64,000 nt of DNA from Phormidesmis priestleyi ULC007 (GTDB lineage: Bacteria > Cyanobacteriota > Cyanobacteriia > Leptolyngbyales > Leptolyngbyaceae): contig NZ_MPPI01000016.1 in the NCBI RefSeq assembly GCF_001895925.1, positions 1-64,000 on the forward strand, given 5' to 3'. This document shows positions 1-64,000 of this stretch, piece by piece. The position numbers and the translations under genes are program-made. The notes beneath the pieces were generated by a model. It did no database searches, had not been told where the DNA came from, and was given only the letters and a program-made list of their open reading frames with translations. Each line of letters starts with the position of its first letter. The first letter of the stretch is position 1.

Positions 1-116
1 TGCTTCGCGGGTCGGGAATCGTTTTTAATTGGTCTATGAGGGACATGGACTGCTACTTTTGTGATGATTGCAGTCCATCCTCATTTTTCTCTCTAGACCT
101 TGAAACCACCCTGCTG

Positions 117-170
117 ATGGAGGGCAACCACGGGGGATTGCCCCTACCCAATCCCTCTACTCTGCAACGC
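117..170. repeat. REP-like palindromic repeat (family F)
   Basis: A short dispersed repeat with a GGGGATTGCCCCTAC hairpin and a flanking CTCTGCAAC end. Relatives lie at about 43563, 51213, 56984 and 62148. It sits just past the stop of the first gene. Bases 1-116 contain no feature I can support. Confidence 0.5.
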
Positions 171-989
171 CTAAGATTGTTCGCCTCCGCTTTCTGCAAC
201 GGCTTTTAGTTTGCTGTGAAAATCTGACCCATTAGGCGGCGGTGTGAATTGGTGAATGGGGGGCTGTAGCTCTTCGACCTCTACGATCGCCGCCATTAAA
301 CTCAAATCCAATGCTTCAAACTCTTCGGTGAGCCGCTTTGAGATATTGAAATTGGCGGCTGTTTGCTCGATCGAGCCATTAACTTCTTCCTCAACTTTTT
401 CAATAAGCGGGTCTGATAATTCTATGTCCTTAAATTCGTTCGCCTCGATCGCGGCAATTTGATCGGAGTTGACTAGCCCTTCAGATCCCAATTCACTCAG
501 CTCGTCTCGTTGAATCTGTTCTGCTAGAGCAGCCCAAGCAGGAATGGGTTCTTCAGCGTTCTCTGGGGTGAGAATGGGTGCTGCCTCGATCGGTTGAGGA
601 TTGTTTGACGCGATCGCCAAAACTTGCCTCGGTTTCTGACTCAGATCTCTCGGAAATTTGTTGCAAACCAGCCGCTCAAACTCATAGTTAAAGTGATAGC
701 AAGGCTGGCTGCGGCGCTTCCAGAGCAGCAAAATTTGATCGACCGAAACTGCTTTATAGCGTCCTTGATAAAGTGCTTCGATGACGGCTGATCGAATCCA
801 ATTTGCCGAAAAGTCTTTGAGCCAATGCTGGGTAAGCTGGCTGACCGTGCGATCGCCCAAATCAAAACTATAGTGAGTTAGCAGATCGGTGGCATGAACG
901 ATCGCGCTTTTTTCGGGTTCTTGAATACTTCTCGCCAGTTCCGTCATAAACGTGAGCCGCAGCAGCAACTCCCTTGATTGGGAATGCAC
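171..989 (-). CDS. Conserved cyanobacterial hypothetical protein
   Basis: A 272-residue soluble protein with no signal peptide or membrane segment. Residues about 1-115 look like a compact helical domain containing the run LLLWKRRSQPCYHFNYEF, which is rich in Trp, Arg and aromatic residues. The rest (about 120-272) is acidic and low in complexity, probably disordered or a coil. The ATG at 989 is the first in frame after an upstream stop region. It lies 43 bases downstream of the DUF3769 gene on the same strand, so the two could be co-transcribed. I recognise the N-terminal half only as a conserved cyanobacterial type and assign no function. Confidence 0.75.
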   Translation of the reverse strand: MHSQSRELLLRLTFMTELARSIQEPEKSAIVHATDLLTHYSFDLGDRTVSQLTQHWLKDFSANWIRSAVIEALYQGRYKAVSVDQILLLWKRRSQPCYHFNYEFERLVCNKFPRDLSQKPRQVLAIASNNPQPIEAAPILTPENAEEPIPAWAALAEQIQRDELSELGSEGLVNSDQIAAIEANEFKDIELSDPLIEKVEEEVNGSIEQTAANFNISKRLTEEFEALDLSLMAAIVEVEELQPPIHQFTPPPNGSDFHSKLKAVAESGGEQS

Positions 990-1032
990 AATAGGTCTGC
1001 TTTGAGTTTAGATTAATTTCACAAAACAAGAG

Positions 1033-3297
1033 CTATTCAGGCGGACGAATCACGCCTCCTTGCACTGGGGTCACGCCACTACCGTTAAAGGGTTCTTCGC
1101 CTCCTGTCCAATTAAAGTCGCTGATCCGCAAGCTCACCGAGCCAAGCTGCTGAATGGGGTTATAGCGCAAACCCACGCTATAAGTACGGCGGCTATATTC
1201 TAAAATATAGTCGGTGCTGATTTCTCGACCCGTCTGCACGTTATAAACCGTCTGAAAGCCAATGCGGAGCGGCCCATAAAGTTGCTGCGTAATCCCTGCA
1301 TAAAGAATCTGGTCATCGGCGACCCGATCGAACAAGAAAGGCGACAGACCATCTCGAAGCACCTGCGTATAGGTGAGATTGAACGCGGTGTAGTCTAAAA
1401 ATGGGCGAGAAAAGTGACCAAACTGTCCAAACAGAGAAACACTGCCGTTCAAATTGTTTTGGTTATCGCCATTGCTATAAGAAGTGCCAACTCCAGTTAA
1501 ACCGACGGCTGCCGAAACGTAAGGAACCACAGGGTTAGGAGAATAGCGCAGTCCTTCAGTTGGGGTTGCAGGGGCGGGAGTGCCTTGCCACAGCAAAAAG
1601 CCGCGACTCAAAGCCGCACTGGCTTGAAACCGCCCCAAACTAACGCGATCGTTGCGACGAATTGGCTCTAAAAGGTCAGCCCGATCGGTATCAGCATTCA
1701 CAAATTGGTAGCCCACCTGATAGCTGAGGTTAATGCCCGTATTACCGAGTGCGATCGTGGGTGAAAAAAACAGCGCTCCGATGCTGCTTTGAATATTTTG
1801 AAAGCCCAGCGAATTATTAAACAAGCGATCGCGATAACTCGCTTCTAAACTTAAGGTGTGGGTTCCGATGAGCTGTTGCGCTCTGACACTCGCCCGCAGA
1901 TTATTTTCAACTTTGCCGAAATCTAGACTGGTCAGCACCCCAACGGCACGAATTTGGGTTCGAGGAGTGATTTGCGCCACCAATTTACTTCTCAAGCCAA
2001 AATTGTCTGGGTCAATCGGGTTGCCGCCGTTGGTGATCGCTCGTTGAATCAGAAATTGCGGAGTGAGCGTAAACTGCACCGGTCCTTGGGGTATGACTTC
2101 GATTTCTCGCTCCAGAAACACCCCGCCGCGATCGTCGGTATCAATGCCAAAATTAACCAGAGCGGGCTGGCGCTCATTGCGATCGAAAATGACTCGATTT
2201 CGCAATAGCGGCAGTGAAAATCGCTGATCAAACACTAAACGCGGGCGAGTCGCGACCAGTTCGTCCCGCAAGGGCGAGAGACGAGTCAGTTGCGCCCGTT
2301 CTGCTCTCACTTCGAGTTCTGGTGGCGAGAAGGGGTCATTGGTGAGGCGAATTTTTTTAGCGCGCCACCCTTCAGGATAAAACTCAATCTCGTCGGCTTC
2401 AAACCGCACCCGTCTGACATCTCCTCCCGCCTTCGGCACGACTGCTGCCCCAGCGATGTTGCGCCGCGACCCGATCGTAAAATTGACCCCACCCGGACTA
2501 GAAACCTGCTGGGCAGGCTGAACTGCCGTGTTGCGATCGCCGACCGATCTTCCGGGCACGGTGCCTGCGGTGATGTCGGTTGGCAAACTGGGGTTAAAGT
2601 CACTGGCGGTGCTGGGCAAAAAGATCTCGCCTGCTGCTTGCTCAATGATGCCTTCTTCTTGAATCAGGTTATAGCGAAATCGCTGACCGCGCAGCACTTG
2701 TTGCCCTCGCGTCAGCACCACATTGCCTTCAGCGACGGTGAGCCGATTGAGCAAATTGACTTGAATGCGATCGCCTGTCAGCAATGCGCCTCGAAATTTT
2801 AATGAGACGTTGCCCTCGGCGGTAAAGATTTGTCGCTGTGTGTCATAGTCTTGACGATCGGCTTTCAGTTCTAAAAATCCTTCCCTGCCTAATTGATTAA
2901 CTGGGATATTGGCAGGAGGAACTGAAGTATTCGGTGCAGGTGATGGGGCTGGAGACGGGCTTATCGGCACGTCAGGCTGCGGAACCTGGCTCGGCGGTGG
3001 GGGAGTCAGGGGTTGACTCGTAGGGACTTGAGCCGAATTTGATGAATTTGGCGAATTTGATAAATTTGACGAATCGCCCAATTCGCTAAATGCCGCCTCA
3101 CGCAGAGTTTTTGGAGCGCTTAAATCTGCAAGGGTGGCTTGCGAAACTTCGGGCGGGGCTGGCTTGGCAGATTCTTTGAGGGTCAGTTGAACAGACTCTG
3201 TAGAACGGGGAGTGATCACCGTTGGCAGCGTCGGGGAATCAAACCGGGAAGGAGCGGTGATGGACGGTGGTTCGGGTGGCAGAACCGGGAAAGGCAT
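1033..3297 (-). CDS. DUF3769 protein, LptD/OstA-like outer-membrane beta-barrel
   Basis: A 754-residue protein. The first ~125 residues are Pro/Ser-rich. Residues about 135-240 form an OstA/LptA-like beta-jellyroll, with the alternating pattern of 'AEGNVSLKFRG' and 'AEGNVVLTRG' typical of lipopolysaccharide transport proteins. The remainder has the short amphipathic strands expected of an outer-membrane barrel. Cyanobacteria commonly carry this DUF3769 family as the presumed counterpart of LptD, which inserts LPS into the outer membrane; that role is inferred from the family. No clear cleavable signal peptide is visible at the chosen ATG, which is odd for an outer-membrane protein, so a start further upstream cannot be excluded. 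It lies between the 171-989 gene and psbI, all on the minus strand. Confidence 0.8.
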   Translation of the reverse strand: MPFPVLPPEPPSITAPSRFDSPTLPTVITPRSTESVQLTLKESAKPAPPEVSQATLADLSAPKTLREAAFSELGDSSNLSNSPNSSNSAQVPTSQPLTPPPPSQVPQPDVPISPSPAPSPAPNTSVPPANIPVNQLGREGFLELKADRQDYDTQRQIFTAEGNVSLKFRGALLTGDRIQVNLLNRLTVAEGNVVLTRGQQVLRGQRFRYNLIQEEGIIEQAAGEIFLPSTASDFNPSLPTDITAGTVPGRSVGDRNTAVQPAQQVSSPGGVNFTIGSRRNIAGAAVVPKAGGDVRRVRFEADEIEFYPEGWRAKKIRLTNDPFSPPELEVRAERAQLTRLSPLRDELVATRPRLVFDQRFSLPLLRNRVIFDRNERQPALVNFGIDTDDRGGVFLEREIEVIPQGPVQFTLTPQFLIQRAITNGGNPIDPDNFGLRSKLVAQITPRTQIRAVGVLTSLDFGKVENNLRASVRAQQLIGTHTLSLEASYRDRLFNNSLGFQNIQSSIGALFFSPTIALGNTGINLSYQVGYQFVNADTDRADLLEPIRRNDRVSLGRFQASAALSRGFLLWQGTPAPATPTEGLRYSPNPVVPYVSAAVGLTGVGTSYSNGDNQNNLNGSVSLFGQFGHFSRPFLDYTAFNLTYTQVLRDGLSPFLFDRVADDQILYAGITQQLYGPLRIGFQTVYNVQTGREISTDYILEYSRRTYSVGLRYNPIQQLGSVSLRISDFNWTGGEEPFNGSGVTPVQGGVIRPPE

Positions 3298-3398
3298 ACG
3301 CTAAAGCTACTCGATCGAAACGCCTGACAAGCCCCGCACCAGAATCAAAAAGAGGACAGTGATGGACTGCCCTCTGACCTTGCGGGAAAGGTTTGGGG

Positions 3399-3515
3399 TT
3401 ATTCCAAATCTCTCCGCTTGGGGTTCCGGGAGGGGTCGCTGGATAAAAATCCAAAGATAAATAGTAGTACAAAGAAGGCAACAACGATATAAACAACGAT
3501 TTTGAGTGTCACCAT
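3399..3515 (-). CDS. psbI: Photosystem II reaction centre protein I
   Basis: A 38-residue protein too short for most gene finders. It begins [15 protein letters not shown] and ends in RNPKRRDLE, and it matches PsbI in length, in its single N-terminal membrane helix (about residues 5-25) and in its charged lumen/stroma tail. PsbI binds next to D1 in the PSII core and helps dimer stability. It is a monocistronic-looking gene in the gap between the DUF3769 gene and the 502-residue hypothetical gene, on the same strand as both. Other small frames in this gap on either strand are shadows. The PsbI match is one of the firmest in the window. Confidence 0.95.
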
Positions 3516-3627
3516 GCTGATAACTCCAGAGTGATAAAAGGCGCGAAAAGTTCCGTTAGGGACGGGATCGTCTCTATATATTACCTAAAGAGGGGTTCAA
3601 TGATTACGAAAGAATGAAGGGGAAGCG

Positions 3628-5136
3628 TTAAGAACGGCGAGTTAGCAGGTTCCAGAAGGCGGCTAACTGTTTTTCTAGCCAAACAACGCCACTGTCAAGC
3701 CATTCTAGAAATTTGGTGAGCGGGGATTTGACATAGCCGATCGGGGTGGCCTGCGTGTCGATATAGTCGGGTCTAGTGGATCGAGGAGATTTCTGAAGGG
3801 TTGGAATTGAGTCTCGATCGGTCGAGATAGCAGCCTGAACCTGATCTCTCGACGGGGTTAACGTCTGAGGAGTCGATCGAGTCAGATTACGATGGCTGGG
3901 TTTTTGGTGAACAAGGGTCGATCTTGACCGAGCGCGCGAAATTGGCTGAGGTAGAGAACGCTTGACCCAATTTTGCAGCGACTGTCCGATCGTGACTGTT
4001 CGTTGAGGCGGGAGTGCAAGCGTTTTGGAGTCTTTCTGAGCAGGCAAATGAGCAAGGGGCGTAAAGGTTTTCTCAATCTGCACGGCTGCCGATTTTCCTT
4101 TTAAGTACGAGCGAGGGTTTGCGGCTCCGAGGGTTCCACTACCAAACACCTCTTCAGACGTTAGCCATGAATTGTTTGCTGATGCGATTGAGGTAGTTTG
4201 ATCATCAAGGCCCGTGTCTAACTGTTTTTTAGGACGCTCTCCAAAAAAATATCGGATAGCTGCCCAAACCAATGATTCCATTTCTCCTAGCGATGGCAGT
4301 TGTTGAATCAGCTTTGCCAGATCAGCGACGGTCGGAATGCCAGTAATCAGACCAGACGGGTTAAATTCAGACAGCGTGAGATCAGACGAAAACCAGTCTA
4401 GCGGTGCTGGCTCAACGACGAGGGTTGATTCTTGAAAAAGATTTGCCGCGATCGCAATCGGCCCGCTTTGCACCCACGCCATCAGTTGCCGAAAGACCCG
4501 CACGGGTGGCAGCAGCGTGGCGCGGTCTTCGGGGGGCTGCAACAGCGTTGGATGGGCTTGAGCGATGTAGTGCCGCCGCCAATATCGCCAATAGTTTGCC
4601 ATTTCCCAGATGATGCGTTGCTTGAGATGGGTTTGCTGCTCGATCGTCAGAACATCCATCACCTGATTGTCGATCGTGACTAAAACGAGTTTGCCAGTGG
4701 GAAGTAGAGAAGCAATGCCCTGAATGGTGACGACAGATCCGGCGACAGATTGAGCGATTGAATCATCAGATTCGAGTTCTGCCAAGTTTGCTGAATTTGC
4801 GCCAGCAAGTAGCCAACTATCTTGAATCGCAGTCAACACTCGCTGAATTGGGGTGTCAACAGTGAGCGGTGCCGATGGCGACGAGTTTGATAATTGCGGA
4901 ATTACTTTACTGAGCCGGAGACGCAAGACCGATCGCTGCACCGTTTGTCTAAGTTTTTGCCCAATCAGCCGAGTCGATTGAAACAAAACATAGACTGGGT
5001 AAAGCAAAATTTGCGTTCCCCAAATGGTCGCAACTTTGAGATGGCGCGCTGCCTTTTTAGTCTGGTCAGCTATTTTTTGAGCTTGACGCGAGACAAAATT
5101 AAAGAGATGGCTTTGAAAGCGACCAGAGGAAGACAT
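3628..5136 (-). CDS. Conserved cyanobacterial hypothetical protein
   Basis: A 502-residue protein. Its N-terminus is strongly basic and includes a hydrophobic stretch (about residues 38-52, ILLYPVYVLF), which could be a membrane-associated helix. Residues about 95-330 look folded and contain WEMANYWRYWRRHY, and an Arg/Ser/Thr-rich linker follows (about 375-455). The last ~30 residues (KFLEWLDSGVVWLEKQLAAFW) form an amphipathic helix. I do not recognise a catalytic motif. It is transcribed away from the alpha-mannosidase gene, and the 124-base gap probably holds both promoters. Function unknown. Confidence 0.7.
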   Translation of the reverse strand: MSSSGRFQSHLFNFVSRQAQKIADQTKKAARHLKVATIWGTQILLYPVYVLFQSTRLIGQKLRQTVQRSVLRLRLSKVIPQLSNSSPSAPLTVDTPIQRVLTAIQDSWLLAGANSANLAELESDDSIAQSVAGSVVTIQGIASLLPTGKLVLVTIDNQVMDVLTIEQQTHLKQRIIWEMANYWRYWRRHYIAQAHPTLLQPPEDRATLLPPVRVFRQLMAWVQSGPIAIAANLFQESTLVVEPAPLDWFSSDLTLSEFNPSGLITGIPTVADLAKLIQQLPSLGEMESLVWAAIRYFFGERPKKQLDTGLDDQTTSIASANNSWLTSEEVFGSGTLGAANPRSYLKGKSAAVQIEKTFTPLAHLPAQKDSKTLALPPQRTVTIGQSLQNWVKRSLPQPISRARSRSTLVHQKPSHRNLTRSTPQTLTPSRDQVQAAISTDRDSIPTLQKSPRSTRPDYIDTQATPIGYVKSPLTKFLEWLDSGVVWLEKQLAAFWNLLTRRS

Positions 5137-5260
5137 AGACTCAAAGGGGCGGTTTGAACGTCTGTGTAGCGGTTTCAGACTTTGGGCGGTTTGTAGTTTA
5201 TTGCTGAAAGTCTGTCACTGTTTAGTCTATGCTGTTCGCACCTCTAATGCTATTAAGATA

Positions 5261-8200
5261 ATGAATTCGGCAAACTCTTTTAATCTGCCTGCTGAAAACG
5301 ATCGTCAACAGATTTCAGAGGGGATTGACCGATTGCGCCAGTTAACACAACTCGATGTGCAAAATGGCTGGCGATCGCATCCCAGCGATCTATCTCAAAT
5401 CGAATTAGATTGGCAACCCCAGCCGATTTGTAACCTCAACGACAAAGCGCATATTGCCTGGTCAAAGGGCGGTGAGATTTTATGGTTTTATCAGCAATTT
5501 GTCTTACCAGAAAGTCTAAAGGGCTATCCGTTAAGGGGTTTGACCTTGCGATTAGCGTTGACTTGGTGGGCAGAGGTTGCCGAGGTTTATGTTAATGGTC
5601 AGAAAGTTCAAGAAGGCGATTTATTTGACCATTCAGCCAGAATTCTTCTCAGCCCGTCTGCAAGTTTGGGCGAAATTATTGCCGTGACCATTCGGTTAGT
5701 AAGTCCCGGACATGATGATGGAGCATTGGTACGATCGCGCCTCATTTACGAATCGGAGTATGCTGCGATCGATCCAGGTTTTGTCGCTGATGAATTAGCC
5801 GTATTGCAAAGTTATCTAGAAGTATTTAAACCAGAAAAATTAGGAGAACTCGCAGCAGCGATTCAGACCATTCAGTGGGAGTTGATTAATCAGCGTGTTC
5901 TCTTCGATCGCTCACTGCAAATGCTTCGCGATCGGCTCAAAGGTTTCAGTCCAGATCTTAAACAACACACAATTTATTTAGTCGGTCATGCTCATTTAGA
6001 TATGGCGTGGCTATGGACGGTTGATGAAACTTGGAAAGCGGCTGAACGCACGTTTAATTCTGTTCTCAACCTTCAAAAAGATTTTCCCGAATTAACTTTT
6101 TGTCACTCAACGCCCGCCCTTTATGAATGGATAGAGCAAAACCGCCCGGAACTGTTTGCCCAAATTCAGCAACAAGTACAAGCGGGGGCATGGGAAATCA
6201 TTGGCGGAATGTGGATTGAGCCAGAGCTAAATTTAATTAGTGGAGAAGCGATCGCGCGTCAGATTCTTTATGGTCAACGCTATTGTCAAGAAAAATTTGG
6301 TGACATTAATCGAGTTGCCTGGTTGCCTGATAGTTTTGGGTTTTGTTGGCAGTTACCGCAACTGCTCAAACAAGGCGGAATCGATTATTTTGTGACTCAG
6401 AAGTTGTGCTGGAACGATACGACGCAGTTTCCCTACGAGATTTTTGAATGGCGATCGCCCGATGGCACTCAGATTTCTAGTGTGATGTCGGCTCCGATCG
6501 GAGAAGGCATCGATCCCCTTAAAATGGCAGCTTACACCTGGGAATGGACGACTAAAACGGGCAAGCTAAATCCGCTTTGGCTGCCAGGTGTAGGCGATCA
6601 TGGCGGCGGGCCCACTCGCGATATGTTAGAGATTGCGCGACGCTGGCAGACCTCGCCATTTTTCCCAAATTTAGAATTTACGAGCGCGATCGAGTATCTC
6701 GACTTAACAGCCACTAACCCACTTCCAATCTGGGATGATGAACTTTATTTAGAATTTCATCGCGGTTGTTACACTACTCATGCTGATCAAAAACAACAAA
6801 ATCGTGATTGTGAAAAAAACCTCTATCAAGCAGAATTATTTGCATCGTTGGCAACGCTCGTAACAGGACGTTCTTATCCTCAAAAAGCTCTAGAAACAGC
6901 GTGGAAAAAAGCACTATTTAATCAATTTCATGACATTCTTCCAGGTTCTTCAATTGCTCAAGTGTTTGTCGATGCCGATCAAGAATGGCAGGAGAGCGAT
7001 CGTATCTGTTCAAAAGTTATTCAAGAGTCACTGGAAGCGATCGTTCAACAAATTTTATTACCGCCGCCATCCCATGCACAGGCGAAAGCGATCGTCGTCT
7101 TTAATCCATCAAATTGGGAACGTTCTTTTATCTGTTCTCAACAGATTGATGGCTGGAAAATTTGTGACTCACAAGAGACTACCATTCCAGCGATTGGATA
7201 TCGAACCTTCTGGATTATTCCTGATGATAAAGTTAATGAAATTGCAAATTATCTCGAATTAGAGAATCAATTTCTTAAAGTCGTAATTGACCCTCAGACA
7301 GGAAATCTATCGAGCATCTTTGATAAAATCAATCGGCGAGAAGTTTTGAGTGCCCCTGGAAACCAGCTTCAAGCCTTTCGCGATGCGGGTCAATATTGGG
7401 ATGCCTGGAACATCGACCCAGAGTATGCAAAACAGCCGCTATTGCCCGTTGAATGTCTGAAGATTGAAACCTGTGAACGGGGCAGTTTCTCAAATTATCA
7501 AATTTGTGTAACTCGCAAAATTGGTGACTCTACATTCAAACAAATCTATCTGCTAGAGCAAGATTCATCGGTTCTGAAAATCAAAAACAAAATCGACTGG
7601 CAAGAACGTCATGTCATCGTTAAAGCGGTATTTCCACTTACGATTCATGCTGATTTTGCCACTTATGAAATGCCTTGCGGTGCTATCCAGAGATCGAGCA
7701 AACCGATCGCCGAACGCAACCCACGCGAACAAGCTCAATGGGAAGTTCCGGCACTCGGTTGGGCAGATCTCAGCAGCGATGACTATGGTGTCAGCGTCTT
7801 AAGCGATTGTAAACACGGCTACGACTGCCAGCAAAATCAAATTCGTCTCACATTATTGCGTGGGTCTGAATTTCCTGATCCAGAAGCCGATCGCGGCGTT
7901 CACACTTTCACCTATGCCATTTATCCTCATGCCAAAGACTGGCGATCGGCTCAAACGGTTCGTCAAAGCTGTGAACTAAATCAATCCTTGCGAGTAGTAC
8001 CTCTCTCTTTTGAGGAACTGCGAAGCGATCGTCCCGATCATCAAAAATTCCTTCCACCCATCAGCTCGTTTCTCGACTTGCAATCAAAAAATCTCATTTT
8101 GACTGCATTCAAACAGTCTGAAGACGACCCAGAAAAGTTTGTTTTGCGTTGCTATGAGTGTCATGGAGAATCCGCAGTCTTTAGCTTAAAGAGCGATTTG

Positions 8201-8332
8201 GATCTGAGGATTAACCACCCTCTCGATTTATTAGAGCGATTTCAGGACGATTCTACCCGTGGTTTGATCGAACCTTGGAAAATCAAAAGCTTCTCAATCT
8301 CACAAAACTCCCGATCGGACACAGGAAGCTGA
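5261..8332 (+). CDS. Alpha-mannosidase, glycoside hydrolase family 38
   Basis: A 1023-residue GH38 enzyme expected to cleave alpha-mannosyl linkages with retention. The catalytic domain starts near residue 245 with the zinc-binding HLDMAWLW (H-x-D-x-A-W) motif. WLPDSFGFCWQLPQLL carries the nucleophile Asp, and HDILPGSSI supplies further metal/substrate residues. The N-terminal ~200 residues form the beta-sandwich usual in bacterial GH38 proteins, and the C-terminal ~450 residues match the family's beta-rich domains. Length fits the family. I chose the ATG at 5261; a TTG 60 bases upstream is in frame but would add 20 residues unlike the family. No signal peptide, so probably cytoplasmic. It stands alone between a hypothetical gene and psbN. 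Confidence 0.9.
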   Translation: MNSANSFNLPAENDRQQISEGIDRLRQLTQLDVQNGWRSHPSDLSQIELDWQPQPICNLNDKAHIAWSKGGEILWFYQQFVLPESLKGYPLRGLTLRLALTWWAEVAEVYVNGQKVQEGDLFDHSARILLSPSASLGEIIAVTIRLVSPGHDDGALVRSRLIYESEYAAIDPGFVADELAVLQSYLEVFKPEKLGELAAAIQTIQWELINQRVLFDRSLQMLRDRLKGFSPDLKQHTIYLVGHAHLDMAWLWTVDETWKAAERTFNSVLNLQKDFPELTFCHSTPALYEWIEQNRPELFAQIQQQVQAGAWEIIGGMWIEPELNLISGEAIARQILYGQRYCQEKFGDINRVAWLPDSFGFCWQLPQLLKQGGIDYFVTQKLCWNDTTQFPYEIFEWRSPDGTQISSVMSAPIGEGIDPLKMAAYTWEWTTKTGKLNPLWLPGVGDHGGGPTRDMLEIARRWQTSPFFPNLEFTSAIEYLDLTATNPLPIWDDELYLEFHRGCYTTHADQKQQNRDCEKNLYQAELFASLATLVTGRSYPQKALETAWKKALFNQFHDILPGSSIAQVFVDADQEWQESDRICSKVIQESLEAIVQQILLPPPSHAQAKAIVVFNPSNWERSFICSQQIDGWKICDSQETTIPAIGYRTFWIIPDDKVNEIANYLELENQFLKVVIDPQTGNLSSIFDKINRREVLSAPGNQLQAFRDAGQYWDAWNIDPEYAKQPLLPVECLKIETCERGSFSNYQICVTRKIGDSTFKQIYLLEQDSSVLKIKNKIDWQERHVIVKAVFPLTIHADFATYEMPCGAIQRSSKPIAERNPREQAQWEVPALGWADLSSDDYGVSVLSDCKHGYDCQQNQIRLTLLRGSEFPDPEADRGVHTFTYAIYPHAKDWRSAQTVRQSCELNQSLRVVPLSFEELRSDRPDHQKFLPPISSFLDLQSKNLILTAFKQSEDDPEKFVLRCYECHGESAVFSLKSDLDLRINHPLDLLERFQDDSTRGLIEPWKIKSFSISQNSRSDTGS

Positions 8333-8363
8333 GAAGCCGTTGATGAAGATTCACCGAGATTTA

Positions 8364-8495
8364 CTAATCTTCATGATCTTCAAACGGGTCGTCTAATTCC
8401 TTCGCAGGTGGGCCAAACGCCGTGTAGACTGCGTATCCAGTCAAACCGACGATCGTCACCAAGATTGAAATGTTAAGAGCTATTGCAGGTTCCAT
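8364..8495 (-). CDS. psbN: PSII assembly protein PsbN
   Basis: A 43-residue protein read from the minus strand. It starts [13 protein letters not shown], has one membrane helix, then [11 protein letters not shown] and an acidic tail ([12 protein letters not shown]), which is diagnostic of PsbN. PsbN is needed for assembly and repair of the PSII reaction centre rather than being a stable subunit. It diverges from psbH, with 83 bases between the two starts, the normal cyanobacterial arrangement. Its end lies 31 bases from the end of the convergent alpha-mannosidase gene. Confidence 0.95.
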
Positions 8496-8578
8496 TTGAG
8501 TTTTTAAATGATGAGGTCGTTCCCCTATAATATTACGAAGTATTTACGATTTTTGTCGAGATTATCATAAGGTGAGCT

Positions 8579-8782
8579 ATGGCACAGCGGACGCGGTTGG
8601 GTGATGTTTTGAGACCTTTGAACTCCGAATACGGCAAGGTCGTTCCTGGATGGGGCACGACCCCCGTCATGGTAGTGTTCATGGCGCTGTTTTTGGTCTT
8701 CTTACTAATCATTCTGCAAATCTATAACTCCTCCCTCATTTTGGATGGGTTCTCTGTAGATTGGAGAAGCTTGGGCAGCTAA
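8579..8782 (+). CDS. psbH: Photosystem II protein H
   Basis: A 67-residue protein starting [20 protein letters not shown] with one membrane helix (about residues 29-49) and ending in DWRSLGS. This is the standard cyanobacterial PsbH, which lacks the phosphorylated N-terminal extension of plants. It stabilises the QB site and PSII dimers. The ATG follows AAGGTGAGCT, a plausible ribosome-binding site. A hairpin terminator follows at about 8819. The order psbN-psbH-tatA-pth is a conserved cyanobacterial neighbourhood. Confidence 0.97.
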
Positions 8783-8818
8783 TTTCAGCTTCTTAAACGT
8801 TGAATAGTGCATTCAATT

Positions 8819-8842
8819 TCCCGGCTCGTCCGGGATTTTTTT
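8819..8842 (+). terminator. Intrinsic terminator after psbH
   Basis: The stem CCCGG / CCGGG around CTCGT is followed by a run of T residues. It lies 37 bases past the psbH stop and would end the psbH transcript before tatA. Confidence 0.75.
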
Positions 8843-8865
8843 GGCGACTGATCGAACGATCGCGA

Positions 8866-8893
8866 GAGAGCACGACATGTCGTGCCCCTACTA
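8866..8893. repeat. Short palindromic repeat (family G)
   Basis: GCACGACATGTCGTGC is a perfect palindrome followed by CCCTAC. Similar 'tagggacac...gtgtccctac' hairpins sit at about 20978, 35023 and 35577. It lies in the tatA leader and could affect its mRNA. Confidence 0.5.
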
Positions 8894-8924
8894 CAATGGT
8901 GAGAACGTTGCGGGAAACAGGCAA

Positions 8925-9227
8925 ATGAACTTTTTTGGCATTGGTTTACCAGAAATGGTCGTGATCATGGTGGTTGCCCTACTGGTGTTTGGTCCGAAAA
9001 AGCTGCCAGAAATTGGGCGCAGTTTAGGAAAAGGAATTCGCAGCTTTCAAGATGCCTCAAAGGAATTTGAAGCAGAATTTAAGCGAGAGGCAGAACAGAT
9101 TGCAAAAACTCCGAGCCAGCCAATGGAAGCAACTCTAGAGCCGTCTCAGCCAACCCTGGCCCCAGCCGATGAAGTGACTGCTCAACCCTCCGAAGCCGTC
9201 GAAAAGGAAGCCTCAACTGGATCATGA
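8925..9227 (+). CDS. tatA: Twin-arginine translocase TatA/TatE-type subunit
   Basis: A 100-residue protein starting MNFFGIGLPEMVVIMVVALLV. It has one short membrane helix, then the hinge FGPKKLPEIGRSLGKGIRSF and an amphipathic helix, followed by an acidic, Ala/Pro-rich tail. This layout defines the TatA/B family, whose members form the pore for folded twin-arginine proteins in thylakoid and plasma membrane. The FGP(K)KLPE hinge fits TatA/E better than TatB. The ATG at 8925 matches the family N-terminus; an in-frame start 84 bases upstream would run through the palindromic repeat and is rejected. The stop overlaps the pth start (ATGA), indicating translational coupling. Confidence 0.9.
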   Translation: MNFFGIGLPEMVVIMVVALLVFGPKKLPEIGRSLGKGIRSFQDASKEFEAEFKREAEQIAKTPSQPMEATLEPSQPTLAPADEVTAQPSEAVEKEASTGS

Positions 9228-9853
9228 CTGAAGCAACTCCGCCTAAATTAGTGATTCCTCAGTTGATTGTGGGGCTAGGCAATCCGGGCAGCAACTATGA
9301 AAAGACGCGCCACAATGTTGGATTTATGGCGATCGACAAACTAGCAAGAGTTTGGCAAATCTCCTTATCTGAGAATCGCAAATTTCAAGGTATCGTCGGC
9401 GAGGGCACCTATTCGGGAGGCAAAATCAGATTGCTGAAGCCGTCAACCTTTATGAACAATTCGGGGCAGTCGATTCGTGCGGTCGTCAATTGGTACAAAT
9501 TAGCCCCAGAATCGGTGCTGGTGATCTACGACGATATGGATTTGCCTTTGGGAAAAATTCGTCTGCGATTATCGGGGTCGGCAGGGGGACAAAATGGGAT
9601 GAAATCAGCGATCGCGCACCTCGGCACCCAAACTTTCCCCCGGTTAAGAATTGGCATCGGCAGCCCAAAAACTGCTCCTGGAGATAAAGATGCCGTTTCG
9701 CATGTGTTAGGCAGCTTCTCATCTGCTGAAGCAAAATTAATTCCAGACGTGCTCGATCTAACCGTAAGCGCGATCGAACTCAGTCTCAAGCAAGGGGTTG
9801 AAAAAGCGATGAGTCTCTACAACAATCGAAGTGTTGAGCAACAAACCGCCTGA
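9224..9853 (+). CDS. pth: Peptidyl-tRNA hydrolase
   Basis: A 209-residue enzyme that frees tRNA from prematurely released peptidyl-tRNA. Visible family signatures are GLGNPGSNYEKTRHNVGF, with the catalytic His at residue 30, KPSTFMNNSGQS with the tRNA-binding Asn, and YDDMDLPLGKIRLR, followed by the glycine-rich GGQNGMKS. Length matches bacterial Pth. It overlaps tatA by four bases (ATGA) and is followed immediately by the DUF3146 gene, so the three probably form one operon. Confidence 0.96.
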   Translation: MTEATPPKLVIPQLIVGLGNPGSNYEKTRHNVGFMAIDKLARVWQISLSENRKFQGIVGEGTYSGGKIRLLKPSTFMNNSGQSIRAVVNWYKLAPESVLVIYDDMDLPLGKIRLRLSGSAGGQNGMKSAIAHLGTQTFPRLRIGIGSPKTAPGDKDAVSHVLGSFSSAEAKLIPDVLDLTVSAIELSLKQGVEKAMSLYNNRSVEQQTA

Positions 9854-9857
9854 TATT

Positions 9858-10118
9858 GTGTCAAAACGTCTTCCCGAAACGACTGCCCACGTCCGCATTA
9901 CTCGCCAGTCCTGGCAGCAGGGCAGCATTGAAGGCGATGTAAGCGCCAATCAATTTGAGTGGCATTTTCACTGGCAGTTTCGCCAAGGGGAATTGTGCGT
10001 TGAACCTTCTCTGGGTCGGGCACTGATCAAAGAGCCGCTGGGACGATTTTTAGAACAGCGAGATTATCAGCTAGAACCAGGCGGAGATTATTCATTTACG
10101 ATTCGGGCAGAGCTTTAA
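9858..10118 (+). CDS. DUF3146 family protein
   Basis: An 86-residue cyanobacterial protein beginning SKRLPETTAHVRITRQSW and containing PSLGRALIKEPLGRFLE and QLEPGGDYSFTIRA. I recall this as a small cyanobacteria-specific family (DUF3146) of unknown role. It looks like one compact alpha/beta fold with no membrane segment. The GTG at 9858, four bases after the pth stop, gives the family-like N-terminus. Another GTG at 9831 inside pth is in frame and would add nine residues; neither has a strong ribosome-binding site, so coupling to pth is likely. Confidence 0.75.
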   Translation: MSKRLPETTAHVRITRQSWQQGSIEGDVSANQFEWHFHWQFRQGELCVEPSLGRALIKEPLGRFLEQRDYQLEPGGDYSFTIRAEL

Positions 10119-10126
10119 ACATTTTT

Positions 10127-10561
10127 CTAGCTAACCAATCGTTCTAAATATCGTTCGATTAACAAAATCGCTACGATGTCATCGATCGCCCGTGGAGGCG
10201 TTCTCATTCCTTGCGGGATCAGGCGAGTTAGCCCTTTGGGAGGATACATTTGCCAATAGCGATCGCGCGCCTCTAAGCTGCTGTGTCGTTCATCAACGCT
10301 CACCACCCGCAGGGGGTCAGCTAACGCTTTTTCAAGGGATTGCTTCCAAGATTTAGACGCAGTTTGATCGCCCATCACTACCAGCGATATGGGAAACTGC
10401 TGGCGCAGCGTTTGAATCGTCGCGATCGTCGCCTCTGCGGTCACAACCTGGTGATAATACAACCGACGATCGACCCCCATCACCGCCAAACCGCACTTGT
10501 GACTCCCCGGATCAAACCCTAAAATCACTGGCTGATCAAGAAAGGTGGCATCTGCAATCAT
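10127..10561 (-). CDS. YqgF/RuvX-like RNase H-fold nuclease
   Basis: A 144-residue protein of the YqgF/RuvC superfamily. The N-terminal strand carries FDPGSHKCGLAVMG with the first acidic residue. VVMGD and VVSVDERHSSLEAR match the middle strand, and RAIDDIVAILLIERYL matches the C-terminal helix with the paired acids. YqgF proteins process pre-16S rRNA ends; cyanobacteria also hold divergent paralogues, and this sequence looks like one. Whether it acts on rRNA or DNA cannot be read from sequence. It converges on the DUF3146 gene with an eight-base gap and stands 51 bases downstream of the DUF3084 gene. Confidence 0.75.
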   Translation of the reverse strand: MIADATFLDQPVILGFDPGSHKCGLAVMGVDRRLYYHQVVTAEATIATIQTLRQQFPISLVVMGDQTASKSWKQSLEKALADPLRVVSVDERHSSLEARDRYWQMYPPKGLTRLIPQGMRTPPRAIDDIVAILLIERYLERLVS

Positions 10562-10610
10562 CGATCTCCTCTCCCGTGCGTCTCATTGCCCACCCTATCA
10601 TTCTCACCCT

Positions 10611-12014
10611 TCAAGAAGTTCTCAATACCACTTGTCCATTCTGCACTGCCACTAGCTCGATTTTGAGCGGCCCGACCGTAGAAGTGACTTCTGAAGCCAC
10701 AACCCGAACCTCAACCGGAGTCTGAAACTGGCGCAGGTTTTCGGCAAAACTCGTCCAAGACTGCAACGACTGCACCCCTTCAATCTGCACTGAATCGCTG
10801 AGCACGCCAGCCCGACGGGCCCGAAACCTAGACGCGTCAATCAATTGACTGATGCTTTGACTTAGCTCTGCGTTAGAGAGTTTTGCAGGCTCGATCGACT
10901 TGGCTGCGATCACGTCTCCCGCTAAAAATAGCACCTGATTGCGGACTGCATCGGCGAAGATGGCGATCGGCGTTTTTTCGCCCTTAACATAGTTTGCGGC
11001 AGACAGAATTCGCACGACATAATCTTGACCATCGTCAATCTGCTCGGTCAGTTGTTGAACTTCGGGTTTGGTGATTTGCACAATCTGATCGGTGGGTTTT
11101 GCTCCGATCGGCTGCACTCGTTGCAGAGCCACTCGATTAGCTTCTCGCAAGAGTTGATCGACCGCTTGACTGGCTACCTGTGGGTTGACAATTCTGACGA
11201 CCGCAGATGCTAACACTTGGTTGCGCTCAACACCAAGAATGCCTAGGCGCACTAATCGAGCTTCTTCGTCCGATCGCTGCACTTCTTGCGCCAAAAAAGC
11301 TCGCTGATCTTCAAGTGCTTTCAGTCGCTGCTCTCGCTGGGCAATCACCGTGTCGCGGTCAGCAATATCAAGATCGCGCTGCTTAATCAACTGAGTGCGT
11401 TTTGTGATTTCAGCATCTCGTTGAGCAATCTGCGCCTGCACTTGGTTGCGCTCGGCTACTAAAACTTGTCGTTCTGATTGCAGTTGATTAATCTCTGACC
11501 GCAGGCTGGTGGCCTGTTGAGAAACGGTACTCAGTTGAAGGCGCACACGATCGCGTTGAGCTTCTGCCAATTGCAGTTGAGCGTCGGTTCTGGCCTGGCG
11601 ATCGGTGGCCTGCTTTAAATATTGATTGGTGCGATTTAGCTGTGCCTCAACTCTGGACTGTTCTGATTTTGTTTTGCTCAGTTCGGCTTCAACCTGACCT
11701 TTTTGCTGAGTTGTGTTTTCTAATTCTTGAGTTGTTTTGCTGAGGGTGGCTCGAAATCCTGAGATCTTTTTTTGAAGTTGCCCTAGCTGCAAGATGCCAA
11801 TTCTGAGTTGTTCACTGGTCGCCAGCAAGATGCCTAGCGTTGAGGCAGAAATCAGCGTCCCGGTGAGAATGGTGACTAAGACCGCCGTGCGACGCGGGCG
11901 CATGTTGAATAAACTGAGACGGGCTTTGCCCACGCGGGTGCCAATGCGATCGCCAACCGTCGCAATCACGCCTCCCAAAATTAGCACCGCAAAAATTAAG
12001 ATGTACCCGGACAT
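10611..12014 (-). CDS. DUF3084 membrane coiled-coil protein
   Basis: A 467-residue protein. Two membrane helices lie near the N-terminus (about residues 4-20 and 43-65), separated by the basic loop GKARLSLFNMRPRRTA. A long Gln/Glu/Arg-rich coiled coil follows (about 75-250), then a C-terminal globular domain. This is the arrangement of the cyanobacterial DUF3084 family, whose function is unknown to me. The coiled coil suggests an oligomeric scaffold or spacer anchored in the membrane. The ATG at 12014 places the first helix at the very N-terminus, as expected. Confidence 0.85.
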   Translation of the reverse strand: MSGYILIFAVLILGGVIATVGDRIGTRVGKARLSLFNMRPRRTAVLVTILTGTLISASTLGILLATSEQLRIGILQLGQLQKKISGFRATLSKTTQELENTTQQKGQVEAELSKTKSEQSRVEAQLNRTNQYLKQATDRQARTDAQLQLAEAQRDRVRLQLSTVSQQATSLRSEINQLQSERQVLVAERNQVQAQIAQRDAEITKRTQLIKQRDLDIADRDTVIAQREQRLKALEDQRAFLAQEVQRSDEEARLVRLGILGVERNQVLASAVVRIVNPQVASQAVDQLLREANRVALQRVQPIGAKPTDQIVQITKPEVQQLTEQIDDGQDYVVRILSAANYVKGEKTPIAIFADAVRNQVLFLAGDVIAAKSIEPAKLSNAELSQSISQLIDASRFRARRAGVLSDSVQIEGVQSLQSWTSFAENLRQFQTPVEVRVVASEVTSTVGPLKIELVAVQNGQVVLRTS

Positions 12015-12402
12015 CGACTCTCCAAAACACCAGTTTTGAGGGTTGGCAATTAAACATTACCGTCAACCTCAATCAAAAAGTCTGCCAGAAGTCTTGCGCC
12101 TGCACGTCAAGATTATCGTGGTTAAGACCCAGCCTATATTATGCACTTTGGACTGTTGCGTTAGGAAAATCTTGGAGAGCAAAGACTACGAATCAGCTTA
12201 AAATTTTAACCTCTAGCCTCCAAAAACAGCGCTGCTTAAGTGAGTTTCAGCAATGGCTTCTTCTCTTTAAAGGTGGTTAAACCCTCACAAAAATTGGTCT
12301 ATTCCTGATGATTATTTCAGTTATCACCTCTGATAGATAGGTTGAATTCATCTTCCCTGATATCTTAATTTTGTAGGCATAAAGCTTTAGGAGAAAAACG
12401 AT
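12015..12402. other. Intergenic region without recognised gene
   Basis: The divergent gap between the DUF3084 gene and the GlsB-like gene. No reading frame resembles a protein. It should hold both promoters. 'GGAGAAAAACGAT' just before 12403 is a good ribosome-binding site. Confidence 0.6.
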
Positions 12403-12672
12403 ATGAACATTATTGCTTGGGTGATTTTAGGACTGATTGCGGGCGCGATCGCGAAGGCTATCTACCCTGGTGATCAGGGCGGGGGCATTCTTGGAACCAT
12501 GGTTCTAGGAATCATTGGTGCATTTGTGGGAGGCAGCTTGTTTAGCCTCTTACAAAATGGAACGTTAGCTCTGACCTCGGCTGGCTTGAGCATCCCTGGA
12601 ATCTTTGTTGCCGTCTTGGGAGCAATTATCGCTATCTTCTTGTGGGGTCTATTTACTCGTCGTGCCGCTTAA
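12403..12672 (+). CDS. GlsB/YeaQ/YmgE family stress-response membrane protein
   Basis: An 89-residue, very hydrophobic protein with three membrane helices. Glycine-rich patterns run through it: LGLIAGAIAKAIYPGDQGGGILGTM, GIIGAFVGG and AVLGAIIAIFLWG. This matches the transglycosylase-associated (YeaQ/GlsB) family, small inner-membrane proteins often induced by acid or general stress; a biochemical activity is not established. The ribosome-binding site GGAGAAAAACG precedes the ATG. A 13-base perfect inverted repeat follows the stop. The gene seems monocistronic. Confidence 0.88.
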   Translation: MNIIAWVILGLIAGAIAKAIYPGDQGGGILGTMVLGIIGAFVGGSLFSLLQNGTLALTSAGLSIPGIFVAVLGAIIAIFLWGLFTRRAA

Positions 12673-12721
12673 ACTGGCGATCAACTTTGGCTGAGAACTC
12701 GTGTAATGGTGGTTAGATTGA

Positions 12722-12763
12722 AAAGGTTCTTGCTGAGAGACAATGGTTCTAGCAAGAACCTTT
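12722..12763 (+). terminator. Hairpin downstream of the GlsB-like gene
   Basis: AAAGGTTCTTGCT and AGCAAGAACCTTT form a perfect 13-base stem with a 16-base loop, 50 bases past the stop. Only a weak T-run follows, so it may stabilise the RNA as much as terminate it. Confidence 0.6.
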
Positions 12764-12772
12764 GACTGTTTA

Positions 12773-12838
12773 AGGATCGTGAATTAAATCATGTCGGCTA
12801 CTTGCAAGGTCAAGGGGCACGGCAGCACTACGCCCGTA
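12773..12838. repeat. Dispersed repeat (family E)
   Basis: The order is 'AGGATCGTGAATTAAATCATG', 'ACTTGCAAGGTCAA' and a GGGCACGGCAG half-palindrome. The same order, sometimes inverted, occurs at 21225-21303 and around 53204-53449, with a partial copy at 41733-41755. Confidence 0.5.
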
Positions 12839-12852
12839 CGTAAGTCTGCGTC

Positions 12853-13116
12853 TTAATTTCCTCCTCGGCTTTCTTCCTTGGGTTTTGCTTTATTGACTCG
12901 CAGTTGTCTCCCCATCCACTCTGCGCCATCTAGTTCAGCGATCGCAGTATTTTCTTGCGCGTCTTCGGTCATTTCTACAAAGGCAAAGCCTCGCATTCGT
13001 CCTGTCTCGCGATCGGTCGGCAGAACCACGCGCTTTACCGTGCCATACTCGGCAAACGCGGTTTGCAAGTCATCGACAGTCGCTTGATAAGACAGGTTTC
13101 CAACATAGATTGTCAT
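12853..13116 (-). CDS. RRM-type RNA-binding protein
   Basis: An 87-residue protein made of a single RNA recognition motif. RNP2 is IYVGNLSY (residues 3-10) and RNP1 is RGFAFVEM (42-49). The tail is short and Lys/Gly-rich (KPKEESRGGN). Cyanobacteria carry several such Rbp proteins; family members are cold- or stress-responsive RNA chaperones and some localise mRNAs. The ATG at 13116 gives the canonical MTIYVGNLSY start; an upstream in-frame ATG adds 26 unrelated residues and is rejected. The long leader to about 13280 would fit post-transcriptional control known for this family, but no specific element is visible. Confidence 0.92.
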   Translation of the reverse strand: MTIYVGNLSYQATVDDLQTAFAEYGTVKRVVLPTDRETGRMRGFAFVEMTEDAQENTAIAELDGAEWMGRQLRVNKAKPKEESRGGN

Positions 13117-13390
13117 GGGATTGATCGTCCGAACGTAGAGCAAAGAGCAGAGATTTTTGAGCGTTGTAAAAGCATCCACCCACCTATGGGTCATATCGTA
13201 AACATATTTTTTGTTCTAAGAGGACATCTAAGTTACAAGCTGATGTTTTTGTTTATAAAGATTTATTGCTTGATGATTTAATTAGCTAGAACAGCGAACT
13301 TTGCGATCAATTTAGCTTTGATAAAGTTCTAGCGATTGATGACGGCTATCAGTTAACATCAGAGCGCTGTTTCAAAGATGGTCTGTTGCC

Positions 13391-14659
13391 ATGAACCCTG
13401 TCCTCAGTCAACTTGGTGTAGAGATGTCTCGCCTGTCTGGGGTGCGGGCGATCATGAAAGACATTATTGAAACGCTGCGATCGGGCGGCGATCGAGCTTT
13501 TATCAATCTAAGTGCTGGAAATCCGGTGGTTTTGCCAGAAGTCGAACAGCTTTGGCGCGACTGTACTGCCGATCTGTTAGCAAGCCCTGATTATGGCGAT
13601 GTTGTCGGTCGCTATGGGGCAAGTCAAGGCTATCAACCCTTAATTGATGCGATCGTTGAAGATTTTAACCAGCGATATGGGTTAAACCTGACCGATCGCA
13701 ATGTTTTGATCACCCCTGGCAGTCAAAGTCTCTATTTTTACGCGGCTAATGCTTTTGGTGGCTACACCGCAACCGGAGCGTTACGCCAAATTGTTTTGCC
13801 TCTTAGCCCAGACTACACAGGCTATGGCGGGGTGGCGTTGACTCCTGAAGCCTTGATTGCCTACAAGCCAGAACTTGAGATCGATCGGGCGGCTCACCGT
13901 TTTAAATATCGTCCTGATTTTAGTCAATTGCAGATTACTGAAACTACGGGCTGTGTGATTTTTTCGCGTCCTTGCAATCCGACTGGCAATGTTTTGAATG
14001 ACGATGAAGTGAGCAAGATTGTCACGCTGGCGGCAGCTCATGACGTGCCTGTGTTGATCGATTCTGCCTATGCTCCACCGTTTCCGGCACTCAATTTTAC
14101 TGAGATGACTCCCAAGTTTGGGGGCAACGTGCTGCACTGCATGAGTTTGTCAAAAGCTGGGTTGCCCGGAGAGCGAATTGGCATTGCGATCGGAGATGAA
14201 TCGCTCGTTCACGTGTTGGAATGTTTTCAGACAAATCTGTGCATTCACTCGTCGAGATATGGGCAAGCGATCGCGGCTCGTGCCATCCGATCGGGTCGAT
14301 TGGCGGAGATTTCTGAGACGGTGATTCGTCCGTTTTATCAGCAAAAGATCGCGATCGTGGAGGCAACGCTCGATCGTGAAATGCCACCCGATCTGCCCTG
14401 GTTTTTGCATCGAGGCGAAGGGGCGATCTTTGCATGGTTATGGCTGCAAGATTTGCCGATTACCGATAGCGAGTTTTATCAAAAGCTCAAAGATGTAGAC
14501 GTGATTGTAGTTCCAGGCAGCACATTTTTTCCGGGACTGCGAGAAGATTGGTCACACAAGCAACAGTGTTTACGCATCAGTTTAACGGGCAGCGATCGCG
14601 ATCTCGAAACCGCAATGCAGCGATTAGCACAAGTGGCAAAAGCAGTTTATCGAGCTTAA
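13391..14659 (+). CDS. avtA: Valine-pyruvate aminotransferase
   Basis: A 422-residue fold-type I PLP enzyme. The substrate loop is NLSAGNPVVLPEVE near residue 40. NPTGN binds the cofactor region, and SLSKAGLPGERIG holds the Schiff-base Lys at residue 255. FTEM...FPALN and PGSTFFPGL are further family-like runs. The overall pattern and the N-terminal LSAGNP match AvtA, which exchanges amino groups between valine and pyruvate/alanine, linking branched-chain and alanine metabolism. The ATG at 13391 fits the family. It is followed by an ABC ATPase gene 70 bases on, possibly co-transcribed without a clear functional tie. Confidence 0.9.
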   Translation: MNPVLSQLGVEMSRLSGVRAIMKDIIETLRSGGDRAFINLSAGNPVVLPEVEQLWRDCTADLLASPDYGDVVGRYGASQGYQPLIDAIVEDFNQRYGLNLTDRNVLITPGSQSLYFYAANAFGGYTATGALRQIVLPLSPDYTGYGGVALTPEALIAYKPELEIDRAAHRFKYRPDFSQLQITETTGCVIFSRPCNPTGNVLNDDEVSKIVTLAAAHDVPVLIDSAYAPPFPALNFTEMTPKFGGNVLHCMSLSKAGLPGERIGIAIGDESLVHVLECFQTNLCIHSSRYGQAIAARAIRSGRLAEISETVIRPFYQQKIAIVEATLDREMPPDLPWFLHRGEGAIFAWLWLQDLPITDSEFYQKLKDVDVIVVPGSTFFPGLREDWSHKQQCLRISLTGSDRDLETAMQRLAQVAKAVYRA

Positions 14660-14729
14660 AACTTGATTGACTGAGCGTGTATTAAACCGATAAGCTGATG
14701 ATCACCTCCGATTAGAGGGTAGAACGATC

Positions 14730-15992
14730 GTGGCTCAGGTTGAACTCGAAAACATCTATAAAAGCTTCCAAAAAGAAACGAGACAGGAAACCCCTAGTTT
14801 AGTTTTGAGTGCCGAATTAGAGAAACCCTCAAACCTCAAATCTCAAACTTCTTCTGCTGTTTTGCGATCGATTAATTTAACCGTGCAAGACGGCGAATTT
14901 ATGGTGCTGGTCGGCCCTTCTGGCTGTGGCAAAAGCACGCTGCTGCGCCTGATTGCAGGATTAGAGGAACTGACGGCAGGCACAATTCGGGTCGGCGATC
15001 GCGTGGTCAATGATTTGCCACCCAAAGAACGTGATATTGCGATGGTGTTTCAAAACTACGCGCTGTATCCTCACATGACGGTGTATGACAATCTTGCGTT
15101 TGGGCTGAGACGAACGACCTTTGCGAGTCAAAATGAGTCTGAAACACCGCTTCCTGATTGGAGTCAAAATCTTTTAGTCGGTGCGACTCGCAAATTGCCG
15201 AAGAAATTGCGCTATCAGTCCGATCGAGAGCGAGCGGTCGATCGGCGAGTTCGCATCGTGGCTCAAATGCTGCAAATCGAACCTTTACTAGAACGGTTGC
15301 CCAAACAGCTTTCGGGTGGACAAAAACAACGAGTCGCTTTAGGACGAGCGATGGCGCGAAACCCGCAAGTGTTTTTGATGGATGAGCCGCTCTCGAATCT
15401 CGATGCCAAACTGCGGGCAGAAACTCGCGCTCAAATTGTCAAACTTCAGCGTCAGTTGGGCACGACCACGATTTACGTCACCCACGATCAAACGGAAGCG
15501 ATGACGATGGGCGATCGCATTGCCGTGATGAATGCCGGACAAATTCAACAACTTGCCACACCGCTTGACCTCTATAACTATCCGGCAAATCGCTTTGTTG
15601 CCGAGTTTATCGGTTCGCCGCCGATGAATTTTTTGCCCGTCCAGGTGAAAAGTCCGCTTCAACTCAGTCATCCTCAGTTTCGTCTGACTCTGCCCGATCG
15701 CTGGGCATCGACTCTGCAAGCTTATGATGGCGACACCGTTTTGTTAGGCATTCGCCCTGAACATTTGAGGGTTGATGTGGCGGATTCTAGCAATTTGCGT
15801 GTGCAAGTCGAGCTAGTCGAAGCGTTAGGAAATGAGACGTTTTTAGCGGTGAGTTTGGCGGGTGAAATGATGCAAGCGAGAGTGGAACCCGATCGCCGCG
15901 TGAGACTTGGTGAGGAACTTTGGTTAGCGATCGCGCTTGAAAAAATTCATCTCTTCAACTTTGAAACTGGGTTAGCCATTCGTCCCCAATAG
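14730..15992 (+). CDS. Orphan UgpC/MalK-type ABC transporter ATPase
   Basis: A 420-residue ATPase with Walker A GPSGCGKST, Q-loop MVFQNYAL, signature LSGGQKQRVALGRAMAR, Walker B VFLMDEPLSNLD and the switch His in VTHDQTEAMTMGD. The C-terminal ~120 residues form the TOBE/regulatory domain of sugar importers (MalK/UgpC class). Two insertions stand out: about 25 residues before Walker A and about 35 between Q-loop and signature. No permease or binding protein adjoins it, so it probably serves transporters encoded elsewhere, as shared MalK-type ATPases do. It starts with GTG at 14730 and overlaps the convergent Uma2 gene by 21 bases. Confidence 0.9.
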   Translation: MAQVELENIYKSFQKETRQETPSLVLSAELEKPSNLKSQTSSAVLRSINLTVQDGEFMVLVGPSGCGKSTLLRLIAGLEELTAGTIRVGDRVVNDLPPKERDIAMVFQNYALYPHMTVYDNLAFGLRRTTFASQNESETPLPDWSQNLLVGATRKLPKKLRYQSDRERAVDRRVRIVAQMLQIEPLLERLPKQLSGGQKQRVALGRAMARNPQVFLMDEPLSNLDAKLRAETRAQIVKLQRQLGTTTIYVTHDQTEAMTMGDRIAVMNAGQIQQLATPLDLYNYPANRFVAEFIGSPPMNFLPVQVKSPLQLSHPQFRLTLPDRWASTLQAYDGDTVLLGIRPEHLRVDVADSSNLRVQVELVEALGNETFLAVSLAGEMMQARVEPDRRVRLGEELWLAIALEKIHLFNFETGLAIRPQ

Positions 15993-16637
15993 CTGAATCT
16001 GTTCTCTCACCCAGTTCCGAAAGGTTCGTTTTGCTTGAGTTTCGCCCTGTTCAGCGCAGTCTCTTAAAAACCGATAAAGCGTTTCTTTCGGCACCCAAGA
16101 AAAAGTGGGGCTGGTCTGCACTTCTTGATAGTTGCCGCCTTGGAGATGATAGAGCGTAAGTGTTCTGCCGTCATAGCGCCAAAATTCGTTGACTCCCATC
16201 TGTTGATAGAGGGCTTTTTTGTTGATATCGGTGTGGGTAATATCGATCTCGACGACTAAATCAGGCGGTGGATCGGTTTTTAGATCAACAGTTCGACCTC
16301 TGACCAAAGGCTCGTTTTGAATGTAATAACATTTATCGGGTTCGGCTCCGGCTCTTAAGTCGGGTCGGTTGAGTGTGGTTGATCCCAAACTTTTGATGTT
16401 CAAATCTGCTTTCTCTACTAAAATCTCAACGAAGTCGCCGATCAATTCGCTTGCAGTTTCATGGAGTTCTGAAAAAGTCGTGATTTCTAAAGTATCTCCG
16501 TAGTAAGTTAGGCGGGGAGAACTCCGATCGCCAAGCGCATTTGAGATGGTTTCATAAGTTTGCCAACTGATGTTGTAAAGTGAGATGCGTTTTTCGGCAA
16601 GGGCTTGAGGAGCGATCGCGTCGTTGGTGCTAACCAT
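15972..16637 (-). CDS. Uma2 family putative restriction endonuclease (DUF820)
   Basis: A 221-residue protein. Visible motifs are PRLTYYGDTLEI, the PD-(D/E)xK-like core with PDLVVEIDIT (Asp and Glu on adjacent strands), and the cyanobacterial signature MGVNEFWRYDGRTL. Uma2 proteins are very abundant in cyanobacteria and have a restriction-enzyme-like fold; their substrates are largely unknown. The last ~50 residues (FLRDCAEQGETQAKRTFRNWVREQ) match the usual C-terminal helix. It overlaps the end of the convergent ABC ATPase gene by 21 bases. No methyltransferase is nearby. Confidence 0.9.
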   Translation of the reverse strand: MVSTNDAIAPQALAEKRISLYNISWQTYETISNALGDRSSPRLTYYGDTLEITTFSELHETASELIGDFVEILVEKADLNIKSLGSTTLNRPDLRAGAEPDKCYYIQNEPLVRGRTVDLKTDPPPDLVVEIDITHTDINKKALYQQMGVNEFWRYDGRTLTLYHLQGGNYQEVQTSPTFSWVPKETLYRFLRDCAEQGETQAKRTFRNWVREQIQLLGTNG

Positions 16638-16687
16638 TGAACTTCTCCAAACTGCTTTAGTTTGATCATTAAAGACTCTATTGTGCT

Positions 16688-16930
16688 TTACGAAGTGATT
16701 GCGGAAGATCCAAACTCATCGGGCATGTCATCTAGCGTCCACTTTAGTAAGTGGCAAAGCGCCTTCACTTCACGCGGTGTCATCTTTGGCTCATAAACAC
16801 CAGTTTCCCAGTTGCTGATCGTTTGGTCTGTTTTGCCCAAAGCTAATGCAATGTCTCGTTGGGTTAGATCTAATTCCTCTCGACGTTTTCTTAGAGGAGA
16901 GTCTCTTTGAGAGCGAACTTCTTTCGTCAT
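16688..16930 (-). CDS. XRE-family helix-turn-helix regulator
   Basis: An 80-residue single-domain DNA-binding protein. The helix-turn-helix spans about residues 15-70: RREELDLTQRDIALALGKTDQTISNWETG is the typical Cro/C1 pattern. The short C-terminus contains LLKWTLDDMP, common in cyanobacterial XRE proteins. The promoter region just upstream holds two inverted repeats (16945-16991), likely its own operator. It lies upstream of the Uma2 gene on the same strand, 50 bases apart, so it might control that gene too. Confidence 0.88.
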   Translation of the reverse strand: MTKEVRSQRDSPLRKRREELDLTQRDIALALGKTDQTISNWETGVYEPKMTPREVKALCHLLKWTLDDMPDEFGSSAITS

Positions 16931-16944
16931 AGATTATAAGCAAA

Positions 16945-16991
16945 CTTATCCAAGGAAACTTGACTTTTGATTCCAAGAATGCTTGGATAAG
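16945..16991. promoter_or_regulatory. Putative operator of the XRE gene
   Basis: CTTATCCAAG at 16945 and CTTGGATAAG at 16982 are perfect 10-base inverted repeats. Inside, CCAAG-AATG-CTTGG (16972-16985) is a second palindrome. They lie 15-61 bases upstream of the regulator start, where an autoregulatory site would be expected; the binding itself is inference. Confidence 0.5.
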
Positions 16992-17211
16992 AGTAGATAA
17001 CTAATACTAGGAATTTAGCAAGCGGCAGACCAAACAGTTGAACGCTCTTGGAGGCGCTTGTCTGTATCTTAGTGTCTCATCAATCATGCGATTTGTAGCT
17101 ATTTCAGGTGAGCGAGACGATCGGAAACGCCCGATCGCTCAATCTCATTCTGTCTAAATGCCATCTCTGCCAACCTTCATGCGACGCTGAGCAGCGATCG
17201 CTTACTTCACG

Positions 17212-17460
17212 ATGTCTTACCGCAACCAACTTCATCCCTGGTGTGTTGTTCGTTTTTTGCCCGACGCTCAGACTTTAGTGGTAAGTCGATTTCGTCGATG
17301 TGGTGAAGCCGAGGCATACCTGAAAATTATTCGCCGACTCACACCTAGCGCAGTCTACGAGGTCGTCTTTTGTCTTGATGAGCAAAATTTCACGTCTCTA
17401 CAGGGTTTTGGGTTGATGCAACAACATTTCTGGAACATCACCGTCGCAGTGAAGTGCTAA
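17212..17460 (+). CDS. Small conserved hypothetical protein
   Basis: An 82-residue basic protein starting MSYRNQLHPWCVVRFLPDAQ, with VVSRFRRCGEAEAYLKIIRRL in the middle. I recall similar short proteins in cyanobacteria with this N-terminus, all of unknown function; the conserved part is roughly the first 55 residues. The 3' end overlaps the opposite-strand nuclease-like gene by 63 bases, so the real protein might end differently or one gene may be decayed. No strong ribosome-binding site is visible. Confidence 0.5.
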   Translation: MSYRNQLHPWCVVRFLPDAQTLVVSRFRRCGEAEAYLKIIRRLTPSAVYEVVFCLDEQNFTSLQGFGLMQQHFWNITVAVKC

Positions 17461-17760
17461 GATGCCATAGCGAATATTGAGAAGAGTGAGATAGCGACGG
17501 AATTTTCGGGTGTGACGATCGAGGTTTTGTCGAGGGTGTTTGGCTTCTATGATCAGTTGCAGATGACTCCGATGCCCAAAGATGTTGACAGCAACCGCCA
17601 AAAAGTCGAGACGAATGCTGCCAAACGTGACTTCTTGCCGCCAACTCTGAGGAGAATATCCTAACGCTGAAAGCAAATAGTGAACAATGAATTTGCTTTC
17701 AACTTCAGATTCGTTGTGGCAATGTTCTGGGTTATAGAAGCTGGGCACTTCGATCGGCAT
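17398..17760 (-). CDS. Small HsdR-N-like PD-(D/E)xK nuclease-domain protein
   Basis: A 120-residue protein whose core, NESEVESKFIVHYLLSALGY followed by WRQEVTF...IRLDFLAV...LIIEAKHP, matches the N-terminal nuclease domain of type I restriction HsdR proteins: Glu in the first helix, Asp in the middle strand, and E-x-K in the next. RYGILALHCDG closes the fold. It is a lone domain with no helicase, so it could be a stand-alone nuclease or a remnant. I chose the ATG at 17760, just past the end of the upstream LD-carboxypeptidase gene; an in-frame start at 17829 would overlap that gene by 41 bases. Confidence 0.6.
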   Translation of the reverse strand: MPIEVPSFYNPEHCHNESEVESKFIVHYLLSALGYSPQSWRQEVTFGSIRLDFLAVAVNIFGHRSHLQLIIEAKHPRQNLDRHTRKFRRYLTLLNIRYGILALHCDGDVPEMLLHQPKTL

Positions 17761-17788
17761 AACATCGAGAGTAAGTGAATAGTCAACG

Positions 17789-18688
17789 TTAATGAAATGG
17801 CTCAAAACTGAGAATGCCCCGATCGCCATCCAACCAAACCGGAACTCCTACGGGTAAGGCAGCATTTTCGCCATCGTGACCAAAAGGCAAGTCAGAGACG
17901 ATTGGAATTCCTAAATCACCAAGGCGATCGCATAATACTTCGTGAATAGTAAAACTAGGAATATTGCTAGGCGGATTGCATTGGCTAAAACGCCCCAACG
18001 CGATCGCACATACATTTTGAAATGCACCAGTCGATCGCCACTGGGTTAACATGCGATCGATCCGATAAGGGGCTTCACTCACATCCTCAAACGCTAGAAT
18101 AATATCTGATAAATCAGGTTGTAATGGCGTATTGAGAAGATGAGTGGCAACGGTAAGATTTGCTGGAAGTAACAATCCGGTTGCTTGCCCTCCACCGCAA
18201 CCTGAGCCTGTGAGCGATCGTAACGGACGACCTTCGACCCAATCAAATAATCGTTCTTTTGACCAATCTGGCTCGGTGGCGATCGTGGTCAACAAAGGCG
18301 CGTGAACTCCAGAAATTCCTTGATGGCTAAAGCTCCACAGCAGGCTGGTGATGTCAGAAAACCCAATCAGCCACTTCGGTTCTGTTAAAGGAAACGTCCA
18401 ATCTTCAAGCAGCCTGGCTCCCCCATATCCACCTCTGGCACACAGAATGCCTTTACATTCGGGATCTTTGAGGGCGATTTCTAGCTGAGTGCGGCGGTTT
18501 GCGTCAGTCCCGGCGAGGTAGCCGTATTGATCGTCAAATCCGGGTGTTAACTCGACTCGATAGCCTCGATCGCGCCAAACGTCTACGCCTTGCTGAAAGG
18601 CACTCATTTCTCTCAAGGTGCCGCTCGGAGCAATGACTCGTAACAAATCACCGGGTTTAAGCGGGGCTGGAGGTTGGCAACGTTTCAT
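17789..18688 (-). CDS. LD-carboxypeptidase, peptidase family S66
   Basis: A 299-residue enzyme of the MccF/LdcA family. The nucleophile Ser111 sits in IGFSDITSLL. LAFEDVSEAPYRIDRML holds the catalytic Glu, and PFGHDGENAALPVGVP holds the His. Family members trim the terminal D-Ala from murein tetrapeptides during cell-wall recycling or hydrolyse microcin C-type antibiotics; the choice cannot be made here. No signal peptide, so probably cytoplasmic. It begins three bases after the stop of the glycosyltransferase gene on the same strand and very likely shares its transcript. Confidence 0.9.
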   Translation of the reverse strand: MKRCQPPAPLKPGDLLRVIAPSGTLREMSAFQQGVDVWRDRGYRVELTPGFDDQYGYLAGTDANRRTQLEIALKDPECKGILCARGGYGGARLLEDWTFPLTEPKWLIGFSDITSLLWSFSHQGISGVHAPLLTTIATEPDWSKERLFDWVEGRPLRSLTGSGCGGGQATGLLLPANLTVATHLLNTPLQPDLSDIILAFEDVSEAPYRIDRMLTQWRSTGAFQNVCAIALGRFSQCNPPSNIPSFTIHEVLCDRLGDLGIPIVSDLPFGHDGENAALPVGVPVWLDGDRGILSFEPFH

Positions 18689-18691
18689 GTC

Positions 18692-19774
18692 TCAAACTTT
18701 TTTCAGGATCGTTTCAAACCAGGCTTCTAGGCGATCGCTCATTGCCTCTAAAGAATATTCAGCTTCGGCTTGGCGACGACAGGCTTGACGATCGAGACGA
18801 TCTAACTGGGCGATCGCGTTCACCAATCCATCGACGCTATCAGGTTCCACTAACCAACCTGTTTCGCCATCGCGAACAATTTCTGCGGGGCCGCCGCGAC
18901 GGTAGGCGATAACGGGCACTCCACAAGCAAGGGCTTCGATCGCCACATTTCCAAAGGCTTCGACCCAGCGAGGAGTCATTAATAATGCTTGTGATTGTCC
19001 TAACACTTGCTGCAATTCTGAGGTGGGCAAAAATCCGCCGTATGCGATCGCAGCGTCAGGATAATCAGCACAAATCTGATTCCAGTAAACCCTGTCTTGA
19101 ATCACGCCCCAAATCTTAAGCGGAATTCCAACGATTTGAGCCGCCGCTACCGCATCTTCTAAGCCTTTTTCTGGCGCGATTCGTCCGACCCAGGCGAGTT
19201 GTCGTTTAGGTTGAGCGCAAAACTCATAGAGGGACAAGTCAAAGCCGTTTTGAAGGTTGCGACAACGATCTGCAAACTGAAAGGTTTCTGCCTGTGCGCG
19301 ACTGTGAACTGCGATCGTGCCCGGAAACCCAACAGCAATTTGTTCAATGATCTGATCCATTGCGTCGGTGAGCGAACCCATGCTGACGAGGTGGGCGATC
19401 GGACGCTCAAAAAATGGGGTCAGATAGAAGGGCAACCAATCATAGGCAAAGTTAATCAGCAAATTATACTCGTGTTGAACCTGACGAGCATGCGCCCACA
19501 TATTCCCCAGCACCGCGTTTGGGGGCAGCGTGATTAGGGCATCGCCTCCTTGAGTTTGGGCAGTGATTTGCAAGTTCCCGGCGATCGTCACTAGAGGCAC
19601 GCCTTCGAGAACAGAATGGGCGGGAGCGACGATCGTAACTTGATGTCCCTGATGCTTTAAGGCTTGAGCAATATTTTTGAGGGTCAATTCTACGCCGCCC
19701 CCCAAACCCGACCCTAACGCACCTACCGACGTAGATAGCAGCAATAATTTGAGAGGATGTTGGAATCGCGTCAC
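18692..19774 (-). CDS. GT4 glycosyltransferase, BGluT-like
   Basis: A 360-residue GT-B enzyme. The N-terminal domain has LGSGLGGGVELTLKNIA, and the C-terminal domain has WVGRIAPEKGLEDAV and EAFGNVAIEALACGVPVIAYRRGG, the E-x7-E nucleotide-sugar motif. The sequence strongly recalls the cyanobacterial UDP-glucose:tetrahydrobiopterin glucosyltransferase (shared runs NFAYDWLPFYLTPFF and SMGSLTDAMDQ). That would make glucosylated pterins, possible UV-A photoreceptor cofactors. The assignment is from memory of the family and needs confirmation. It is followed at once by the LD-carboxypeptidase gene. Confidence 0.75.
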   Translation of the reverse strand: MTRFQHPLKLLLLSTSVGALGSGLGGGVELTLKNIAQALKHQGHQVTIVAPAHSVLEGVPLVTIAGNLQITAQTQGGDALITLPPNAVLGNMWAHARQVQHEYNLLINFAYDWLPFYLTPFFERPIAHLVSMGSLTDAMDQIIEQIAVGFPGTIAVHSRAQAETFQFADRCRNLQNGFDLSLYEFCAQPKRQLAWVGRIAPEKGLEDAVAAAQIVGIPLKIWGVIQDRVYWNQICADYPDAAIAYGGFLPTSELQQVLGQSQALLMTPRWVEAFGNVAIEALACGVPVIAYRRGGPAEIVRDGETGWLVEPDSVDGLVNAIAQLDRLDRQACRRQAEAEYSLEAMSDRLEAWFETILKKV

Positions 19775-19959
19775 AAGGTTTGAACGCTAAAGTTTTTTTC
19801 TTAACTGAGTTTGTTATAGGACAGCATATCAGGTGAAGCGGTCGAATTGTGTTGTTTTAAAGAAGATAGAACTTATGATCTAATGCGATCTCGGCTTCGA
19901 GTTGTGGGGTCATCGTTCAGATCGATCGGTGGAGTGCAGCGATCGTTGGAATAGATTTG

Positions 19960-20009
19960 TGTACAGTAAAGTAGAAAACCTGGGGGTATTGTACAGTACT
20001 TGTACAGTA
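19960..20009 (+). promoter_or_regulatory. Three TGTACAGTA direct repeats
   Basis: TGTACAGTA occurs at 19960, 19990 and 20001, the last two 11 bases apart (one helical turn). They lie 45-94 bases upstream of the PhnD-like gene start and 186 or more bases from the divergent glycosyltransferase start. The spacing suggests binding sites for a regulator of the PhnD-like gene. I could not fit them to the NtcA (GTA-N8-TAC) or the cyanobacterial LexA consensus. Confidence 0.45.
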
Positions 20010-20053
20010 TCGAATTGTTTAGAACACTATCGACTGACTTACAGCAAAAGAAG

Positions 20054-20980
20054 ATGATGGATGAAGCTGCCAGCACAACAATGAGGCGATTGAGCGTAAC
20101 CTTACCTTCGAGAATTTCCCGTCGCGGGTTCCTCTATTTGATGCTGCTGTCTGCCTGTAGCGCCCCCACACCCACACCTCAACATCGATCGCTGCTAGTT
20201 GGGACGGTTAGCTACGACGAGAGTAGTAAATCGCTTGACCAATATGAGCGCTTCAAACGCTACTTAAGCGAAAGAACTCAGTCATTGGTGGAGTTAGAGC
20301 CTACCTTAAATGAAAGCAGAGCGCTGGCTCAAATTCAAAGACAAGAGTGGTCACTCGTGTTTGCACCCCCCGGTTTAACCGCGATCGCGATCTCGCAACA
20401 CCAATATATACCCCTCTTTCCGCTGTTTGGCGTGCAGGGCTTGCGGTCAGTGTTGGTTGTGCGTGACGATAGCCCGATTCAATCGATCGCGGCGATCGCG
20501 GGCAAATCTCTGGCGCTGGGCAAACCAGGTTCAGCCACAGGATACTACCTGCCGATTTTCAACCTATATGGTTTAACGCTTTCTGAACTGATATTTCCGC
20601 CCACCCCTAAGGCGATTTTAGAAGCGGTTGTTGAAGGTAAAGCAGCAGTAGGTGCAGTATCGCTCGAAGAATTTGCGGCTTACAAAAGTCAGGTGACTCC
20701 ATTCAATCTACGGATCTTGTTCACCGATGTTCATCCCGTCCCGGCGGGTGCAGTGTTGATCAGCCCGACGATCGAGCGCAATGCTCAAGAGTCCATCCGC
20801 AAGATTTTGAGTGAAACGCCTTCTGTGGTCGCCCAAGAAGCGGGATTTGTGACGAATGCTCCGGTTCCAGATTACAAGTATATGATTTCGGTCGTAGAGC
20901 GGGTGAGAGCCATTTTTCCAGGCGATAGCAAAGAGACGGCGGCGTTGCTTCAACAAAAACCTGTCCGATTATTCAAGTAG
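20054..20980 (+). CDS. PhnD-like periplasmic substrate-binding lipoprotein (orphan)
   Basis: A 308-residue protein of the phosphate/phosphonate-binding PhnD family. The N-terminus holds SRRGFLYLMLLSAC, that is a twin-arginine-like pair, a hydrophobic core and a lipobox Cys, so it should be a lipoprotein. The binding fold shows VGTVSYDES, LVFAPPGLTAIAIS, VVRDDSPIQSIAAIAGK and GSATGYYLP, the usual helix that caps an oxyanion. Its ligand is not readable from sequence. No permease or ATPase adjoins it, unlike the phnDCE-type set at 42-44.6 kb. I took the ATG at 20054; a TTG at 20000 in frame lies inside the TGTACAGTA repeats. Confidence 0.85.
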   Translation: MMDEAASTTMRRLSVTLPSRISRRGFLYLMLLSACSAPTPTPQHRSLLVGTVSYDESSKSLDQYERFKRYLSERTQSLVELEPTLNESRALAQIQRQEWSLVFAPPGLTAIAISQHQYIPLFPLFGVQGLRSVLVVRDDSPIQSIAAIAGKSLALGKPGSATGYYLPIFNLYGLTLSELIFPPTPKAILEAVVEGKAAVGAVSLEEFAAYKSQVTPFNLRILFTDVHPVPAGAVLISPTIERNAQESIRKILSETPSVVAQEAGFVTNAPVPDYKYMISVVERVRAIFPGDSKETAALLQQKPVRLFK

Positions 20981-21003
20981 GGGCACGATATGTCGTGTCC
21001 TTT
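20978..21003. repeat. Short palindromic repeat (family G)
   Basis: 'AGGGGCACGATATGTCGTGTCC' directly after the stop codon of the PhnD-like gene. It resembles the hairpins at 8866 and 35023 and may act as a 3' stabiliser or terminator. Confidence 0.45.
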
Positions 21004-21044
21004 AGTTGTCGGTTGAACGATCGCAATTGTTCTTGAAATTAGAT

Positions 21045-21222
21045 TAGACCTCCTGTATGAATCCGGGAACGCCCCCTAAATCCCCCATGAATGGGGGACT
21101 TTGAGAAGATCTGCGGGTTCAAAGTCCCCCATTTTGGGGGATTTAGGGGGCACAAGCCGACCCAAACAGCGCGAGATCCGATCGCAGTTTATATCGAGAA
21201 TTCTATTCATGCAGGAGGTCTA
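21045..21222. mobile_element. MITE family A, with hairpin core
   Basis: A 178-bp element ending in inverted repeats TAGACCTCCTGTATGAAT and ATTCATGCAGGAGGTCTA. It contains the ~80-bp hairpin core (21071-21151) that starts GCCCCCTAAATCCCCCA and ends in its complement. It encodes nothing. Other members are at 24546-24722 (opposite orientation), 44981-45063 (core deleted) and a right end at about 41718-41730. The TA at each tip is probably the target duplication, as shown by the copy in the GT9 gene. Confidence 0.8.
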
Positions 21223-21224
21223 TT

Positions 21225-21303
21225 AACGATCGTGGATTAAAAATATCGGTTACTTGCAACGCCAATGGGCACGGCAGTGCCATGCCCTTACAACGATCCT
21301 AAG
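21225..21303. repeat. Dispersed repeat (family E)
   Basis: 'ACGATCGTGGATTAAAAATAT', 'ACTTGCAACGCCAATGG' and the GGGCACGGCAGTGCCATGCCC hairpin, in the same order as at 12773. It abuts the MITE at 21222 and runs into the stop of the MinD-type gene, so it may serve as that gene's 3' hairpin. Confidence 0.5.
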
Positions 21304-22090
21304 CCAATAACTTCGCACCAGAACCCATAATTTGTTTAGCGATCGCAGTCACTTCTTGAGTCCAGGGATGATCGGGATATCGCAAGCAGAAGATGCCGCT
21401 GCTCCCCAAATCAAACATCTCTTCGCAGACTGGCAAAATGCCTGCCACTGGGGTTTCGTAGGTATTCTGCACCCGTTGCCGCAACTCTTTAAAGTTGAGA
21501 GTCGGCAGTGCTTTGTTAATGACGAGCAGCATCTTCGGCACTTCTAGCTTGCGAGCTACATCGATCGCGACGGCTGTACCTTGATAATCTTGCTTGTCTG
21601 GGCGAAGAATCAACACCAGCGTATCAGAGAGAATAATAGACAGCAACGTTTCTTCGTTAATGCCGGGATGCGTATCGATCAACAGATAATCTAACTTTAA
21701 GCGACGAACTAAATTATGCAACCCGTCATTCAGCAGACGTGCATCATAGCCTTCGCGCAAAACGCGAGAGATATCACTCATGCGAATGCTAGAAGGAAGA
21801 AGATGAATGCTGCCCTGACGACCAAAAAAGGATTGTTTTTGCTTCAGAATGGGACTGACATCGTAAACGGCTTCTTCGATCGCGCAACGTCCCCATAAAT
21901 AATCGTTTAGGGTATAGCGCATTTGATCTTCTTCCAGCCCAAATAAAACGTGAATTCCGGGCGATTGGATGTCGGTGTCAACTACTCCAACTCGGCGACC
22001 AGAACGAGCGATCAGCGTAGCGAGGTTACTGGTAACGTTTGATTTACCAGTTCCGCCACGAAACGAATGAACCGAGATTATTTCAGACAC
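21299..22090 (-). CDS. MinD/ParA-family P-loop ATPase
   Basis: A 263-residue SIMIBI ATPase. The P-loop is FRGGTGKSN (residues 10-18): the deviant Walker A lysine of MinD/ParA proteins (KGGxGKS) is replaced by Arg11. VVDTDIQSPG is the Walker A' region and DYLLIDTHPGINEE the Walker B. The protein lacks a MinD-type C-terminal membrane helix. Such ATPases position cell components or act as switches with a partner. It sits 49 bases downstream of a heme-sensor gene on the same strand, so the two probably form an operon with the ATPase as the sensor's partner; that link is inference. Confidence 0.85.
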   Translation of the reverse strand: MSEIISVHSFRGGTGKSNVTSNLATLIARSGRRVGVVDTDIQSPGIHVLFGLEEDQMRYTLNDYLWGRCAIEEAVYDVSPILKQKQSFFGRQGSIHLLPSSIRMSDISRVLREGYDARLLNDGLHNLVRRLKLDYLLIDTHPGINEETLLSIILSDTLVLILRPDKQDYQGTAVAIDVARKLEVPKMLLVINKALPTLNFKELRQRVQNTYETPVAGILPVCEEMFDLGSSGIFCLRYPDHPWTQEVTAIAKQIMGSGAKLLA

Positions 22091-22139
22091 GATAAATCCT
22101 CAAGGGTGAAACGACTGGTTAGATTAACTTAAACAATAA

Positions 22140-23204
22140 TTATTCATCCACAGCATCGCGCTTGCTTCTCATGGCTCTCGCCTCCTCCTGCAATTTTTGA
22201 AACGATTCTGATTCAGCGATTTCAGCAACTTGACGTGCCCGCTTATTGTCGTCAATTTCAAGACGAAGTTTTTGCAACTGTTGTCTGAGTTGTTGCTCAC
22301 GAGCATAAATTTCCTGCACCATACGTTGAAACACTCGTCCCAATTGTCCTAGCTCATCGTTTCGCTTGACGATCGCCTTAAGTTTTCCATGCTCAAACTC
22401 TGCCGCTTCCTCAGCGCTGATTTCATCCATACTGATTTTTTGAGCGAGTTGCGCCATGGGCTTAATCGGTTGCAGCACGTTTCGCTTGAGCAAATAGTTA
22501 ATCAGTAAAATAACTAGTGCGAAAATACCCACGAATATACTAATGATCAAAAAAGATGCACGATTGGCATCGTCAAAGACTTTGCTAGCAGGAACGTAAA
22601 TAATTTGGCTGCCTAACACTTCGTTGAGTTTCCATCCAAAGCCATTTTCTGAACCATAGCTGGCGATGTGGCTTTTTGGAGCGGCTTCTGGTGTGCTGTG
22701 ACAGCGCAAACAGGTCGCATTTTTGACTGAAAATGGACGAGCGCTATAAAACATCTTTTCGCCCACCGAGTCGCGAAATCCAGATATATTTTTCAGCCCT
22801 GATTCGCTGTTAAATCGTTTTGTGATACCCGCTTCAAACTCATCGGCTTTATCTCGTAAATTGGTTGGGTTTAGCAGCGCATCTTTATAAAAGAAGTCTT
22901 TATAGTCTTCATTTTTGCGAAGACTCTCAAAGACTTCTCTGACGGTGTAACTAGGAATGACTTCGGGAATAAACGTGGCTTGAGTGTCAACCATCGGCAT
23001 CAAGAGAGGGCTGACGTGAGTGTTTGTGAAAGCGCGTACCGAGTTCATCGTTTCTGCCAAAATTTGGCTGCGGTAGCCGATTTCAGATTCGGCTTTTTGC
23101 TCAAGGGCATGAGATAATGCAAAACCACTGATGACGATCGCACCAACAAACACCAGCGATAGAAGTAAAGTAAATTTTGTTGCCAATTTGAATCGATTAA
23201 ACAT
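22140..23204 (-). CDS. Membrane c-heme sensor: DUF3365 plus HAMP domain
   Basis: A 354-residue protein. A membrane helix (about residues 12-32) leads to an extracytoplasmic DUF3365 domain with one CxxCH heme-attachment site (Cys165, Cys168, His169). A second membrane helix follows (about 216-240), then a HAMP domain with RNDELGQLGRVFQRMV, and a C-terminal coiled coil. There is no kinase, cyclase or receiver domain, so the output must pass to a partner, plausibly the MinD-type ATPase encoded next. DUF3365 proteins are thought to sense redox state or small ligands through the heme. The start codon follows a hydrophobic-signal pattern typical of the family. Confidence 0.88.
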   Translation of the reverse strand: MFNRFKLATKFTLLLSLVFVGAIVISGFALSHALEQKAESEIGYRSQILAETMNSVRAFTNTHVSPLLMPMVDTQATFIPEVIPSYTVREVFESLRKNEDYKDFFYKDALLNPTNLRDKADEFEAGITKRFNSESGLKNISGFRDSVGEKMFYSARPFSVKNATCLRCHSTPEAAPKSHIASYGSENGFGWKLNEVLGSQIIYVPASKVFDDANRASFLIISIFVGIFALVILLINYLLKRNVLQPIKPMAQLAQKISMDEISAEEAAEFEHGKLKAIVKRNDELGQLGRVFQRMVQEIYAREQQLRQQLQKLRLEIDDNKRARQVAEIAESESFQKLQEEARAMRSKRDAVDE

Positions 23205-23645
23205 GGTCGTTTCCGTTGGTATTTACAACACTGCTGAAAATTTACGGATACTCATAAATCATTGGGCTTAAAATCTCTCGGCAATCATCTTAATAGTCTG
23301 TTACCGATCGAGATCAGTTCTAATAATTCATTGACGCTTATACGTTTATTCATACTGCGATATGCACTGAAAGCACCACATTGAGCGTGCATTCATCACT
23401 TTAGTTGGAGCGATCGGCGATCGCCTATAACGAAAGTCCGGGGTGTGATTTAACCGTGTGCAGCGAAAGTCAGACCGCCTCTACCTACTTCGCCTTAGAC
23501 CGAATCCTAGACGTTTTTCAGATGTGCATCCCTAGGTGAAATTCGTATTCTAGGGACATCAAGCAGGAAACGAATGAAGCGATTCACGCAATCACAATTC
23601 TGTTTGAGTCAACACACAAACACACAAACCAAGGAGAAACACATC
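23205..23645. other. Leader and intergenic region before the peptide genes
   Basis: A divergent gap between the heme-sensor gene and the first peptide gene, without a credible long frame. At 23521-23561 an inverted repeat (GATG..TCCCTAG / CTAGGGA.CATC) would form a hairpin about 85 bases upstream of the first peptide start. 'AAGGAGAAACACATC' precedes the ATG at 23646. The promoter for the peptide locus should lie here. Confidence 0.5.
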
Positions 23646-23861
23646 ATGTCTGAGAACAACTATTCTATGGAACTGTCTGCTGAAGATCTCGATCTCGTGG
23701 CTGGTGGCGCAAGACGATTTGCGGCTGCTGAAACCCAAGAACTCACTGACTTCCAAGCTAGCACCCTGAATTCTAGTCGCGGCGGTGTTAGCAGCACCAA
23801 CATTCAGGAAACCGACGACTTCAAGGCTGCCATCATCGAAGCGACCGAAACTGGCAACTAG
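23646..23861 (+). CDS. Gly-Gly leader bacteriocin-type precursor peptide 1
   Basis: A 71-residue precursor: a 21-residue leader ending ELSAEDLDLVAGG, then a 50-residue core beginning ARRFAAAETQ and ending AAIIEATETGN. The double glycine is the cleavage site for C39 peptidases, and one is encoded 5 kb downstream. The core is acidic and has no Cys, so lanthionines are excluded. The strong ribosome-binding site AAGGAG fixes the ATG at 23646 rather than an in-frame start 72 bases upstream. It is nearly identical to peptide 2. Such short leaders occur in cyanobacterial bacteriocin-type families; the biological activity of the core is unknown. Confidence 0.88.
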   Translation: MSENNYSMELSAEDLDLVAGGARRFAAAETQELTDFQASTLNSSRGGVSSTNIQETDDFKAAIIEATETGN

Positions 23862-23966
23862 TTCCACTGTTTGATTGCAACTTAGAGAGGTGCTTTCTCA
23901 AGGTAAATCCTCTCTGCTCAACTTCCTGACCGATCGTCAACTAACCACACTTTAAGGAGAACAAAA

Positions 23967-24188
23967 ATGAATTCCATCGACCCTATCCAATCTCAAGAAT
24001 TGTCTGCTGAAGATCTCGATTTAGTGGCTGGTGGCGCAAGACGATTTGCGGCTGCTGAGACTCAAGAACTCACTGACTTCCAAGCTAGCACCCTCAATTC
24101 TAGTCGCGGCGGTGTTAGCAGCACCAACATTCAAGAAACCGACGACTTCAAAGCTGCCATCTTTGAAGTGACCGAAACGGGCAACTAA
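23967..24188 (+). CDS. Gly-Gly leader precursor peptide 2
   Basis: A 73-residue precursor with a 23-residue leader (ELSAEDLDLVAGG) and a 50-residue core. The core differs from peptide 1 only in its last part (AAIFEVTETGN instead of AAIIEATETGN). A clean AAGGAGAAC ribosome-binding site precedes the ATG. The final 71 bases (24118-24188) are identical to those of peptide 3, pointing to recent gene conversion or unequal exchange. It should be cut after GG and exported by the same system as peptide 1. Confidence 0.88.
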   Translation: MNSIDPIQSQELSAEDLDLVAGGARRFAAAETQELTDFQASTLNSSRGGVSSTNIQETDDFKAAIFEVTETGN

Positions 24189-24257
24189 AGTCTGTCTTTT
24201 CAACCTTATCTAGTTCACTGATACATCACATACCCATACATCACAAGGAGAATGACC

Positions 24258-24476
24258 ATGACCTCAGAATCACACATCACCGTGGAACTGTCTGCTGAAG
24301 ATCTCGACCTAGTTGCAGGCGGTGCTCGTCGCGAAGCCGCAGCCTTCACCGCAGAACTACAAGACGTTCAGATCAGCACACTATCAGCCGATCGCAACGG
24401 GGTTCGCAGCACCAACATTCAAGAAACCGACGACTTCAAAGCTGCCATCTTTGAAGTGACCGAAACGGGCAACTAA
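24258..24476 (+). CDS. Gly-Gly leader precursor peptide 3
   Basis: A 72-residue precursor: a 22-residue leader with ELSAEDLDLVAGG and a 50-residue core. The core's first half is divergent (ARREAAAFTAELQDVQ) and its second half matches peptide 2. Two ATGs are close together. The one at 24258 has AAGGAG seven bases upstream, while that at 24252 leaves only one base, so 24258 is chosen. That all three cores have exactly 50 residues despite divergence suggests length is constrained. Confidence 0.85.
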   Translation: MTSESHITVELSAEDLDLVAGGARREAAAFTAELQDVQISTLSADRNGVRSTNIQETDDFKAAIFEVTETGN

Positions 24477-24545
24477 CCCCACGATCGGAATCGAGAGATA
24501 GTTTTCTAAACAAACTCTCATAGGGGCATGGCAGCGTGCCCCTAT

Positions 24546-24722
24546 GAGACCTCCTGCGTGAATAGGATTTCAGATATAAACTGCTCTCAGGTCTCGCTCC
24601 GTTTAGGTCGGCTTGTGCCCCCTAAATCCCCCATTCTGGGGGACTTTGAGAAGACTTACGGTTTCAAAGTCCCCCATTCTGGGGGATTTAGGGGGCGTTC
24701 CCGGATTTGTGCAGGAGGTCTA
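24546..24722. mobile_element. MITE family A, inverted copy, between peptide genes
   Basis: A 177-bp element with ends GAGACCTCCTGCGTGAAT and TTTGTGCAGGAGGTCTA and the hairpin core at 24617-24696. Compared with 21045-21222 it lies in the opposite orientation. It sits between peptides 3 and 4 and directly upstream of the peptide 4 ribosome-binding site, so it may end the upstream transcript or change expression of peptides 4 and 5. Confidence 0.8.
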
Positions 24723-24755
24723 TTTAACCGATACCCCCAATAAGGAGAACCCCCT

Positions 24756-25043
24756 ATGTCAGATGACCAAATTAAGCCCACCGATGCTGTCGAGTTGTCC
24801 GATGAGGAATTAGAGGACGTGGCAGGCGGTTTCAATCTCCGTTTGAATGCCGCTTTTTTCCGACAGACTAATATCTCAACTTCACAAGAGACTGGAGGAT
24901 ATGGTTCCTCAAAGTCTACGTTTGCGGCAGAAAACATCGAATCTGTCGGTCTTCAAATTCTGATCACCGATGCCAGTGCAGAAGACCTTGATGCTCTGAG
25001 TGGGCTGCTAGGAAGTGCGACTGCGATCGACGGTTCAGACTAA
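24756..25043 (+). CDS. Gly-Gly leader precursor peptide 4 (divergent)
   Basis: A 95-residue precursor: a 24-residue leader ending ELEDVAGG and a 71-residue product starting FNLRLNAAFFRQT. The leader keeps the acidic LSDEELEDVAGG pattern, but the product is unrelated to peptides 1-3. Near its end TDASAEDLDALSGLLGSA echoes the leader motif SAEDLDLVAGGA, as if a second leader-like segment were present. There is no Cys. The AAGGAGAAC ribosome-binding site fixes the ATG. The MITE just upstream separates it from peptides 1-3. Confidence 0.82.
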   Translation: MSDDQIKPTDAVELSDEELEDVAGGFNLRLNAAFFRQTNISTSQETGGYGSSKSTFAAENIESVGLQILITDASAEDLDALSGLLGSATAIDGSD

Positions 25044-25091
25044 ACACAACGACTCATAAAATAGCAAAAAATAGCAAGGAGAACAATTCTA

Positions 25092-25319
25092 ATGGACAAC
25101 AAAAAGCAACCTAAACCACAAGAGCTATCGGCTCAAGAACTTGCAGAAATCGCAGGTGGTGCTGCTGAATATCAACCAGGCAAGTATCCAGCCGATAGTA
25201 TATACGATACCGCCAAAGAAGCGATTTCAAAAAAGATTACCGATAAGGTGTCTGGTTATTACAACGACGATTCGGGAGTTGTTCCCTCCCCTAATCAATC
25301 ACCGCCGTTGATTCCATAG
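25092..25319 (+). CDS. Gly-Gly leader precursor peptide 5
   Basis: A 75-residue precursor. The leader (about 23 residues) contains LSAQELAEIAGG. The product starts AAEYQPGKYPADSIYDT and ends in a Pro-rich tail (VVPSPNQSPPLIP). Product and charge differ from all other peptides; it contains several Lys and Tyr residues and no Cys. AAGGAGAAC lies upstream at normal spacing. It is the last precursor before the accessory and transport genes. Confidence 0.8.
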   Translation: MDNKKQPKPQELSAQELAEIAGGAAEYQPGKYPADSIYDTAKEAISKKITDKVSGYYNDDSGVVPSPNQSPPLIP

Positions 25320-25381
25320 TAATCCTGAATGATTTGTGGGATGGGCATCCTGCCCGTACAGGCTAGAAGCTCCACTCTTAC

Positions 25382-25556
25382 CTACCGTGTATACGTAAGT
25401 CCTTTCGCTTCGTTATGAGCGGCTTCTGCCCCCTAAATCTCCCCAAATTGGGGGACTTTGAAACTGAAAGTCTGGGGTCAAAGTCCCGCAGGATGGAGGA
25501 TTTAGGGGGCGACCCCCAGCAATCTAAACTTAAAGCAATTTGTGTATACACGGTAG
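25382..25556. mobile_element. MITE family B, with hairpin core
   Basis: Perfect 13-base ends CTACCGTGTATAC and GTATACACGGTAG enclose the hairpin core at 25428-25510. CCACTCTTAC lies immediately before the element (25372-25381) and again just after it (25558-25567), which looks like a ~10-bp target duplication. Relatives are at 33794-33965, 41190-41365 and 41772-41930. The rest of the 497-base gap (25320-25816) holds no gene I can support. Confidence 0.75.
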
Positions 25557-25816
25557 CCCACTCTTACAAATCAACAACTCCTGTATTACGGACTTCACCA
25601 CACTCATTCTACAGATGCTTCGTTAAATTGTGCTCTCTTCGTTGAATTTTGACTGCTACTCTCTTCTCTCTCAACAAGCATCTGTAGTTTCATTCTAAAA
25701 AATTAGTATCTCCTACACGAGTTGCATAACACAGCAAAACCAATCGTGATCTTTTACTAGCTCCCTTATCCCCTCCGATCGATTCCCTCGTAGCAACACA
25801 GAAGGAAGTTAAATTT

Positions 25817-26911
25817 ATGACAGAAGTTCTACTAAAGGAACTGAGTAGCAGTGATGTTGACTGGATCTTGGCAACGGGTCGGAGAGAAGAAGTGACGGCT
25901 GGCACGACCCTGATCCGCCAAGGTACATTGGTTAATGCTCTCTACATTCTGCTAGATGGCGCATTGACCGTTTCAGTTGCTCAGGCTGACGATAACCCGA
26001 TCGGTCGGGCGTTTGCTGCCCTCGAAGGGGGCGAACTGTCAGGGCGAGAAATCGCCAGACTCACCAATGGGGAGGTAGTCGGAGAACTGCCGTTCTTAAC
26101 CTCCTACCAGTCTTCTACCACCGTCAAAGCACTCAGAAAATCGCTGGTGTTGATGATTCCGCAACAGCAGCTTATGGAGAAATTGCAGACAGACATCACG
26201 TTTGCGGCTCATCTCTATCGGGCGATCGCGGTTTTGTTGGCGCACCGACTAGAGCAGATTGTTAGTCAGATTGGACATAGTACGATCGTGTTATGCCAGC
26301 CTCAGATTCGAGAAATTTTGTGCACGTTTGCAGAGTTAAACGATAGTGATATTGGTTGGATGATTGCTGCGGGCAATGCTGTGAGGATTGCTGCGGGCGA
26401 TGTCTTGTTCCATGCTGGCAGACCCGTTGACGCATTTTACATTTTGCTAGATGGGAAAATGGTTACCTCGATCGCTGACGACGAAAGCAATCCTCTAACT
26501 CGTGCCTTTTCAAACTTAGAAGAAACCGATCACGTCGAACGAGAGTTTGCAAAACTATCGCGAGGCGACATGGTAGGCGAAACGCCTTTTGTGGAGGCGA
26601 GTCCGCCTGCGATGACAATTCGGGCAGTTGAGGATGCGATCGTGCTAGCAATTCCGCGCTGGCGGCTGGCGGCAAAACTGCTGCACGATGTTGGGTTTGC
26701 GGCTCGATTTTATCGCGTGTTAGCGATTTTGTTAGCCGACAAACAGCAAGGCATCATCAATCGGTTGGGCTACGGCAGAATCACCTACAGCTCAGGTCGA
26801 TCTCTCGACGATCGCTTGACCTACGAAGATGAACTGAGTTCGGGCTTTTTGGCTCAGGTAACGCTAGCGGGTACTCGATTTGACTGGATGCTGAAACAGA
26901 TTCGAGGGTAG
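25817..26911 (+). CDS. Bacteriocin-transport-associated protein with two cyclic-nucleotide-binding domains
   Basis: A 364-residue soluble protein of two tandem cNMP-binding-like domains (about 15-150 and 175-310). Each has the phosphate-cassette-like pattern: LYILLDGALTVSVA...GEVVGELPFL, then FYILLDGKMVTSIA...GDMVGETPFV. The cassettes lack the canonical R-x-A, so real nucleotide binding is doubtful. This arrangement matches the family named 'bacteriocin-type transport-associated protein' (TIGR03896), regularly found with NHLM-type exporters. Its place between precursors and exporter genes supports a role in docking or regulating export. Confidence 0.88.
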   Translation: MTEVLLKELSSSDVDWILATGRREEVTAGTTLIRQGTLVNALYILLDGALTVSVAQADDNPIGRAFAALEGGELSGREIARLTNGEVVGELPFLTSYQSSTTVKALRKSLVLMIPQQQLMEKLQTDITFAAHLYRAIAVLLAHRLEQIVSQIGHSTIVLCQPQIREILCTFAELNDSDIGWMIAAGNAVRIAAGDVLFHAGRPVDAFYILLDGKMVTSIADDESNPLTRAFSNLEETDHVEREFAKLSRGDMVGETPFVEASPPAMTIRAVEDAIVLAIPRWRLAAKLLHDVGFAARFYRVLAILLADKQQGIINRLGYGRITYSSGRSLDDRLTYEDELSSGFLAQVTLAGTRFDWMLKQIRG

Positions 26912-26930
26912 GGGCATGGCTATTGCCGTA

Positions 26931-27018
26931 GCCCTCACCCTAAATCCCTCTCCCCGTGGGAGAGGGACTTTGAATCTGGCTCCCTTCTCCCACGGGGAGA
27001 AGGGTTGGGGATGAGGGC
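26931..27018. repeat. Palindromic repeat (family D)
   Basis: GCCCTCACCCTAAATCCCTC pairs with the complementary GATGAGGGC end, and CCCGTGGGAGAGGGA pairs with TCTCCCACGGGG inside. A related copy lies at about 57964-58107, and flanks of another surround the MITE at 33794-33965. It may form a terminator between the cNMP gene and the HlyD gene. Confidence 0.6.
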
Positions 27019-27123
27019 GACAAGCCAGGCATCACCACGATTTGAACTCAAGTTGACACCAAGGGGGCACCCCGATGCCGCACCCCGATCGCATGTAAAT
27101 TTCGACAATTGAATGGAGTCAGT

Positions 27124-28566
27124 ATGGTCACGATCAACAAGAACAACCTATTCCGAAAAGAAGCCCTCGATCGCTTGTCGTCTCCAGAGCGACTCGATCA
27201 ACTGATGCAAATTGTTCAGCCTAAGAAGTGGATTCCGTTAGCGGCGATGGGATCTTTGATTGCGGTTGGGCTGACCTGGAGCGTTTTCGGTCGCATTCCC
27301 ATTACTGTTACAGGGCAGGGTGTCGTTGTTTATCCTAGCAAGGTGACGGCGTTTCAGTCTCCCAGTTCTGGGAAGATTCTCACTCTGAATATTCGTCCGG
27401 GTGATCAGGTGAAAAAAGGGCAGGTGATTGCCACGATCGACCAGACTGAACTGCAAGAAAAGTTAGACCTAGCTCGTGCCAAAATGGTTCAACTGCAAGA
27501 GCAAGATCGCGTTGCAAATTCACTGCAACTCCAGCGAACAGTCTTAGATAAGGGTGCCTTGCAACAACAGCGTCAGGCACTCCAGCAAAGTTTAGAGACA
27601 ACTCAATCCGTCACACCAATTATTAGAGATAAAGGTCTTAATTCAATTCGGCAAGAGCGGCAGAACTTAGAGCAACGATTGCAGACGACGCGAGATCTTT
27701 TACCGACCTTCAAACAGCGATTTGAGTTGCGGCAGCAGCTACGCCAAGAGGGTGCTGTGTCGAGTGATAGCGTGCTTCAGGCACAGCAAGAATTTCTTAA
27801 CAGCCAAACTAAAATCAACGAAATTCAATCGGAACAGAAACAGCTTGATGTCAAAGAAGCTGATGCTCAACGACAATTTTTAGAGAACGTCAATGCAACC
27901 AAAGATTTGCAAGCTCAGTTAGCAACACTAGACACAAAACTCGCAGGTCAAGCAGAACAAGATTTAGCCATTGCAACGAACCGTAAAAAAGAAATTCAAG
28001 ACACAGAGCGAACGATCGTACAACTGCAATCACAATTAAAAGGCAAAAGCCAGGTAAAAAGTAATTTTGATGGGCGAGTGTTAGAGGTTGTCGCCGTTTT
28101 AGGACAAACACTCGAAGAAGGAGGACGAATGGGCACGATCGAAGCTCAAGACTCCTCAAATAAATTGGTCGGGGTGGCATTTTTCCCAGTCAGTGAGGGC
28201 AAAAAGATTCAGAAGGGAATGGAGCTACAAGTTACCCCGTCTACGGTCAAACGAGAACGCTTTGGGGGCATTGTGGCAACCGTCACGAATATATCTGAGT
28301 TTCCGGTGACAAAAGAGGGTGCAGCGAGCGTGGTCGGCGGAACTGAAGTCTTGCAGAGCCTGCTCACTAAAGAGCCACAAATTCAAGTTTTTGCAGAGCT
28401 TCAACCTGACGCTTCGACAAAGAGCCATTTTCGTTGGTCTTCATCTAAGGGTCCCGAAACCCAAGTCACACCAGGTACGACGACCTCAGTGCGCGTCAAA
28501 ATCGATGAACAATCTCCGATTTCGTTTGTCTTTCCGATTCTGCGATCGTGGAGTGGAGCTTACTGA
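27124..28566 (+). CDS. NHLM-type bacteriocin secretion protein (HlyD family adaptor)
   Basis: A 480-residue periplasmic adaptor. A cytoplasmic N-terminus (~35 residues) is followed by one membrane helix (IPLAAMGSLIAVGLTWSVFG). A lipoyl-like half-motif (SPSSGKILTLNIRPGDQVKKGQVIATID), a long Gln-rich coiled-coil hairpin (about 110-310) and the second half-motif plus a beta-barrel domain (about 315-460) complete it. This is the adaptor that links the inner-membrane exporter to an outer-membrane channel. The ATG at 27124, with GGAG five bases upstream, is preferred over an in-frame TTG at 27109. Its stop lies two bases before the next ATG, so it is coupled to the exporter. Confidence 0.92.
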   Translation: MVTINKNNLFRKEALDRLSSPERLDQLMQIVQPKKWIPLAAMGSLIAVGLTWSVFGRIPITVTGQGVVVYPSKVTAFQSPSSGKILTLNIRPGDQVKKGQVIATIDQTELQEKLDLARAKMVQLQEQDRVANSLQLQRTVLDKGALQQQRQALQQSLETTQSVTPIIRDKGLNSIRQERQNLEQRLQTTRDLLPTFKQRFELRQQLRQEGAVSSDSVLQAQQEFLNSQTKINEIQSEQKQLDVKEADAQRQFLENVNATKDLQAQLATLDTKLAGQAEQDLAIATNRKKEIQDTERTIVQLQSQLKGKSQVKSNFDGRVLEVVAVLGQTLEEGGRMGTIEAQDSSNKLVGVAFFPVSEGKKIQKGMELQVTPSTVKRERFGGIVATVTNISEFPVTKEGAASVVGGTEVLQSLLTKEPQIQVFAELQPDASTKSHFRWSSSKGPETQVTPGTTTSVRVKIDEQSPISFVFPILRSWSGAY

Positions 28567-28568
28567 TT

Positions 28569-30824
28569 ATGCGAACTCTTGTTGGACAAATTGGACGTAA
28601 ATTAAGACCGATTCGGCAGATGATTAGCCCGCCCGATCGTCGCTGTCGAACTCCCACCCTCTTGCAAATGGAGGCAGTAGAATGCGGGGCGGCGGCACTG
28701 GGAATTATGTTGGGTTATTACGATCGCATTGTTCCTCTAGCTGAGTTGCGTCAAGCCTGCGGCGTTTCACGAGACGGCAGCAAAGCCTCTAATATTCTCA
28801 GCGCGGCGCGTAGCTATGGGTTGCAGGCAAAAGGCTTTAAGATCGAGTTAGAGGCGCTACGCAAACTGAACTGCCCCTACATTGTCTTTTGGAATTTCAA
28901 TCATTTCCTAGTTGTTGAAGGGTTTAGCAAAGACAAAGTTTATATCAACGATCCGGCGAGTGGGCCTCAAACCATTTCGCTAGAAGAGTTCGATCAAGCG
29001 TTTACTGGAGTCGTGCTGGTTGTTGAACCGGGTGCAGAATTTAAGCCAGGAGGACGTAAACCAAGTCTCATTCTCGCGTTGTGGGATCGATTGGAAAGCT
29101 CGATCGGGGCGCTGATCTATTGTGTAATCGCAGGATTGCTCTTAGTGATTCCTGGGTTAGCGATTCCAGCATTCTCTCAAGCGTTTGTCGATAATGTATT
29201 AATCGAAGGCAGAGACGATTGGTTGCATCCTTTAATCATTGGAATTATAGGCACAGCCGTATTAAGTGGATTTCTGACCTTGCTTCAGCTTCAGTTTCTT
29301 CGCCGCATGAAAATTAAGTTAGCTGTGGGCATGTCCAGCCGATTCTTATGGCATATTCTACGACTTCCAGTTAGCTTTTATGATCAGCGATTTGCCGGAG
29401 AAATTAGTAGCCGAGTTCGCCTCAACGACAGTCTAGCGAATCTGCTGTCAGGACGATTAGCTACTACCGCCATCTCCGCCTTTACCGTCGTTTTCTATGC
29501 TGTGGTGATGCTGCAATATGATGTCGTGTTGACCTCGATCGGCATCGCATTTGTGATAGTAAACGTCACCGTTTGGCGATGGGTTTCTCGTCAGCGCGTC
29601 GATGCCAATTTGCGTTTAATGCAAGAACAAGGCAAAGTCAGCGGGGTCTCGATTTCAGGGCTGCAAAGTATGGAAACGCTGAAGGCATCGGGGCTAGAGT
29701 CAGAATTCTTTTCCCGCTGGGCAGGCTACTACGCCAAAGCGATCAATGCCCGACAGGAAATGGATACGACGAATCAAACTCTGGGCGTACTGCCCTCGTT
29801 TTTGACCTCAATTACATCCATGCTGTTGCTGGTTGTGGGCGGACTGCGCGTCATGGATGGGGTGCTGAGTATTGGCATGCTGATTGCGTTTCAAGCATTG
29901 ATGCAGCGCTTTTTAGAGCCTGTCAATAATCTCGTCGGTCTCGCGGGTGAACTTCAAGAAATGGAAGGTAATCTCAATCGCCTGGATGATGTGTTGCGTA
30001 GCTCGATCGACCCTGCGGTCAAAGAACCCATCAGCGCCCCGCCGTCTGATGCTCTTCCTGCCGCTAATGTTCGGCTGCAAGGCTATATCGAACTTCGTAA
30101 CATTACCTTTGGCTACAATCGCTCTGCGCCGCCCTTAATCGAAAATCTCAGTCTGTCGCTCAAGCCAGGTCAACGAGTCGCATTAGTTGGGGGCAGTGGT
30201 TCAGGTAAGTCAACAGTTGCCAAACTGATTTGTGGTTTATATGAAGCCTGGTCAGGAGACATTTTGTTTGATGATCGATCGAGAAGCCAGATTCCTCGAT
30301 CGATTCTTACCCATTCGATCGCGCTAATTGAACAAGATATCTCACTGTTTGCTGGAAGTGTTCGGGACAATCTGACGCTATGGGATTCGACTGTTCCCTT
30401 TAGCAATTTAGTTCGCGCTTGCAAAGATGCCGCCATTCAGGATGTCGTGTTGTCGCTACCCGGAGGCTACAGCGCTGATCTAGCAGAAGGAGCCACCAAT
30501 TTAAGTGGCGGACAGCGACAGCGTTTAGAGATTGCTCGTTCCCTGGTGAACAATCCGGCGATTTTGATCATGGATGAAGCAACTAGCGCCCTCGATTCTG
30601 AAGCTGAAAGGCTAATTGATCAAAAACTCCGAGAGCGCGGCTGCACCTGTGTAATCGTGGCGCATCGGTTGAGTACGATTCGAGATTGTGACGAGATTAT
30701 TGTCTTCGATCGCGGCAAGGTAGTGCAACGAGGCACCCATGACGAGTTGCAGCAAATTGAAGGCAAATATTTGCAATTGATTCAGAGCGAAGGCGGAGCA
30801 CTTCAAGAGGAACAACCATGTTAG
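28569..30824 (+). CDS. C39 peptidase / permease / ATPase bacteriocin exporter (NHLM ABC1 type)
   Basis: A 751-residue fusion that cuts Gly-Gly leaders and exports the peptide. The N-terminal C39 peptidase has Cys39 (MEAVECGAAAL), His112 (NFNHFLVVEG) and Asp128 (INDPASG). Five or six membrane helices follow (about 180-440). The ATPase has Walker A VGGSGSGKST, signature NLSGGQRQRLEIARSL, Walker B ILIMDEATSALD and switch His in VAHRLST. All catalytic residues are present. The ATG at 28569 lies two bases after the adaptor stop, and the gene end overlaps the next start by seven bases. It is the obvious processing enzyme for the five precursors upstream. Confidence 0.94.
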   Translation: MRTLVGQIGRKLRPIRQMISPPDRRCRTPTLLQMEAVECGAAALGIMLGYYDRIVPLAELRQACGVSRDGSKASNILSAARSYGLQAKGFKIELEALRKLNCPYIVFWNFNHFLVVEGFSKDKVYINDPASGPQTISLEEFDQAFTGVVLVVEPGAEFKPGGRKPSLILALWDRLESSIGALIYCVIAGLLLVIPGLAIPAFSQAFVDNVLIEGRDDWLHPLIIGIIGTAVLSGFLTLLQLQFLRRMKIKLAVGMSSRFLWHILRLPVSFYDQRFAGEISSRVRLNDSLANLLSGRLATTAISAFTVVFYAVVMLQYDVVLTSIGIAFVIVNVTVWRWVSRQRVDANLRLMQEQGKVSGVSISGLQSMETLKASGLESEFFSRWAGYYAKAINARQEMDTTNQTLGVLPSFLTSITSMLLLVVGGLRVMDGVLSIGMLIAFQALMQRFLEPVNNLVGLAGELQEMEGNLNRLDDVLRSSIDPAVKEPISAPPSDALPAANVRLQGYIELRNITFGYNRSAPPLIENLSLSLKPGQRVALVGGSGSGKSTVAKLICGLYEAWSGDILFDDRSRSQIPRSILTHSIALIEQDISLFAGSVRDNLTLWDSTVPFSNLVRACKDAAIQDVVLSLPGGYSADLAEGATNLSGGQRQRLEIARSLVNNPAILIMDEATSALDSEAERLIDQKLRERGCTCVIVAHRLSTIRDCDEIIVFDRGKVVQRGTHDELQQIEGKYLQLIQSEGGALQEEQPC

Positions 30825-33745
30825 ATCAGATTCGGATTGTCACCTTGCCCGGAGAGTATTATCAACTTAAAGGCAATGAGCCACTGATTTTAGATGACCC
30901 GGAGACGATTTGGGTCGTGAAATCGGGTTCGTTAGCAGTGTTCGCAATGCCCGTCAAAGAAGGGGTTGCTGAAGGAACTCGCCGCTATTTGTTCACAACA
31001 CGATCGCGGCAAGCTCTGTTCTCGATCTCTAGCGATTTTGAGCCGTTGCCCTATCAGCTTTTTGCAGTATCAATCGAAGAAACCGAACTGCTCAAAGTGT
31101 CGATCAAAGATTTTCGCCAATTTATCGCCGAAGGCAATGGCGAAGCTCTGGCTTTAATCAACGGATGGGTTGAACAACTGGGATTAGCGGTGTCTACGAT
31201 CGTTCCTCCTGGACTGCCGTTTCAAGAAGAAGGGGTGCGTTATTTTTCACTCACCAATGGTCAGATCTTCCAGCCTCAGCGAGAGCTTGTCTCGTGGGTA
31301 CAGATCCAGCGCGGCTATGCCAACTGGATGGGATTTGAGGAACTGTTGCTCACACCCCAATCGGGACTGTTGCCCGTGAGTGCAGATATGTGGTTTCAAG
31401 CCGAAGATACGATCGAGCTTGAAACCCTAACAACAGAACAGGTAGAAGATCCCAACACTTTGTTGATGGGCATCTTCCAGCTTCAAGTTTATGTGCTGCA
31501 AACCCTGTACTTTTTAGAACAGCAGGAAACCAGCGACGAATTACAGCGATTTCAACAACGGCAACACCTCAATCATCAGGTGATGGAGGAAACGCTGGGT
31601 GAGTTAGCCTCGTTGCTGCAAGCCCAACAAGCCATCCCATCTGCCCAGCTTGGAGACAATGATTTTGATCAGGCTTTGCTGATTGCGGCGGGTGCTGTTG
31701 GGCGAGTTTTGGGCGTGACGATTCGACCGCCCGCCAAGTCTGAAGACATGAATCGGGTGCAAGATCCGCTGCAAGCGATCGCGCGGGCTTCTCGGCTGCG
31801 AATGCGCTCGATCGCGCTGCAAGGTCAGTGGTGGAAAAAAGATTGCGGTGCCATGCTCGCTTACACAGTTGAGGACAATCATCCAGTAGCGCTGTTGCCG
31901 ATCTCAGATACTCGCTATGAGATCTTCGACCCAATTAAGAGAACTCACATTCCCATTAATGCTAAGAGCGCTGCCACACTCGCAAACACCGGATACACGT
32001 TCTATCGCCCATTGCCCGACAAAGTTCTCAAGACGATCGATCTGCTGAAATTTGCCCTGCAAGGACACTATAAAGAATTGATGGTGGTTTTGACAGCGGG
32101 TGCTGCAACAACATTGTTGGGAATGATCACCCCCCAAGCTACCGCAATTTTGGTTGATAGTGCGATTCCAGATGCCGATCGCGGCTTATTAGTGCAAATC
32201 GCCTTAGCACTTCTGGCAACCGCTTTTGGCAGCACACTTTTTCAACTCGCTCAAGGTTTTGCGATTATGCGAGTCGAAACCTTTGCCGATGCCTCAACCC
32301 AAGCCGCAGTCTGGGATCGGCTGCTCAACTTAAAAGCTTCCTTTTTTCGCCAGTACTCGATCGGAGACTTAAACTCACGGGTGAGCGCGGTGACTCAAAT
32401 CCGTCAAAAACTCAGCAGCACCGTTCTCAGAAGTATTTTTACTGGCTTGTTTGCATTCCTAAACTTAGGACTTTTGTTTTACTACAACGCTTCATTAGCG
32501 TTAATCGCACTCGTTGTAGCGCTGATTAACATTTCCGTTACGCTTTTTTCAGGAATGTCTACGCTCCGCAAGACGCGCCCGTTATTAGAATTGCAGGGGC
32601 AGCTATTCGGGGTGATGGTGCAGTTGATTAACGGGGTGCCTAAACTTCGAGTCGCTGGGGCTGAATCTCGTGCCTTTGCGTTTTGGGGAAAACAATATAG
32701 TCAACAAATTAAATGGATGTTGAGTACGCAGGGCGTTGAAGATGTACTTGCGGTGGTTAATAAAATCTTGCCTGCATTAACGACCGCAACGCTATTCTGG
32801 TTCGCAACGAGCTTAATTCAGCAATCGTCCTCACAAGAGGGAGGATTATCCACAGGTGTATTTTTAGCGTTTAACGCCGCATTTGGCACCTTTATTAGTG
32901 GAGCCACCAGTTTGAGTGGCACGATCGTCGATGTTCTGCAAGTGGTGCCGCTCTGGGAACGAGCGCAGCCCATTCTAGAAGCCAAACCCGAAGTAGATTC
33001 TGACAAATCAGATCCGGGCAGACTGTCGGGTCGAGTCCTCGTCGATCATGTGATTTTTCGCTATCGGGATGACGGGCCACTGACGCTAGATGATGTCACA
33101 ATCCGCGCTGAACCGGGCGAGTTTATTGCCTTCGTAGGCGCTTCGGGAAGTGGCAAATCAACGCTATTCCGATTACTACTAGGGTTCGACGCGCCAGAAT
33201 CGGGCACTGTCTACTACGACGGACAAGATCTCGCGGGTCTGGATGTTCACGCCGTGCGTCGGCAGTTAGGGGTGGTTATGCAAAATAGCCGATTGACCTC
33301 CGCATCGATCTTTGAGAATATCGCCAGTGGAGCCATGATCACGATGGATGAGGCATGGGAAGGGGCGGGGATGGCTGGCTTTGCTGAAGATGTAGAATCG
33401 ATGCCGATGGGCATGCACACGGTAATCAGCGAAGGGGGCACCAACCTTTCTGGCGGGCAACGGCAGCGATTATTGATCGCCCGATCGCTCGTCTTAAAAC
33501 CCAAAATTCTGCTATTTGACGAAGCCACTAGCGCACTAGATAACCGCACCCAAGCGATCGTCAGTCAAAGCTTAGAGCGCCTCAAAGTCACGCGCATTGC
33601 GATCGCGCATCGTCTCAGCACCATTCGGAACGCCGATCGAATTTATGTGTTTCAGAATGGTCGCGTGGTGCAGGAGGGCAATTTTGACCAACTCGCCGAG
33701 CAACCAGGACTGTTTGCCCAACTGATGGCACGACAAAAACTTTAA
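30818..33745 (+). CDS. Second NHLM-type ABC permease/ATPase with degenerate peptidase-like region
   Basis: A 975-residue protein. The first ~240 residues are cupin/cNMP-like (GSLAVFAMPV). Residues about 330-400 resemble a C39 domain (WWKKDCGAMLAYTVE...PVALLP...YEIFDP). The Cys is present in DCGAML, but the rest is divergent, so it is probably not a peptidase. A six-helix membrane domain follows (about 420-690), then an ATPase with Walker A GASGSGKST, signature NLSGGQRQRLLIARSL and Walker B ILLFDEATSALD. This is the second ABC protein (ABC2) of NHLM loci and likely forms a heteromeric exporter with the preceding protein. The start overlaps that gene's stop. Confidence 0.9.
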   Translation: MLDQIRIVTLPGEYYQLKGNEPLILDDPETIWVVKSGSLAVFAMPVKEGVAEGTRRYLFTTRSRQALFSISSDFEPLPYQLFAVSIEETELLKVSIKDFRQFIAEGNGEALALINGWVEQLGLAVSTIVPPGLPFQEEGVRYFSLTNGQIFQPQRELVSWVQIQRGYANWMGFEELLLTPQSGLLPVSADMWFQAEDTIELETLTTEQVEDPNTLLMGIFQLQVYVLQTLYFLEQQETSDELQRFQQRQHLNHQVMEETLGELASLLQAQQAIPSAQLGDNDFDQALLIAAGAVGRVLGVTIRPPAKSEDMNRVQDPLQAIARASRLRMRSIALQGQWWKKDCGAMLAYTVEDNHPVALLPISDTRYEIFDPIKRTHIPINAKSAATLANTGYTFYRPLPDKVLKTIDLLKFALQGHYKELMVVLTAGAATTLLGMITPQATAILVDSAIPDADRGLLVQIALALLATAFGSTLFQLAQGFAIMRVETFADASTQAAVWDRLLNLKASFFRQYSIGDLNSRVSAVTQIRQKLSSTVLRSIFTGLFAFLNLGLLFYYNASLALIALVVALINISVTLFSGMSTLRKTRPLLELQGQLFGVMVQLINGVPKLRVAGAESRAFAFWGKQYSQQIKWMLSTQGVEDVLAVVNKILPALTTATLFWFATSLIQQSSSQEGGLSTGVFLAFNAAFGTFISGATSLSGTIVDVLQVVPLWERAQPILEAKPEVDSDKSDPGRLSGRVLVDHVIFRYRDDGPLTLDDVTIRAEPGEFIAFVGASGSGKSTLFRLLLGFDAPESGTVYYDGQDLAGLDVHAVRRQLGVVMQNSRLTSASIFENIASGAMITMDEAWEGAGMAGFAEDVESMPMGMHTVISEGGTNLSGGQRQRLLIARSLVLKPKILLFDEATSALDNRTQAIVSQSLERLKVTRIAIAHRLSTIRNADRIYVFQNGRVVQEGNFDQLAEQPGLFAQLMARQKL

Positions 33746-33793
33746 GAGCATTTATTAAGGTGCAACTTCTCGTCCTCACCCTGGGACTCTCCC

Positions 33794-33965
33794 CATACCG
33801 TACACACAAGTCTTTGTCGCTGCGTTCCAGTCCTTTCAGCCCCCTAAATCCCCCACGAGTGAGGGACTTTGAGCTAAGGCTCTAGTTTCAAAGTCCCCCA
33901 TTTTGGGGGATTTAGGGGGCGAAGATCTCAGCAATGACGAATCGAGACTTGTGTATACACAGTAG
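33794..33965. mobile_element. MITE family B, inserted inside a family D palindrome
   Basis: Ends resembling TACCGTACACACAAGTCT and AGACTTGTGTATACACAGTA surround the hairpin core at 33839-33920. The flanks 'CCTCACCCTGGGACTCTCCCC' and 'CTCCCGCAGGAGAGGGG' plus 'TTTAGGGTGAGGG' are the two halves of a family D palindrome, so this copy landed in an older repeat. The 422-base gap after the exporter gene (33746-34167) holds nothing else recognisable. Confidence 0.7.
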
Positions 33966-34167
33966 CTCCCGCAGGAGAGGGGTTTAGGGTGAGGGTTATT
34001 TCACATCGCATAATTCAGTATGACAAAAGTCATTAGAAACCTACTCATCAGATAACGAAAGTCGTAGAGAATCTCCCTAGTTCGTTGAGGTCGATTCATG
34101 ACATTTTTCAGAGGTTTATTCTGTTTGTAATCCTTACGATGAAGTTATTCAAATTGAAGGTAAACCT

Positions 34168-34452
34168 ATGAACTGTCTAACTTCAACCCACAATAACAAC
34201 TTACTCTCTTCCATGCGGCAACAGCTTTCATCGATCGAGATTTGTCATCCCAAAGTTGCGCGATTGTTGTGCAAAATGATTCCGGCTCGTTGCCCTTTTG
34301 AGCGAGAAATTAAGCTTTTTAATCGCCCGATCGCTCACATTCCACCGTTCTGTAAACTCAACCCTTTCTACGACCAAATTGTTGAAATTCGTTTCAAGTC
34401 TCTCTCTTACTTAGCTGATCACTGTGGTGAAGATATTACCCTCTATTGTTAA
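34168..34452 (+). CDS. Mo-dependent nitrogenase C-terminal domain family protein
   Basis: A 94-residue protein. The core LCKMIPARCPFEREIKLFNRPIAHIPPFCKLNPFYDQ ... LADHCGEDI is the cyanobacterial Mo-nitro_C pattern, with three conserved Cys residues. Despite the family name these small proteins also occur in non-fixing cyanobacteria, and their role is unknown; no nif gene is in the window. The start codon follows GAAGGTAAACCT, an acceptable ribosome-binding site. The next gene begins within 14 bases, so the two may be co-transcribed. Confidence 0.8.
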   Translation: MNCLTSTHNNNLLSSMRQQLSSIEICHPKVARLLCKMIPARCPFEREIKLFNRPIAHIPPFCKLNPFYDQIVEIRFKSLSYLADHCGEDITLYC

Positions 34453-34465
34453 AGGAACAACGATC

Positions 34466-35011
34466 ATGGTAGCTACTCTTTTTGAAACACTCAAAGTCAA
34501 CGTTAGCCTCATTTTTGCCCTGCTTGTGTCGAGTCCTTCGAGCATCGGTGCAGAAACGGTTCCTATCCCCAGTAATCTAAACGTTCCTAGTGGTCAACAA
34601 CTGATTTTAAAAGCCTCTGCCAAAGGCTCTCAGATCTATGTTTGCACTCTGAAGACTCCCTATCCTGCTCAATATGAATGGACGCTAAAGGCTCCCGATG
34701 CCATCTTAGTGAATGAGCAAAGGCAATATCTGGCAAAGCATTATGCAGGCCCAACGTGGGAGGCAAAAGACGGCAGCAAAGTGGTAGCGATCGTAAAATC
34801 TAAGACAGCCGCACCTCAAGATCGCGCCATTCCCTGGCTGTTGTTAGAGGCACGATCGCACGAGGGCAATGGAATTCTTCGCTCAGTTAATTGGATTCAA
34901 CGAGTGAATACGATTGGCGGAAAGGCTCCGGCTCAAGGATGTGACGAGTCCTTTCAAGACCGGGAGGTTCGAGTAAATTATACGGCTGATTATCTCTTTT
35001 ATGGAGACTGA
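34466..35011 (+). CDS. DUF3455 family secreted protein
   Basis: A 181-residue protein with a hydrophobic N-terminus ending near SIGAETV, which looks like a signal peptide, so it is probably exported. The body contains VPSGQQLILKASAKGSQIYVC, YEWTLKAPDA and HYAGPTWEAKDGSKVV, the usual DUF3455 run; the family is of unknown function and often found in bacteria and fungi. AAAGGAAC upstream supports the ATG at 34466. An in-frame GTG at 34424 would overlap the preceding gene and spoil the signal sequence. A family G hairpin follows the stop. Confidence 0.8.
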   Translation: MVATLFETLKVNVSLIFALLVSSPSSIGAETVPIPSNLNVPSGQQLILKASAKGSQIYVCTLKTPYPAQYEWTLKAPDAILVNEQRQYLAKHYAGPTWEAKDGSKVVAIVKSKTAAPQDRAIPWLLLEARSHEGNGILRSVNWIQRVNTIGGKAPAQGCDESFQDREVRVNYTADYLFYGD

Positions 35012-35022
35012 CGTTTTAATAT

Positions 35023-35050
35023 GTAGGGACACAATATATCGTGTCCCTAC
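35023..35050. repeat. Short palindromic repeat (family G)
   Basis: GTAGGGACACAATATATCGTGTCCCTAC is nearly perfectly palindromic over 28 bases. It lies between the DUF3455 stop and the gluconokinase start and could act as a terminator or as an inserted repeat. Relatives are at 8866 and 20978. Confidence 0.55.
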
Positions 35051-35063
35051 TCCAGGATTAAAA

Positions 35064-35549
35064 ATGATCATTCTCTTAATGGGTGTTTCTGGCTCTGGCA
35101 AAACCACGATCGGAAAACTGTTAGCAACCTCTTTAGACTGGCAATTTAGCGATGCTGATGATTTCCATTCTCCAGGAAATGTCGAGAAAATGCGGCAAGG
35201 AATCCCGCTCACCGAAGCCGATAGAACGCCCTGGTTACGAGATTTGCAAGCCGCTCTAAAACGCTGGCTGCAAGAAAATAGGAATGTAGTTTTGGCGTGT
35301 TCGGCATTAAAAGATAGTTATCGTCAATTTCTGTTGATTGATCACGATCGTATCAAGCTAGTTTATCTCAAAGGATCACATCAGTTAATTGAAAAGCGAT
35401 TGCAAGAACGACACAATCACTATATGCCAGAACAGCTTTTAGATAGCCAATTCAACACGCTAGAAGAACCACTAGATGCACTGCTGGTTGAAATCGCAGA
35501 GCCGCCCCAAGTGATTGTGAAGACCATTCGATCTACGTTGAAGATTTAG
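35064..35549 (+). CDS. gntK: Gluconokinase
   Basis: A 161-residue P-loop kinase that phosphorylates gluconate to 6-phosphogluconate. The P-loop is GVSGSGKTT (residues 7-15). WQFSDADDFHSPGNVEKM is the substrate-binding signature of GntK, LACSALKDSYRQFL lies in the core, and HYMPEQLLDSQFNTLEEP is the lid region. Length matches the family. The ATG at 35064 starts with MIILLMGVSGSG; an upstream in-frame start would run through the family G repeat. Genes for making gluconate (lactonase and glucose dehydrogenase-type SDR) lie 22-26 kb away. Confidence 0.93.
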   Translation: MIILLMGVSGSGKTTIGKLLATSLDWQFSDADDFHSPGNVEKMRQGIPLTEADRTPWLRDLQAALKRWLQENRNVVLACSALKDSYRQFLLIDHDRIKLVYLKGSHQLIEKRLQERHNHYMPEQLLDSQFNTLEEPLDALLVEIAEPPQVIVKTIRSTLKI

Positions 35550-35576
35550 CAATTGTGATTGATCGGTTCAATCCGC

Positions 35577-35606
35577 CGGGGCACGCCGTGCCATGCCCCT
35601 ACAATG
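35577..35606. repeat. Short palindromic repeat (family G-like)
   Basis: GGGGCACGCCGTGCCATGCCCCTAC is a hairpin-forming repeat 28 bases after the gluconokinase stop, a candidate terminator. Confidence 0.45.
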
Positions 35607-35644
35607 CGAATCTGTCGCATTCGCAAATCAAATTGGTGTCACTC

Positions 35645-35824
35645 ATTAACGTCAGTTCGATAAAAGTGGTTCGCTCCGGTTGTGAATTCGGGTAGCCCCC
35701 TAAATCCCCCAAGTTTGGGGACTTTGAAACTGGAGTCTTGGCTCAAAGTCGCTCAGAATGGGGGATTTAGGGGGCTGAAGCCGCTCTTGACGAAGCGAAA
35801 AAACTCGTCGAACTGACGTTAATT
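35645..35824. mobile_element. MITE family C, with hairpin core
   Basis: Perfect 16-base inverted ends ATTAACGTCAGTTCGA and TCGAACTGACGTTAAT enclose the same hairpin core as families A and B (35695-35775), but the ends are unrelated to theirs. It ends four bases before the stop codon of the ABC exporter gene. One more right end of this type occurs at 49181-49226. Confidence 0.75.
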
Positions 35825-35827
35825 AGG

Positions 35828-37660
35828 CTACTGATATCCAGCAGCTTGCAGGGCAAACAAATGGGCGTATCGTCCCTCAGCTTTGACCAAATCTTCGTGG
35901 CTTCCCTGCTCTAACACTTTGCCCATTGACAGCACCAAAATTCGGTCTGCCATGCGAACGGTTGAGAAGCGGTGAGAAATCAGAATCGCCATCTGGTTTG
36001 AGGTCATCTCGCGAAAGCGATCGAAGATTTGCACTTCCGATTCGGCATCCATTGCCGAGGTTGGCTCGTCTAACACGAGAATGTCGGCTCTGGTTCGCAT
36101 AAAGGCGCGGGAGAGAGCGATCTTTTGCCACTGTCCACCAGAGAGTTCGCGACCGCTCTTAAACCAGCGACCTAAGCGCGTTTCAAAGCCTTCGGGCATC
36201 TGCTCGATGAAGGGCAGCGCGTTGCCTTTTTCCGCCGCCTCAATCCAGCGATCGTGATCTTCTAAATATTTGACATCGCCAACGCCCACGTTTTCACCAA
36301 CTTTGAACTGATATTGCATAAAGTTCTGAAAAATCACGCCGATGCGCTGCTGCAATATCTCTAAATTCCACAGTTGCAAGTCCAACCCGTCGAGTAAGAT
36401 GCGTCCAGAATTGGGCGTGTAGAGTCGGGTCAGCAGTTTAATCAGCGTTGTTTTGCCGGAACCATTTTCACCGACGATCGCTAGCTTTTCTCCGGGCTTG
36501 AGATGGAATGAGACGTGATTGAGCGCGAGTTGTTCGCTGCCGGGATATTGAAAGGAGACATTCTCAAAGCGCAAGCCATCACCCGGACTGGTGCCGCGAT
36601 CGGCATAGCCTTGCGGTTGAGGAATCTCTTGTTCTAAAAACTCATACAAGTTAGAGAGATAGAGGCTGTCTTCATACATTCCGCCGATCGCGCTGAGAAT
36701 CGACGCAAACGCATTTTGACCTTGGCGAAACACGACGAGATACATCGTCAACTCACCGAGGGTAATGGCACCGACAATGGTTTCGACTACGATCCAAATA
36801 TAGGCGAGATAAAACGCGGCAGTGCTAACGAGACTGAGCAGATAACTCCAGATGCCGCGACGGATGGTGAGGTTGCGGTCTTCGCTGTAGAGTCGATTGA
36901 AGATTGTGTTGTAGCGATCGAGCAACGTCTGCCCTAGTTGATAGAGCTTGACCTCCATGGCGGGGGCTTCATTGGCGATCAAAAACTCTAGATAATTTTG
37001 TTCGCGGCTTTCGGGAGTGCGCCAGCGAAATAGCCGAAAGGCTTCACCTGCAAAGCGCGTCTCGGCAACAAATGCCGGAACAGCCGCCACCATTAAAACC
37101 AGCACCGCCCATACCGAAAAATGAATCAGCAGACCGCCATAGGTGATCAGCGTCAGGCTGTCTTGCACCAATCCAAAGGTGCGCCCCACGAGACTGAGCG
37201 GACGGCTAGAGGCTTCTCGTCTCGCCCGCGTCATCTTGTCATAAAATTCTGAATCCTCGAAGTGAGCGAGGTCGAGCGTCAAGGCTTTATCTAAGATCAG
37301 CACGTTGACTTTTTGCCCCAATAAAACCCGCAACAGCGATTGACACAGGGCTAATCCTTGTTTGCTGCCTGCCAGAATTGCGACAACCAAGGCTTCTAAT
37401 CCTAGATATTTTAGAGCAGTCCACTGATCGGCTGGAAGCTTTGATTGGGATGCGATGACCACGCTATCGACAATCAGTTTTCCCACATAGGCGACGACCG
37501 CAGGTAATAATCCTGCAATCAGCGTGAGGAATGCCAGAAATAGAGTGAGCCGACGATCGGTACTCCAAACCAGGGCGATCGCGCGTCCGCAATATTGAAA
37601 AATCGAGAGGGATTGAGAAACGCTCCGCAGATAGCGTTTTATAGGTGATGTCTGATTCAT
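35828..37660 (-). CDS. ABC exporter, fused permease and ATPase
   Basis: A 610-residue half-transporter. Six membrane helices fill about residues 25-330, beginning after RRLTLFLAFLTLIAGLLPA. The ATPase has Walker A VGENGSGKTT, Q-loop VIFQNFMQYQ, signature ELSGGQWQKIALSRAFMR, Walker B ILVLDEPTSAMD and switch His ISHRFSTV. It lacks a C39 domain, so it is not a leader peptidase. Its substrate cannot be read. The first 43 codons and the upstream ~70 bases are duplicated at 40972-41169 (see that entry). It is downstream of the TPR/ATPase pair on the same strand. Confidence 0.9.
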   Translation of the reverse strand: MNQTSPIKRYLRSVSQSLSIFQYCGRAIALVWSTDRRLTLFLAFLTLIAGLLPAVVAYVGKLIVDSVVIASQSKLPADQWTALKYLGLEALVVAILAGSKQGLALCQSLLRVLLGQKVNVLILDKALTLDLAHFEDSEFYDKMTRARREASSRPLSLVGRTFGLVQDSLTLITYGGLLIHFSVWAVLVLMVAAVPAFVAETRFAGEAFRLFRWRTPESREQNYLEFLIANEAPAMEVKLYQLGQTLLDRYNTIFNRLYSEDRNLTIRRGIWSYLLSLVSTAAFYLAYIWIVVETIVGAITLGELTMYLVVFRQGQNAFASILSAIGGMYEDSLYLSNLYEFLEQEIPQPQGYADRGTSPGDGLRFENVSFQYPGSEQLALNHVSFHLKPGEKLAIVGENGSGKTTLIKLLTRLYTPNSGRILLDGLDLQLWNLEILQQRIGVIFQNFMQYQFKVGENVGVGDVKYLEDHDRWIEAAEKGNALPFIEQMPEGFETRLGRWFKSGRELSGGQWQKIALSRAFMRTRADILVLDEPTSAMDAESEVQIFDRFREMTSNQMAILISHRFSTVRMADRILVLSMGKVLEQGSHEDLVKAEGRYAHLFALQAAGYQ

Positions 37661-37737
37661 TATTCAACGATAACGTTCAGGGCGAATGAATCGCATCTTT
37701 CCTTTGAGTCGTCTGCTTTGTAGGGTTGCCTAGCTAT
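37539..37737. repeat. Direct repeat, right-hand partner of 40972-41169
   Basis: About 200 bases that cover the first ~40 codons of the ABC exporter gene, its leader and the final bases of the TPR gene. They match 40972-41169 in the same orientation, with roughly nine in ten bases equal by eye. Confidence 0.75.
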
Positions 37738-39101
37738 GAGGCGAAATTGGGGTTGAGGAGCGATCGGAATCGATCGTCTTGCCGAATGCCATCAAAATCT
37801 GAGTCTGTCTTTGCCATCTCTCGGTACTCGGAATCTAGGTTAATGGCTTGTTGTAAGGTGGCAATGGCTAAATCAACATTCTTCTGCAATCCATAAAAGC
37901 AGGCTTTGTTGTACCAGGCTTCGTGATAGTCCGGTTTGAATTCCAGGGCTTTGTCATAGCTGGTGATCGCCTCCTCTTTGCGTCCTAAGGCAGACAGCGC
38001 ATTGCCGCAGTTGTACCAAGCTTCGTGATAGTCCGGTTTGAATTCTAGGGCTTTGTCATAGCTGGTGATCGCCTCCTCTTTGTGTCCTAAGGCAGACAGC
38101 GCATTGCCGCGGTTGTTCCAGGCTTCGTGATAGTCCGGTTTGAATTCTAGGGCTTTGTCATAGCTGGTGATCGCCTCCTCTTTGCGTCCTAAGGCAGACA
38201 GCGCATTGCCGCGGCTGTACCAGGCTTCGTGATAGTCCGGTTTGAATTCCAGGGCTTTGTCATAGCTGGTGATCGCTTCCTCCTTACGCCCTAAGTCAGA
38301 CAACGCATTGCCACGGTTGTTCCAGGCTTCGTGATAGTCCGGTTTGAATTCCAGGGCTTTGTCATAGCTGGTGATCGCCGCTTCATAGTTTCGATCAGCC
38401 GAGAGGATATTGCCTTTTTCAATCCACAAACTGGCTTGTTGATCTGGGGTCTGCTGATCCTCCTCCAAAATGGCTTGAATGTCCCGGATGCGATCGAGCC
38501 GCTGGGTATGACTCCATGCGAGGTATTCATCATAATCTCCCTGGAGTTCCTGCGTCAGTTTGCCGACGGTTTCGGAATCGGGGACAAACTCAAAGATGCC
38601 CGATCGCCAGTCAAAGAAGTCCGGCGCACGACGCGCAATGTATTTAATGCCAAAGGCGTTCAGAAAGAACACAAAACAAAACGAAAAATCATCGCGAAAG
38701 CGCTCTCGCTGCAAATTTAGATGCCCCAACACGCGCGGCACAGTGTCAAGCTTGTAGTAGTCGCCCTGACCGCCATAGCCCGACTTGACATAGGGGTCTA
38801 AAGACTTTTCTAACCCAGAAATAAACAGCACGTTAATGGATTGGAGATTGGGCAACGTCGCCACCCGTTGGTATAAGTTGCCATCGACCAATTCTTCTTT
38901 TAGCTCCAACCGCTGCATGAGCAACGCTGGCAAATCCGCCTGGAGCCGCTGCACCAAATCTGCCTGATCGCCCGGTACACAGCGGACAAAAAATAAGCTA
39001 AACCCTTCCGTGCGCTGGAGCGATCGCACCAGAGACTGATACGACTCTTCGGGATCAGCAACCACATCCGCATCCCAATCGATCTCCGTCGTCGCACCCA
39101 T
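37734..39101 (-). CDS. TPR-repeat protein with N-terminal degenerate ATPase-like domain
   Basis: A 455-residue protein. The N-terminal ~215 residues contain LFISGLEKSLDPYV, VLGHLNLQRERF and APDFFDWRSGIFEF. They look like a P-loop fold lacking Walker A, a type I have seen next to TPR arrays. Residues about 230-440 are TPRs. Five are almost identical 34-residue units (GNALSALGRKEEAITSYDKALEFKPDYHEAWY) and the DNA repeats every 102 bases are nearly identical too, so they expanded recently. The ATG at 39101 lies one base after the ATPase stop; an in-frame ATG at 39131 would overlap that gene. Partner of the ATPase; function unknown. Confidence 0.8.
   Translation of the reverse strand: MGATTEIDWDADVVADPEESYQSLVRSLQRTEGFSLFFVRCVPGDQADLVQRLQADLPALLMQRLELKEELVDGNLYQRVATLPNLQSINVLFISGLEKSLDPYVKSGYGGQGDYYKLDTVPRVLGHLNLQRERFRDDFSFCFVFFLNAFGIKYIARRAPDFFDWRSGIFEFVPDSETVGKLTQELQGDYDEYLAWSHTQRLDRIRDIQAILEEDQQTPDQQASLWIEKGNILSADRNYEAAITSYDKALEFKPDYHEAWNNRGNALSDLGRKEEAITSYDKALEFKPDYHEAWYSRGNALSALGRKEEAITSYDKALEFKPDYHEAWNNRGNALSALGHKEEAITSYDKALEFKPDYHEAWYNCGNALSALGRKEEAITSYDKALEFKPDYHEAWYNKACFYGLQKNVDLAIATLQQAINLDSEYREMAKTDSDFDGIRQDDRFRSLLNPNFAS
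37911..38398 (-). repeat. Tandem 102-bp repeats encoding TPR units
   Basis: At least five near-identical 102-base units, each including CAGGCTTCGTGATAGTCCGG, with only a few silent or conservative changes. This is coding repetition inside the TPR gene, not a CRISPR array. Such repeats can change copy number by slippage or recombination. Confidence 0.85.
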
Positions 39102-39102
39102 T

Positions 39103-40452
39103 TCACTCACTTCTACTGGCTCCCCCTTCATATCGGTCTAATGCCCGCTTAAAGCCATCCAACCCCCGCACCAGCGGATGCACATCATGCCAAACCTGCA
39201 CCTCGCCCTCTCCATCAATGTAGCGATATTCTAAAATGCAGCGTCGAAACAGCAAACTGCGAAATTGATCATCATTCTCGGTAATCAGCTTATCTTGAGA
39301 CACCCGCACCAACGCCTCCCACTCGTGCCCATCAATCACTTTCCGATAGGTATCGCGCAACTCCGAAATTGCCCGCTGCACCGATCGCGTCGAAATCGGC
39401 AACTCCCGCGTGTTCTGCAACGCCGCCTTCATCAAATTCATCAAGTTGCGAACGTGCCCGCCACTCATTTCACACAGCTTATTCAACGCCTCGATCGACT
39501 CAAACGCCGCCTCCAATTCCCCCTCCATGTGGGCAAACCGAAACCGTTGGCGAATCAATTCCTTCAGCGTTGCCATCCCGATTTCACTAATCTCCCCGTC
39601 TGGGGTTTTGAGCATCACCATCGGCAGCACCTCCACGGGCTTATAGCGCTCTTCCATTGCCGTCAGATGCACCGAATATGCCAAAGAAATCGGCACCGTG
39701 TAAATCACATGACAGTTGAGCGCCCGCAGTTGATCGCTGTGGTTGACAAAAATTTGTTCATAATTGCTTGGCTGATTTTCACCGTCAGAGCGCTCGATGA
39801 TGCGATCGAGATTATCCACAATCAGGACGAGATCCTGAGGCTTGCGATCGCCCAAGGCACTCCCAATAAAGTCATTCAAAATGTCAATCAATGATTCTGC
39901 CTGTTGTTCCACCTGACGGCGAATCACTTGCTGCTTGCTGACATTGGTTTTGATCGTGGTAGAGACTTTCCCCAGCGGTGTCTCCGGTGTTTCATAACTC
40001 AACTCATCTAGCGATAACTCCGTCACCCCCAAATCTCGCAGATCTCTTAGCAGACGATTCACCCACTCCCGAAACTTGTCATCTTGACCGGGCTGCGATC
40101 GCAGTTTGCTGATCAACTGTCGGGCACAGGCTAGCAAAATATCGCTGTATTGGGTGTTTTCCGGTTCTAAATCACCATCATCGGCGGCAAAATAAACCAC
40201 CCGAAAGCCTTGGCGCTGTAGGTGATCCTGAAGTCGCAATAATTCGGTAGATTTGCCCGCACCCCGATGTCCGGCATAGAGTTGACAGGTGACTTTTTCC
40301 GATCGGGCAATCTCCAACCCCAGCCCCGCCAAAATATCTTCCTCGCCCCGCACCGATGCACAATCGACCCAAGCCGGATCATTCGCAGGTAGTGGTCGAA
40401 AAGGATCGAAGGCGGTGTAAAGCTTTTTCCAAAAATCTGGGCTGGCGGTCAT
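39103..40452 (-). CDS. P-loop ATPase, STAND/AAA-like, paired with the TPR protein
   Basis: A 449-residue ATPase. Walker A is AGHRGAGKSTEL (about residue 62) and Walker B is LVLIVDNLDRII (about residue 212). Downstream come helical lid features (CEMSGGHVRNLMNLMKAAL) like those of AAA/STAND signalling ATPases, and a C-terminal domain ending YEGGASRSE. The opening FDPFRPLPANDPAWVDCASVRGEED is typical of a cyanobacterial type. Its gene and the TPR gene are adjacent, so the two proteins probably act together as a switch or conflict module. I know no proven function. It starts at 40452 and is downstream of the DUF433 gene. Confidence 0.85.
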   Translation of the reverse strand: MTASPDFWKKLYTAFDPFRPLPANDPAWVDCASVRGEEDILAGLGLEIARSEKVTCQLYAGHRGAGKSTELLRLQDHLQRQGFRVVYFAADDGDLEPENTQYSDILLACARQLISKLRSQPGQDDKFREWVNRLLRDLRDLGVTELSLDELSYETPETPLGKVSTTIKTNVSKQQVIRRQVEQQAESLIDILNDFIGSALGDRKPQDLVLIVDNLDRIIERSDGENQPSNYEQIFVNHSDQLRALNCHVIYTVPISLAYSVHLTAMEERYKPVEVLPMVMLKTPDGEISEIGMATLKELIRQRFRFAHMEGELEAAFESIEALNKLCEMSGGHVRNLMNLMKAALQNTRELPISTRSVQRAISELRDTYRKVIDGHEWEALVRVSQDKLITENDDQFRSLLFRRCILEYRYIDGEGEVQVWHDVHPLVRGLDGFKRALDRYEGGASRSE

Positions 40453-40569
40453 GCAACGAACCTAAAGCGGCACTTCGGTTTCATTGTCCCACGTAAAGCC
40501 TATGCAGTGGTTCTACTGCGCTGGCGTGGGTATTTTCCCATCCTTGAAAACTCGTGTCTACCGACAGGT

Positions 40570-40890
40570 TTATAATCGTCCCTCAGCCCGTATCCGAGCC
40601 AGGAAGCGAGAAGGAGTTGCGTTCGTGCGAAGTTGCTGGACTTGTAAAAATTCCTGTTGGATTTCTGTTTCGATTTCAGCCGGATGATCGAAGTAATAGG
40701 TCATGGCAGCATGAGCTTCGGCAGGGTGAAGGTAAGGGTGCTGATGACAGATTTCATCAACCGACCAACCATGAGTGAGATAGTCCATGACTATCTGGGC
40801 GACCCGAATCCGAGGTAATCGTTTGAGATGGGCGGGGCGATCGCCGCTTTTTTCTAAATGGGGATAGGAGATGGGGAGCAGCATAAGCAA
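40570..40890 (-). CDS. DUF433 family protein (antitoxin-like)
   Basis: A 106-residue protein. RIRVAQIVMDYLTHGWSVDEICHQHPYLHPAEAHAAMTYYFDH is the DUF433 winged-helix pattern. DUF433 proteins act as antitoxins, usually paired with a PIN-like DUF5615 toxin encoded just downstream. No such toxin fits in the 117 bases before the ATPase gene, so this one is an orphan or belongs to the ATPase/TPR module. The start at 40890 is uncertain; a Met two residues in is equally good. Confidence 0.75.
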   Translation of the reverse strand: MLMLLPISYPHLEKSGDRPAHLKRLPRIRVAQIVMDYLTHGWSVDEICHQHPYLHPAEAHAAMTYYFDHPAEIETEIQQEFLQVQQLRTNATPSRFLARIRAEGRL

Positions 40891-40928
40891 ATTGCGATTG
40901 CAACAGGTTAGTGAGGGCTAATACTTTC

Positions 40929-41093
40929 CTACCTTGGTTTCGCTTCCGTAACGCCTATTTCACTGGCGAGGAATAGAGTGAGACGACGATCGGTACTCCA
41001 AACCAGCGCGATCGCGCGTCCGCAATATTGAAAAATTGAGAGAGATTGAGAAACGCCCCGCAGATAGCGTTTAAGTGGCGATGTCTGATTCAT
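40929..41093 (-). pseudogene. Truncated copy of the ABC exporter gene start
   Basis: A 54-codon frame whose first 43 codons (MNQTSPLKRYLRGVSQSLSI...) match the ABC exporter at 35828-37660 with very few amino-acid changes. It then leaves the homology and stops at 40929. It is a 5' fragment left by duplication or by insertion of the DUF433/ATPase/TPR module. Confidence 0.8.
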
Positions 41094-41169
41094 CTTTTCA
41101 CGATAGCTTTAAGACGAATTCATCGCATCTTTCCTTTGAGTCGTCTGCTTTGGTGGGTTGCCTAGCTAT
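40972..41169. repeat. Direct repeat, left-hand partner of 37539-37737
   Basis: Same orientation and near-identical sequence as 37539-37737; the pair brackets 3.2 kb that contains the TPR, ATPase and DUF433 genes. The shared part ends at GGGTTGCCTAGCTAT, exactly at the 3' end of the TPR gene in the other copy. Confidence 0.75.
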
Positions 41170-41189
41170 TAACTTGGCAATCAAAGACC

Positions 41190-41365
41190 CAACGTAAAGC
41201 GGTAGGGTATGCCCACAAGTCCTTTGATTTGTCATCGCTGAGATCTTTGCCTCCTAAATCCCCCACGAGTGGGAGACTTTGAAACTAGAGTCTTAGCTCA
41301 AAGTCCCCCAGAATGGGGGATTTAGGGGGCTGAAGCCGACTGAAACGAAGCGACGAACGGACTTC
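41190..41365. mobile_element. MITE family B-like, degenerate ends
   Basis: GCGGTAGGGTATGCCCACAAGTC leads into the hairpin core at 41249-41330 and then TGAAGCCGAC...GCGACGAACGGAC. The ends are less conserved than in 25382-25556. Confidence 0.5.
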
Positions 41366-41570
41366 TCCTAGGAGTCTTTCATCATCTCCTACAAGCCGTT
41401 TATGGTCGATCGTGGGTCTTTGATGATCGCTTCCGACTCTTGGCATTTGGGTCGTGAGGGGTTGCACTGAGTTCACGAGTCTCTACGCCTCATCGACGAG
41501 TCTTTGCATCTCGATCGCGGACGATTGCATTTCTCCCACGAGTCTTTTGGTGTCCTCTTCGCAGTGATGA
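41366..41570 (-). other. Decayed repetitive segment, possible gene remnant
   Basis: Read on the minus strand, AGACTCGT- or AAGACTC-type words recur about every 20-45 bases. The frame reads KRLVGEMQ, QRLVDEA, RLVNSVQ and KRLVGDDERL with one internal stop. It looks like a collapsed coiled-coil repeat gene or a degenerate minisatellite. No product can be assigned. Confidence 0.35.
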
Positions 41571-41574
41571 ATGT

Positions 41575-41730
41575 TGGGCGTTCCTGAATGCAAATATGAA
41601 TTGCCCCCCTAGCCCCCAAGTTTGAGGGGAACCAGAATCTTAAAGTCCCCCAGAATTGGAGGATTTAGGGTTGGCGAGGGCTTTGCCCCACTTCGTGAGG
41701 AGGGCTTTAACTATTCGTGCAGGAGGTCTA
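41575..41730. mobile_element. Degenerate MITE family A remnant
   Basis: The right end TTCGTGCAGGAGGTCTA is intact at 41714-41730. The internal hairpin (41605-41690) is a diverged version of the core, and the left end is not recognisable. Confidence 0.45.
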
Positions 41731-41771
41731 AACTTAAGATCCTTAGGATCGTGGATTAAATAACCTGTAAA

Positions 41772-41930
41772 AGTCCTCTGATTTGTCATCGCCGAGACTT
41801 TTGCCCCCTAAATCCCCCACGAGTGAGGGACTTTGAAACCAGAGTCTTAGCTCAAAGTCCCCCAGAATGGGGGATTTAGGGGGCAAAAGCCGACCCAAAC
41901 GCAGCGACAAAGATTGGTGTACACCGTAAC
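41772..41930. mobile_element. MITE family B, with hairpin core
   Basis: The left side AAGTCCTCTGATTTGTCATC and right end GATTGGTGTACACCGTAAC surround the core at 41803-41884. Followed at 41931-41977 by the 'TTAATAAATCCACGTTCCTTA' end that also borders the glucosidase stop at about 58085. The gap 40891-41977 holds only repeats and remnants. Confidence 0.55.
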
Positions 41931-41977
41931 TCCTGAGGGAGAGGGCGAGAAGTTACACCTTAATAAATCCACGTTCC

Positions 41978-42769
41978 TTAGAGTTTCTCTAGCTGGTGGC
42001 GCAGGTGGCTGCTGAGAAAGTCAATGCTGGTCACGACGAGCAGCAGCAAGAGCATCATGGTTGTCGCTTTAGAGTATTCAAACCCACGAATATAGTTGAC
42101 CAACTCAAAGCCGATTCCCCCCGCACCAACAACGCCTAAAACCGAGGCAGAGCGGATATTGTACTCAAACATATAAAGGGTATATCCTAATCCGAGCGGC
42201 AGCACTTGCGGCAAGATGCCATACTGAGCAACTTGGCTCCATGAGGCACCGCCCACTTGCAGCGCTTTGATGGATTCTGGATCAACTGCTTCGATCGCTT
42301 CTTGATAAAATTTTGCTAAATAGCCAATCGTATAGATTGACAGCGCTAATGTTCCAGCAGTCGCTCCTAGCCCGGTAGCCGACACAAAGAAGAGTCCCAA
42401 TACAATTGAGGGAACAGTTCGCACAGCATTTTGCAGCAAGGTTGCACTCCAGCGCAGCCAATCAGGGGTAAGATTTTGAGCCGACAAAACCGCGATCGGA
42501 ACTGACAAAACTGCGCCGATCGTCGTTCCCCAAAGCGACATTTGCACCGTCTCAATCAGCGCTCGAATCGCCACATCAGTGACGCTTAAGTCGGGCGGAA
42601 ACAGACGATAAATAAAGTCGATCATATGAGGAACGCTTTTTTGCAGCAGCGTTCCATTAATTTTTAATCCTTGCAGTGCCCATCCATACACTAGAACCAG
42701 TGCCGCAAGGATCATAAAGAGCTTGCTTTTAGACACAATCCAGCGAAACTTTACCCGAACGTCTTTCAT
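41978..42769 (-). CDS. phnE: PhnE-type ABC permease
   Basis: A 263-residue membrane protein with about six helices. The EAA-loop-like region is EAIEAVDPESIKALQVGGASWSQVAQYGILPQVLP, where the permease contacts the ATPase, and GVVGAGGIGFELVNYIRGFEYSKATTMM is characteristic of PhnE. It imports phosphonate, phosphite or phosphate with its partners. The gene start overlaps the ATPase gene's stop by four bases (translational coupling). The substrate cannot be settled: no C-P lyase genes are in the window. Confidence 0.88.
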   Translation of the reverse strand: MKDVRVKFRWIVSKSKLFMILAALVLVYGWALQGLKINGTLLQKSVPHMIDFIYRLFPPDLSVTDVAIRALIETVQMSLWGTTIGAVLSVPIAVLSAQNLTPDWLRWSATLLQNAVRTVPSIVLGLFFVSATGLGATAGTLALSIYTIGYLAKFYQEAIEAVDPESIKALQVGGASWSQVAQYGILPQVLPLGLGYTLYMFEYNIRSASVLGVVGAGGIGFELVNYIRGFEYSKATTMMLLLLLVVTSIDFLSSHLRHQLEKL

Positions 42770-43539
42770 CGCTCAACCTGTTCAGCAGTTTTAAAGTGGA
42801 CAGCCAGGTTGTGACAGTCGCCGTCATAAAGAATTCGTCCTGCTTCAAAAATTAAGGCACGTCGGGCATAAGTTTGAGCGATCGCGAGGTCGTGCAAGAC
42901 ACTAATTATGGTCATGCCTTGATGATTCAATTGGGCCAACAGTTCCATTACGTGCCGCGTGGCTAACACATCAAGTCCGGCGGTTGGTTCATCTAGCAAA
43001 AGAATCGAGGGAGACTGCATCAGCAGGCGGGCGATCGCCACTCGTTGCCGTTGTCCGCCGCTCAATCGGCGCGTAATTTGATGGGCAGAGTCGCGCAGTC
43101 CAAACTGATGCAGAAGTTGGGATGCTTGGGCGCGATCGCGCGAATCAAATCCAAATAGTGTTTGCCACGACGATCGTTGCCCCAATCGCCCGCACAGCAC
43201 ATTGTCAAGCGCCGTCAGTTGAGGCACAAGTCCACCTCCTTGAAACAATATGCCAATCTCTCGTCGAATTTGAGGAATCGTTGCCGCTTGAATTGGAGTG
43301 TAATGCACATGAGCCGATCCTGATTGAATCGGCACTAGACCCAGGAGAGATTGTAGCCAGGTTGACTTGCCTGCGCCATTTAAGCCCAAAACCGCAACAA
43401 ATTCTCCTGGCTGAATGGTGCAAGTGACACCTTGCAGAGCCGATCGGCGCAAAGACGGCAAATAAGCCGTTTGGAGATCAACGCACACGATCGCAGGATG
43501 GACTGAAGCGGTATAGGACGGCTGAGAACGTTGATGCAT
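42766..43539 (-). CDS. phnC: PhnC-type ABC ATPase
   Basis: A 257-residue ATPase. Walker A is GLNGAGKSTWLQSLLGL, Q-loop GILFQGGGLVPQL, signature RLSGGQRQRVAIARLLMQ, Walker B ILLLDEPTAGLD and switch His VLHDLAIA. Those motifs and the order with PhnD and PhnE point to the phosphonate/phosphite importer. It follows the binding-protein gene by 105 bases, which contain a REP hairpin (43563-43628), and overlaps the permease start by four bases. Confidence 0.88.
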   Translation of the reverse strand: MHQRSQPSYTASVHPAIVCVDLQTAYLPSLRRSALQGVTCTIQPGEFVAVLGLNGAGKSTWLQSLLGLVPIQSGSAHVHYTPIQAATIPQIRREIGILFQGGGLVPQLTALDNVLCGRLGQRSSWQTLFGFDSRDRAQASQLLHQFGLRDSAHQITRRLSGGQRQRVAIARLLMQSPSILLLDEPTAGLDVLATRHVMELLAQLNHQGMTIISVLHDLAIAQTYARRALIFEAGRILYDGDCHNLAVHFKTAEQVER

Positions 43540-43562
43540 GATTGACCGACTGACGATTATTT

Positions 43563-43628
43563 GGCGTTGCAGAATGGGGATGAAACGACGGTAGGGGCCT
43601 GGCCCCTACCCAAATCATTCCTCTACTC
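43563..43628. repeat. REP-like palindromic repeat (family F)
   Basis: GTTGCAGAATGGGGATGAAAC followed by GTAGGGGCCTGGCCCCTAC. It lies between the binding-protein gene and the ATPase gene and may lower downstream expression relative to the binding protein. Confidence 0.55.
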
Positions 43629-43644
43629 AGTGATGCTGATGGCT

Positions 43645-44619
43645 TTAAGGCTCCATTCCTGCTTGTTTTAGCGCATTTTGCATCGGAGCCAAATGACGCG
43701 TATGGTCAATGCTCACTAACTCAGTTGAGTTATACAGATCTTTTAGCAACGCATTGTTAGCTGGCTCATTGAGTTTTTGTAACGCACTCATCACACGACC
43801 GCGCAGATCGGCGGGAACTCGATCGTCGATCGCAACTCCATGCGCCGGAACTCCTGAAATCGCATGAAGAATTCTAAGCTGCTGACTTTCCGCAGGCGTG
43901 ATATAGGGAGCCTTGAGCGCATATTCCGATACAGCGGCGACCTCTGCTTGTCCTTTCAAAACGGCTTGCAGCGCTCCCGCGTAGTTGTTGCCATAAGTGA
44001 CTTCGCCAAAAAATTCTTTGACGCGATCGCGGTTTTCAACCAGCCCTTGTTTCACCAAATCACCGACCGGAAAAATGAAGCCCGATCCAGAAGTCGGCGA
44101 GGTGAAGGCGATTTTCTTACCGCGCAGTTGCTCTAGATTTTGCTTGGCATCGTCTTTGCTTTGCAGGGGGCTGTCATTTCGCACGACGAACACCGATCGG
44201 TAGGTATGTCCTCCAGAATAATCGGGGCGCACTTCAGCTAAATAAAGCCGAGAACCTGCTAACTGTTCCGCTTTGAGCGCCGAACGGCTGCTGAGAAATG
44301 CCACTTCCGCTTGCTCGGCTTTCAGCGCTTCGACGGCGGCAGTATCATCACCAATCACGGCGATCACAGGCATTTTCAGTTCAGTTGATAAGAGAGCGGC
44401 GATCGCGTTGGCTTTGGTTTGTACCTCGGTTGCCCCAGACCGACTTGGAAAGACAACTCGCAACTGATTCAAGGAGTTAGCAGAGGCAGTTTGTCCTTGA
44501 GTTGCAGCCACTGGGTTTGAGGAGGTCGGAGGCTGAGTACTGCACGCGCTAATAAAGGTGGTAGTCAAGGCTAGAAATGCAGCACTGAGGTTAAAACTTG
44601 CAGTTCGATTTGATTTCAT
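43645..44619 (-). CDS. phnD: PhnD-type phosphonate/phosphite-binding lipoprotein
   Basis: A 324-residue secreted protein. The signal region ends in TFISACSTQPP, a lipobox with the Cys at about residue 26. The mature protein contains VVFPSRSGATEVQTKANAIAALLS, AFLSSRSALKAEQL, VVRNDSPLQSKDDAKQNLEQLRGKKIAFTSPTSGSGFIFP and PAHGVAIDDRVP, as in PhnD-family binding proteins. It is the first gene of the phnDCE-type operon and has a second, orphan paralogue at 20054-20980. The two share the family fold but low similarity. Confidence 0.9.
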   Translation of the reverse strand: MKSNRTASFNLSAAFLALTTTFISACSTQPPTSSNPVAATQGQTASANSLNQLRVVFPSRSGATEVQTKANAIAALLSTELKMPVIAVIGDDTAAVEALKAEQAEVAFLSSRSALKAEQLAGSRLYLAEVRPDYSGGHTYRSVFVVRNDSPLQSKDDAKQNLEQLRGKKIAFTSPTSGSGFIFPVGDLVKQGLVENRDRVKEFFGEVTYGNNYAGALQAVLKGQAEVAAVSEYALKAPYITPAESQQLRILHAISGVPAHGVAIDDRVPADLRGRVMSALQKLNEPANNALLKDLYNSTELVSIDHTRHLAPMQNALKQAGMEP

Positions 44620-44750
44620 TACACGAGTCCGAGTTTAAGTGAAAAACGCCTTTATTAGAAGCAATTATCAGTAAGTCAAAGAGATTGTAAAGGCTTATGA
44701 GAACCAAAGTCAATAAGTTGTTGCAGACAGATTTACCAAAGTCATGCGGG

Positions 44751-45829
44751 TTATATCAAACGCTGGCTATGAGCTTTGAGCAACGAGACGCAGATTGCCA
44801 TCACTCGATCGACAGAAATCTCGTCCAAGCACGTATTCCACTGCTCAAAGGGGCACGTCCCGTCATACCAACAGCGCTGCATCGTAAAGTTTTGAATCAC
44901 CCGCTCTGGGCACTCTGGGTAGCCCTGCACGTTAATATGCGGCGCGGGTTGACCATACCAGGAAGGCCCAAATAAAGTAATAGACCTCCTGCACGAATCC
45001 GGGAACGCCCCCTAAGATCGCAGGGTGGGTTACGTCGAGAATTTTATTCATGCAGGAGGTCTAATGGTCGGGGTGCCGACTGCGGCTGCGATCCGAGCCG
45101 AACCCGTGTCTGAGGCAATCGTCAAATCTGACTGAGACAGCATCGCAGCAAGTTCTGTCAGTGTCCCCGGTTGCCAGATCTGGGCAGTTCCTCCGATCGA
45201 TTCCACCAGTTCTGTCACCTGATTAGAATCTGAGCCGATCGGCACCACGATCGCGGCGTTCAATGTTTTCTGTAACTCTTGCCCTAATCGAATAAACTTC
45301 TCAGTTGACCATTGCTTGATCTGCATCCCCGAATCGCGATAGAGAACAACGATCTGGGGTTTAAAGTCCCCTAATTTTTCTTGTGCGTCCTGCTGTTCTT
45401 GTTGGGTTATATACAACTGAGGAGCCGCGATCGCATCGGCACAAATCAATCCTTCACTCAACAGAATTTTAATAAAGCGATCGCTGACAAATTGATCATC
45501 AGATGGCGATCGCCATAAATTTGTGACGACGCGAGTAGCACCACTCTGATGAATGATCTGATCAACGCGATCGTAATTAGTATCAGAAACAATCAAATCA
45601 TACTTTTGTTAGCTGTGAAGTGTTGCGATCGCCTGCTTTAATTGACCCTTTTGAGCAATCTCAACATACTCAATCAACGGGTCAGCTTTGAGCAGATCTC
45701 CCCCTGGTGAAAACGTCAGAACGGTTAAAGTTGCATCGGGGTACGATCGTCCCAAGGCTTGAATAGCAGGTAAAGCGATTAAAACGTCGCCAATCCTCCC
45801 AATAGTTCAACAAACAGAATGCGATTCAT
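44751..45829 (-). pseudogene. Glycosyltransferase family 9 gene, three inactivating lesions
   Basis: A GT9 (heptosyltransferase-like) gene read in pieces. MNRILFVELLGGL starts at 45829. A one-base deletion near 45789 (GGATTGGCGAC for GGATTGGGCGAC) shifts the frame. A TAA at 45609-45611 follows LHS. The body then runs to GTPTI at 45064, where an 83-bp MITE is inserted, and the C-terminus resumes at LFGPSWYGQPAPHINV and ends ...SQRLI at 44751. Joining across the element with one TA gives an in-frame GTPTIITLFGPSW. It would have been about 330 residues. Clearly non-functional. Confidence 0.9.
44981..45063. mobile_element. MITE family A, core-deleted copy inside the GT9 gene
   Basis: 83 bp including a TA at each end. 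Ends are TAGACCTCCTGCACGAAT and ATTCATGCAGGAGGTCTA, with the left arm through CCCCCTAA and the right arm from GATCGCAG but without the hairpin core. Removing the element and one TA restores the GT9 reading frame, which is direct evidence for TA target-site duplication. Confidence 0.85.
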
Positions 45830-45857
45830 GCAGCCTCTCTCAAATCCACGAACGCAA

Positions 45858-45890
45858 AGACCTCCGACTTCTTTAAAGAGTCGGAGGTCT
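45858..45890 (-). terminator. Hairpin downstream of ahcY
   Basis: AGACCTCCGACT and AGTCGGAGGTCT form a 12-base stem with a short loop, 25 bases past the ahcY stop. The following T-run is weak. Confidence 0.65.
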
Positions 45891-45914
45891 GGATGGCTCA
45901 AAACCTAGCTAGGC

Positions 45915-47763
<1,849 letters not shown>

Positions 47764-48138
47764 ATGCAAACGGGTCGATTCTTTTCACTGGGTAAAGGAC
47801 GAGTCGGTCAATATCTTTCTCCTAGAGTTTTAGTGGTCAGAACGCCGTTTCAAAAAGCTGCAAAGCTTCGAGAGACTTGCTATTTTGGCTTTGAAAAAAT
47901 CAGCCAAGCTCAAAAATTTGCCCATTCTTTGGCGAGTTCTGGCTATTTATTTCAATTGCAGCAGAGCGAAATGCTGACTCAGTTTCCTCACGAAATCAAA
48001 CTCTCTGGAAACCCTGGTATTGCCAAGACCCTCGCTTATTGGGATCGATTAGACCAGAAGCAAATCGCCTCTGACAAAGCTCATTCTAGCCCTAGTCGCA
48101 ATCAAAATCAGCGATCGCTCACCCGTCTCGTCGCCTAA
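47764..48138 (+). CDS. Small conserved hypothetical protein
   Basis: A 124-residue basic protein starting MQTGRFFSLGKGRVGQYLSPRVLVVRTPFQKAAKL and containing CYFGFEKISQAQKFAHSLASSGYLFQLQQS. It seems to be one compact domain of about 90 residues with a Ser/Arg/Gln-rich tail. No motif I recognise. An in-frame ATG at 47677 would add 29 residues, but a TACAAT box lies between the two starts, so the later one is preferred. The next gene on the same strand has the same ACTACAATAG promoter-like box upstream, hinting at shared control. Confidence 0.6.
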   Translation: MQTGRFFSLGKGRVGQYLSPRVLVVRTPFQKAAKLRETCYFGFEKISQAQKFAHSLASSGYLFQLQQSEMLTQFPHEIKLSGNPGIAKTLAYWDRLDQKQIASDKAHSSPSRNQNQRSLTRLVA

Positions 48139-48214
48139 TGATTTCCCTGATTTTCAGGTTGCAACTGTCGTGGATTTTCACTACAATAGTACAAATGATT
48201 CAAGTTCTTACCCT

Positions 48215-48481
48215 ATGACGAAACACTACATTCTGCACCTTGACCCTGCTGCCAAATATGAGTGGGATCGATGTTCGCTGCGTGACCCGATCACCGCCGA
48301 TCGACCCGCCTTTGCTGACTTAATTGCTGAAGCTGTCGGTGAGCAACCTGGCTCTTATCTGGTTGCCGTCAATCTCGAAGTCACCGTTTTAGAGCAAACA
48401 GGCCCTCAATCTCAATCGGCTCCTGCCCACGAGTTGCCCACCCGAACCGCTCTGCCCCAACTGCAAGAACTGGTTGCCTAA
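48215..48481 (+). CDS. Small conserved hypothetical protein
   Basis: An 88-residue acidic protein beginning MTKHYILHLDPAAKYEWDRCSLRDPITADRPAFADLIAEAV. The ATG at 48215 is chosen over a GTG at 48170 because the box ACTACAATAG (48180-48189) between them looks like a promoter -10 region. No membrane segment. No family recognised. It is followed by the coiled-coil gene at 48575 on the same strand. Confidence 0.6.
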   Translation: MTKHYILHLDPAAKYEWDRCSLRDPITADRPAFADLIAEAVGEQPGSYLVAVNLEVTVLEQTGPQSQSAPAHELPTRTALPQLQELVA

Positions 48482-48574
48482 GGTTCTCGTGCGGTTCCCA
48501 TTTTGTCGTTCGTAGTCTCAGTCTGGGGTGACTGATTTGGCTACTGGCTACTCCACCGTCTTCAAGGAATGTCA

Positions 48575-48952
48575 GATATGAAACTGCGTTTAGGTCAATA
48601 TCCCGCCGCGATCGCGCAAGCTGCCCAACACGTCAATGAGCTAGAGCAAAACATTGCTGAGATTCGTCAGCACCTGGCTCGACTCGAAGGCAATGCCGAT
48701 ATGGTCGTCGCCTTTGAAACCGCCCTTAAAAATGACAACCAGCGCAAAGCCCGCCGTTTTGAGGTTTTGCAAGTCAACCACGAATATTCTCACGCGATCG
48801 ATGCCCTCAACCGGGCCGCCACCGAAAAAGCCAACGCCCTGGCTCATCTAGAACACTTGCGAAATGAGTTTAGCGTCGCCAAGCTAGAAACCCGACTGAC
48901 GATCGCTCAACAACTTACAGGTCTAGAGTCTCGTGAACTCGTTGGGTTATAG
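48575..48952 (+). CDS. Coiled-coil hypothetical protein
   Basis: A 125-residue, almost wholly helical protein (MKLRLGQYPAAIAQAAQHVNELEQNIAEIRQHLARLEG..., ending ETRLTIAQQLTGLESRELVGL). Heptad-like spacing of Leu/Ala over about residues 10-110 predicts a coiled coil. The ATG could also lie three or six bases earlier (MSDMKL at 48569 is in frame). A strong terminator follows. It resembles small helper proteins found in phage and defence loci, but no match can be proved from sequence. Confidence 0.6.
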   Translation, partial: DMKLRLGQYPAAIAQAAQHVNELEQNIAEIRQHLARLEGNADMVVAFETALKNDNQRKARRFEVLQVNHEYSHAIDALNRAATEKANALAHLEHLRNEFSVAKLETRLTIAQQLTGLESRELVGL

Positions 48953-48972
48953 TGACTCACGACTAAATCACT

Positions 48973-49008
48973 AAAAGCAGTAGAGCAAATCGGTTCTACT
49001 GCTTTTTT
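48973..49008 (+). terminator. Intrinsic terminator
   Basis: AAAAGCAGTAGA and TCTACTGCTTTTTT form a 12-base stem followed by a T-run, 21 bases past the stop of the coiled-coil gene. The best terminator in the window. Confidence 0.85.
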
Positions 49009-49009
49009 G

Positions 49010-49051
49010 TAGAGAGATGATCTACAAAAAAAATGACCCCCACCCAAGGTG
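49010..49051. repeat. Direct repeat copy 1 flanking a mosaic MITE
   Basis: TAGAGAGATGATCTACAAAA...ATGACCCCCACCCAAGGTG; nearly identical to 49234-49274. The two copies bracket the mosaic element at 49060-49226. Confidence 0.6.
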
Positions 49052-49059
49052 CTTGGGTG

Positions 49060-49226
49060 GACGCACAAATCTCTCGATTCGTCATTGCCGAGATCTTCGC
49101 CCCCTAAATCCCCCAACTTTGGGGGACTTTAAGCCCAAAACTCTGATTCAAAGTCCCCCAGAATGGGGGATTTAGGGGGCAGAAGCCGCTGACAACGAAG
49201 CGAAAAACTCGTCGAACTGACATTTT
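49060..49226. mobile_element. Mosaic MITE (family B left side, family C right side)
   Basis: The left side (CACAAATCTCTCGATTCGTCATTGCCGAGA) resembles family B. The hairpin core lies at 49099-49180, and the right end (GAAGCGAAAAACTCGTCGAACTGACAT) is family C. This mixture suggests recombination at the core. It is part of the 378-base gap between genes, which otherwise holds the terminator and the direct repeats. Confidence 0.6.
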
Positions 49227-49233
49227 TTATTTA

Positions 49234-49274
49234 TAGAGAGATGATCTACAAAAAAATGACCCCCGCTCAAGGTG
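49234..49274. repeat. Direct repeat copy 2 flanking a mosaic MITE
   Basis: Second copy of the 49010-49051 sequence, same orientation. Too long for a normal target duplication, so it more likely reflects a local duplication. Confidence 0.6.
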
Positions 49275-49330
49275 AAGGTCACTTAATTGATTCAAGTTCT
49301 TAATGAAGACTAGTAGAAATTGGCACATTT

Positions 49331-49684
49331 ATGCAAGAACAAATGGTAGATGTGATTCGCGAGTTAATGAAAACGCAGGGAATGAGCATTCGCAAAATCT
49401 CTGCTGAAATTGCTAAAGAACATGGCGGAAGTGCCTTGGGTTACACTCAGCAAATCAGTCGCATCTTAAACGATCCGTCTTATGACCCAAACTTCTCAAC
49501 GGTTGAGAAAATTCTAACCGCTCTGAAATGCTCTCTATGGCAAACCAATCAAACCACTGATCTCAAAATCGTAGAAACTCGATTAGATCAGTTAGGCGGC
49601 GATGTGGCAGAGATGAAATCGACGATCGCAGATCTCTCCTCAGCCTTGGCAGAAATTAGCGATCGATTAGACCTTTCTGATTAA
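49331..49684 (+). CDS. Helix-turn-helix-like hypothetical protein with C-terminal coil
   Basis: A 117-residue protein. The N-terminal ~75 residues (VIRELMKTQGMSIRKISAEIAKEHGGSALGYTQQISRILNDPSYDPNFSTVEKILTAL) have the helix order of an XRE-type DNA-binding domain. The last 40 (LDQLGGDVAEMKSTIADLSSALAEISDRL) form a coiled coil, probably for dimerisation. A DNA-binding regulator is likely. Targets are unknown. It is preceded by the repeat-rich gap. Confidence 0.65.
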   Translation: MQEQMVDVIRELMKTQGMSIRKISAEIAKEHGGSALGYTQQISRILNDPSYDPNFSTVEKILTALKCSLWQTNQTTDLKIVETRLDQLGGDVAEMKSTIADLSSALAEISDRLDLSD

Positions 49685-49742
49685 CTCGCTTGCATTTTGA
49701 GCAAGAGTGCTAAAATTTCCCCTATTGACCATTGCAGCCCTG

Positions 49743-50120
49743 ATGAGAATTATTATTACGCCCCAAGAGCTTGAGCAATATCGAGCCGAACTTTTTGATC
49801 ACGCGGCGGCTCTAGATGCCCTGAGAGTCATTGAAGACTGTGATGGCGATTTAGAAGACGCTGCGATCGCTCTAGCTATTCGCTCAGGGCAAGAGCCTGA
49901 CACCAACGATCGCTGGATCGAAGGATTAGCAAAACGCTGGCGACATGTGCTTTGCCACGCTGATTTGCAGGAGAGTTTAGAAGATGGGCTAAGTGGAGCG
50001 GTTGTGGATGCGATCTCGGCAAGCACCGAAATTCCTGCTAAGTTGGTGACTCCCGTCGCGCTCTATGTTTTAAAGTCAGGAGTGCAAAACTTTTGTCAGC
50101 CTCTAGCAGAAAAGGTTTAA
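49743..50120 (+). CDS. Small conserved hypothetical protein
   Basis: A 125-residue helical protein starting MRIIITPQELEQYRAELFDHAAALDALRVIEDCDGDLEDAAIALAIRSGQEP. The DGDLEDAAIALAI stretch looks like a short helical repeat as seen in cyanobacterial hypothetical families. I prefer the ATG at 49743; an in-frame start at 49707 adds 12 hydrophobic residues. No motif or membrane segment. Function unknown. Confidence 0.65.
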   Translation: MRIIITPQELEQYRAELFDHAAALDALRVIEDCDGDLEDAAIALAIRSGQEPDTNDRWIEGLAKRWRHVLCHADLQESLEDGLSGAVVDAISASTEIPAKLVTPVALYVLKSGVQNFCQPLAEKV

Positions 50121-50255
50121 ATCTTAGTTACAATCTCAGAAAATAGTTGCCTTCTACAATTTCGCCGCTACAATGAGTCACAAAACAGGGCGAAAATTCT
50201 GAGATGCGTCAGAGCGCTGCATCTCTAAGACTTTTGTGAGTGGTTTGAGGCGACT

Positions 50256-51119
50256 ATGAAAAGAGAACTGAGACGAATCGAAGAGACACTGCACCAGATC
50301 GATCGCACCGCAACGGTGTTGGCTCCGAGCGATAATCCTGCTTCGACTCGTTCTGGCTCATCCGCTTCAGCGATTAAGTCAGTGTCTTTTGAATTGCAGC
50401 CCAAGACTGCAAAAGTCAGTTCTGCAAAAGTTGTTGCTTCGCCTCAACCTGCGACGATCGATGACTCTCAGATCGTTAGGCAGCTTGCTCCCGCCGTGAC
50501 TGATCCGGCTCCAGCGATGCCAGCCCCGACCCTAGAGCCATTGAAAGTTTTTGTCCAACCTTTTTCGGTCGAAGAAACTGAGGCAAAAATTCCCAATCTG
50601 CCTAAACTCAAAGCACCTAGTTTTAGCAGCCATCGAAATGGGGCAAACCCAGCTCTAGCGACCAATCTGCTGATTGAAATTCAAACGATCGTGGAAGGGT
50701 GGCAAACTGAGTTACACCAGATTTTGCGGCAAATTCAAGATTTATATCTAGAAGGGCCGATCGTTGATGGCTGGCTAGAATCTCACTCCCGCGAACCAGA
50801 GGTTGACTCGTCGGTGTTGCGACACGCCGAAGTCGATCGGTTGATGGACTATGTTGAAGAAATTTGCTCGACTCAAGATCCCCAAAACCAGCCCGTCGCT
50901 TGTGAATCACCCCGCACTGGCTATCGGCTCTGTGGTCTTAACCCGGATGGACAGTTGTGGTCTTGTCCCTGCCCTTCTGAGCAAGTGGCAAGTCTAGGTC
51001 TGGCGATCGCTCGTCATCAAAAACTCCGCCAACTCTTAGGGCGCAAGCAAGACTTAGAAACGCGGCTCAATCATCTAGCGCAAACCCTTGTCGTTATGCA
51101 CAGCCACCTCAAGGAATAA
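50256..51119 (+). CDS. Conserved cyanobacterial hypothetical protein
   Basis: A 287-residue protein. The N-terminal half is Ser/Ala/Pro-rich and probably disordered (about 20-120). Residues about 125-287 form the conserved part: EIQTIVEGWQTELHQILRQIQDLYLEGPIVDGWLESH, then TGYRLCGLNPDGQLWSCPCPSEQVASLGLAIARHQKLRQLLGRKQDLETRL. The second run is one I recognise as conserved in cyanobacteria, with two Cys. No known activity. The start codon follows a GTTTGAGGCGACT leader. Confidence 0.75.
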   Translation: MKRELRRIEETLHQIDRTATVLAPSDNPASTRSGSSASAIKSVSFELQPKTAKVSSAKVVASPQPATIDDSQIVRQLAPAVTDPAPAMPAPTLEPLKVFVQPFSVEETEAKIPNLPKLKAPSFSSHRNGANPALATNLLIEIQTIVEGWQTELHQILRQIQDLYLEGPIVDGWLESHSREPEVDSSVLRHAEVDRLMDYVEEICSTQDPQNQPVACESPRTGYRLCGLNPDGQLWSCPCPSEQVASLGLAIARHQKLRQLLGRKQDLETRLNHLAQTLVVMHSHLKE

Positions 51120-51212
51120 CTCCACTTATTATTAATCCTTGTCAGATAAGGATTGGTATAAAGATAGTGCTTTGCCGGACTGATTGATGCGATCGCACAT
51201 CGTTGATTAATT

Positions 51213-51331
51213 GGGTATTGCAGAATAGAGGGATGATTTGGGTAGGGGCAATCCCCCCGTGGTTGCCCGACCTCAGGGGTAGGCACGGGGGCGCTACCCC
51301 TACAACCATTTCATTCCTGATTCTGCAACAC
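51213..51331. repeat. REP-like palindromic repeat (family F)
   Basis: ATTGCAGAATAGAGGGATG at one end and CATTCCTGATTCTGCAAC at the other, with GTAGGGGCAATCCCCCC and CGCTACCCCTAC between. It lies downstream of both convergent genes and may terminate both. Confidence 0.6.
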
Positions 51332-51342
51332 CGTTAATCACC

Positions 51343-52242
51343 CTAAAATTGTTCTAGCCCCAGAAACTGGGTTGAACTTTCGGCAGTCGCGGCTCTGCAA
51401 CTACTAGAAATGACGCGCGCGTCGAACACTTCAATGCGACAGGTGCCAGTTGTGTTGTTCAGCACTCGCAGGTTGGCGGAAGAGGTGTAACTCCTGACGC
51501 GACCATCTAATGTAAAGCTATTGGGAACCGAACCATTGGTGCGTCGAATCACTGCACCCCGATATTGAACTCGCGCTCTAGGGGCATCCGTTCGTCCTCC
51601 TGGCTCTGTGAGTTCAAAGCCAAAATTATCTCGATCGATGGTCAGGACAGTCGTTGCAGTTCGTCCTCTCGTAAAAGCAGAACCCTGAGCCACTCCTCTG
51701 CCCTGGAAAGTTCCTTGCACAGCAGGAGGAGTTGGATTCCCTGGATTGGTGTTTTGAGAGAGATAGCGTAGAGTGCCCGACTCGCGATCGGTTCGATAAA
51801 AGATAGTCAATTGACCTGGGTTAGCTACCTCATACCGTTGAGCACCTTGTAATGCTTTCAGATATCGCGACTCCTGGGTCATGAGAGGCTCCTCACAAGC
51901 CTTAAACGTGGTGGCAAGCGGGCCAATCTTCAATTGATTACCCCGCGTTTGGAAGCCCCCATTAAAGCGATTGCATCCACCTGTACCCGTGACGCGATCG
52001 CCCGCAAAGTCTGCGGTTAAGTCAGTCGAGGGAACCATCGGAGTCGGAGCGCTTGATTCTGTCATGTTTGACAGTCGCCAATTTCCGATGATTAAGGAAG
52101 AGGATTGAGCCGTTTGAAAAGGCAGTTTTTTGGGGAAGGGCTGTGCCATTACGGGGCTTGCCGCCGTAACACCAACTGATCCAACTATCAGAGTGGCGAT
52201 GCAACCCGCTAATGGTTGACTGTATGCAGTTTTATAGTTCAT
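51343..52242 (-). CDS. Secreted META-domain protein with duplicated C-terminal domain
   Basis: A 299-residue protein. A signal peptide ends near VMAQPFP. Residues about 45-165 are a META/HslJ-like domain (GNWRLSNM, GTGGCNRFNGGFQ, ATTFKACEEPLMTQE). The last ~130 residues (QGRGVAQGSAFTRGRTATTVLTIDRDNFGF to SSTQFLGLEQF) are shared with the next protein. META domains occur in heat-shock and stress envelope proteins. The C-terminal domain is unknown to me and has three Cys near its end. The gene is 13 bases downstream of its paralogue. Confidence 0.82.
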   Translation of the reverse strand: MNYKTAYSQPLAGCIATLIVGSVGVTAASPVMAQPFPKKLPFQTAQSSSLIIGNWRLSNMTESSAPTPMVPSTDLTADFAGDRVTGTGGCNRFNGGFQTRGNQLKIGPLATTFKACEEPLMTQESRYLKALQGAQRYEVANPGQLTIFYRTDRESGTLRYLSQNTNPGNPTPPAVQGTFQGRGVAQGSAFTRGRTATTVLTIDRDNFGFELTEPGGRTDAPRARVQYRGAVIRRTNGSVPNSFTLDGRVRSYTSSANLRVLNNTTGTCRIEVFDARVISSSCRAATAESSTQFLGLEQF

Positions 52243-52255
52243 TTTGTACTCCAGA

Positions 52256-52834
52256 TTAAAATTGTTCTAGCCCCAGAAACTGGGTTGAACTCTCGGCAGT
52301 CGCAGCTCTGCAACTACTAGAGAGCACGAGGGAGTTGAATACTTCAATCCGACAAGTGCCCGTTGTGTTGTTAAGCACTCGCAGGTTGGCAGAAGAGGTG
52401 TAACTCCTGACGCGACCGTCTAATGTAAAGCCGCCGGAGGTCGCACTGGTTGTTTTGTTTGTCTGCCGAATGATTGCACCCCGATATTGAACTCGTGCTC
52501 TGGGTGCATCCGTTCGTCCTCCTGGCTCTGCCAGTTCAAAGACAAAATTATCTCGGTCAATGGTCAGGACAGTCGTTGCAGTCCGTCCTCTCGTAAAAGC
52601 AGAACCCTGAGCCACTCCTCGGCCCTGGAAATTTGTTTGAACAGCAGGACGGGGTGAATTCCCTGGAGTTGCTTGTCCCACTATAGGGACATTAGAAGGG
52701 GCAAGTTTCGACTGAAATTTCTGGTCAGTGATTTGAGCATTCGCGCCGGAAAGCAACGATGACCCCAGGGCTGCTATGAGGGCCGTGACTCCAGTCAAAC
52801 AACAAATCTGCTTAAACATCATGCATCTCCTCAA
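52256..52834 (-). CDS. Secreted paralogue with the same C-terminal domain, no META domain
   Basis: A 192-residue protein with a signal peptide (about 1-35, ending near GANAQ). Apart from a short linker it consists of the ~130-residue C-terminal domain of the preceding protein, with very few amino-acid differences and high nucleotide identity. This looks like a recent duplication or gene conversion. Both end in the identical ...SCRAATAESSTQFLGLEQF. Function unknown; probably periplasmic. Confidence 0.8.
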   Translation of the reverse strand: MRRCMMFKQICCLTGVTALIAALGSSLLSGANAQITDQKFQSKLAPSNVPIVGQATPGNSPRPAVQTNFQGRGVAQGSAFTRGRTATTVLTIDRDNFVFELAEPGGRTDAPRARVQYRGAIIRQTNKTTSATSGGFTLDGRVRSYTSSANLRVLNNTTGTCRIEVFNSLVLSSSCRAATAESSTQFLGLEQF

Positions 52835-53446
52835 TTATGGAATGGGGTTTTCTGTAAAAATTTTGCTGGGGTGATACCCATTAACATCACCTCAAATTAG
52901 ACGGTACGATCGCTGCATTTGAGCCTGTAATTGTAATTTAATTCGGCAGTGCTTTTTACCACAAGCCGCTGACGATTTGAGAAGTGAAGCGTAAAAACTC
53001 CGACTCTTGAGCAGTTTTATAAAAGATCTGTAACCGCTGGTTACTCACCCTGAATAAAGGCTTGCAGTTCACCCTATGCACCGCAATGGTAGATCAATTC
53101 TCAACTTACTCTATAAAGATAAGAAACTTATAGGACGCACGAAGTTTGATCCCCAACCCGATTAGAAAGGGGATTTTCGGAATTAAGACCAGAATTTATG
53201 TAGGGGCATGGCACTGCCGTGCCTATTGACATTGCAAGTCACCGAGGGTGCGACCTCTACCTGATACTAAAGTGACTCAAGCCTCCTGCTGATAAGGTTT
53301 TTGAACGATTTCACAGTAGTCTTTTTGATTATTCATTGATCAATTTTACAGGCACTCAAAACCCTTATGGAGCAAAAGGTAATCGGTTTTTTCCAATGTA
53401 TCGGATGGAGGTCGCACCCGTCACCGACATGATTTAATTCACGATC
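52835..53446. other. Intergenic region with nested repeats
   Basis: No gene is seen. Bases 52835-53200 are unremarkable. Then comes a family E repeat broken by the 174-bp element at 53246-53419. The phaB relic ends inside the last repeat bases. Confidence 0.55.
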
Positions 53447-53449
53447 CTA
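53204..53449. repeat. Family E repeat interrupted by a MITE-like element
   Basis: GTAGGGGCATGGCACTGCCGTGCC..ATTGCAAGTCACCGA is split from ..CACCGACATGATTTAATTCACGATCCTAA by an insertion. Joined over one copy of GTCACCGA it matches the family E order at 21225-21303 reversed. Confidence 0.65.
53246..53419. mobile_element. 174-bp MITE-like element with 8-bp target duplication
   Basis: Ends GGGTGCGACCTC and GAGGTCGCACCC are perfect 12-base inverted repeats, with further matches beyond. GTCACCGA occurs just before (53238-53245) and just after (53420-53427). It has no coding capacity; an autonomous transposon with such ends must lie elsewhere in the genome. Confidence 0.75.
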
Positions 53450-54037
53450 AGTGTGATGACCACCGTTGACTTGAAGAACAGTGCCAGTGACGAAACTACT
53501 GGCGATCGGTGACAGCAAAAAACCGACTGCCCAAGCAACCTCTTCTGGTTTGCCGAAGCGCCGAAACGGAATCTCTGCCGTGATTTCTTCCTTGACTTTA
53601 TCTGGAATTGCTCCAGTCATTTCAGTCTCGATAAATCCCGGTGCCACAGCATTGGCTCGGACTCCGTAGCGTGCCGCTTCTAATGCGAGAGATTTGGTCA
53701 GACCGATCGCGCCTGCTTTAGATGCGGCGTAGTTTGTCTGTCCAATGTTTCCTCGCTCACCCGAAATCGAACTGATACAGACGATCGAGCCTTCTCGTCG
53801 GTCATACATTTTGGGGATCACAGGTTTCAGCGTGTTGTAGATTCCCTTCAAGTTTGTATCGATGACCGCATCCCAATCATCGATCGCTAATTTAGGAAAA
53901 AAGTTATCACGCGTAATTCCAGCATTTGCAACAATTCCGTAAATCGGCCCTAATTTCTGTTCTACAACTTCTGCCATCAAGTCGGGATCGGTAACATCGG
54001 CTTGAATTGCCAGAACATCATTAGGAACACTTACTAA
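53447..54037 (-). pseudogene. phaB: Truncated acetoacetyl-CoA reductase (PhaB)
   Basis: The frame from VPNDVLAIQADVTDPDLMAE to VNGGHHT matches the C-terminal three quarters of cyanobacterial PhaB, an SDR that makes (R)-3-hydroxybutyryl-CoA. It keeps NAGITRDNFFPKL, the catalytic SSISGERGNIGQTNYAASKAG (Ser, Tyr, Lys) and the family end VNGGHHT. The first ~50 residues with the nucleotide-binding TGGxRGIG loop are missing, and in-frame stops lie just upstream. The 177-residue stretch from 53980 alone could be translated but lacks the cofactor loop. It abuts a broken phasin gene, so it is a relic of a polyhydroxybutyrate locus. Confidence 0.85.
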
Positions 54038-54040
54038 CTA

Positions 54041-54370
54041 GCTTTTTTGTCTGCTGTCCCATCTTCTGCGTTGTTTGGAAGTAGTCATCCCAAAGTTACT
54101 TCTGGGTTTCAATGGTTAAACGTGCTGCCACCTGTTGAGCATTGATCACAGAATTGATCAGTTCTCGTTGAAAATTTAGAGTTTTATCTAAAGTTTCAGA
54201 AGAACTTACCTGAGTTGCCGCTTTAGGAAGGCTTTGAGTCCAGGTGTCAGCAAGCTTTTTCTGCGACTCCATCAGTTGCTCTTGGGACTCTTCCAGAGTT
54301 CTGTAAGTTTTTTCTGCGACTCATTAAGCTGTGCTTGAGAATCTGTAAAATAGTCACTAATAGCAACCAT
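54041..54370 (-). pseudogene. Phasin-like gene with frameshift and nonsense mutation
   Basis: The frame starts at an ATG at 54370 behind GGAGGTG: MVAISDYFTDSQAQLNESQKKL. Near 54300 the frame shifts to TLEESQEQLMESQKKLADTWTQSLPKAATQ, and QQVAARLTIETQK is followed by a TAA (54096-54098) where phasins read KQFWDNYF-like sequence; here LWDDYFQ follows. The pattern is that of a cyanobacterial PHB-granule phasin. The 3' end runs into the truncated phaB, so a deletion has fused the two. Confidence 0.8.
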
Positions 54371-54984
54371 TGAACTTTCACCTCCAGTATTTAGCGTTTT
54401 TTGAGATGAATCTGCTTTGATTAATTTAGTTTGATCTTACAGAACGTTTCAATTAAAAACAAGATTCAGTCGATCGCAAATTGGGTAATGGTCTAGACCT
54501 GTAGTAGATCCGCGAAACTCTGCATCTCTATTAGGATTTACAGGTTACGCAGCACATGTCTAGAACATCACATCCACTGGGGCAAAATCGTCAGTGCTTA
54601 CTTAAGCAACCCAACAAGAATATAACGAAATAAAAAAAACTTCAGAAATCCCAGGAATTGTATATTACTCTAATTTCAGATAATAAAGTTCCAGGAAGTC
54701 TGAATTAGCGTATCGCACTTGTGCTTTAGTGTACTAAGCTGACATAGTAAAGCAATTGCATTACAGACACAGTTGTCACTTCAAACAGGTCAATTTTCTG
54801 GCTCATGCTTCTTTCTTTGTAATTTACCGTACTTCGTTTTTTGCACTGGTTGAGTCTATGGTGAACAAGGTAGTTGTACAAAATCAATTACCCAGTCGAT
54901 CACCTGACAATCCCAAACTGGAACGAGCCAGTGTGAAAAGTATCTTGTCCACCTAATCTATGTCCAAGGCGAAGGAGTCAACTG
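54371..54984. other. Intergenic region without recognised gene
   Basis: AT-rich, with only short frames on both strands and no family likeness. It separates the PHB relics from the holin-like gene and should contain promoters for both directions. Confidence 0.5.
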
Positions 54985-55347
54985 ATGACTGTCTTTCTAA
55001 TTACTGTAGTGGTGACTGCACTGAGTTTATTGATTATCTCTAAATTGCCCACTGGCGTTGAAATTGATAATCCATTCATTGCGCTGATTGCGGGTGCGAT
55101 CATTGGGGTATTCAGTGGAATCTATAGTTTGTTTCCCACCTGGCTGAGGGCAATTCCAGCGGTTCTCAGTCTGGGCTTAATTCCTCTCATTGGCAGCATC
55201 ATTGTTTTTGGTTTGTCTGCCTGGTTAGTAGAAGGGTTCCGATTGCGATGGGGCATTGGCAGCGCTATTCTGGGCGCGATCGCTCTAGCAATCGTCAACT
55301 CCATCCTGTTTTTCATTCTGCGTCAGATTGGCTTAGTGCCCGTTTGA
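54985..55347 (+). CDS. Phage-holin-4-like four-helix membrane protein
   Basis: A 120-residue, very hydrophobic protein with about four membrane helices: MTVFLITVVVTALSLLII, a loop with GVEIDNPFIALIAGAIIG, then LGLIPLIGSIIVFGLSAWLV and AIVNSILFFILRQIG. This is the pattern of the 'phage holin family' (Phage_holin_4_2) found in many bacterial genomes without phage context. No lysis genes are near, so it is probably a resident membrane protein. AAGGAGTC before the ATG is a fine ribosome-binding site. Confidence 0.8.
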   Translation: MTVFLITVVVTALSLLIISKLPTGVEIDNPFIALIAGAIIGVFSGIYSLFPTWLRAIPAVLSLGLIPLIGSIIVFGLSAWLVEGFRLRWGIGSAILGAIALAIVNSILFFILRQIGLVPV

Positions 55348-55479
55348 GAGATCCGATCCCAAGTTTCAGATATGGGGTAATAGTTCAACTGCGATCGGAC
55401 TTTCTATTGCAACATTGAACTTTACCCAAGCTGGTTCTAGTATTCATTTTGCATGTTCATCATCAGTGAGGATCGACTT

Positions 55480-56202
55480 ATGGTATCCACCTTTCCGCGC
55501 CAACAACCTCAATTGACACCGATGAAAAGGTTGTCAGGCATTAAGCTTCTGAGTTCAAGCCTTCTTTTGGCTGTAGGAGCCAGCGTTGCTTTCAGCACCA
55601 GTGCCAGCGCGATCGAAACCGTCACCCTGGTATTCAACGAATCACGAGTCTCTGTTCCGTTCAGCGATTTCCAGAATTTTGTCAAAACGGGTGAAACGCA
55701 AAGGACAAATTTGCAAGAATTTTTTGCCAAGATCCCCAACACTTCACAGGCAACCCGCACAGTGCTAACCCGTGAGATTGCGATTACTCGCCCTTTTAGT
55801 GAGCGAAACTTCAACAATCCGATCGCTGACTTTGTGCTGCTTCAACTGAACAATGTCCTGACTTCCAGCACCGTGCCAGATAACCTAGAACCCTTGCGAA
55901 CTGCACTGGTTGCTTCCCATAAAGACGACCAACGGATTTCCATGCTGGAAGTAATTGGAAATTATCCCGTGAATGAAGTTGTGGTGCAGCTTCCCCGTGT
56001 GGAACGAGCATATAACCGGGTGAGTGCGTTTATTGAGAGGGTGCAGCCAGCCCTAGAAACGGCAAAGCTATTTTTGCAAGACCTGGTGTGTGATTGCCCA
56101 ACCGCTTCTACAAAATCAGATACGAAGTCAGAAGTCGGTAAACCTAATCAGGTTGCAAAAGACAGTTCTGCATCTTCGGTCAAGGCAGTGAAGTGCAAGT
56201 AA
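55480..56202 (+). CDS. DUF1400-type secreted protein, first copy
   Basis: A 240-residue protein with a signal peptide (LSSSLLLAVGASVAFSTSASA). After it comes IETVTLVFNESRVSVPFSDFQNFVKTGETQRTN, the N-terminal DUF1400 pattern normally fused to a cyanobacterial alpha/beta hydrolase; here the hydrolase domain is absent. The tail has VCDCPTAS with two Cys. The ATG at 55480 has GAGGA seven bases upstream and is preferred over an in-frame ATG at 55453. A related copy follows directly. Confidence 0.78.
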   Translation: MVSTFPRQQPQLTPMKRLSGIKLLSSSLLLAVGASVAFSTSASAIETVTLVFNESRVSVPFSDFQNFVKTGETQRTNLQEFFAKIPNTSQATRTVLTREIAITRPFSERNFNNPIADFVLLQLNNVLTSSTVPDNLEPLRTALVASHKDDQRISMLEVIGNYPVNEVVVQLPRVERAYNRVSAFIERVQPALETAKLFLQDLVCDCPTASTKSDTKSEVGKPNQVAKDSSASSVKAVKCK

Positions 56203-56308
56203 GTGTTTTGACATCAACTCCTAAGCCAACAACTGTCGAATTAGAAGGCACCGATCGTTAGTTGTTGTGACTTACACTCGCTCCCAATCCCTTATTTTAA
56301 TAAAGTTT

Positions 56309-56971
56309 ATGCTGTCTCCCCAGTTCTTTCAGCGATCACTCACTCAGGGTGTATCAAAGTTTGCGTGGCTTTGTGGTGGCTTGCTGCTAGGAGCCAATGT
56401 CGGAATATTGGGGAATGTGACTCCAACTCTGGCGGCTGAACGAGTGGTGATCACTTATGGCATCTTCCAGGAAACGTTCTTGGTTAAGGATATGACGACT
56501 TTTGCTGAAACAGGTGAGCTAAGTCGTCTACGGCAGTTTCAGCTAAGAGTTGCCAGAACAGATCCAGAAGTTCTGCGCGCATTTTTGAATAAGAAACTAC
56601 GGGTAGATTTTCTATTTCTGGATAGAGCTTCAAACTCCCTGGTCGGAGAGTTTGTACTGTATCAAATGGGCAAGGTTATTTATAATCGCCACCGTGTTGC
56701 TCCCATTCAATCGCTAAGATCCTCTCTTGTTCTATCAGCCAGGGAAGACAACTACGTTTCTCTGCTGGAATTTCTGCAAAACTACCCGCTCCCGGTCGTG
56801 TACATAGACGGTAAAAAAATTGCCGAAGTTGGTCAAAAGGTTGGGAACACCCGCGAGAAGGTTGAAGGCTATCTAGAAGCAATGTCAGCCGTTGTTCAGC
56901 AGATTTTAAGTGAGCCACTTTGTAACTGCGAAGCTGGAGCGATCGAGGATAGCAGCACCCCAAGCAAGTAG
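56309..56971 (+). CDS. DUF1400-type secreted protein, second copy
   Basis: A 220-residue protein. A hydrophobic signal region (WLCGGLLLGANVGILG) ends near TPTLAAERVV. The mature part has ERVVITYGIFQETFLVKDMTTFAETGELSRLRQF, the DUF1400 pattern, then a helical region and a CNC pair (EPLCNCEAGAI), matching the CDC of the first copy. Again the hydrolase domain is missing. The two genes look like an old tandem duplication. I chose the ATG at 56309; a GTG at 56267 in frame adds 14 residues. Function unknown. Confidence 0.75.
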   Translation: MLSPQFFQRSLTQGVSKFAWLCGGLLLGANVGILGNVTPTLAAERVVITYGIFQETFLVKDMTTFAETGELSRLRQFQLRVARTDPEVLRAFLNKKLRVDFLFLDRASNSLVGEFVLYQMGKVIYNRHRVAPIQSLRSSLVLSAREDNYVSLLEFLQNYPLPVVYIDGKKIAEVGQKVGNTREKVEGYLEAMSAVVQQILSEPLCNCEAGAIEDSSTPSK

Positions 56972-56983
56972 TTTTCAATATGA

Positions 56984-57051
56984 CTGTAGGGGTAGTGCCC
57001 CCGTGCCTACCCCAGACTCTGGGCAACCACGGGGGATTGCCCCTACAAATC
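56984..57051. repeat. REP-like palindromic repeat (family F)
   Basis: GTAGGGGTAGTGCCCCCGTGCC and GGCAACCACGGGGGATTGCCCCTAC. It sits between convergent genes and may act as a bidirectional terminator. Confidence 0.5.
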
Positions 57052-57930
57052 CCTTGAAGAATCCAGAAATGGCTGAGTAGGCATTCCGATCGAATGGGTT
57101 GAAAAGCGAAACAAATCACCTGCGTTGAATCCCTGTTGAATTTCAGTTTGGCTTAACCCCACGGATGCAGAGGTAACATATAGGTCGGTCAGATCGGTGC
57201 CCCCAAACGCAACACTAGTGGGACACTGAACCGATACGCTGACGCGCAAAATTTCCTGCCCGGTTGGGTTGAAGCAAGCAACACACCAGCCATTCCAGAG
57301 AGCAGACCAGAGATTGCCTTGCTTGTCGATCGCGAGTCCATCCGGTTCTACGCCTTCATCAGTCAGGTTAATCAATACGCGGCGATCGCGAATGGCTCCC
57401 GTTTCTACCTCAAAGTCATAGGCATAAATTTTGTGTTGAGCAGAGTCGGTTAAATAAAACGTTGATTCATCGGGACTCCAGCCTGAGCCGTTGGAAATCG
57501 TTAGCCCGGTTTCCATGACGTGCAGTGAACCATCGAGATCATAGCGATAGAGCGCCGCCTGTCCTAGTGCTTCGCTGATCGAGCCGATCCAAAAGCGCCC
57601 CTGAGAATCACATTTACCGTCATTAAAACGGGTGTTGGGATGGGGAAATTCAATCTGGTAGAAGGGAACAATTTCGCCTGTTTGGGTGTTGAGAAACGCA
57701 AGACGATCGCGCAGAGCAATCAGTAATCGATCGTTGCCTGCTAGCGCGATCGCGCTCACCAAATCACCCACATCAAAGTAGCGATCGTTCCCAGTAGCGG
57801 GGTCAAACTGGTGGACTCGGTGATTATAAACATCAACCCAGAAAAGCTGTTGGTGAGCAGCATCCCACACAGGACATTCTCCCAGTCGGGCGCGGGCTGT
57901 GAGTACATTTTGAACTGACGACTGACTCAT
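57043..57930 (-). CDS. SMP-30/gluconolactonase family protein
   Basis: A 295-residue six-bladed beta-propeller. Visible metal-site residues are Glu18 in GECPVW, Asn in RFNDGKCDSQGRFWIG, TISNGSGWSPDESTFYLTDS and Asp in DGLAIDKQGNLWSALW. The family opens sugar lactones, most often glucono-1,5-lactone to gluconate. It lies downstream of the glucosidase gene, after a family D repeat, and on the same strand as the SDR gene. Together they fit a glucose-to-gluconate pathway, with gluconokinase at 35064. The substrate is inference. Confidence 0.88.
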   Translation of the reverse strand: MSQSSVQNVLTARARLGECPVWDAAHQQLFWVDVYNHRVHQFDPATGNDRYFDVGDLVSAIALAGNDRLLIALRDRLAFLNTQTGEIVPFYQIEFPHPNTRFNDGKCDSQGRFWIGSISEALGQAALYRYDLDGSLHVMETGLTISNGSGWSPDESTFYLTDSAQHKIYAYDFEVETGAIRDRRVLINLTDEGVEPDGLAIDKQGNLWSALWNGWCVACFNPTGQEILRVSVSVQCPTSVAFGGTDLTDLYVTSASVGLSQTEIQQGFNAGDLFRFSTHSIGMPTQPFLDSSRDL

Positions 57931-57963
57931 GAAACTGTTACCTATGCGAACTATTAACCTTTG

Positions 57964-58107
57964 ACCCTCACTCTAAATCCCTCTCCCAGGGCGGGAGAGG
58001 GACTTTGAATCTTGCTCCCTTTCTCCCCAAGGAGAAGGAAGTTAGAGTTTCTAGTTCCCTCTCCTGGGGAAGAGGGCTAGAAGTGGCACCTTAATAAATC
58101 CACGTTC
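57964..58107. repeat. Palindromic repeat (family D)
   Basis: GACCCTCACTCTAAATCCCTC with CCCAGGGCGGGAGAGGGAC, then CCCTCTCCTGGGGAAGAGGGC. The following 'CACCTTAATAAATCCACGTTCCTTA' is the tail also present at 41950-41975 and, reversed, at 33750. It separates the lactonase gene from the glucosidase gene, so the two need not share one transcript. Confidence 0.6.
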
Positions 58108-58108
58108 C

Positions 58109-60835
58109 TTAATACTTTGTCAGTTCTCCGGGCGTGACGGTATTCATCACTGTTTCTGGAGTAAAGTAGCCCAAAGCCTGGATAATCCGAGCAACACAGC
58201 CAGTCCATCCAGTCTGGTGACTGGCACCAATTCCTGCCCCGTTATCTCCGTTGAAATATTCGTAGAACAAAATCAGATCGCGCCAGTGAGGGTCTGTCTG
58301 AAACTTCTCGGCAGCACCATAGACCGGGCGGCGACCCGATTCATCCTTGAGGAAAATGCTCGCAATTCGTTCGCTGATTTGTTGGGTGACAGCAAACAGC
58401 GATAGGTGTTCACCCGACCCAGTGGGGTATTCAATGGTAAAGTCATCGCCGTAGTAGCTATAGAGTTGCAGCAGCGATCGGATTAACAATAAGTTGACAG
58501 GCATCCAAATGGGGCCGCGCCAGTTAGAATTGCCGCCGAACATACCTGAAGTAGAGTCACCCGGAACATATCCGACTTTGAACTCTTGCCCTTCGTGATA
58601 GTAGTAGGGGTTTTCTAAGTGATGGCGAGAAAGGGAGCGAATCCCATAATCGCTGAGGAACTCGGATTCATCCAGCATTCTGGAGAGAACGCGGCGCAAT
58701 TTATCTTCGTTCAAGATAGACAGCATCAGCCGATTTCGCTGACCGGGTTTAATCGGTAGATGGGTATTTTGAGTTAACTCAGGATGACGCATAATGAACA
58801 GTTGTGCCCGTTCTTTGAGGCGCGGCAGCTTTTCAAAGGCTTCACTAGGGAAGACGGCAACTGCCATGAGTGACAACAAACCGACCAACGATCGCACCTT
58901 CAAGCGGGTAGAGTTGCCATCGGGCAAGCGCAGCACGTCGTAGAAGAAGCCATCTTCTTCGTCCCATAGTTCGTCTTGGTGGTCACCAATCCGATCCATA
59001 GCTCCCGCAATCCACATCGTGTGTTCAAAAAACTTGATGGCAAGGTCTTCGTAGATTGAATCGTGGAGTGCCAGCTCAATGGCAATCTGGAACATCCGCT
59101 GACTGAAGAACGCCATCCAGGCAGTGCCGTCTGCTTGTTCGAGATGCCCGCCCGTCGGTAAAGTCGAACTGCGATCGAACACGCTAATGTTATCCAGCCC
59201 CAGGAAGCCACCTTGAAACAAATTGTTGCCGCCTTCATCTTTGCGGTTGATCCACCAGGTGAAGTTGATCAGCAGTTTGGAAAAGGCGTATTTGAGGAAT
59301 TCAGTATCCCCCCCACCGTTGTTCCGTTCGCGATCGCGGGTGTAAATTTCCCAGGCAGCAAACGCATGCACAGGCGGATTCACATCGCCAAAGTTCCATT
59401 CATAGGCAGGAATTTGACCGTTGGGATGCAGGTAATCTTCCCGCAGCATCAGCATCAGTTGATCTTTGGCAAAGTCGGGATCAATGAGACTAATCGGAAT
59501 CACATGGAATGCTAGATCCCAGGCAGCATACCAGGGATATTCCCATTTATCTGGCATGGAAACGATATCGTCGTTATACATGTGAAACCAATCGCTGTTC
59601 CGCACGTGCTTCCGATTGCCGGGGGCTGACCAGGGAGTCACATTGCGCTCTCTCAGCCATTGATCCACGTCGTAGTAGAAGTATTGTTTCGTCCACATCA
59701 TTCCAGCTAGTGCCTGCCGCATGACGTTGGCGCGATCGCGATCTGCCAAAACTGCTGGCGGAGTCACAGCCGCATAGAACTCATCTGCTTCCTTAAGACG
59801 CGCTGCAAACTGTTGATCAAAGTAGGCACTAAACGGATCACCGATCTGATCGGGAGCCTGTTTTGAAAGGCGCAATCGGATCACCTTCGTCTCTCCAGCC
59901 CCGACTGTGATTTCATAATGGGGCGAAACTTTGGTGCCAACATCGCTGGGATTAACGGCATCCTGCTGTCCATGCACAATTGCGTTGTTGATGCCATCTT
60001 TGACAAAAGGACTGGCATTCAGCGTCCCAGACAGCCGCTGATTGTTCGTCTCATTTTCTGTGAACAGCAGCGGAGCTACGCCATCGCAGTAGAAATAATA
60101 ATCACTGATGTATTGATTCAGCAAGGTATCGTTAATATGGGCATGCACAACACTGTTACCAGTTCCTTCGATCTTCGTGAGTGCGGGCTTGGCTCCACCC
60201 ACCGTCCAAGACCAAGTGTTACGAAACCACAAAGTTGGCAATACATGAATCGGAGCCGCTTCGGAACCCCGATTGGCAATGCTGATTTGAATCAAAACAT
60301 CTTCAGCATCTGCTTTGGCATATTCCACAAACACGTCAAAATAGCGATCGTCGTCAAAGATGCCCGTATCTAGTAACTCATATTCCAATTCATAACGGTT
60401 GCGGTTGCGGTTGGTTTCAACCAAATCATCGTAAGGAAACTCAGCTTGAGGATATTTATAGAGGTACTTCATATACGAGTGAGTGGGCGTGCTGTCGATG
60501 TAGAAGTAGTACTCTTTCACATCTTCGCCGTGATTGCCCTCGCTGTTGGTCAATCCAAACAACCGCTCTTTAATAATGGGGTCTTTGCCATTCCAGAGTG
60601 CTACCGCAAAGCAGAGCAGGTTATGGCTGTCGGTGATCCCGCCCAGTCCGTCTTCGCCCCAGCGATAGGCCCGCGATCGCGCATGGTCGTGCGGGAAATA
60701 ATTCCAGGCATTTCCGTCAGAACTGTAGTCTTCGCGCACCGTTCCCCACTGGCGTTCGCTGATATATGGCCCCCATTTATACCAATCGACTTCGCCAATG
60801 CGGGTTTTTTTAAGCCGTTGCTCTTCTGCGGTCAT
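58109..60835 (-). CDS. MGH1/GH63-like glucosidase
   Basis: A 908-residue (alpha/alpha)6-barrel glycoside hydrolase. After a beta-rich N-terminal domain (REDYSSDGNAWNYFPHDHARSRAYRWGEDGL), the catalytic region shows YPWYAAWDLAFHVIPISLIDPDFAK (the W-D-x-A-F motif), GNSNWRGPIWMPVNLLLI and, near the end, EYFNGDNGAGIGASHQTGWTG. These match cyanobacterial proteins related to GH63 and mannosyl/glucosylglycerate hydrolases. No signal peptide. The ATG at 60835 is preceded by AGGAGACATCC, a perfect ribosome-binding site, so it is preferred over one 24 bases upstream. Likely releases glucose. Confidence 0.88.
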   Translation of the reverse strand: MTAEEQRLKKTRIGEVDWYKWGPYISERQWGTVREDYSSDGNAWNYFPHDHARSRAYRWGEDGLGGITDSHNLLCFAVALWNGKDPIIKERLFGLTNSEGNHGEDVKEYYFYIDSTPTHSYMKYLYKYPQAEFPYDDLVETNRNRNRYELEYELLDTGIFDDDRYFDVFVEYAKADAEDVLIQISIANRGSEAAPIHVLPTLWFRNTWSWTVGGAKPALTKIEGTGNSVVHAHINDTLLNQYISDYYFYCDGVAPLLFTENETNNQRLSGTLNASPFVKDGINNAIVHGQQDAVNPSDVGTKVSPHYEITVGAGETKVIRLRLSKQAPDQIGDPFSAYFDQQFAARLKEADEFYAAVTPPAVLADRDRANVMRQALAGMMWTKQYFYYDVDQWLRERNVTPWSAPGNRKHVRNSDWFHMYNDDIVSMPDKWEYPWYAAWDLAFHVIPISLIDPDFAKDQLMLMLREDYLHPNGQIPAYEWNFGDVNPPVHAFAAWEIYTRDRERNNGGGDTEFLKYAFSKLLINFTWWINRKDEGGNNLFQGGFLGLDNISVFDRSSTLPTGGHLEQADGTAWMAFFSQRMFQIAIELALHDSIYEDLAIKFFEHTMWIAGAMDRIGDHQDELWDEEDGFFYDVLRLPDGNSTRLKVRSLVGLLSLMAVAVFPSEAFEKLPRLKERAQLFIMRHPELTQNTHLPIKPGQRNRLMLSILNEDKLRRVLSRMLDESEFLSDYGIRSLSRHHLENPYYYHEGQEFKVGYVPGDSTSGMFGGNSNWRGPIWMPVNLLLIRSLLQLYSYYGDDFTIEYPTGSGEHLSLFAVTQQISERIASIFLKDESGRRPVYGAAEKFQTDPHWRDLILFYEYFNGDNGAGIGASHQTGWTGCVARIIQALGYFTPETVMNTVTPGELTKY

Positions 60836-60898
60836 GGATGTCTCCTGAATATCTGACATTTGTATTAGAATTCAATCTAGGTGATGCTGCATTACATC

Positions 60899-61708
60899 CT
60901 ATGCTGACCAGGCTTCTCGGAAGTCGGCGTAGAGCGTCAGCCCGCCATCAATGAATAGGGTTTGTCCAGTAATATAAGCGGCTTCATCTGATGCCAGAAA
61001 AGCAACCGCAGCCGCCATCTCATCAGAGGTTCCCGATCGTCCCATCGGGATATGACTCTCAACGATCGCTTTTTTTTCTAAATCGGTTGTCCAGCTTTCA
61101 TTGATCGGTGTTTCGGTGGCTCCGGGCGCGATCGCATTCACTCGGATTCCCCGATTTGCATACTCCAAAGCTAGTGTTTTGGTTAAGCTTCCCATTCCCC
61201 CTTTGCTAATGGCGTAGCTGAGATACATCGGGCGAGGAATGACTTCGTGAACGCTAGAAACATTGATAATCACACCAGAACGCTGTTGTGCCAGTAGATG
61301 CTTGATGGTTTCTCGCGCACACAGATAAGCGCCTCGCAGATTAACCGCAATGACTTGATCAAACTGATCCGTTGGGACATCGTGCGAGACACCCTCTGTT
61401 TGAATTCCGGCACTGTTCACTAAAATGTCGAGGCTGCCAAATTTTTGAACCACAGAGTTCACAACACGAATAATGTCCTCTTCTTGAGAGACATCTCCCT
61501 GCACTAATAGGGATTGCACACTGCTCTCTTTCCCAGCTTCACGGGCACTTTGCAGGGCCATTTTTTCTGTGTGCTCCGCTTCCTCTAACTTCCGGCGGTA
61601 GTTGATCGCAATATTGCAGCCTTCTTGGGCAAGACGAATAGCGATCGCCTGTCCAATTCCAGAATTCGCACCCGTAATCAGGGCATTTTTACCTTTCAAA
61701 TTTTTCAT
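60899..61708 (-). CDS. Short-chain dehydrogenase, glucose 1-dehydrogenase type
   Basis: A 269-residue SDR. The cofactor loop is TGANSGIG, NSAG follows, and the catalytic triad lies in VSSVHEVIPRPMYLSYAISKGG (Ser, Tyr, Lys). The end IDGGLTLYADFREAWSA matches glucose 1-dehydrogenase-type SDRs, which oxidise glucose to gluconolactone with NAD(P). GGGAAG five bases before the ATG at 61708 supports this start; an ATG 33 bases upstream is in frame but unlike the family. The glucosidase gene follows 63 bases downstream on the same strand, so a glucose-oxidising operon is plausible. Confidence 0.88.
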   Translation of the reverse strand: MKNLKGKNALITGANSGIGQAIAIRLAQEGCNIAINYRRKLEEAEHTEKMALQSAREAGKESSVQSLLVQGDVSQEEDIIRVVNSVVQKFGSLDILVNSAGIQTEGVSHDVPTDQFDQVIAVNLRGAYLCARETIKHLLAQQRSGVIINVSSVHEVIPRPMYLSYAISKGGMGSLTKTLALEYANRGIRVNAIAPGATETPINESWTTDLEKKAIVESHIPMGRSGTSDEMAAAVAFLASDEAAYITGQTLFIDGGLTLYADFREAWSA

Positions 61709-61741
61709 AGTGTCTTCCCAAAGAGACCCTAACTTCTTCAC

Positions 61742-62147
61742 CCGGAAACATTAAGATACTTCAAGCTCTAAGGAAGAGGATAAGTAACTCAGTTATCTCA
61801 AGGGTTGCATCAAATTTCTGAAGACTTTGTTCCATTCGTTACGTATTTTCGATAATTGCCGCTTGCATCCCAAGTAATACGACTTTGCATTCAAAAAACA
61901 GCAGTTTCAAACCAGAAAATATGAGGAAGCCGTAACGATTCAGTTCGCCTTTTAAAGGGGTAGGGACGCATCATTGAGACATGCTAAACCTGATGAAAAC
62001 TACTTATGTTACAAAATATGATTCGTTCTTTAGATTAGAACAAGAAAATATGAAACTGATATGAAAGGACGTTCGTATACACCCCAATATTCCTGATTTG
62101 ACAGAGGATGGATGATGGATGATTCGGCATCCCGCCAAAAAAGTCGG
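61742..62147. other. Intergenic region without recognised gene
   Basis: AT-rich, with only short frames. It should hold the SDR gene promoter. Nothing conserved is seen up to the family F repeat at 62148. Confidence 0.5.
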
Positions 62148-62232
62148 CGTTGTTGCAGAATGAGGGGGTGAAATGACTGTAGGAGTAGATATATGGAGGG
62201 CAACCGCAGGGGGATTGCCCCTACAAGTCATC
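62148..62232. repeat. REP-like palindromic repeat (family F)
   Basis: GTTGTTGCAGAATGAGGGGGTGAAAT and GCAGGGGGATTGCCCCTACAAGTCAT. Its last bases overlap the end of the broken gene that follows, whose stop codon lies in the repeat. Confidence 0.5.
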
Positions 62233-62659
62233 TCTTGTTTTTGTAGTTCGTTTTTCGCGCTTCTTTGAGAGTCGTGCCATCAACAACATAGGCACGATCG
62301 ATGACCTCTGTTGCCGTCAAAAGGGGCACTGTAATGCGGTTGTTATCAATAGTGAGTGCGTTGTCGAGTATAATTCGCTCCCCTAGTTTGACTGGGGTTA
62401 GCACCTGCGCTTTTCCGTCAACATCCAGCACAGCAGCATCTTTTTTGCCATCGTTGTTGAGATCCCCAAAAGCAATCCATCCCTTCTAGTTCACAAGTTC
62501 GACAATGAACTTTCCATCTTCCCGTTGATAGCGCCCATTCTTTAGGGTGACAGGGTTGCATTTAGGGTTTGGGTCAAGACTCGTAGGCACTGTGAAAGTG
62601 CCATTTTGCAAAGTCTGCCAGCGATCGCACCAGGCTTTCTTGTCAAGAGTAAACACTTC
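62228..62659 (-). pseudogene. Fragment of a secreted or surface protein gene with an internal stop
   Basis: One continuous frame on the minus strand: VFTLDKKAWCDRWQTLQNGTFTVP ... YQREDGKFIVELVN, then a TAG, then KGWIAFGDLNNDGKKDAAVLDVDGKAQVL and on to KTNYKNKR. The FGDLNNDGKKDAAV run resembles calcium-binding DLN-x-DG repeats of exported proteins. The stop in the middle, no clear start and an end inside a repeat mark it as a relic. The original function is not recognised. Confidence 0.7.
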
Positions 62660-62668
62660 ACGGTTACA

Positions 62669-63745
62669 TCAATACCGCAAAGTTAGTGCAATTCGATGAT
62701 GATTGGAGAGCGCTCCATCGTCCACAATAGCGACGTTTCCTCCCTTCGCCAATACAGCTTCGATCACTTCATCCACGGCATCATCCATCACTTCGGTGCC
62801 GCCTGCCTGTTCTACTAACTCTAGATCGCCGTTTTCGGTTAGGATCGCCGGAATATGATAATTCTTTTCAACCAAAAGCAGTTTTCCTCGACCTTCTTGC
62901 GCCAACCGCCACGCTTCTTCGATCGTAGAAACAACCGCTTGAGCGCTCATCGCGTTATCTAATACTTGGAGTGCATCGACTCGCTGCGCCTCCCGAACAG
63001 TCTGCACGATTGACCACACCTCAGGGGTTATTTCGGAGATAGTTGCTTTGTCAAAGTTGCCGCCAAGAGTGCCTGCGATCGCTGGAGTATGTTGCGAAAC
63101 TTCTTGAAAGAAGGAGACTTGACGAACCACTCCGCCAACAATCAGTGGCAGCGCCTCGTCCTGCATATAGAATGTCAACGCCCTGTCTACTTGCTGAAAA
63201 AATCGGCGATGCCTGTCGTCCATATAGCTAGAATCCGAATCATAGGGAAGCGCAGTAGTGGCTCCGGGACCGGTCATTTGCATCAGAAAGTTTTCATCGC
63301 TCACTTCCTCAAGAGTTTCTCCTGTTCCGGCTAACAAGCGAGTAGATGCCTGGCTCAACAGCAAAACCCAATAGCGCTGGGCCCGATGCATACCATAAAC
63401 CAGATCGCGGGTTGCAAAGGTTTGATCAATCACAACCCGTGCAGGGACAGCAAACGGGAGATAATAGAGCTTGGCAAAGTCATGACCGACATAGAGTGCC
63501 AAACCATCTAGCGTGTGGGGATAGTCAATTTCGCCCACAAGGGTTTCGAGCTGTTTGAGTAACGGCTCTAACTCGCGGCTAGAAAATTCTTCGGCCAGCC
63601 GCCCTGTTGCCTCATCTACGAGATTTTTGACTCGAATGGGGTCTTGTTTGTTATCGGGCGATGTCCGATGGGTGGGCAACAAAATGGAAAGCGCAGGCAC
63701 CTTGATCAAAGACTGTAATTGCTTCAGATCTTGACGAGTAATCAT
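62669..63745 (-). CDS. baeRF-family protein, archaeo-eukaryotic release-factor-like (Balon-type candidate)
   Basis: A 358-residue protein. The N-terminal ~140 residues (LSILLPTHRTSPDNKQDPIRVKNLVDEA) are the usual start of bacterial eRF1/Pelota-like 'baeRF' proteins. The middle domain has HRAQRYWVLLLSQASTRLLAG. The C-terminal domain (LLLVEKNYHIPAIL...DDAVDEVIEAVLAKGGNVAIVDDGALSNHHRIALTLRY) matches the L7Ae-like domain of that fold. Relatives include Balon, a ribosome hibernation factor; I infer a role on stalled or resting ribosomes. No GGQ motif is seen, so peptide release is unlikely. ATG at 63745. Confidence 0.75.
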   Translation of the reverse strand: MITRQDLKQLQSLIKVPALSILLPTHRTSPDNKQDPIRVKNLVDEATGRLAEEFSSRELEPLLKQLETLVGEIDYPHTLDGLALYVGHDFAKLYYLPFAVPARVVIDQTFATRDLVYGMHRAQRYWVLLLSQASTRLLAGTGETLEEVSDENFLMQMTGPGATTALPYDSDSSYMDDRHRRFFQQVDRALTFYMQDEALPLIVGGVVRQVSFFQEVSQHTPAIAGTLGGNFDKATISEITPEVWSIVQTVREAQRVDALQVLDNAMSAQAVVSTIEEAWRLAQEGRGKLLLVEKNYHIPAILTENGDLELVEQAGGTEVMDDAVDEVIEAVLAKGGNVAIVDDGALSNHHRIALTLRY

Positions 63746-63864
63746 GAGTATTTCCTATCAAGTTTTAAGTGGTTATAGCAGTCTTACAGTAGTGAGGTAT
63801 GCTGACCCTTTGGTTATCACGCTTTCCAGTTTTGCGTCTGGATCTGATCCGATCGGTATCCTGA

Positions 63865-64000
63865 TTAAGGACAACTCACCCTCGATTTCATTTGGGCTTC
63901 AGCCGCTTGCACTGCCGCAACTTTAGGAGTAACCATCGCATTCGCTTGACTGAGCGTTGCGTTATCAGGCATCCCTGTAATTGCTGTGTCCAGGTTCGCG
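63865..64000 (-). CDS. Partial gene, 3' end, product unknown
   Basis: An open frame enters from the right edge of the window: ...ANLDTAITGMPDNATLSQANAM, then VTPKVAAVQAAEAQMKSRVSCP and a TAA at 63865-63867. The composition (Ala, Gln, helical) suggests the C-terminal end of a small exported or stress protein. The start lies outside the window. No family can be named. Confidence 0.4.
   Translation of the reverse strand, partial: ANLDTAITGMPDNATLSQANAMVTPKVAAVQAAEAQMKSRVSCP

What the first reader, a model, noticed from the sequence alone, without database searches (positions are those of the whole stretch)
23646..33745. Peptide secretion locus with five precursors and no modifying enzyme
Five Gly-Gly-leader precursors, a double cNMP-domain protein, an adaptor, a C39 exporter with intact Cys39/His112/Asp128 and a second ABC protein are all encoded on one strand. 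Precursors 1-3 have cores of exactly 50 residues, acidic and Cys-free. No lanthionine synthetase, radical SAM, YcaO or other maturase is visible within the window. The products may be unmodified secreted acidic peptides rather than classical bacteriocins, or may be modified by a distant enzyme. The export genes belong to known families (TIGR03794/03796/03797/03896 types); the precursors' activity is unknown.
Basis: partly seen in the sequence, partly recalled or inferred. Interest (0 to 1): 0.75.

Follow-up and report, generated by a model that had tools for sequence, protein, structure and literature searches.

The report
Peptide exporter with swappable secreted cargo
This is a known kind of cyanobacterial peptide-secretion gene cluster (a 'group V bacteriocin' cluster) whose small secreted proteins are probably left unmodified, and in related cyanobacteria nearly identical exporters carry completely different cargo swapped in as a block, with no recognised immunity gene.

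Summary
In detail: five Gly-Gly precursors, a bimodular cNMP-domain protein, HlyD, a C39 exporter with intact triad and a second ABC protein on one strand. The layout equals 'group V' of Wang et al. 2011 (PMC3140520), so the kind is not new. No LANC-like, YcaO or SPASM match passes its cut-off in the host genome, and all five cores lack Cys; other maturases were not searched.

What looks new is the cargo. In 13 related loci the array cores form three classes that do not follow the exporter: same-class versus different-class pairs share 52.5 versus 19.2% core identity but 90.0 versus 90.3% exporter identity. Homology stops at the leader/core junction and resumes inside precursor 4. Precursor 4's first half co-varies with the array, its second half only weakly. 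No convincing immunity gene lies in the swapped block. A MinD-like ATPase and a HAMP sensor are linked to the exporter.

Best guess: unmodified, strain-specific secreted proteins that assemble outside the cell, in role like EbfG matrix proteins, rather than classical bacteriocins. Function is inferred.

The parts
21299..22090 (-). MinD/ParA-like ATPase, linked to the exporter in relatives
   Evidence: Pfam ParA/AAA_31/CbiA; 85-92% identical, upstream and on the minus strand in 12 of 12 close loci with enough upstream sequence
22140..23204 (-). membrane sensor: Tll0287-like domain (CLRCH haem-type motif) plus HAMP, no output domain found
   Evidence: PF11845 and PF00672; motif in the ORF; 74-86% identical in the same 12 loci
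23205..23645 (.). conserved divergent intergenic region, probably regulatory
   Evidence: DNA alignment of 10 loci with long invariant stretches; no Rfam match
23646..23861 (+). precursor P1 (array type), core 23709-23858, 50 aa
   Evidence: NF038167 31.7 bits, cut-off 32; AF2 long beta-hairpin
23967..24188 (+). precursor P2 (array type), core 96% identical to P1
   Evidence: dN/dS with P1 0.07
24252..24476 (+). precursor P3 (array type); start may be 24258
   Evidence: NF038167 32.6 bits, over cut-off
24756..25043 (+). precursor P4: core N-half 24831-24968 co-varies with the array, C-half 24969-25040 nearly constant
   Evidence: NF038167 40.8 bits; AF2 hairpin plus helix
25092..25319 (+). precursor P5, conserved third type, not in the CTB family by score
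   Evidence: homologues in related loci
25817..26911 (+). bimodular cNMP-domain protein
   Evidence: TIGR03896 301.6 bits, cut-off 161; no Arg at the aligned phosphate-binding position in 20 of 20 proteins, both domains
27109..28566 (+). HlyD-type adaptor (start may be ATG 27124)
   Evidence: TIGR03794 395.3 bits, cut-off 156
28569..30824 (+). C39 peptidase / ABC exporter, triad C39/H112/D128
   Evidence: TIGR03796 1168.7 bits, cut-off 853; nearest solved protease 6mpz
30818..33745 (+). second ABC exporter subunit without peptidase
   Evidence: TIGR03797 1054.8 bits, cut-off 709

Best explanation
A group V (NHLP-type) type 1 secretion locus. The C39 domain cuts P1-P5 after GG while the ABC proteins, HlyD and an unlinked TolC-type channel export the cores, unmodified. 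The array products (P1-P3) and the N-half of P4 are matched, strain-specific long beta-hairpins that assemble together outside the cell; the constant C-terminal helix of P4 docks to a constant partner. The product is most likely surface or matrix material carrying strain identity, comparable in role to EbfG proteins. The cargo is replaced as a block by recombination between conserved leader DNA and the conserved 3' half of P4. The sensor and the MinD-like ATPase probably govern when or where the exporter works. Shown by sequence: anatomy, no match over cut-off to three maturase families, cargo replacement, P4 co-variation, linkage of the sensor/MinD pair. Predicted: hairpin fold, cleavage site. 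Inferred: export of unmodified cores, co-assembly, surface role, role of MinD.
For: Domain scores over cut-offs. Window leaders fit the solved C39 recognition rule. TolC-type genes exist elsewhere in the genome. No LANC-like, YcaO or SPASM over cut-off. Cargo independent of exporter: first array core 52.5 vs 19.2% (same vs different class), C39 90.0 vs 90.3%; the exporter tree needs 4 class changes where 2 would do. Junctions at the GG codon and inside P4. Partial Mantel array core vs P4 N-half, given C39: r 0.80, p 0.0002, n 13; 0.83 without the window; 0.69, p 0.0002, with ten representatives. AF2 predicts two-stranded hairpins of about 20 residues per strand for both (pLDDT 84 and 80). dN/dS 0.07-0.31 among window array cores. 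S. elongatus EbfG1-4: GG-motif proteins needed for biofilm, EbfG1-3 amyloid-forming (PMC4997328 results section; PMC9981879 passages).
Against: No expression, secretion, binding or imaging data for this locus. EbfG is not in the CTB family by model: no hit in the S. elongatus control genome. Block replacement of cargo is also a mark of toxins, and NCBI names CTB proteins bacteriocins. pTM is low (0.38, 0.41), no solved fold matches at E<=0.001, and the cores show no beta-amphipathic signal over shuffles (no positive control). Class labels are not scattered at random on the exporter tree (as low in 19 of 200 shuffles). Some dN/dS values among relatives exceed 1, at tiny dS. The MinD family also occurs without the exporter: none of 40 fetched loci has a cluster-like exporter gene. 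P5 and the P4 C-half co-vary weakly too (r 0.42, p 0.003; r 0.18, p 0.04).
Confidence: 0.42

Rival explanations
1. Unmodified multi-peptide bacteriocin: array peptides and P4 form a toxin against siblings or competitors, with immunity encoded elsewhere or given by lack of a receptor.
For: Variable GG-peptide genes beside a conserved transporter region, with recombination at the leader, are described for pneumococcal blp bacteriocins (PMC4860687 passages). NCBI names the family CTB bacteriocin. A CTB operon of Nodularia is induced in P-depleted medium and discussed as allelopathic (PMC9846622 passages). Foldseek's weak neighbours include beta-hairpin stems of pore formers.
Against: blp loci carry immunity genes; here the block holds only GG precursors with a strong ribosome site, apart from stray ORFs. 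The hairpins are not amphipathic beyond shuffles. The many related copies look unusual for a toxin pair (opinion).
Confidence: 0.3
2. Secreted signal peptides (pherotypes) that report strain identity or density.
For: C39 exporters of this kind also export quorum signals (abstract of PMC6363468 as listed). A sensor gene is divergently transcribed.
Against: The sensor and MinD proteins do not change with the cargo class: same versus different class 81.1 vs 81.1% and 87.3 vs 88.0%, whereas a pherotype receptor would be expected to co-vary. 50-70-residue, multi-copy cargo is large for a signal (opinion).
Confidence: 0.13
3. RiPP precursors modified by an enzyme encoded elsewhere.
For: A stand-alone LanM serving group V clusters is proposed for Prochlorococcus (PMC3140520 discussion). 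LanM sits upstream of related exporters in L144 and L153. 8 of 14 P4-size cores of the close group hold a Cys.
Against: No LANC-like, YcaO or SPASM over cut-off in the host; no LANC-like match in 5 of 14 close genomes; the five window cores are Cys-free. Other maturases were not searched.
Confidence: 0.08

Closest known systems
Cyanobacterial 'group V' bacteriocin clusters (Wang et al. 2011, PMC3140520; Fischerella PCC 9431 example in PMC4558948)
   Same: HlyD, short-type C39 ABC, extra ABC without C39, bimodular CAP_ED protein, several precursors with little core conservation
   Different: The sections and passages that I read do not mention cargo-block exchange, the three precursor types or the MinD/sensor pair
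CTB family bacteriocin, NF038167
   Same: P3 and P4 pass the cut-off, P1 and P2 lie below it by 0.3 and 3.7 bits
   Different: P5 does not belong by score; no call here established the family's function
EbfG1-4/PteB of Synechococcus elongatus (PMC4997328, PMC9981879)
   Same: operon of several GG-motif small proteins with a C39 exporter; peptides starting right after GG or GA found in the medium
   Different: no CTB hit in the S. elongatus control; exporter type not compared; EbfG4 is cut after GA
Pneumococcal blp bacteriocin locus (PMC4860687)
   Same: conserved transporter region with variable GG-peptide genes and recombination near the leader
   Different: blp has a quorum system and immunity genes; neither was recognised here
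Prochlorosins (PMC10783134, search listing only; core diversity recalled)
   Same: conserved leaders, diverse cores, cyanobacterial
   Different: modified by ProcM; here Cys-free window cores and no LANC-like match over cut-off

Membership tests
Wang group V cluster | HlyD plus short-type C39-ABC | tested here: met
   TIGR03794 and TIGR03796 over cut-off; C39, membrane and ABC domains, no CAP_ED match in the C39 protein
Wang group V cluster | additional ABC transporter without C39 | tested here: met
   TIGR03797 1054.8 bits; no PF03412 listed
Wang group V cluster | bimodular protein of two CAP_ED domains | tested here: met
   two PF00027 stretches, TIGR03896
Wang group V cluster | no LanM in the cluster (else group IV) | tested here: met
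   no LANC-like over cut-off in the genome
CTB family NF038167 | score over curated cut-off (32 bits) | tested here: inconclusive
   P3 32.6 and P4 40.8 pass; P1 31.7, P2 28.3, P5 14.6 do not
Lanthipeptide | LanC-like cyclase and Cys in the core | tested here: not met
EbfG matrix protein | sequence relation to the CTB family | tested here: not met
   no NF038167 hit in the S. elongatus control at E<=1
EbfG matrix protein | needed for biofilm; amyloid formation | not testable with these tools
   experimental
Class II (blp-like) bacteriocin | immunity gene with the cargo | tested here: not met
   only GG precursors in the block apart from stray ORFs (13 loci; 5 of 13 loci with a looser rule); an unrecognised immunity gene elsewhere is not excluded
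Class II (blp-like) bacteriocin | antibacterial activity | not testable with these tools
   experimental
cAMP/cGMP-binding domain | Arg in the phosphate-binding cassette (recalled) | tested here: not met
   0 of 40 aligned domain positions (20 proteins) hold Arg

The most novel reading that the evidence does not exclude
An immunity-free polymorphic secretion system for self-identity: a fixed exporter with interchangeable blocks of beta-hairpin subunits, each block bringing its own matching half of an adaptor protein (P4) whose other half is constant, with placement or timing set by a MinD-like ATPase and a haem-type HAMP sensor. It would be a bacterial recognition or strain-specific matrix system outside the known toxin-immunity logic.
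Probability: 0.2. Interest if true: 0.82.

Novelty: new variant of a known kind. Interest (0 to 1): 0.55.

Why it matters
Many cyanobacterial GG-peptide clusters are called bacteriocins without a known product. The cargo exchange at the GG junction, the matching half of P4 and the lack of a recognised immunity gene give a concrete, testable alternative: strain-specific secreted structures. The natural swaps between strains with 97-98% identical C39 exporters (L100, L101, L102) make the question directly testable by comparing strains or exchanging cassettes.

Tried and rejected
Lanthionine or azole modification: rejected for want of LANC-like and YcaO matches over cut-off and of Cys in the window cores; a LANC-like match of E 0.22 with a stop inside lay below cut-off. 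Transmembrane beta-barrel toxin: the 175-degree hydrophobic moment of the hairpins was below, not above, shuffles (mean z -1.0 and -0.8; eight further cores -0.4 to -1.7; no positive control was run). Solved-fold relatives: none at E<=0.001. A search of the host genome with the paired CGAAAGT motif gave no excess over its control (2 against 4 matches). Rfam: nothing at the gathering score in 19800-36000. The MinD gene as exclusive partner of the exporter: rejected. Of 40 MinD loci away from it that I fetched, none has a cluster-like exporter gene (best C39ABC hit 40%, ABC2 44% over 163 residues, cNMP 32%), and 15 of 40 have a hit to one of the two sensor queries.

Errors and rows left out: the labels preMinD and preCWin came from a wrong-strand translation; one search replaces them. 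L095 (contig begins inside the array) and L104 (short contig) are not among the 13 loci; P5 comparisons use 12. Only the first array precursor of each locus enters the array identities. Class labels were first given by eye; the window's membership of class alpha rests on P1 and P2 (11.3 and 13.5 bits against a best of 8.4 in 500 shuffles), while P3 (7.7) fails that bar. My leader motif fixes position -12 as L and narrows -7 and -4, so the counts over 77 precursors are not independent evidence; the five window leaders were read directly. One search's motif missed some precursors (one in L092, the arrays of L094 and L103), recovered. Relatives beyond the best 80 of 126 were not seen.
Full report
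WHAT IS THERE. The stretch 23646-33745 encodes, on the plus strand, five small Gly-Gly-leader proteins, a protein of two cNMP-type domains, a HlyD adaptor, a C39 peptidase/ABC exporter and a second ABC protein. The four large proteins pass the curated cut-offs of TIGR03896, TIGR03794, TIGR03796 and TIGR03797 by wide margins. Every precursor has an ATG preceded by an AAGGAG-type site; the cores are 50, 50, 50, 70 and 52 residues, Cys-free and acidic. A scan of the window for the leader motif found these five and no others. The C39 triad reads Cys39, His112, Asp128 from ATG 28569. The nearest solved relative of the C39 domain is 6mpz, by its title the LahT-type protease of PMC6363468 (passages; linking entry and paper is my inference). 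[quoted passage not shown] the five window leaders have V or I at -4, L at -7, L at -12 and GG.

WHAT IT IS CALLED. The set HlyD, short C39-ABC, extra ABC without C39 and bimodular CAP_ED protein is 'group V' of Wang et al. 2011 (PMC3140520; abstract and three sections read). A related locus of my set, L114 in Fischerella sp. PCC 9431, comes from the strain used as the group V example in PMC4558948 (passages). The precursors relate to NCBI's 'CTB family bacteriocin' (NF038167): P3 and P4 over the cut-off, P1 and P2 below it, P5 not. The term 'CTB family bacteriocin' was found in 2 papers of the library; the passages seen give expression under P limitation and strain differences, with a bacteriocin role discussed but not tested there.

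NO MATCH TO THREE KINDS OF MATURASE. The host assembly (5.68 Mb, 98.97% complete) has no LANC-like match over cut-off, no YcaO match at E<=1 and no SPASM match at E<=0.01. Of the 14 genomes of the close loci L091-L104, 5 have no LANC-like match (those of L091, L092, L093, L103, L104), and that of L095 has two short ones, one of 67 positions just over the cut-off; completeness of these assemblies is not given. In more distant relatives LanM sits upstream of the same kind of exporter (L144, L153). Radical SAM enzymes without SPASM, ATP-grasp ligases and other maturases were not searched, so 'unmodified' is likely, not shown. The window cores lack Cys, but 8 of 14 P4-size cores of the close group hold one.

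RELATED LOCI. A search with the cNMP protein gave 126 relatives, of which 80 were returned. In the close group the stretch between the sensor gene and the cNMP gene is filled with GG precursors: an array of one to eight related copies, in several alpha loci one further type, then a P4 type, then a P5 type, with a second P5-like stretch in L101 and L102. Among ORFs with a strong ribosome site the 13 loci show only precursors, apart from an antisense ORF in L096, ORFs of 31 and 26 residues in L101 and L103, and masked sequence in L091 and L096. A looser test in 5 of the 13 loci found other conserved small ORFs mostly in the conserved DNA upstream of the array. Inside the blocks there was only a 31-residue antisense ORF of L102 shared with L094 and L103. 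Outside the blocks lay an 84-residue ORF between P4 and P5 of L100 shared with L101 and L102, a 38-residue ORF between P5 and the cNMP gene of L102 shared with 8 loci, and two of 37-38 residues there in L101 shared with one or two loci. I regard none as a convincing immunity gene, but an unrecognised one is not excluded.

CARGO DOES NOT FOLLOW THE EXPORTER. Array cores of the 13 loci form three classes: alpha (window, L092, L096-L100), beta (L091, L093, L101), gamma (L094, L102, L103). L100, L101 and L102 have C39 exporters 97-98% identical and one class each; L094 and L102 have 89% identical exporters and the same class. Over all 78 pairs the mean identity of same-class against different-class pairs is 52.5 against 19.2% for the first array core, 57.4 against 36.6% for the P4 N-half, 74.5 against 75.6% for the P4 C-half and 90.0 against 90.3% for the C39 exporter. 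On a tree of the four exporter proteins the classes need 4 changes where 2 would do; they are still somewhat clustered (as low in 19 of 200 shuffles). In the 7 different-class pairs with C39 identity of 96% or more, DNA identity is 86-93% in the 300 bases before the array and 79-92% in the leader, then 57-71% in the first 60 bases of the core, against 65-68% for shuffled sequence; in P4 it is 74-91% in the leader, 57-71% in the N-half (shuffled 67-69%) and 81-93% in the C-half. For L101 against L102 the alignment ends on the last base of the GG codon (7395 and 8107) and resumes five codons before the constant part of P4. The simplest reading is replacement of a block by recombination between leader DNA and the P4 3' half.

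P4 AS AN ADAPTOR. Given exporter identity, array similarity predicts P4 N-half similarity (partial Mantel r 0.80, p 0.0002, n 13; 0.83 without the window; 0.86 without window and L092; 0.69, p 0.0002, with ten representatives) and hardly P4 C-half similarity (0.18, p 0.04; 0.16, p 0.14 with ten) or the other exporter genes (p 0.17-0.42); P5 is intermediate (0.42, p 0.003, n 12). Physical linkage within the block can explain co-inheritance; a functional match is inferred. AlphaFold2 gives, for the P1 core with 37 sequences, one hairpin of strands 2-20 and 29-47 (pLDDT 84, pTM 0.38), and for the P4 core with 35 sequences strands 2-21 and 27-46 plus a helix 50-60 (pLDDT 80, pTM 0.41). The helix lies in the constant half. 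A two-stranded sheet alone is unlikely to be stable, which suggests assembly (inference). No solved structure matches at E<=0.001; weak neighbours include hairpin stems of pore formers, flagellar ring proteins and ribosomal proteins. The hairpins show no two-faced pattern over shuffles. Among the window array cores dN/dS is 0.07-0.31, as for real proteins under constraint; a few pairs in L097 and L099 exceed 1 at very small dS.

THE NEIGHBOURS. A MinD/ParA-like ATPase and a Tll0287-HAMP membrane protein without a recognised output domain are divergently transcribed from the array. They lie upstream on the minus strand in 12 of 12 close loci with enough upstream sequence, and downstream of the second ABC gene in L105 and L108. 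A MinD homologue of 200 residues or more lies in 49 of 80 loci, and in 38 of the 55 loci of at least 19 kb. Reading together by hand, 12 of 26 bimodular TIGR03896 loci in 386 sampled genomes of the phylum have a MinD homologue within 10 kb. Neither protein follows the cargo class: same against different class 87.3 against 88.0% (MinD) and 81.1 against 81.1% (sensor). The same MinD family also occurs far from the exporter. A role in placing or timing secretion is my inference. The cNMP protein has no Arg at the aligned phosphate-binding position in 40 of 40 domains of 20 proteins, so it probably does not sense cAMP in the usual way (the Arg rule is recalled).

HOW IT PROBABLY WORKS. Shown: anatomy, no match over cut-off to three maturase families, cargo exchange, co-variation of half of P4, linkage of the sensor pair. 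Predicted: cleavage after GG, hairpin fold. Inferred: export of unmodified cores, assembly of array products with P4, a surface or matrix role. Experimentally studied GG-motif proteins of a cyanobacterium are EbfG1-4, needed for biofilm, with EbfG1-3 amyloid-forming (PMC4997328 results section; PMC9981879 passages); they are not CTB proteins by model. A comparable exchange of cargo beside a conserved transporter is the pneumococcal blp locus, which carries immunity genes (PMC4860687 passages).

LITERATURE LIMITS. Ten paper searches were allowed and nine used. None listed a title or abstract on block exchange of cargo in group V clusters or on their link to a MinD/HAMP pair; the library lacks most subscription papers, so this is no proof of novelty.

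Noticed in passing
L059 8830-11170 (host contig C29:74829-77169): A second array of GG precursors with a different leader (MIISELSYLEVATEA..DLEGG) and a SurA-like gene at 8055-8786 (named by eye); no exporter seen in the ORF list of the stretch. Two of its four NF038167 matches pass the cut-off.
   Followed up: partly
window 23205-23645: Divergent intergenic DNA with long invariant stretches in 10 loci (TAGACGTTTTTCAGATG) and repeated CGAAAGT motifs; no excess of the paired motif in the genome.
   Followed up: partly
L144 8579-9865, L163 8789-9958: DUF7005 protein between MinD and the cNMP gene in two distant relatives; L144 has a LanM upstream, L163's genome has no LANC-like match.
   Followed up: no
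L144 5102-7702: 867-residue protein without any Pfam match at E<=0.001, between the sensor and MinD genes.
   Followed up: no
window 21299-22090: The MinD-like P-loop reads FRGGTGKS, with Arg where the MinD/ParA signature Lys is expected (recalled rule); the same in most of the relatives printed.
   Followed up: no
window 24528-24743 and 25378-25645: Spacers around the precursors hold ORFs with similar PPKSPILGDF-type strings in different frames, probably a short dispersed repeat.
   Followed up: no
window 20000-20980: PhnD-like periplasmic binding protein next to the MinD gene; only a 34-residue trace in L103 among the relatives. A CTB operon is induced by P limitation in Nodularia, which may be coincidence.
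   Followed up: partly
L101, L146, L152, L156, L165: Extra or partial copies of the cNMP gene next to the main one.
   Followed up: no
L104-L106, L109, L110, L112, L116, L127: Loci with 69-75% identical cNMP proteins and no precursor by my leader motif (L104 and L110 are short contigs); cargo type unknown.
   Followed up: no
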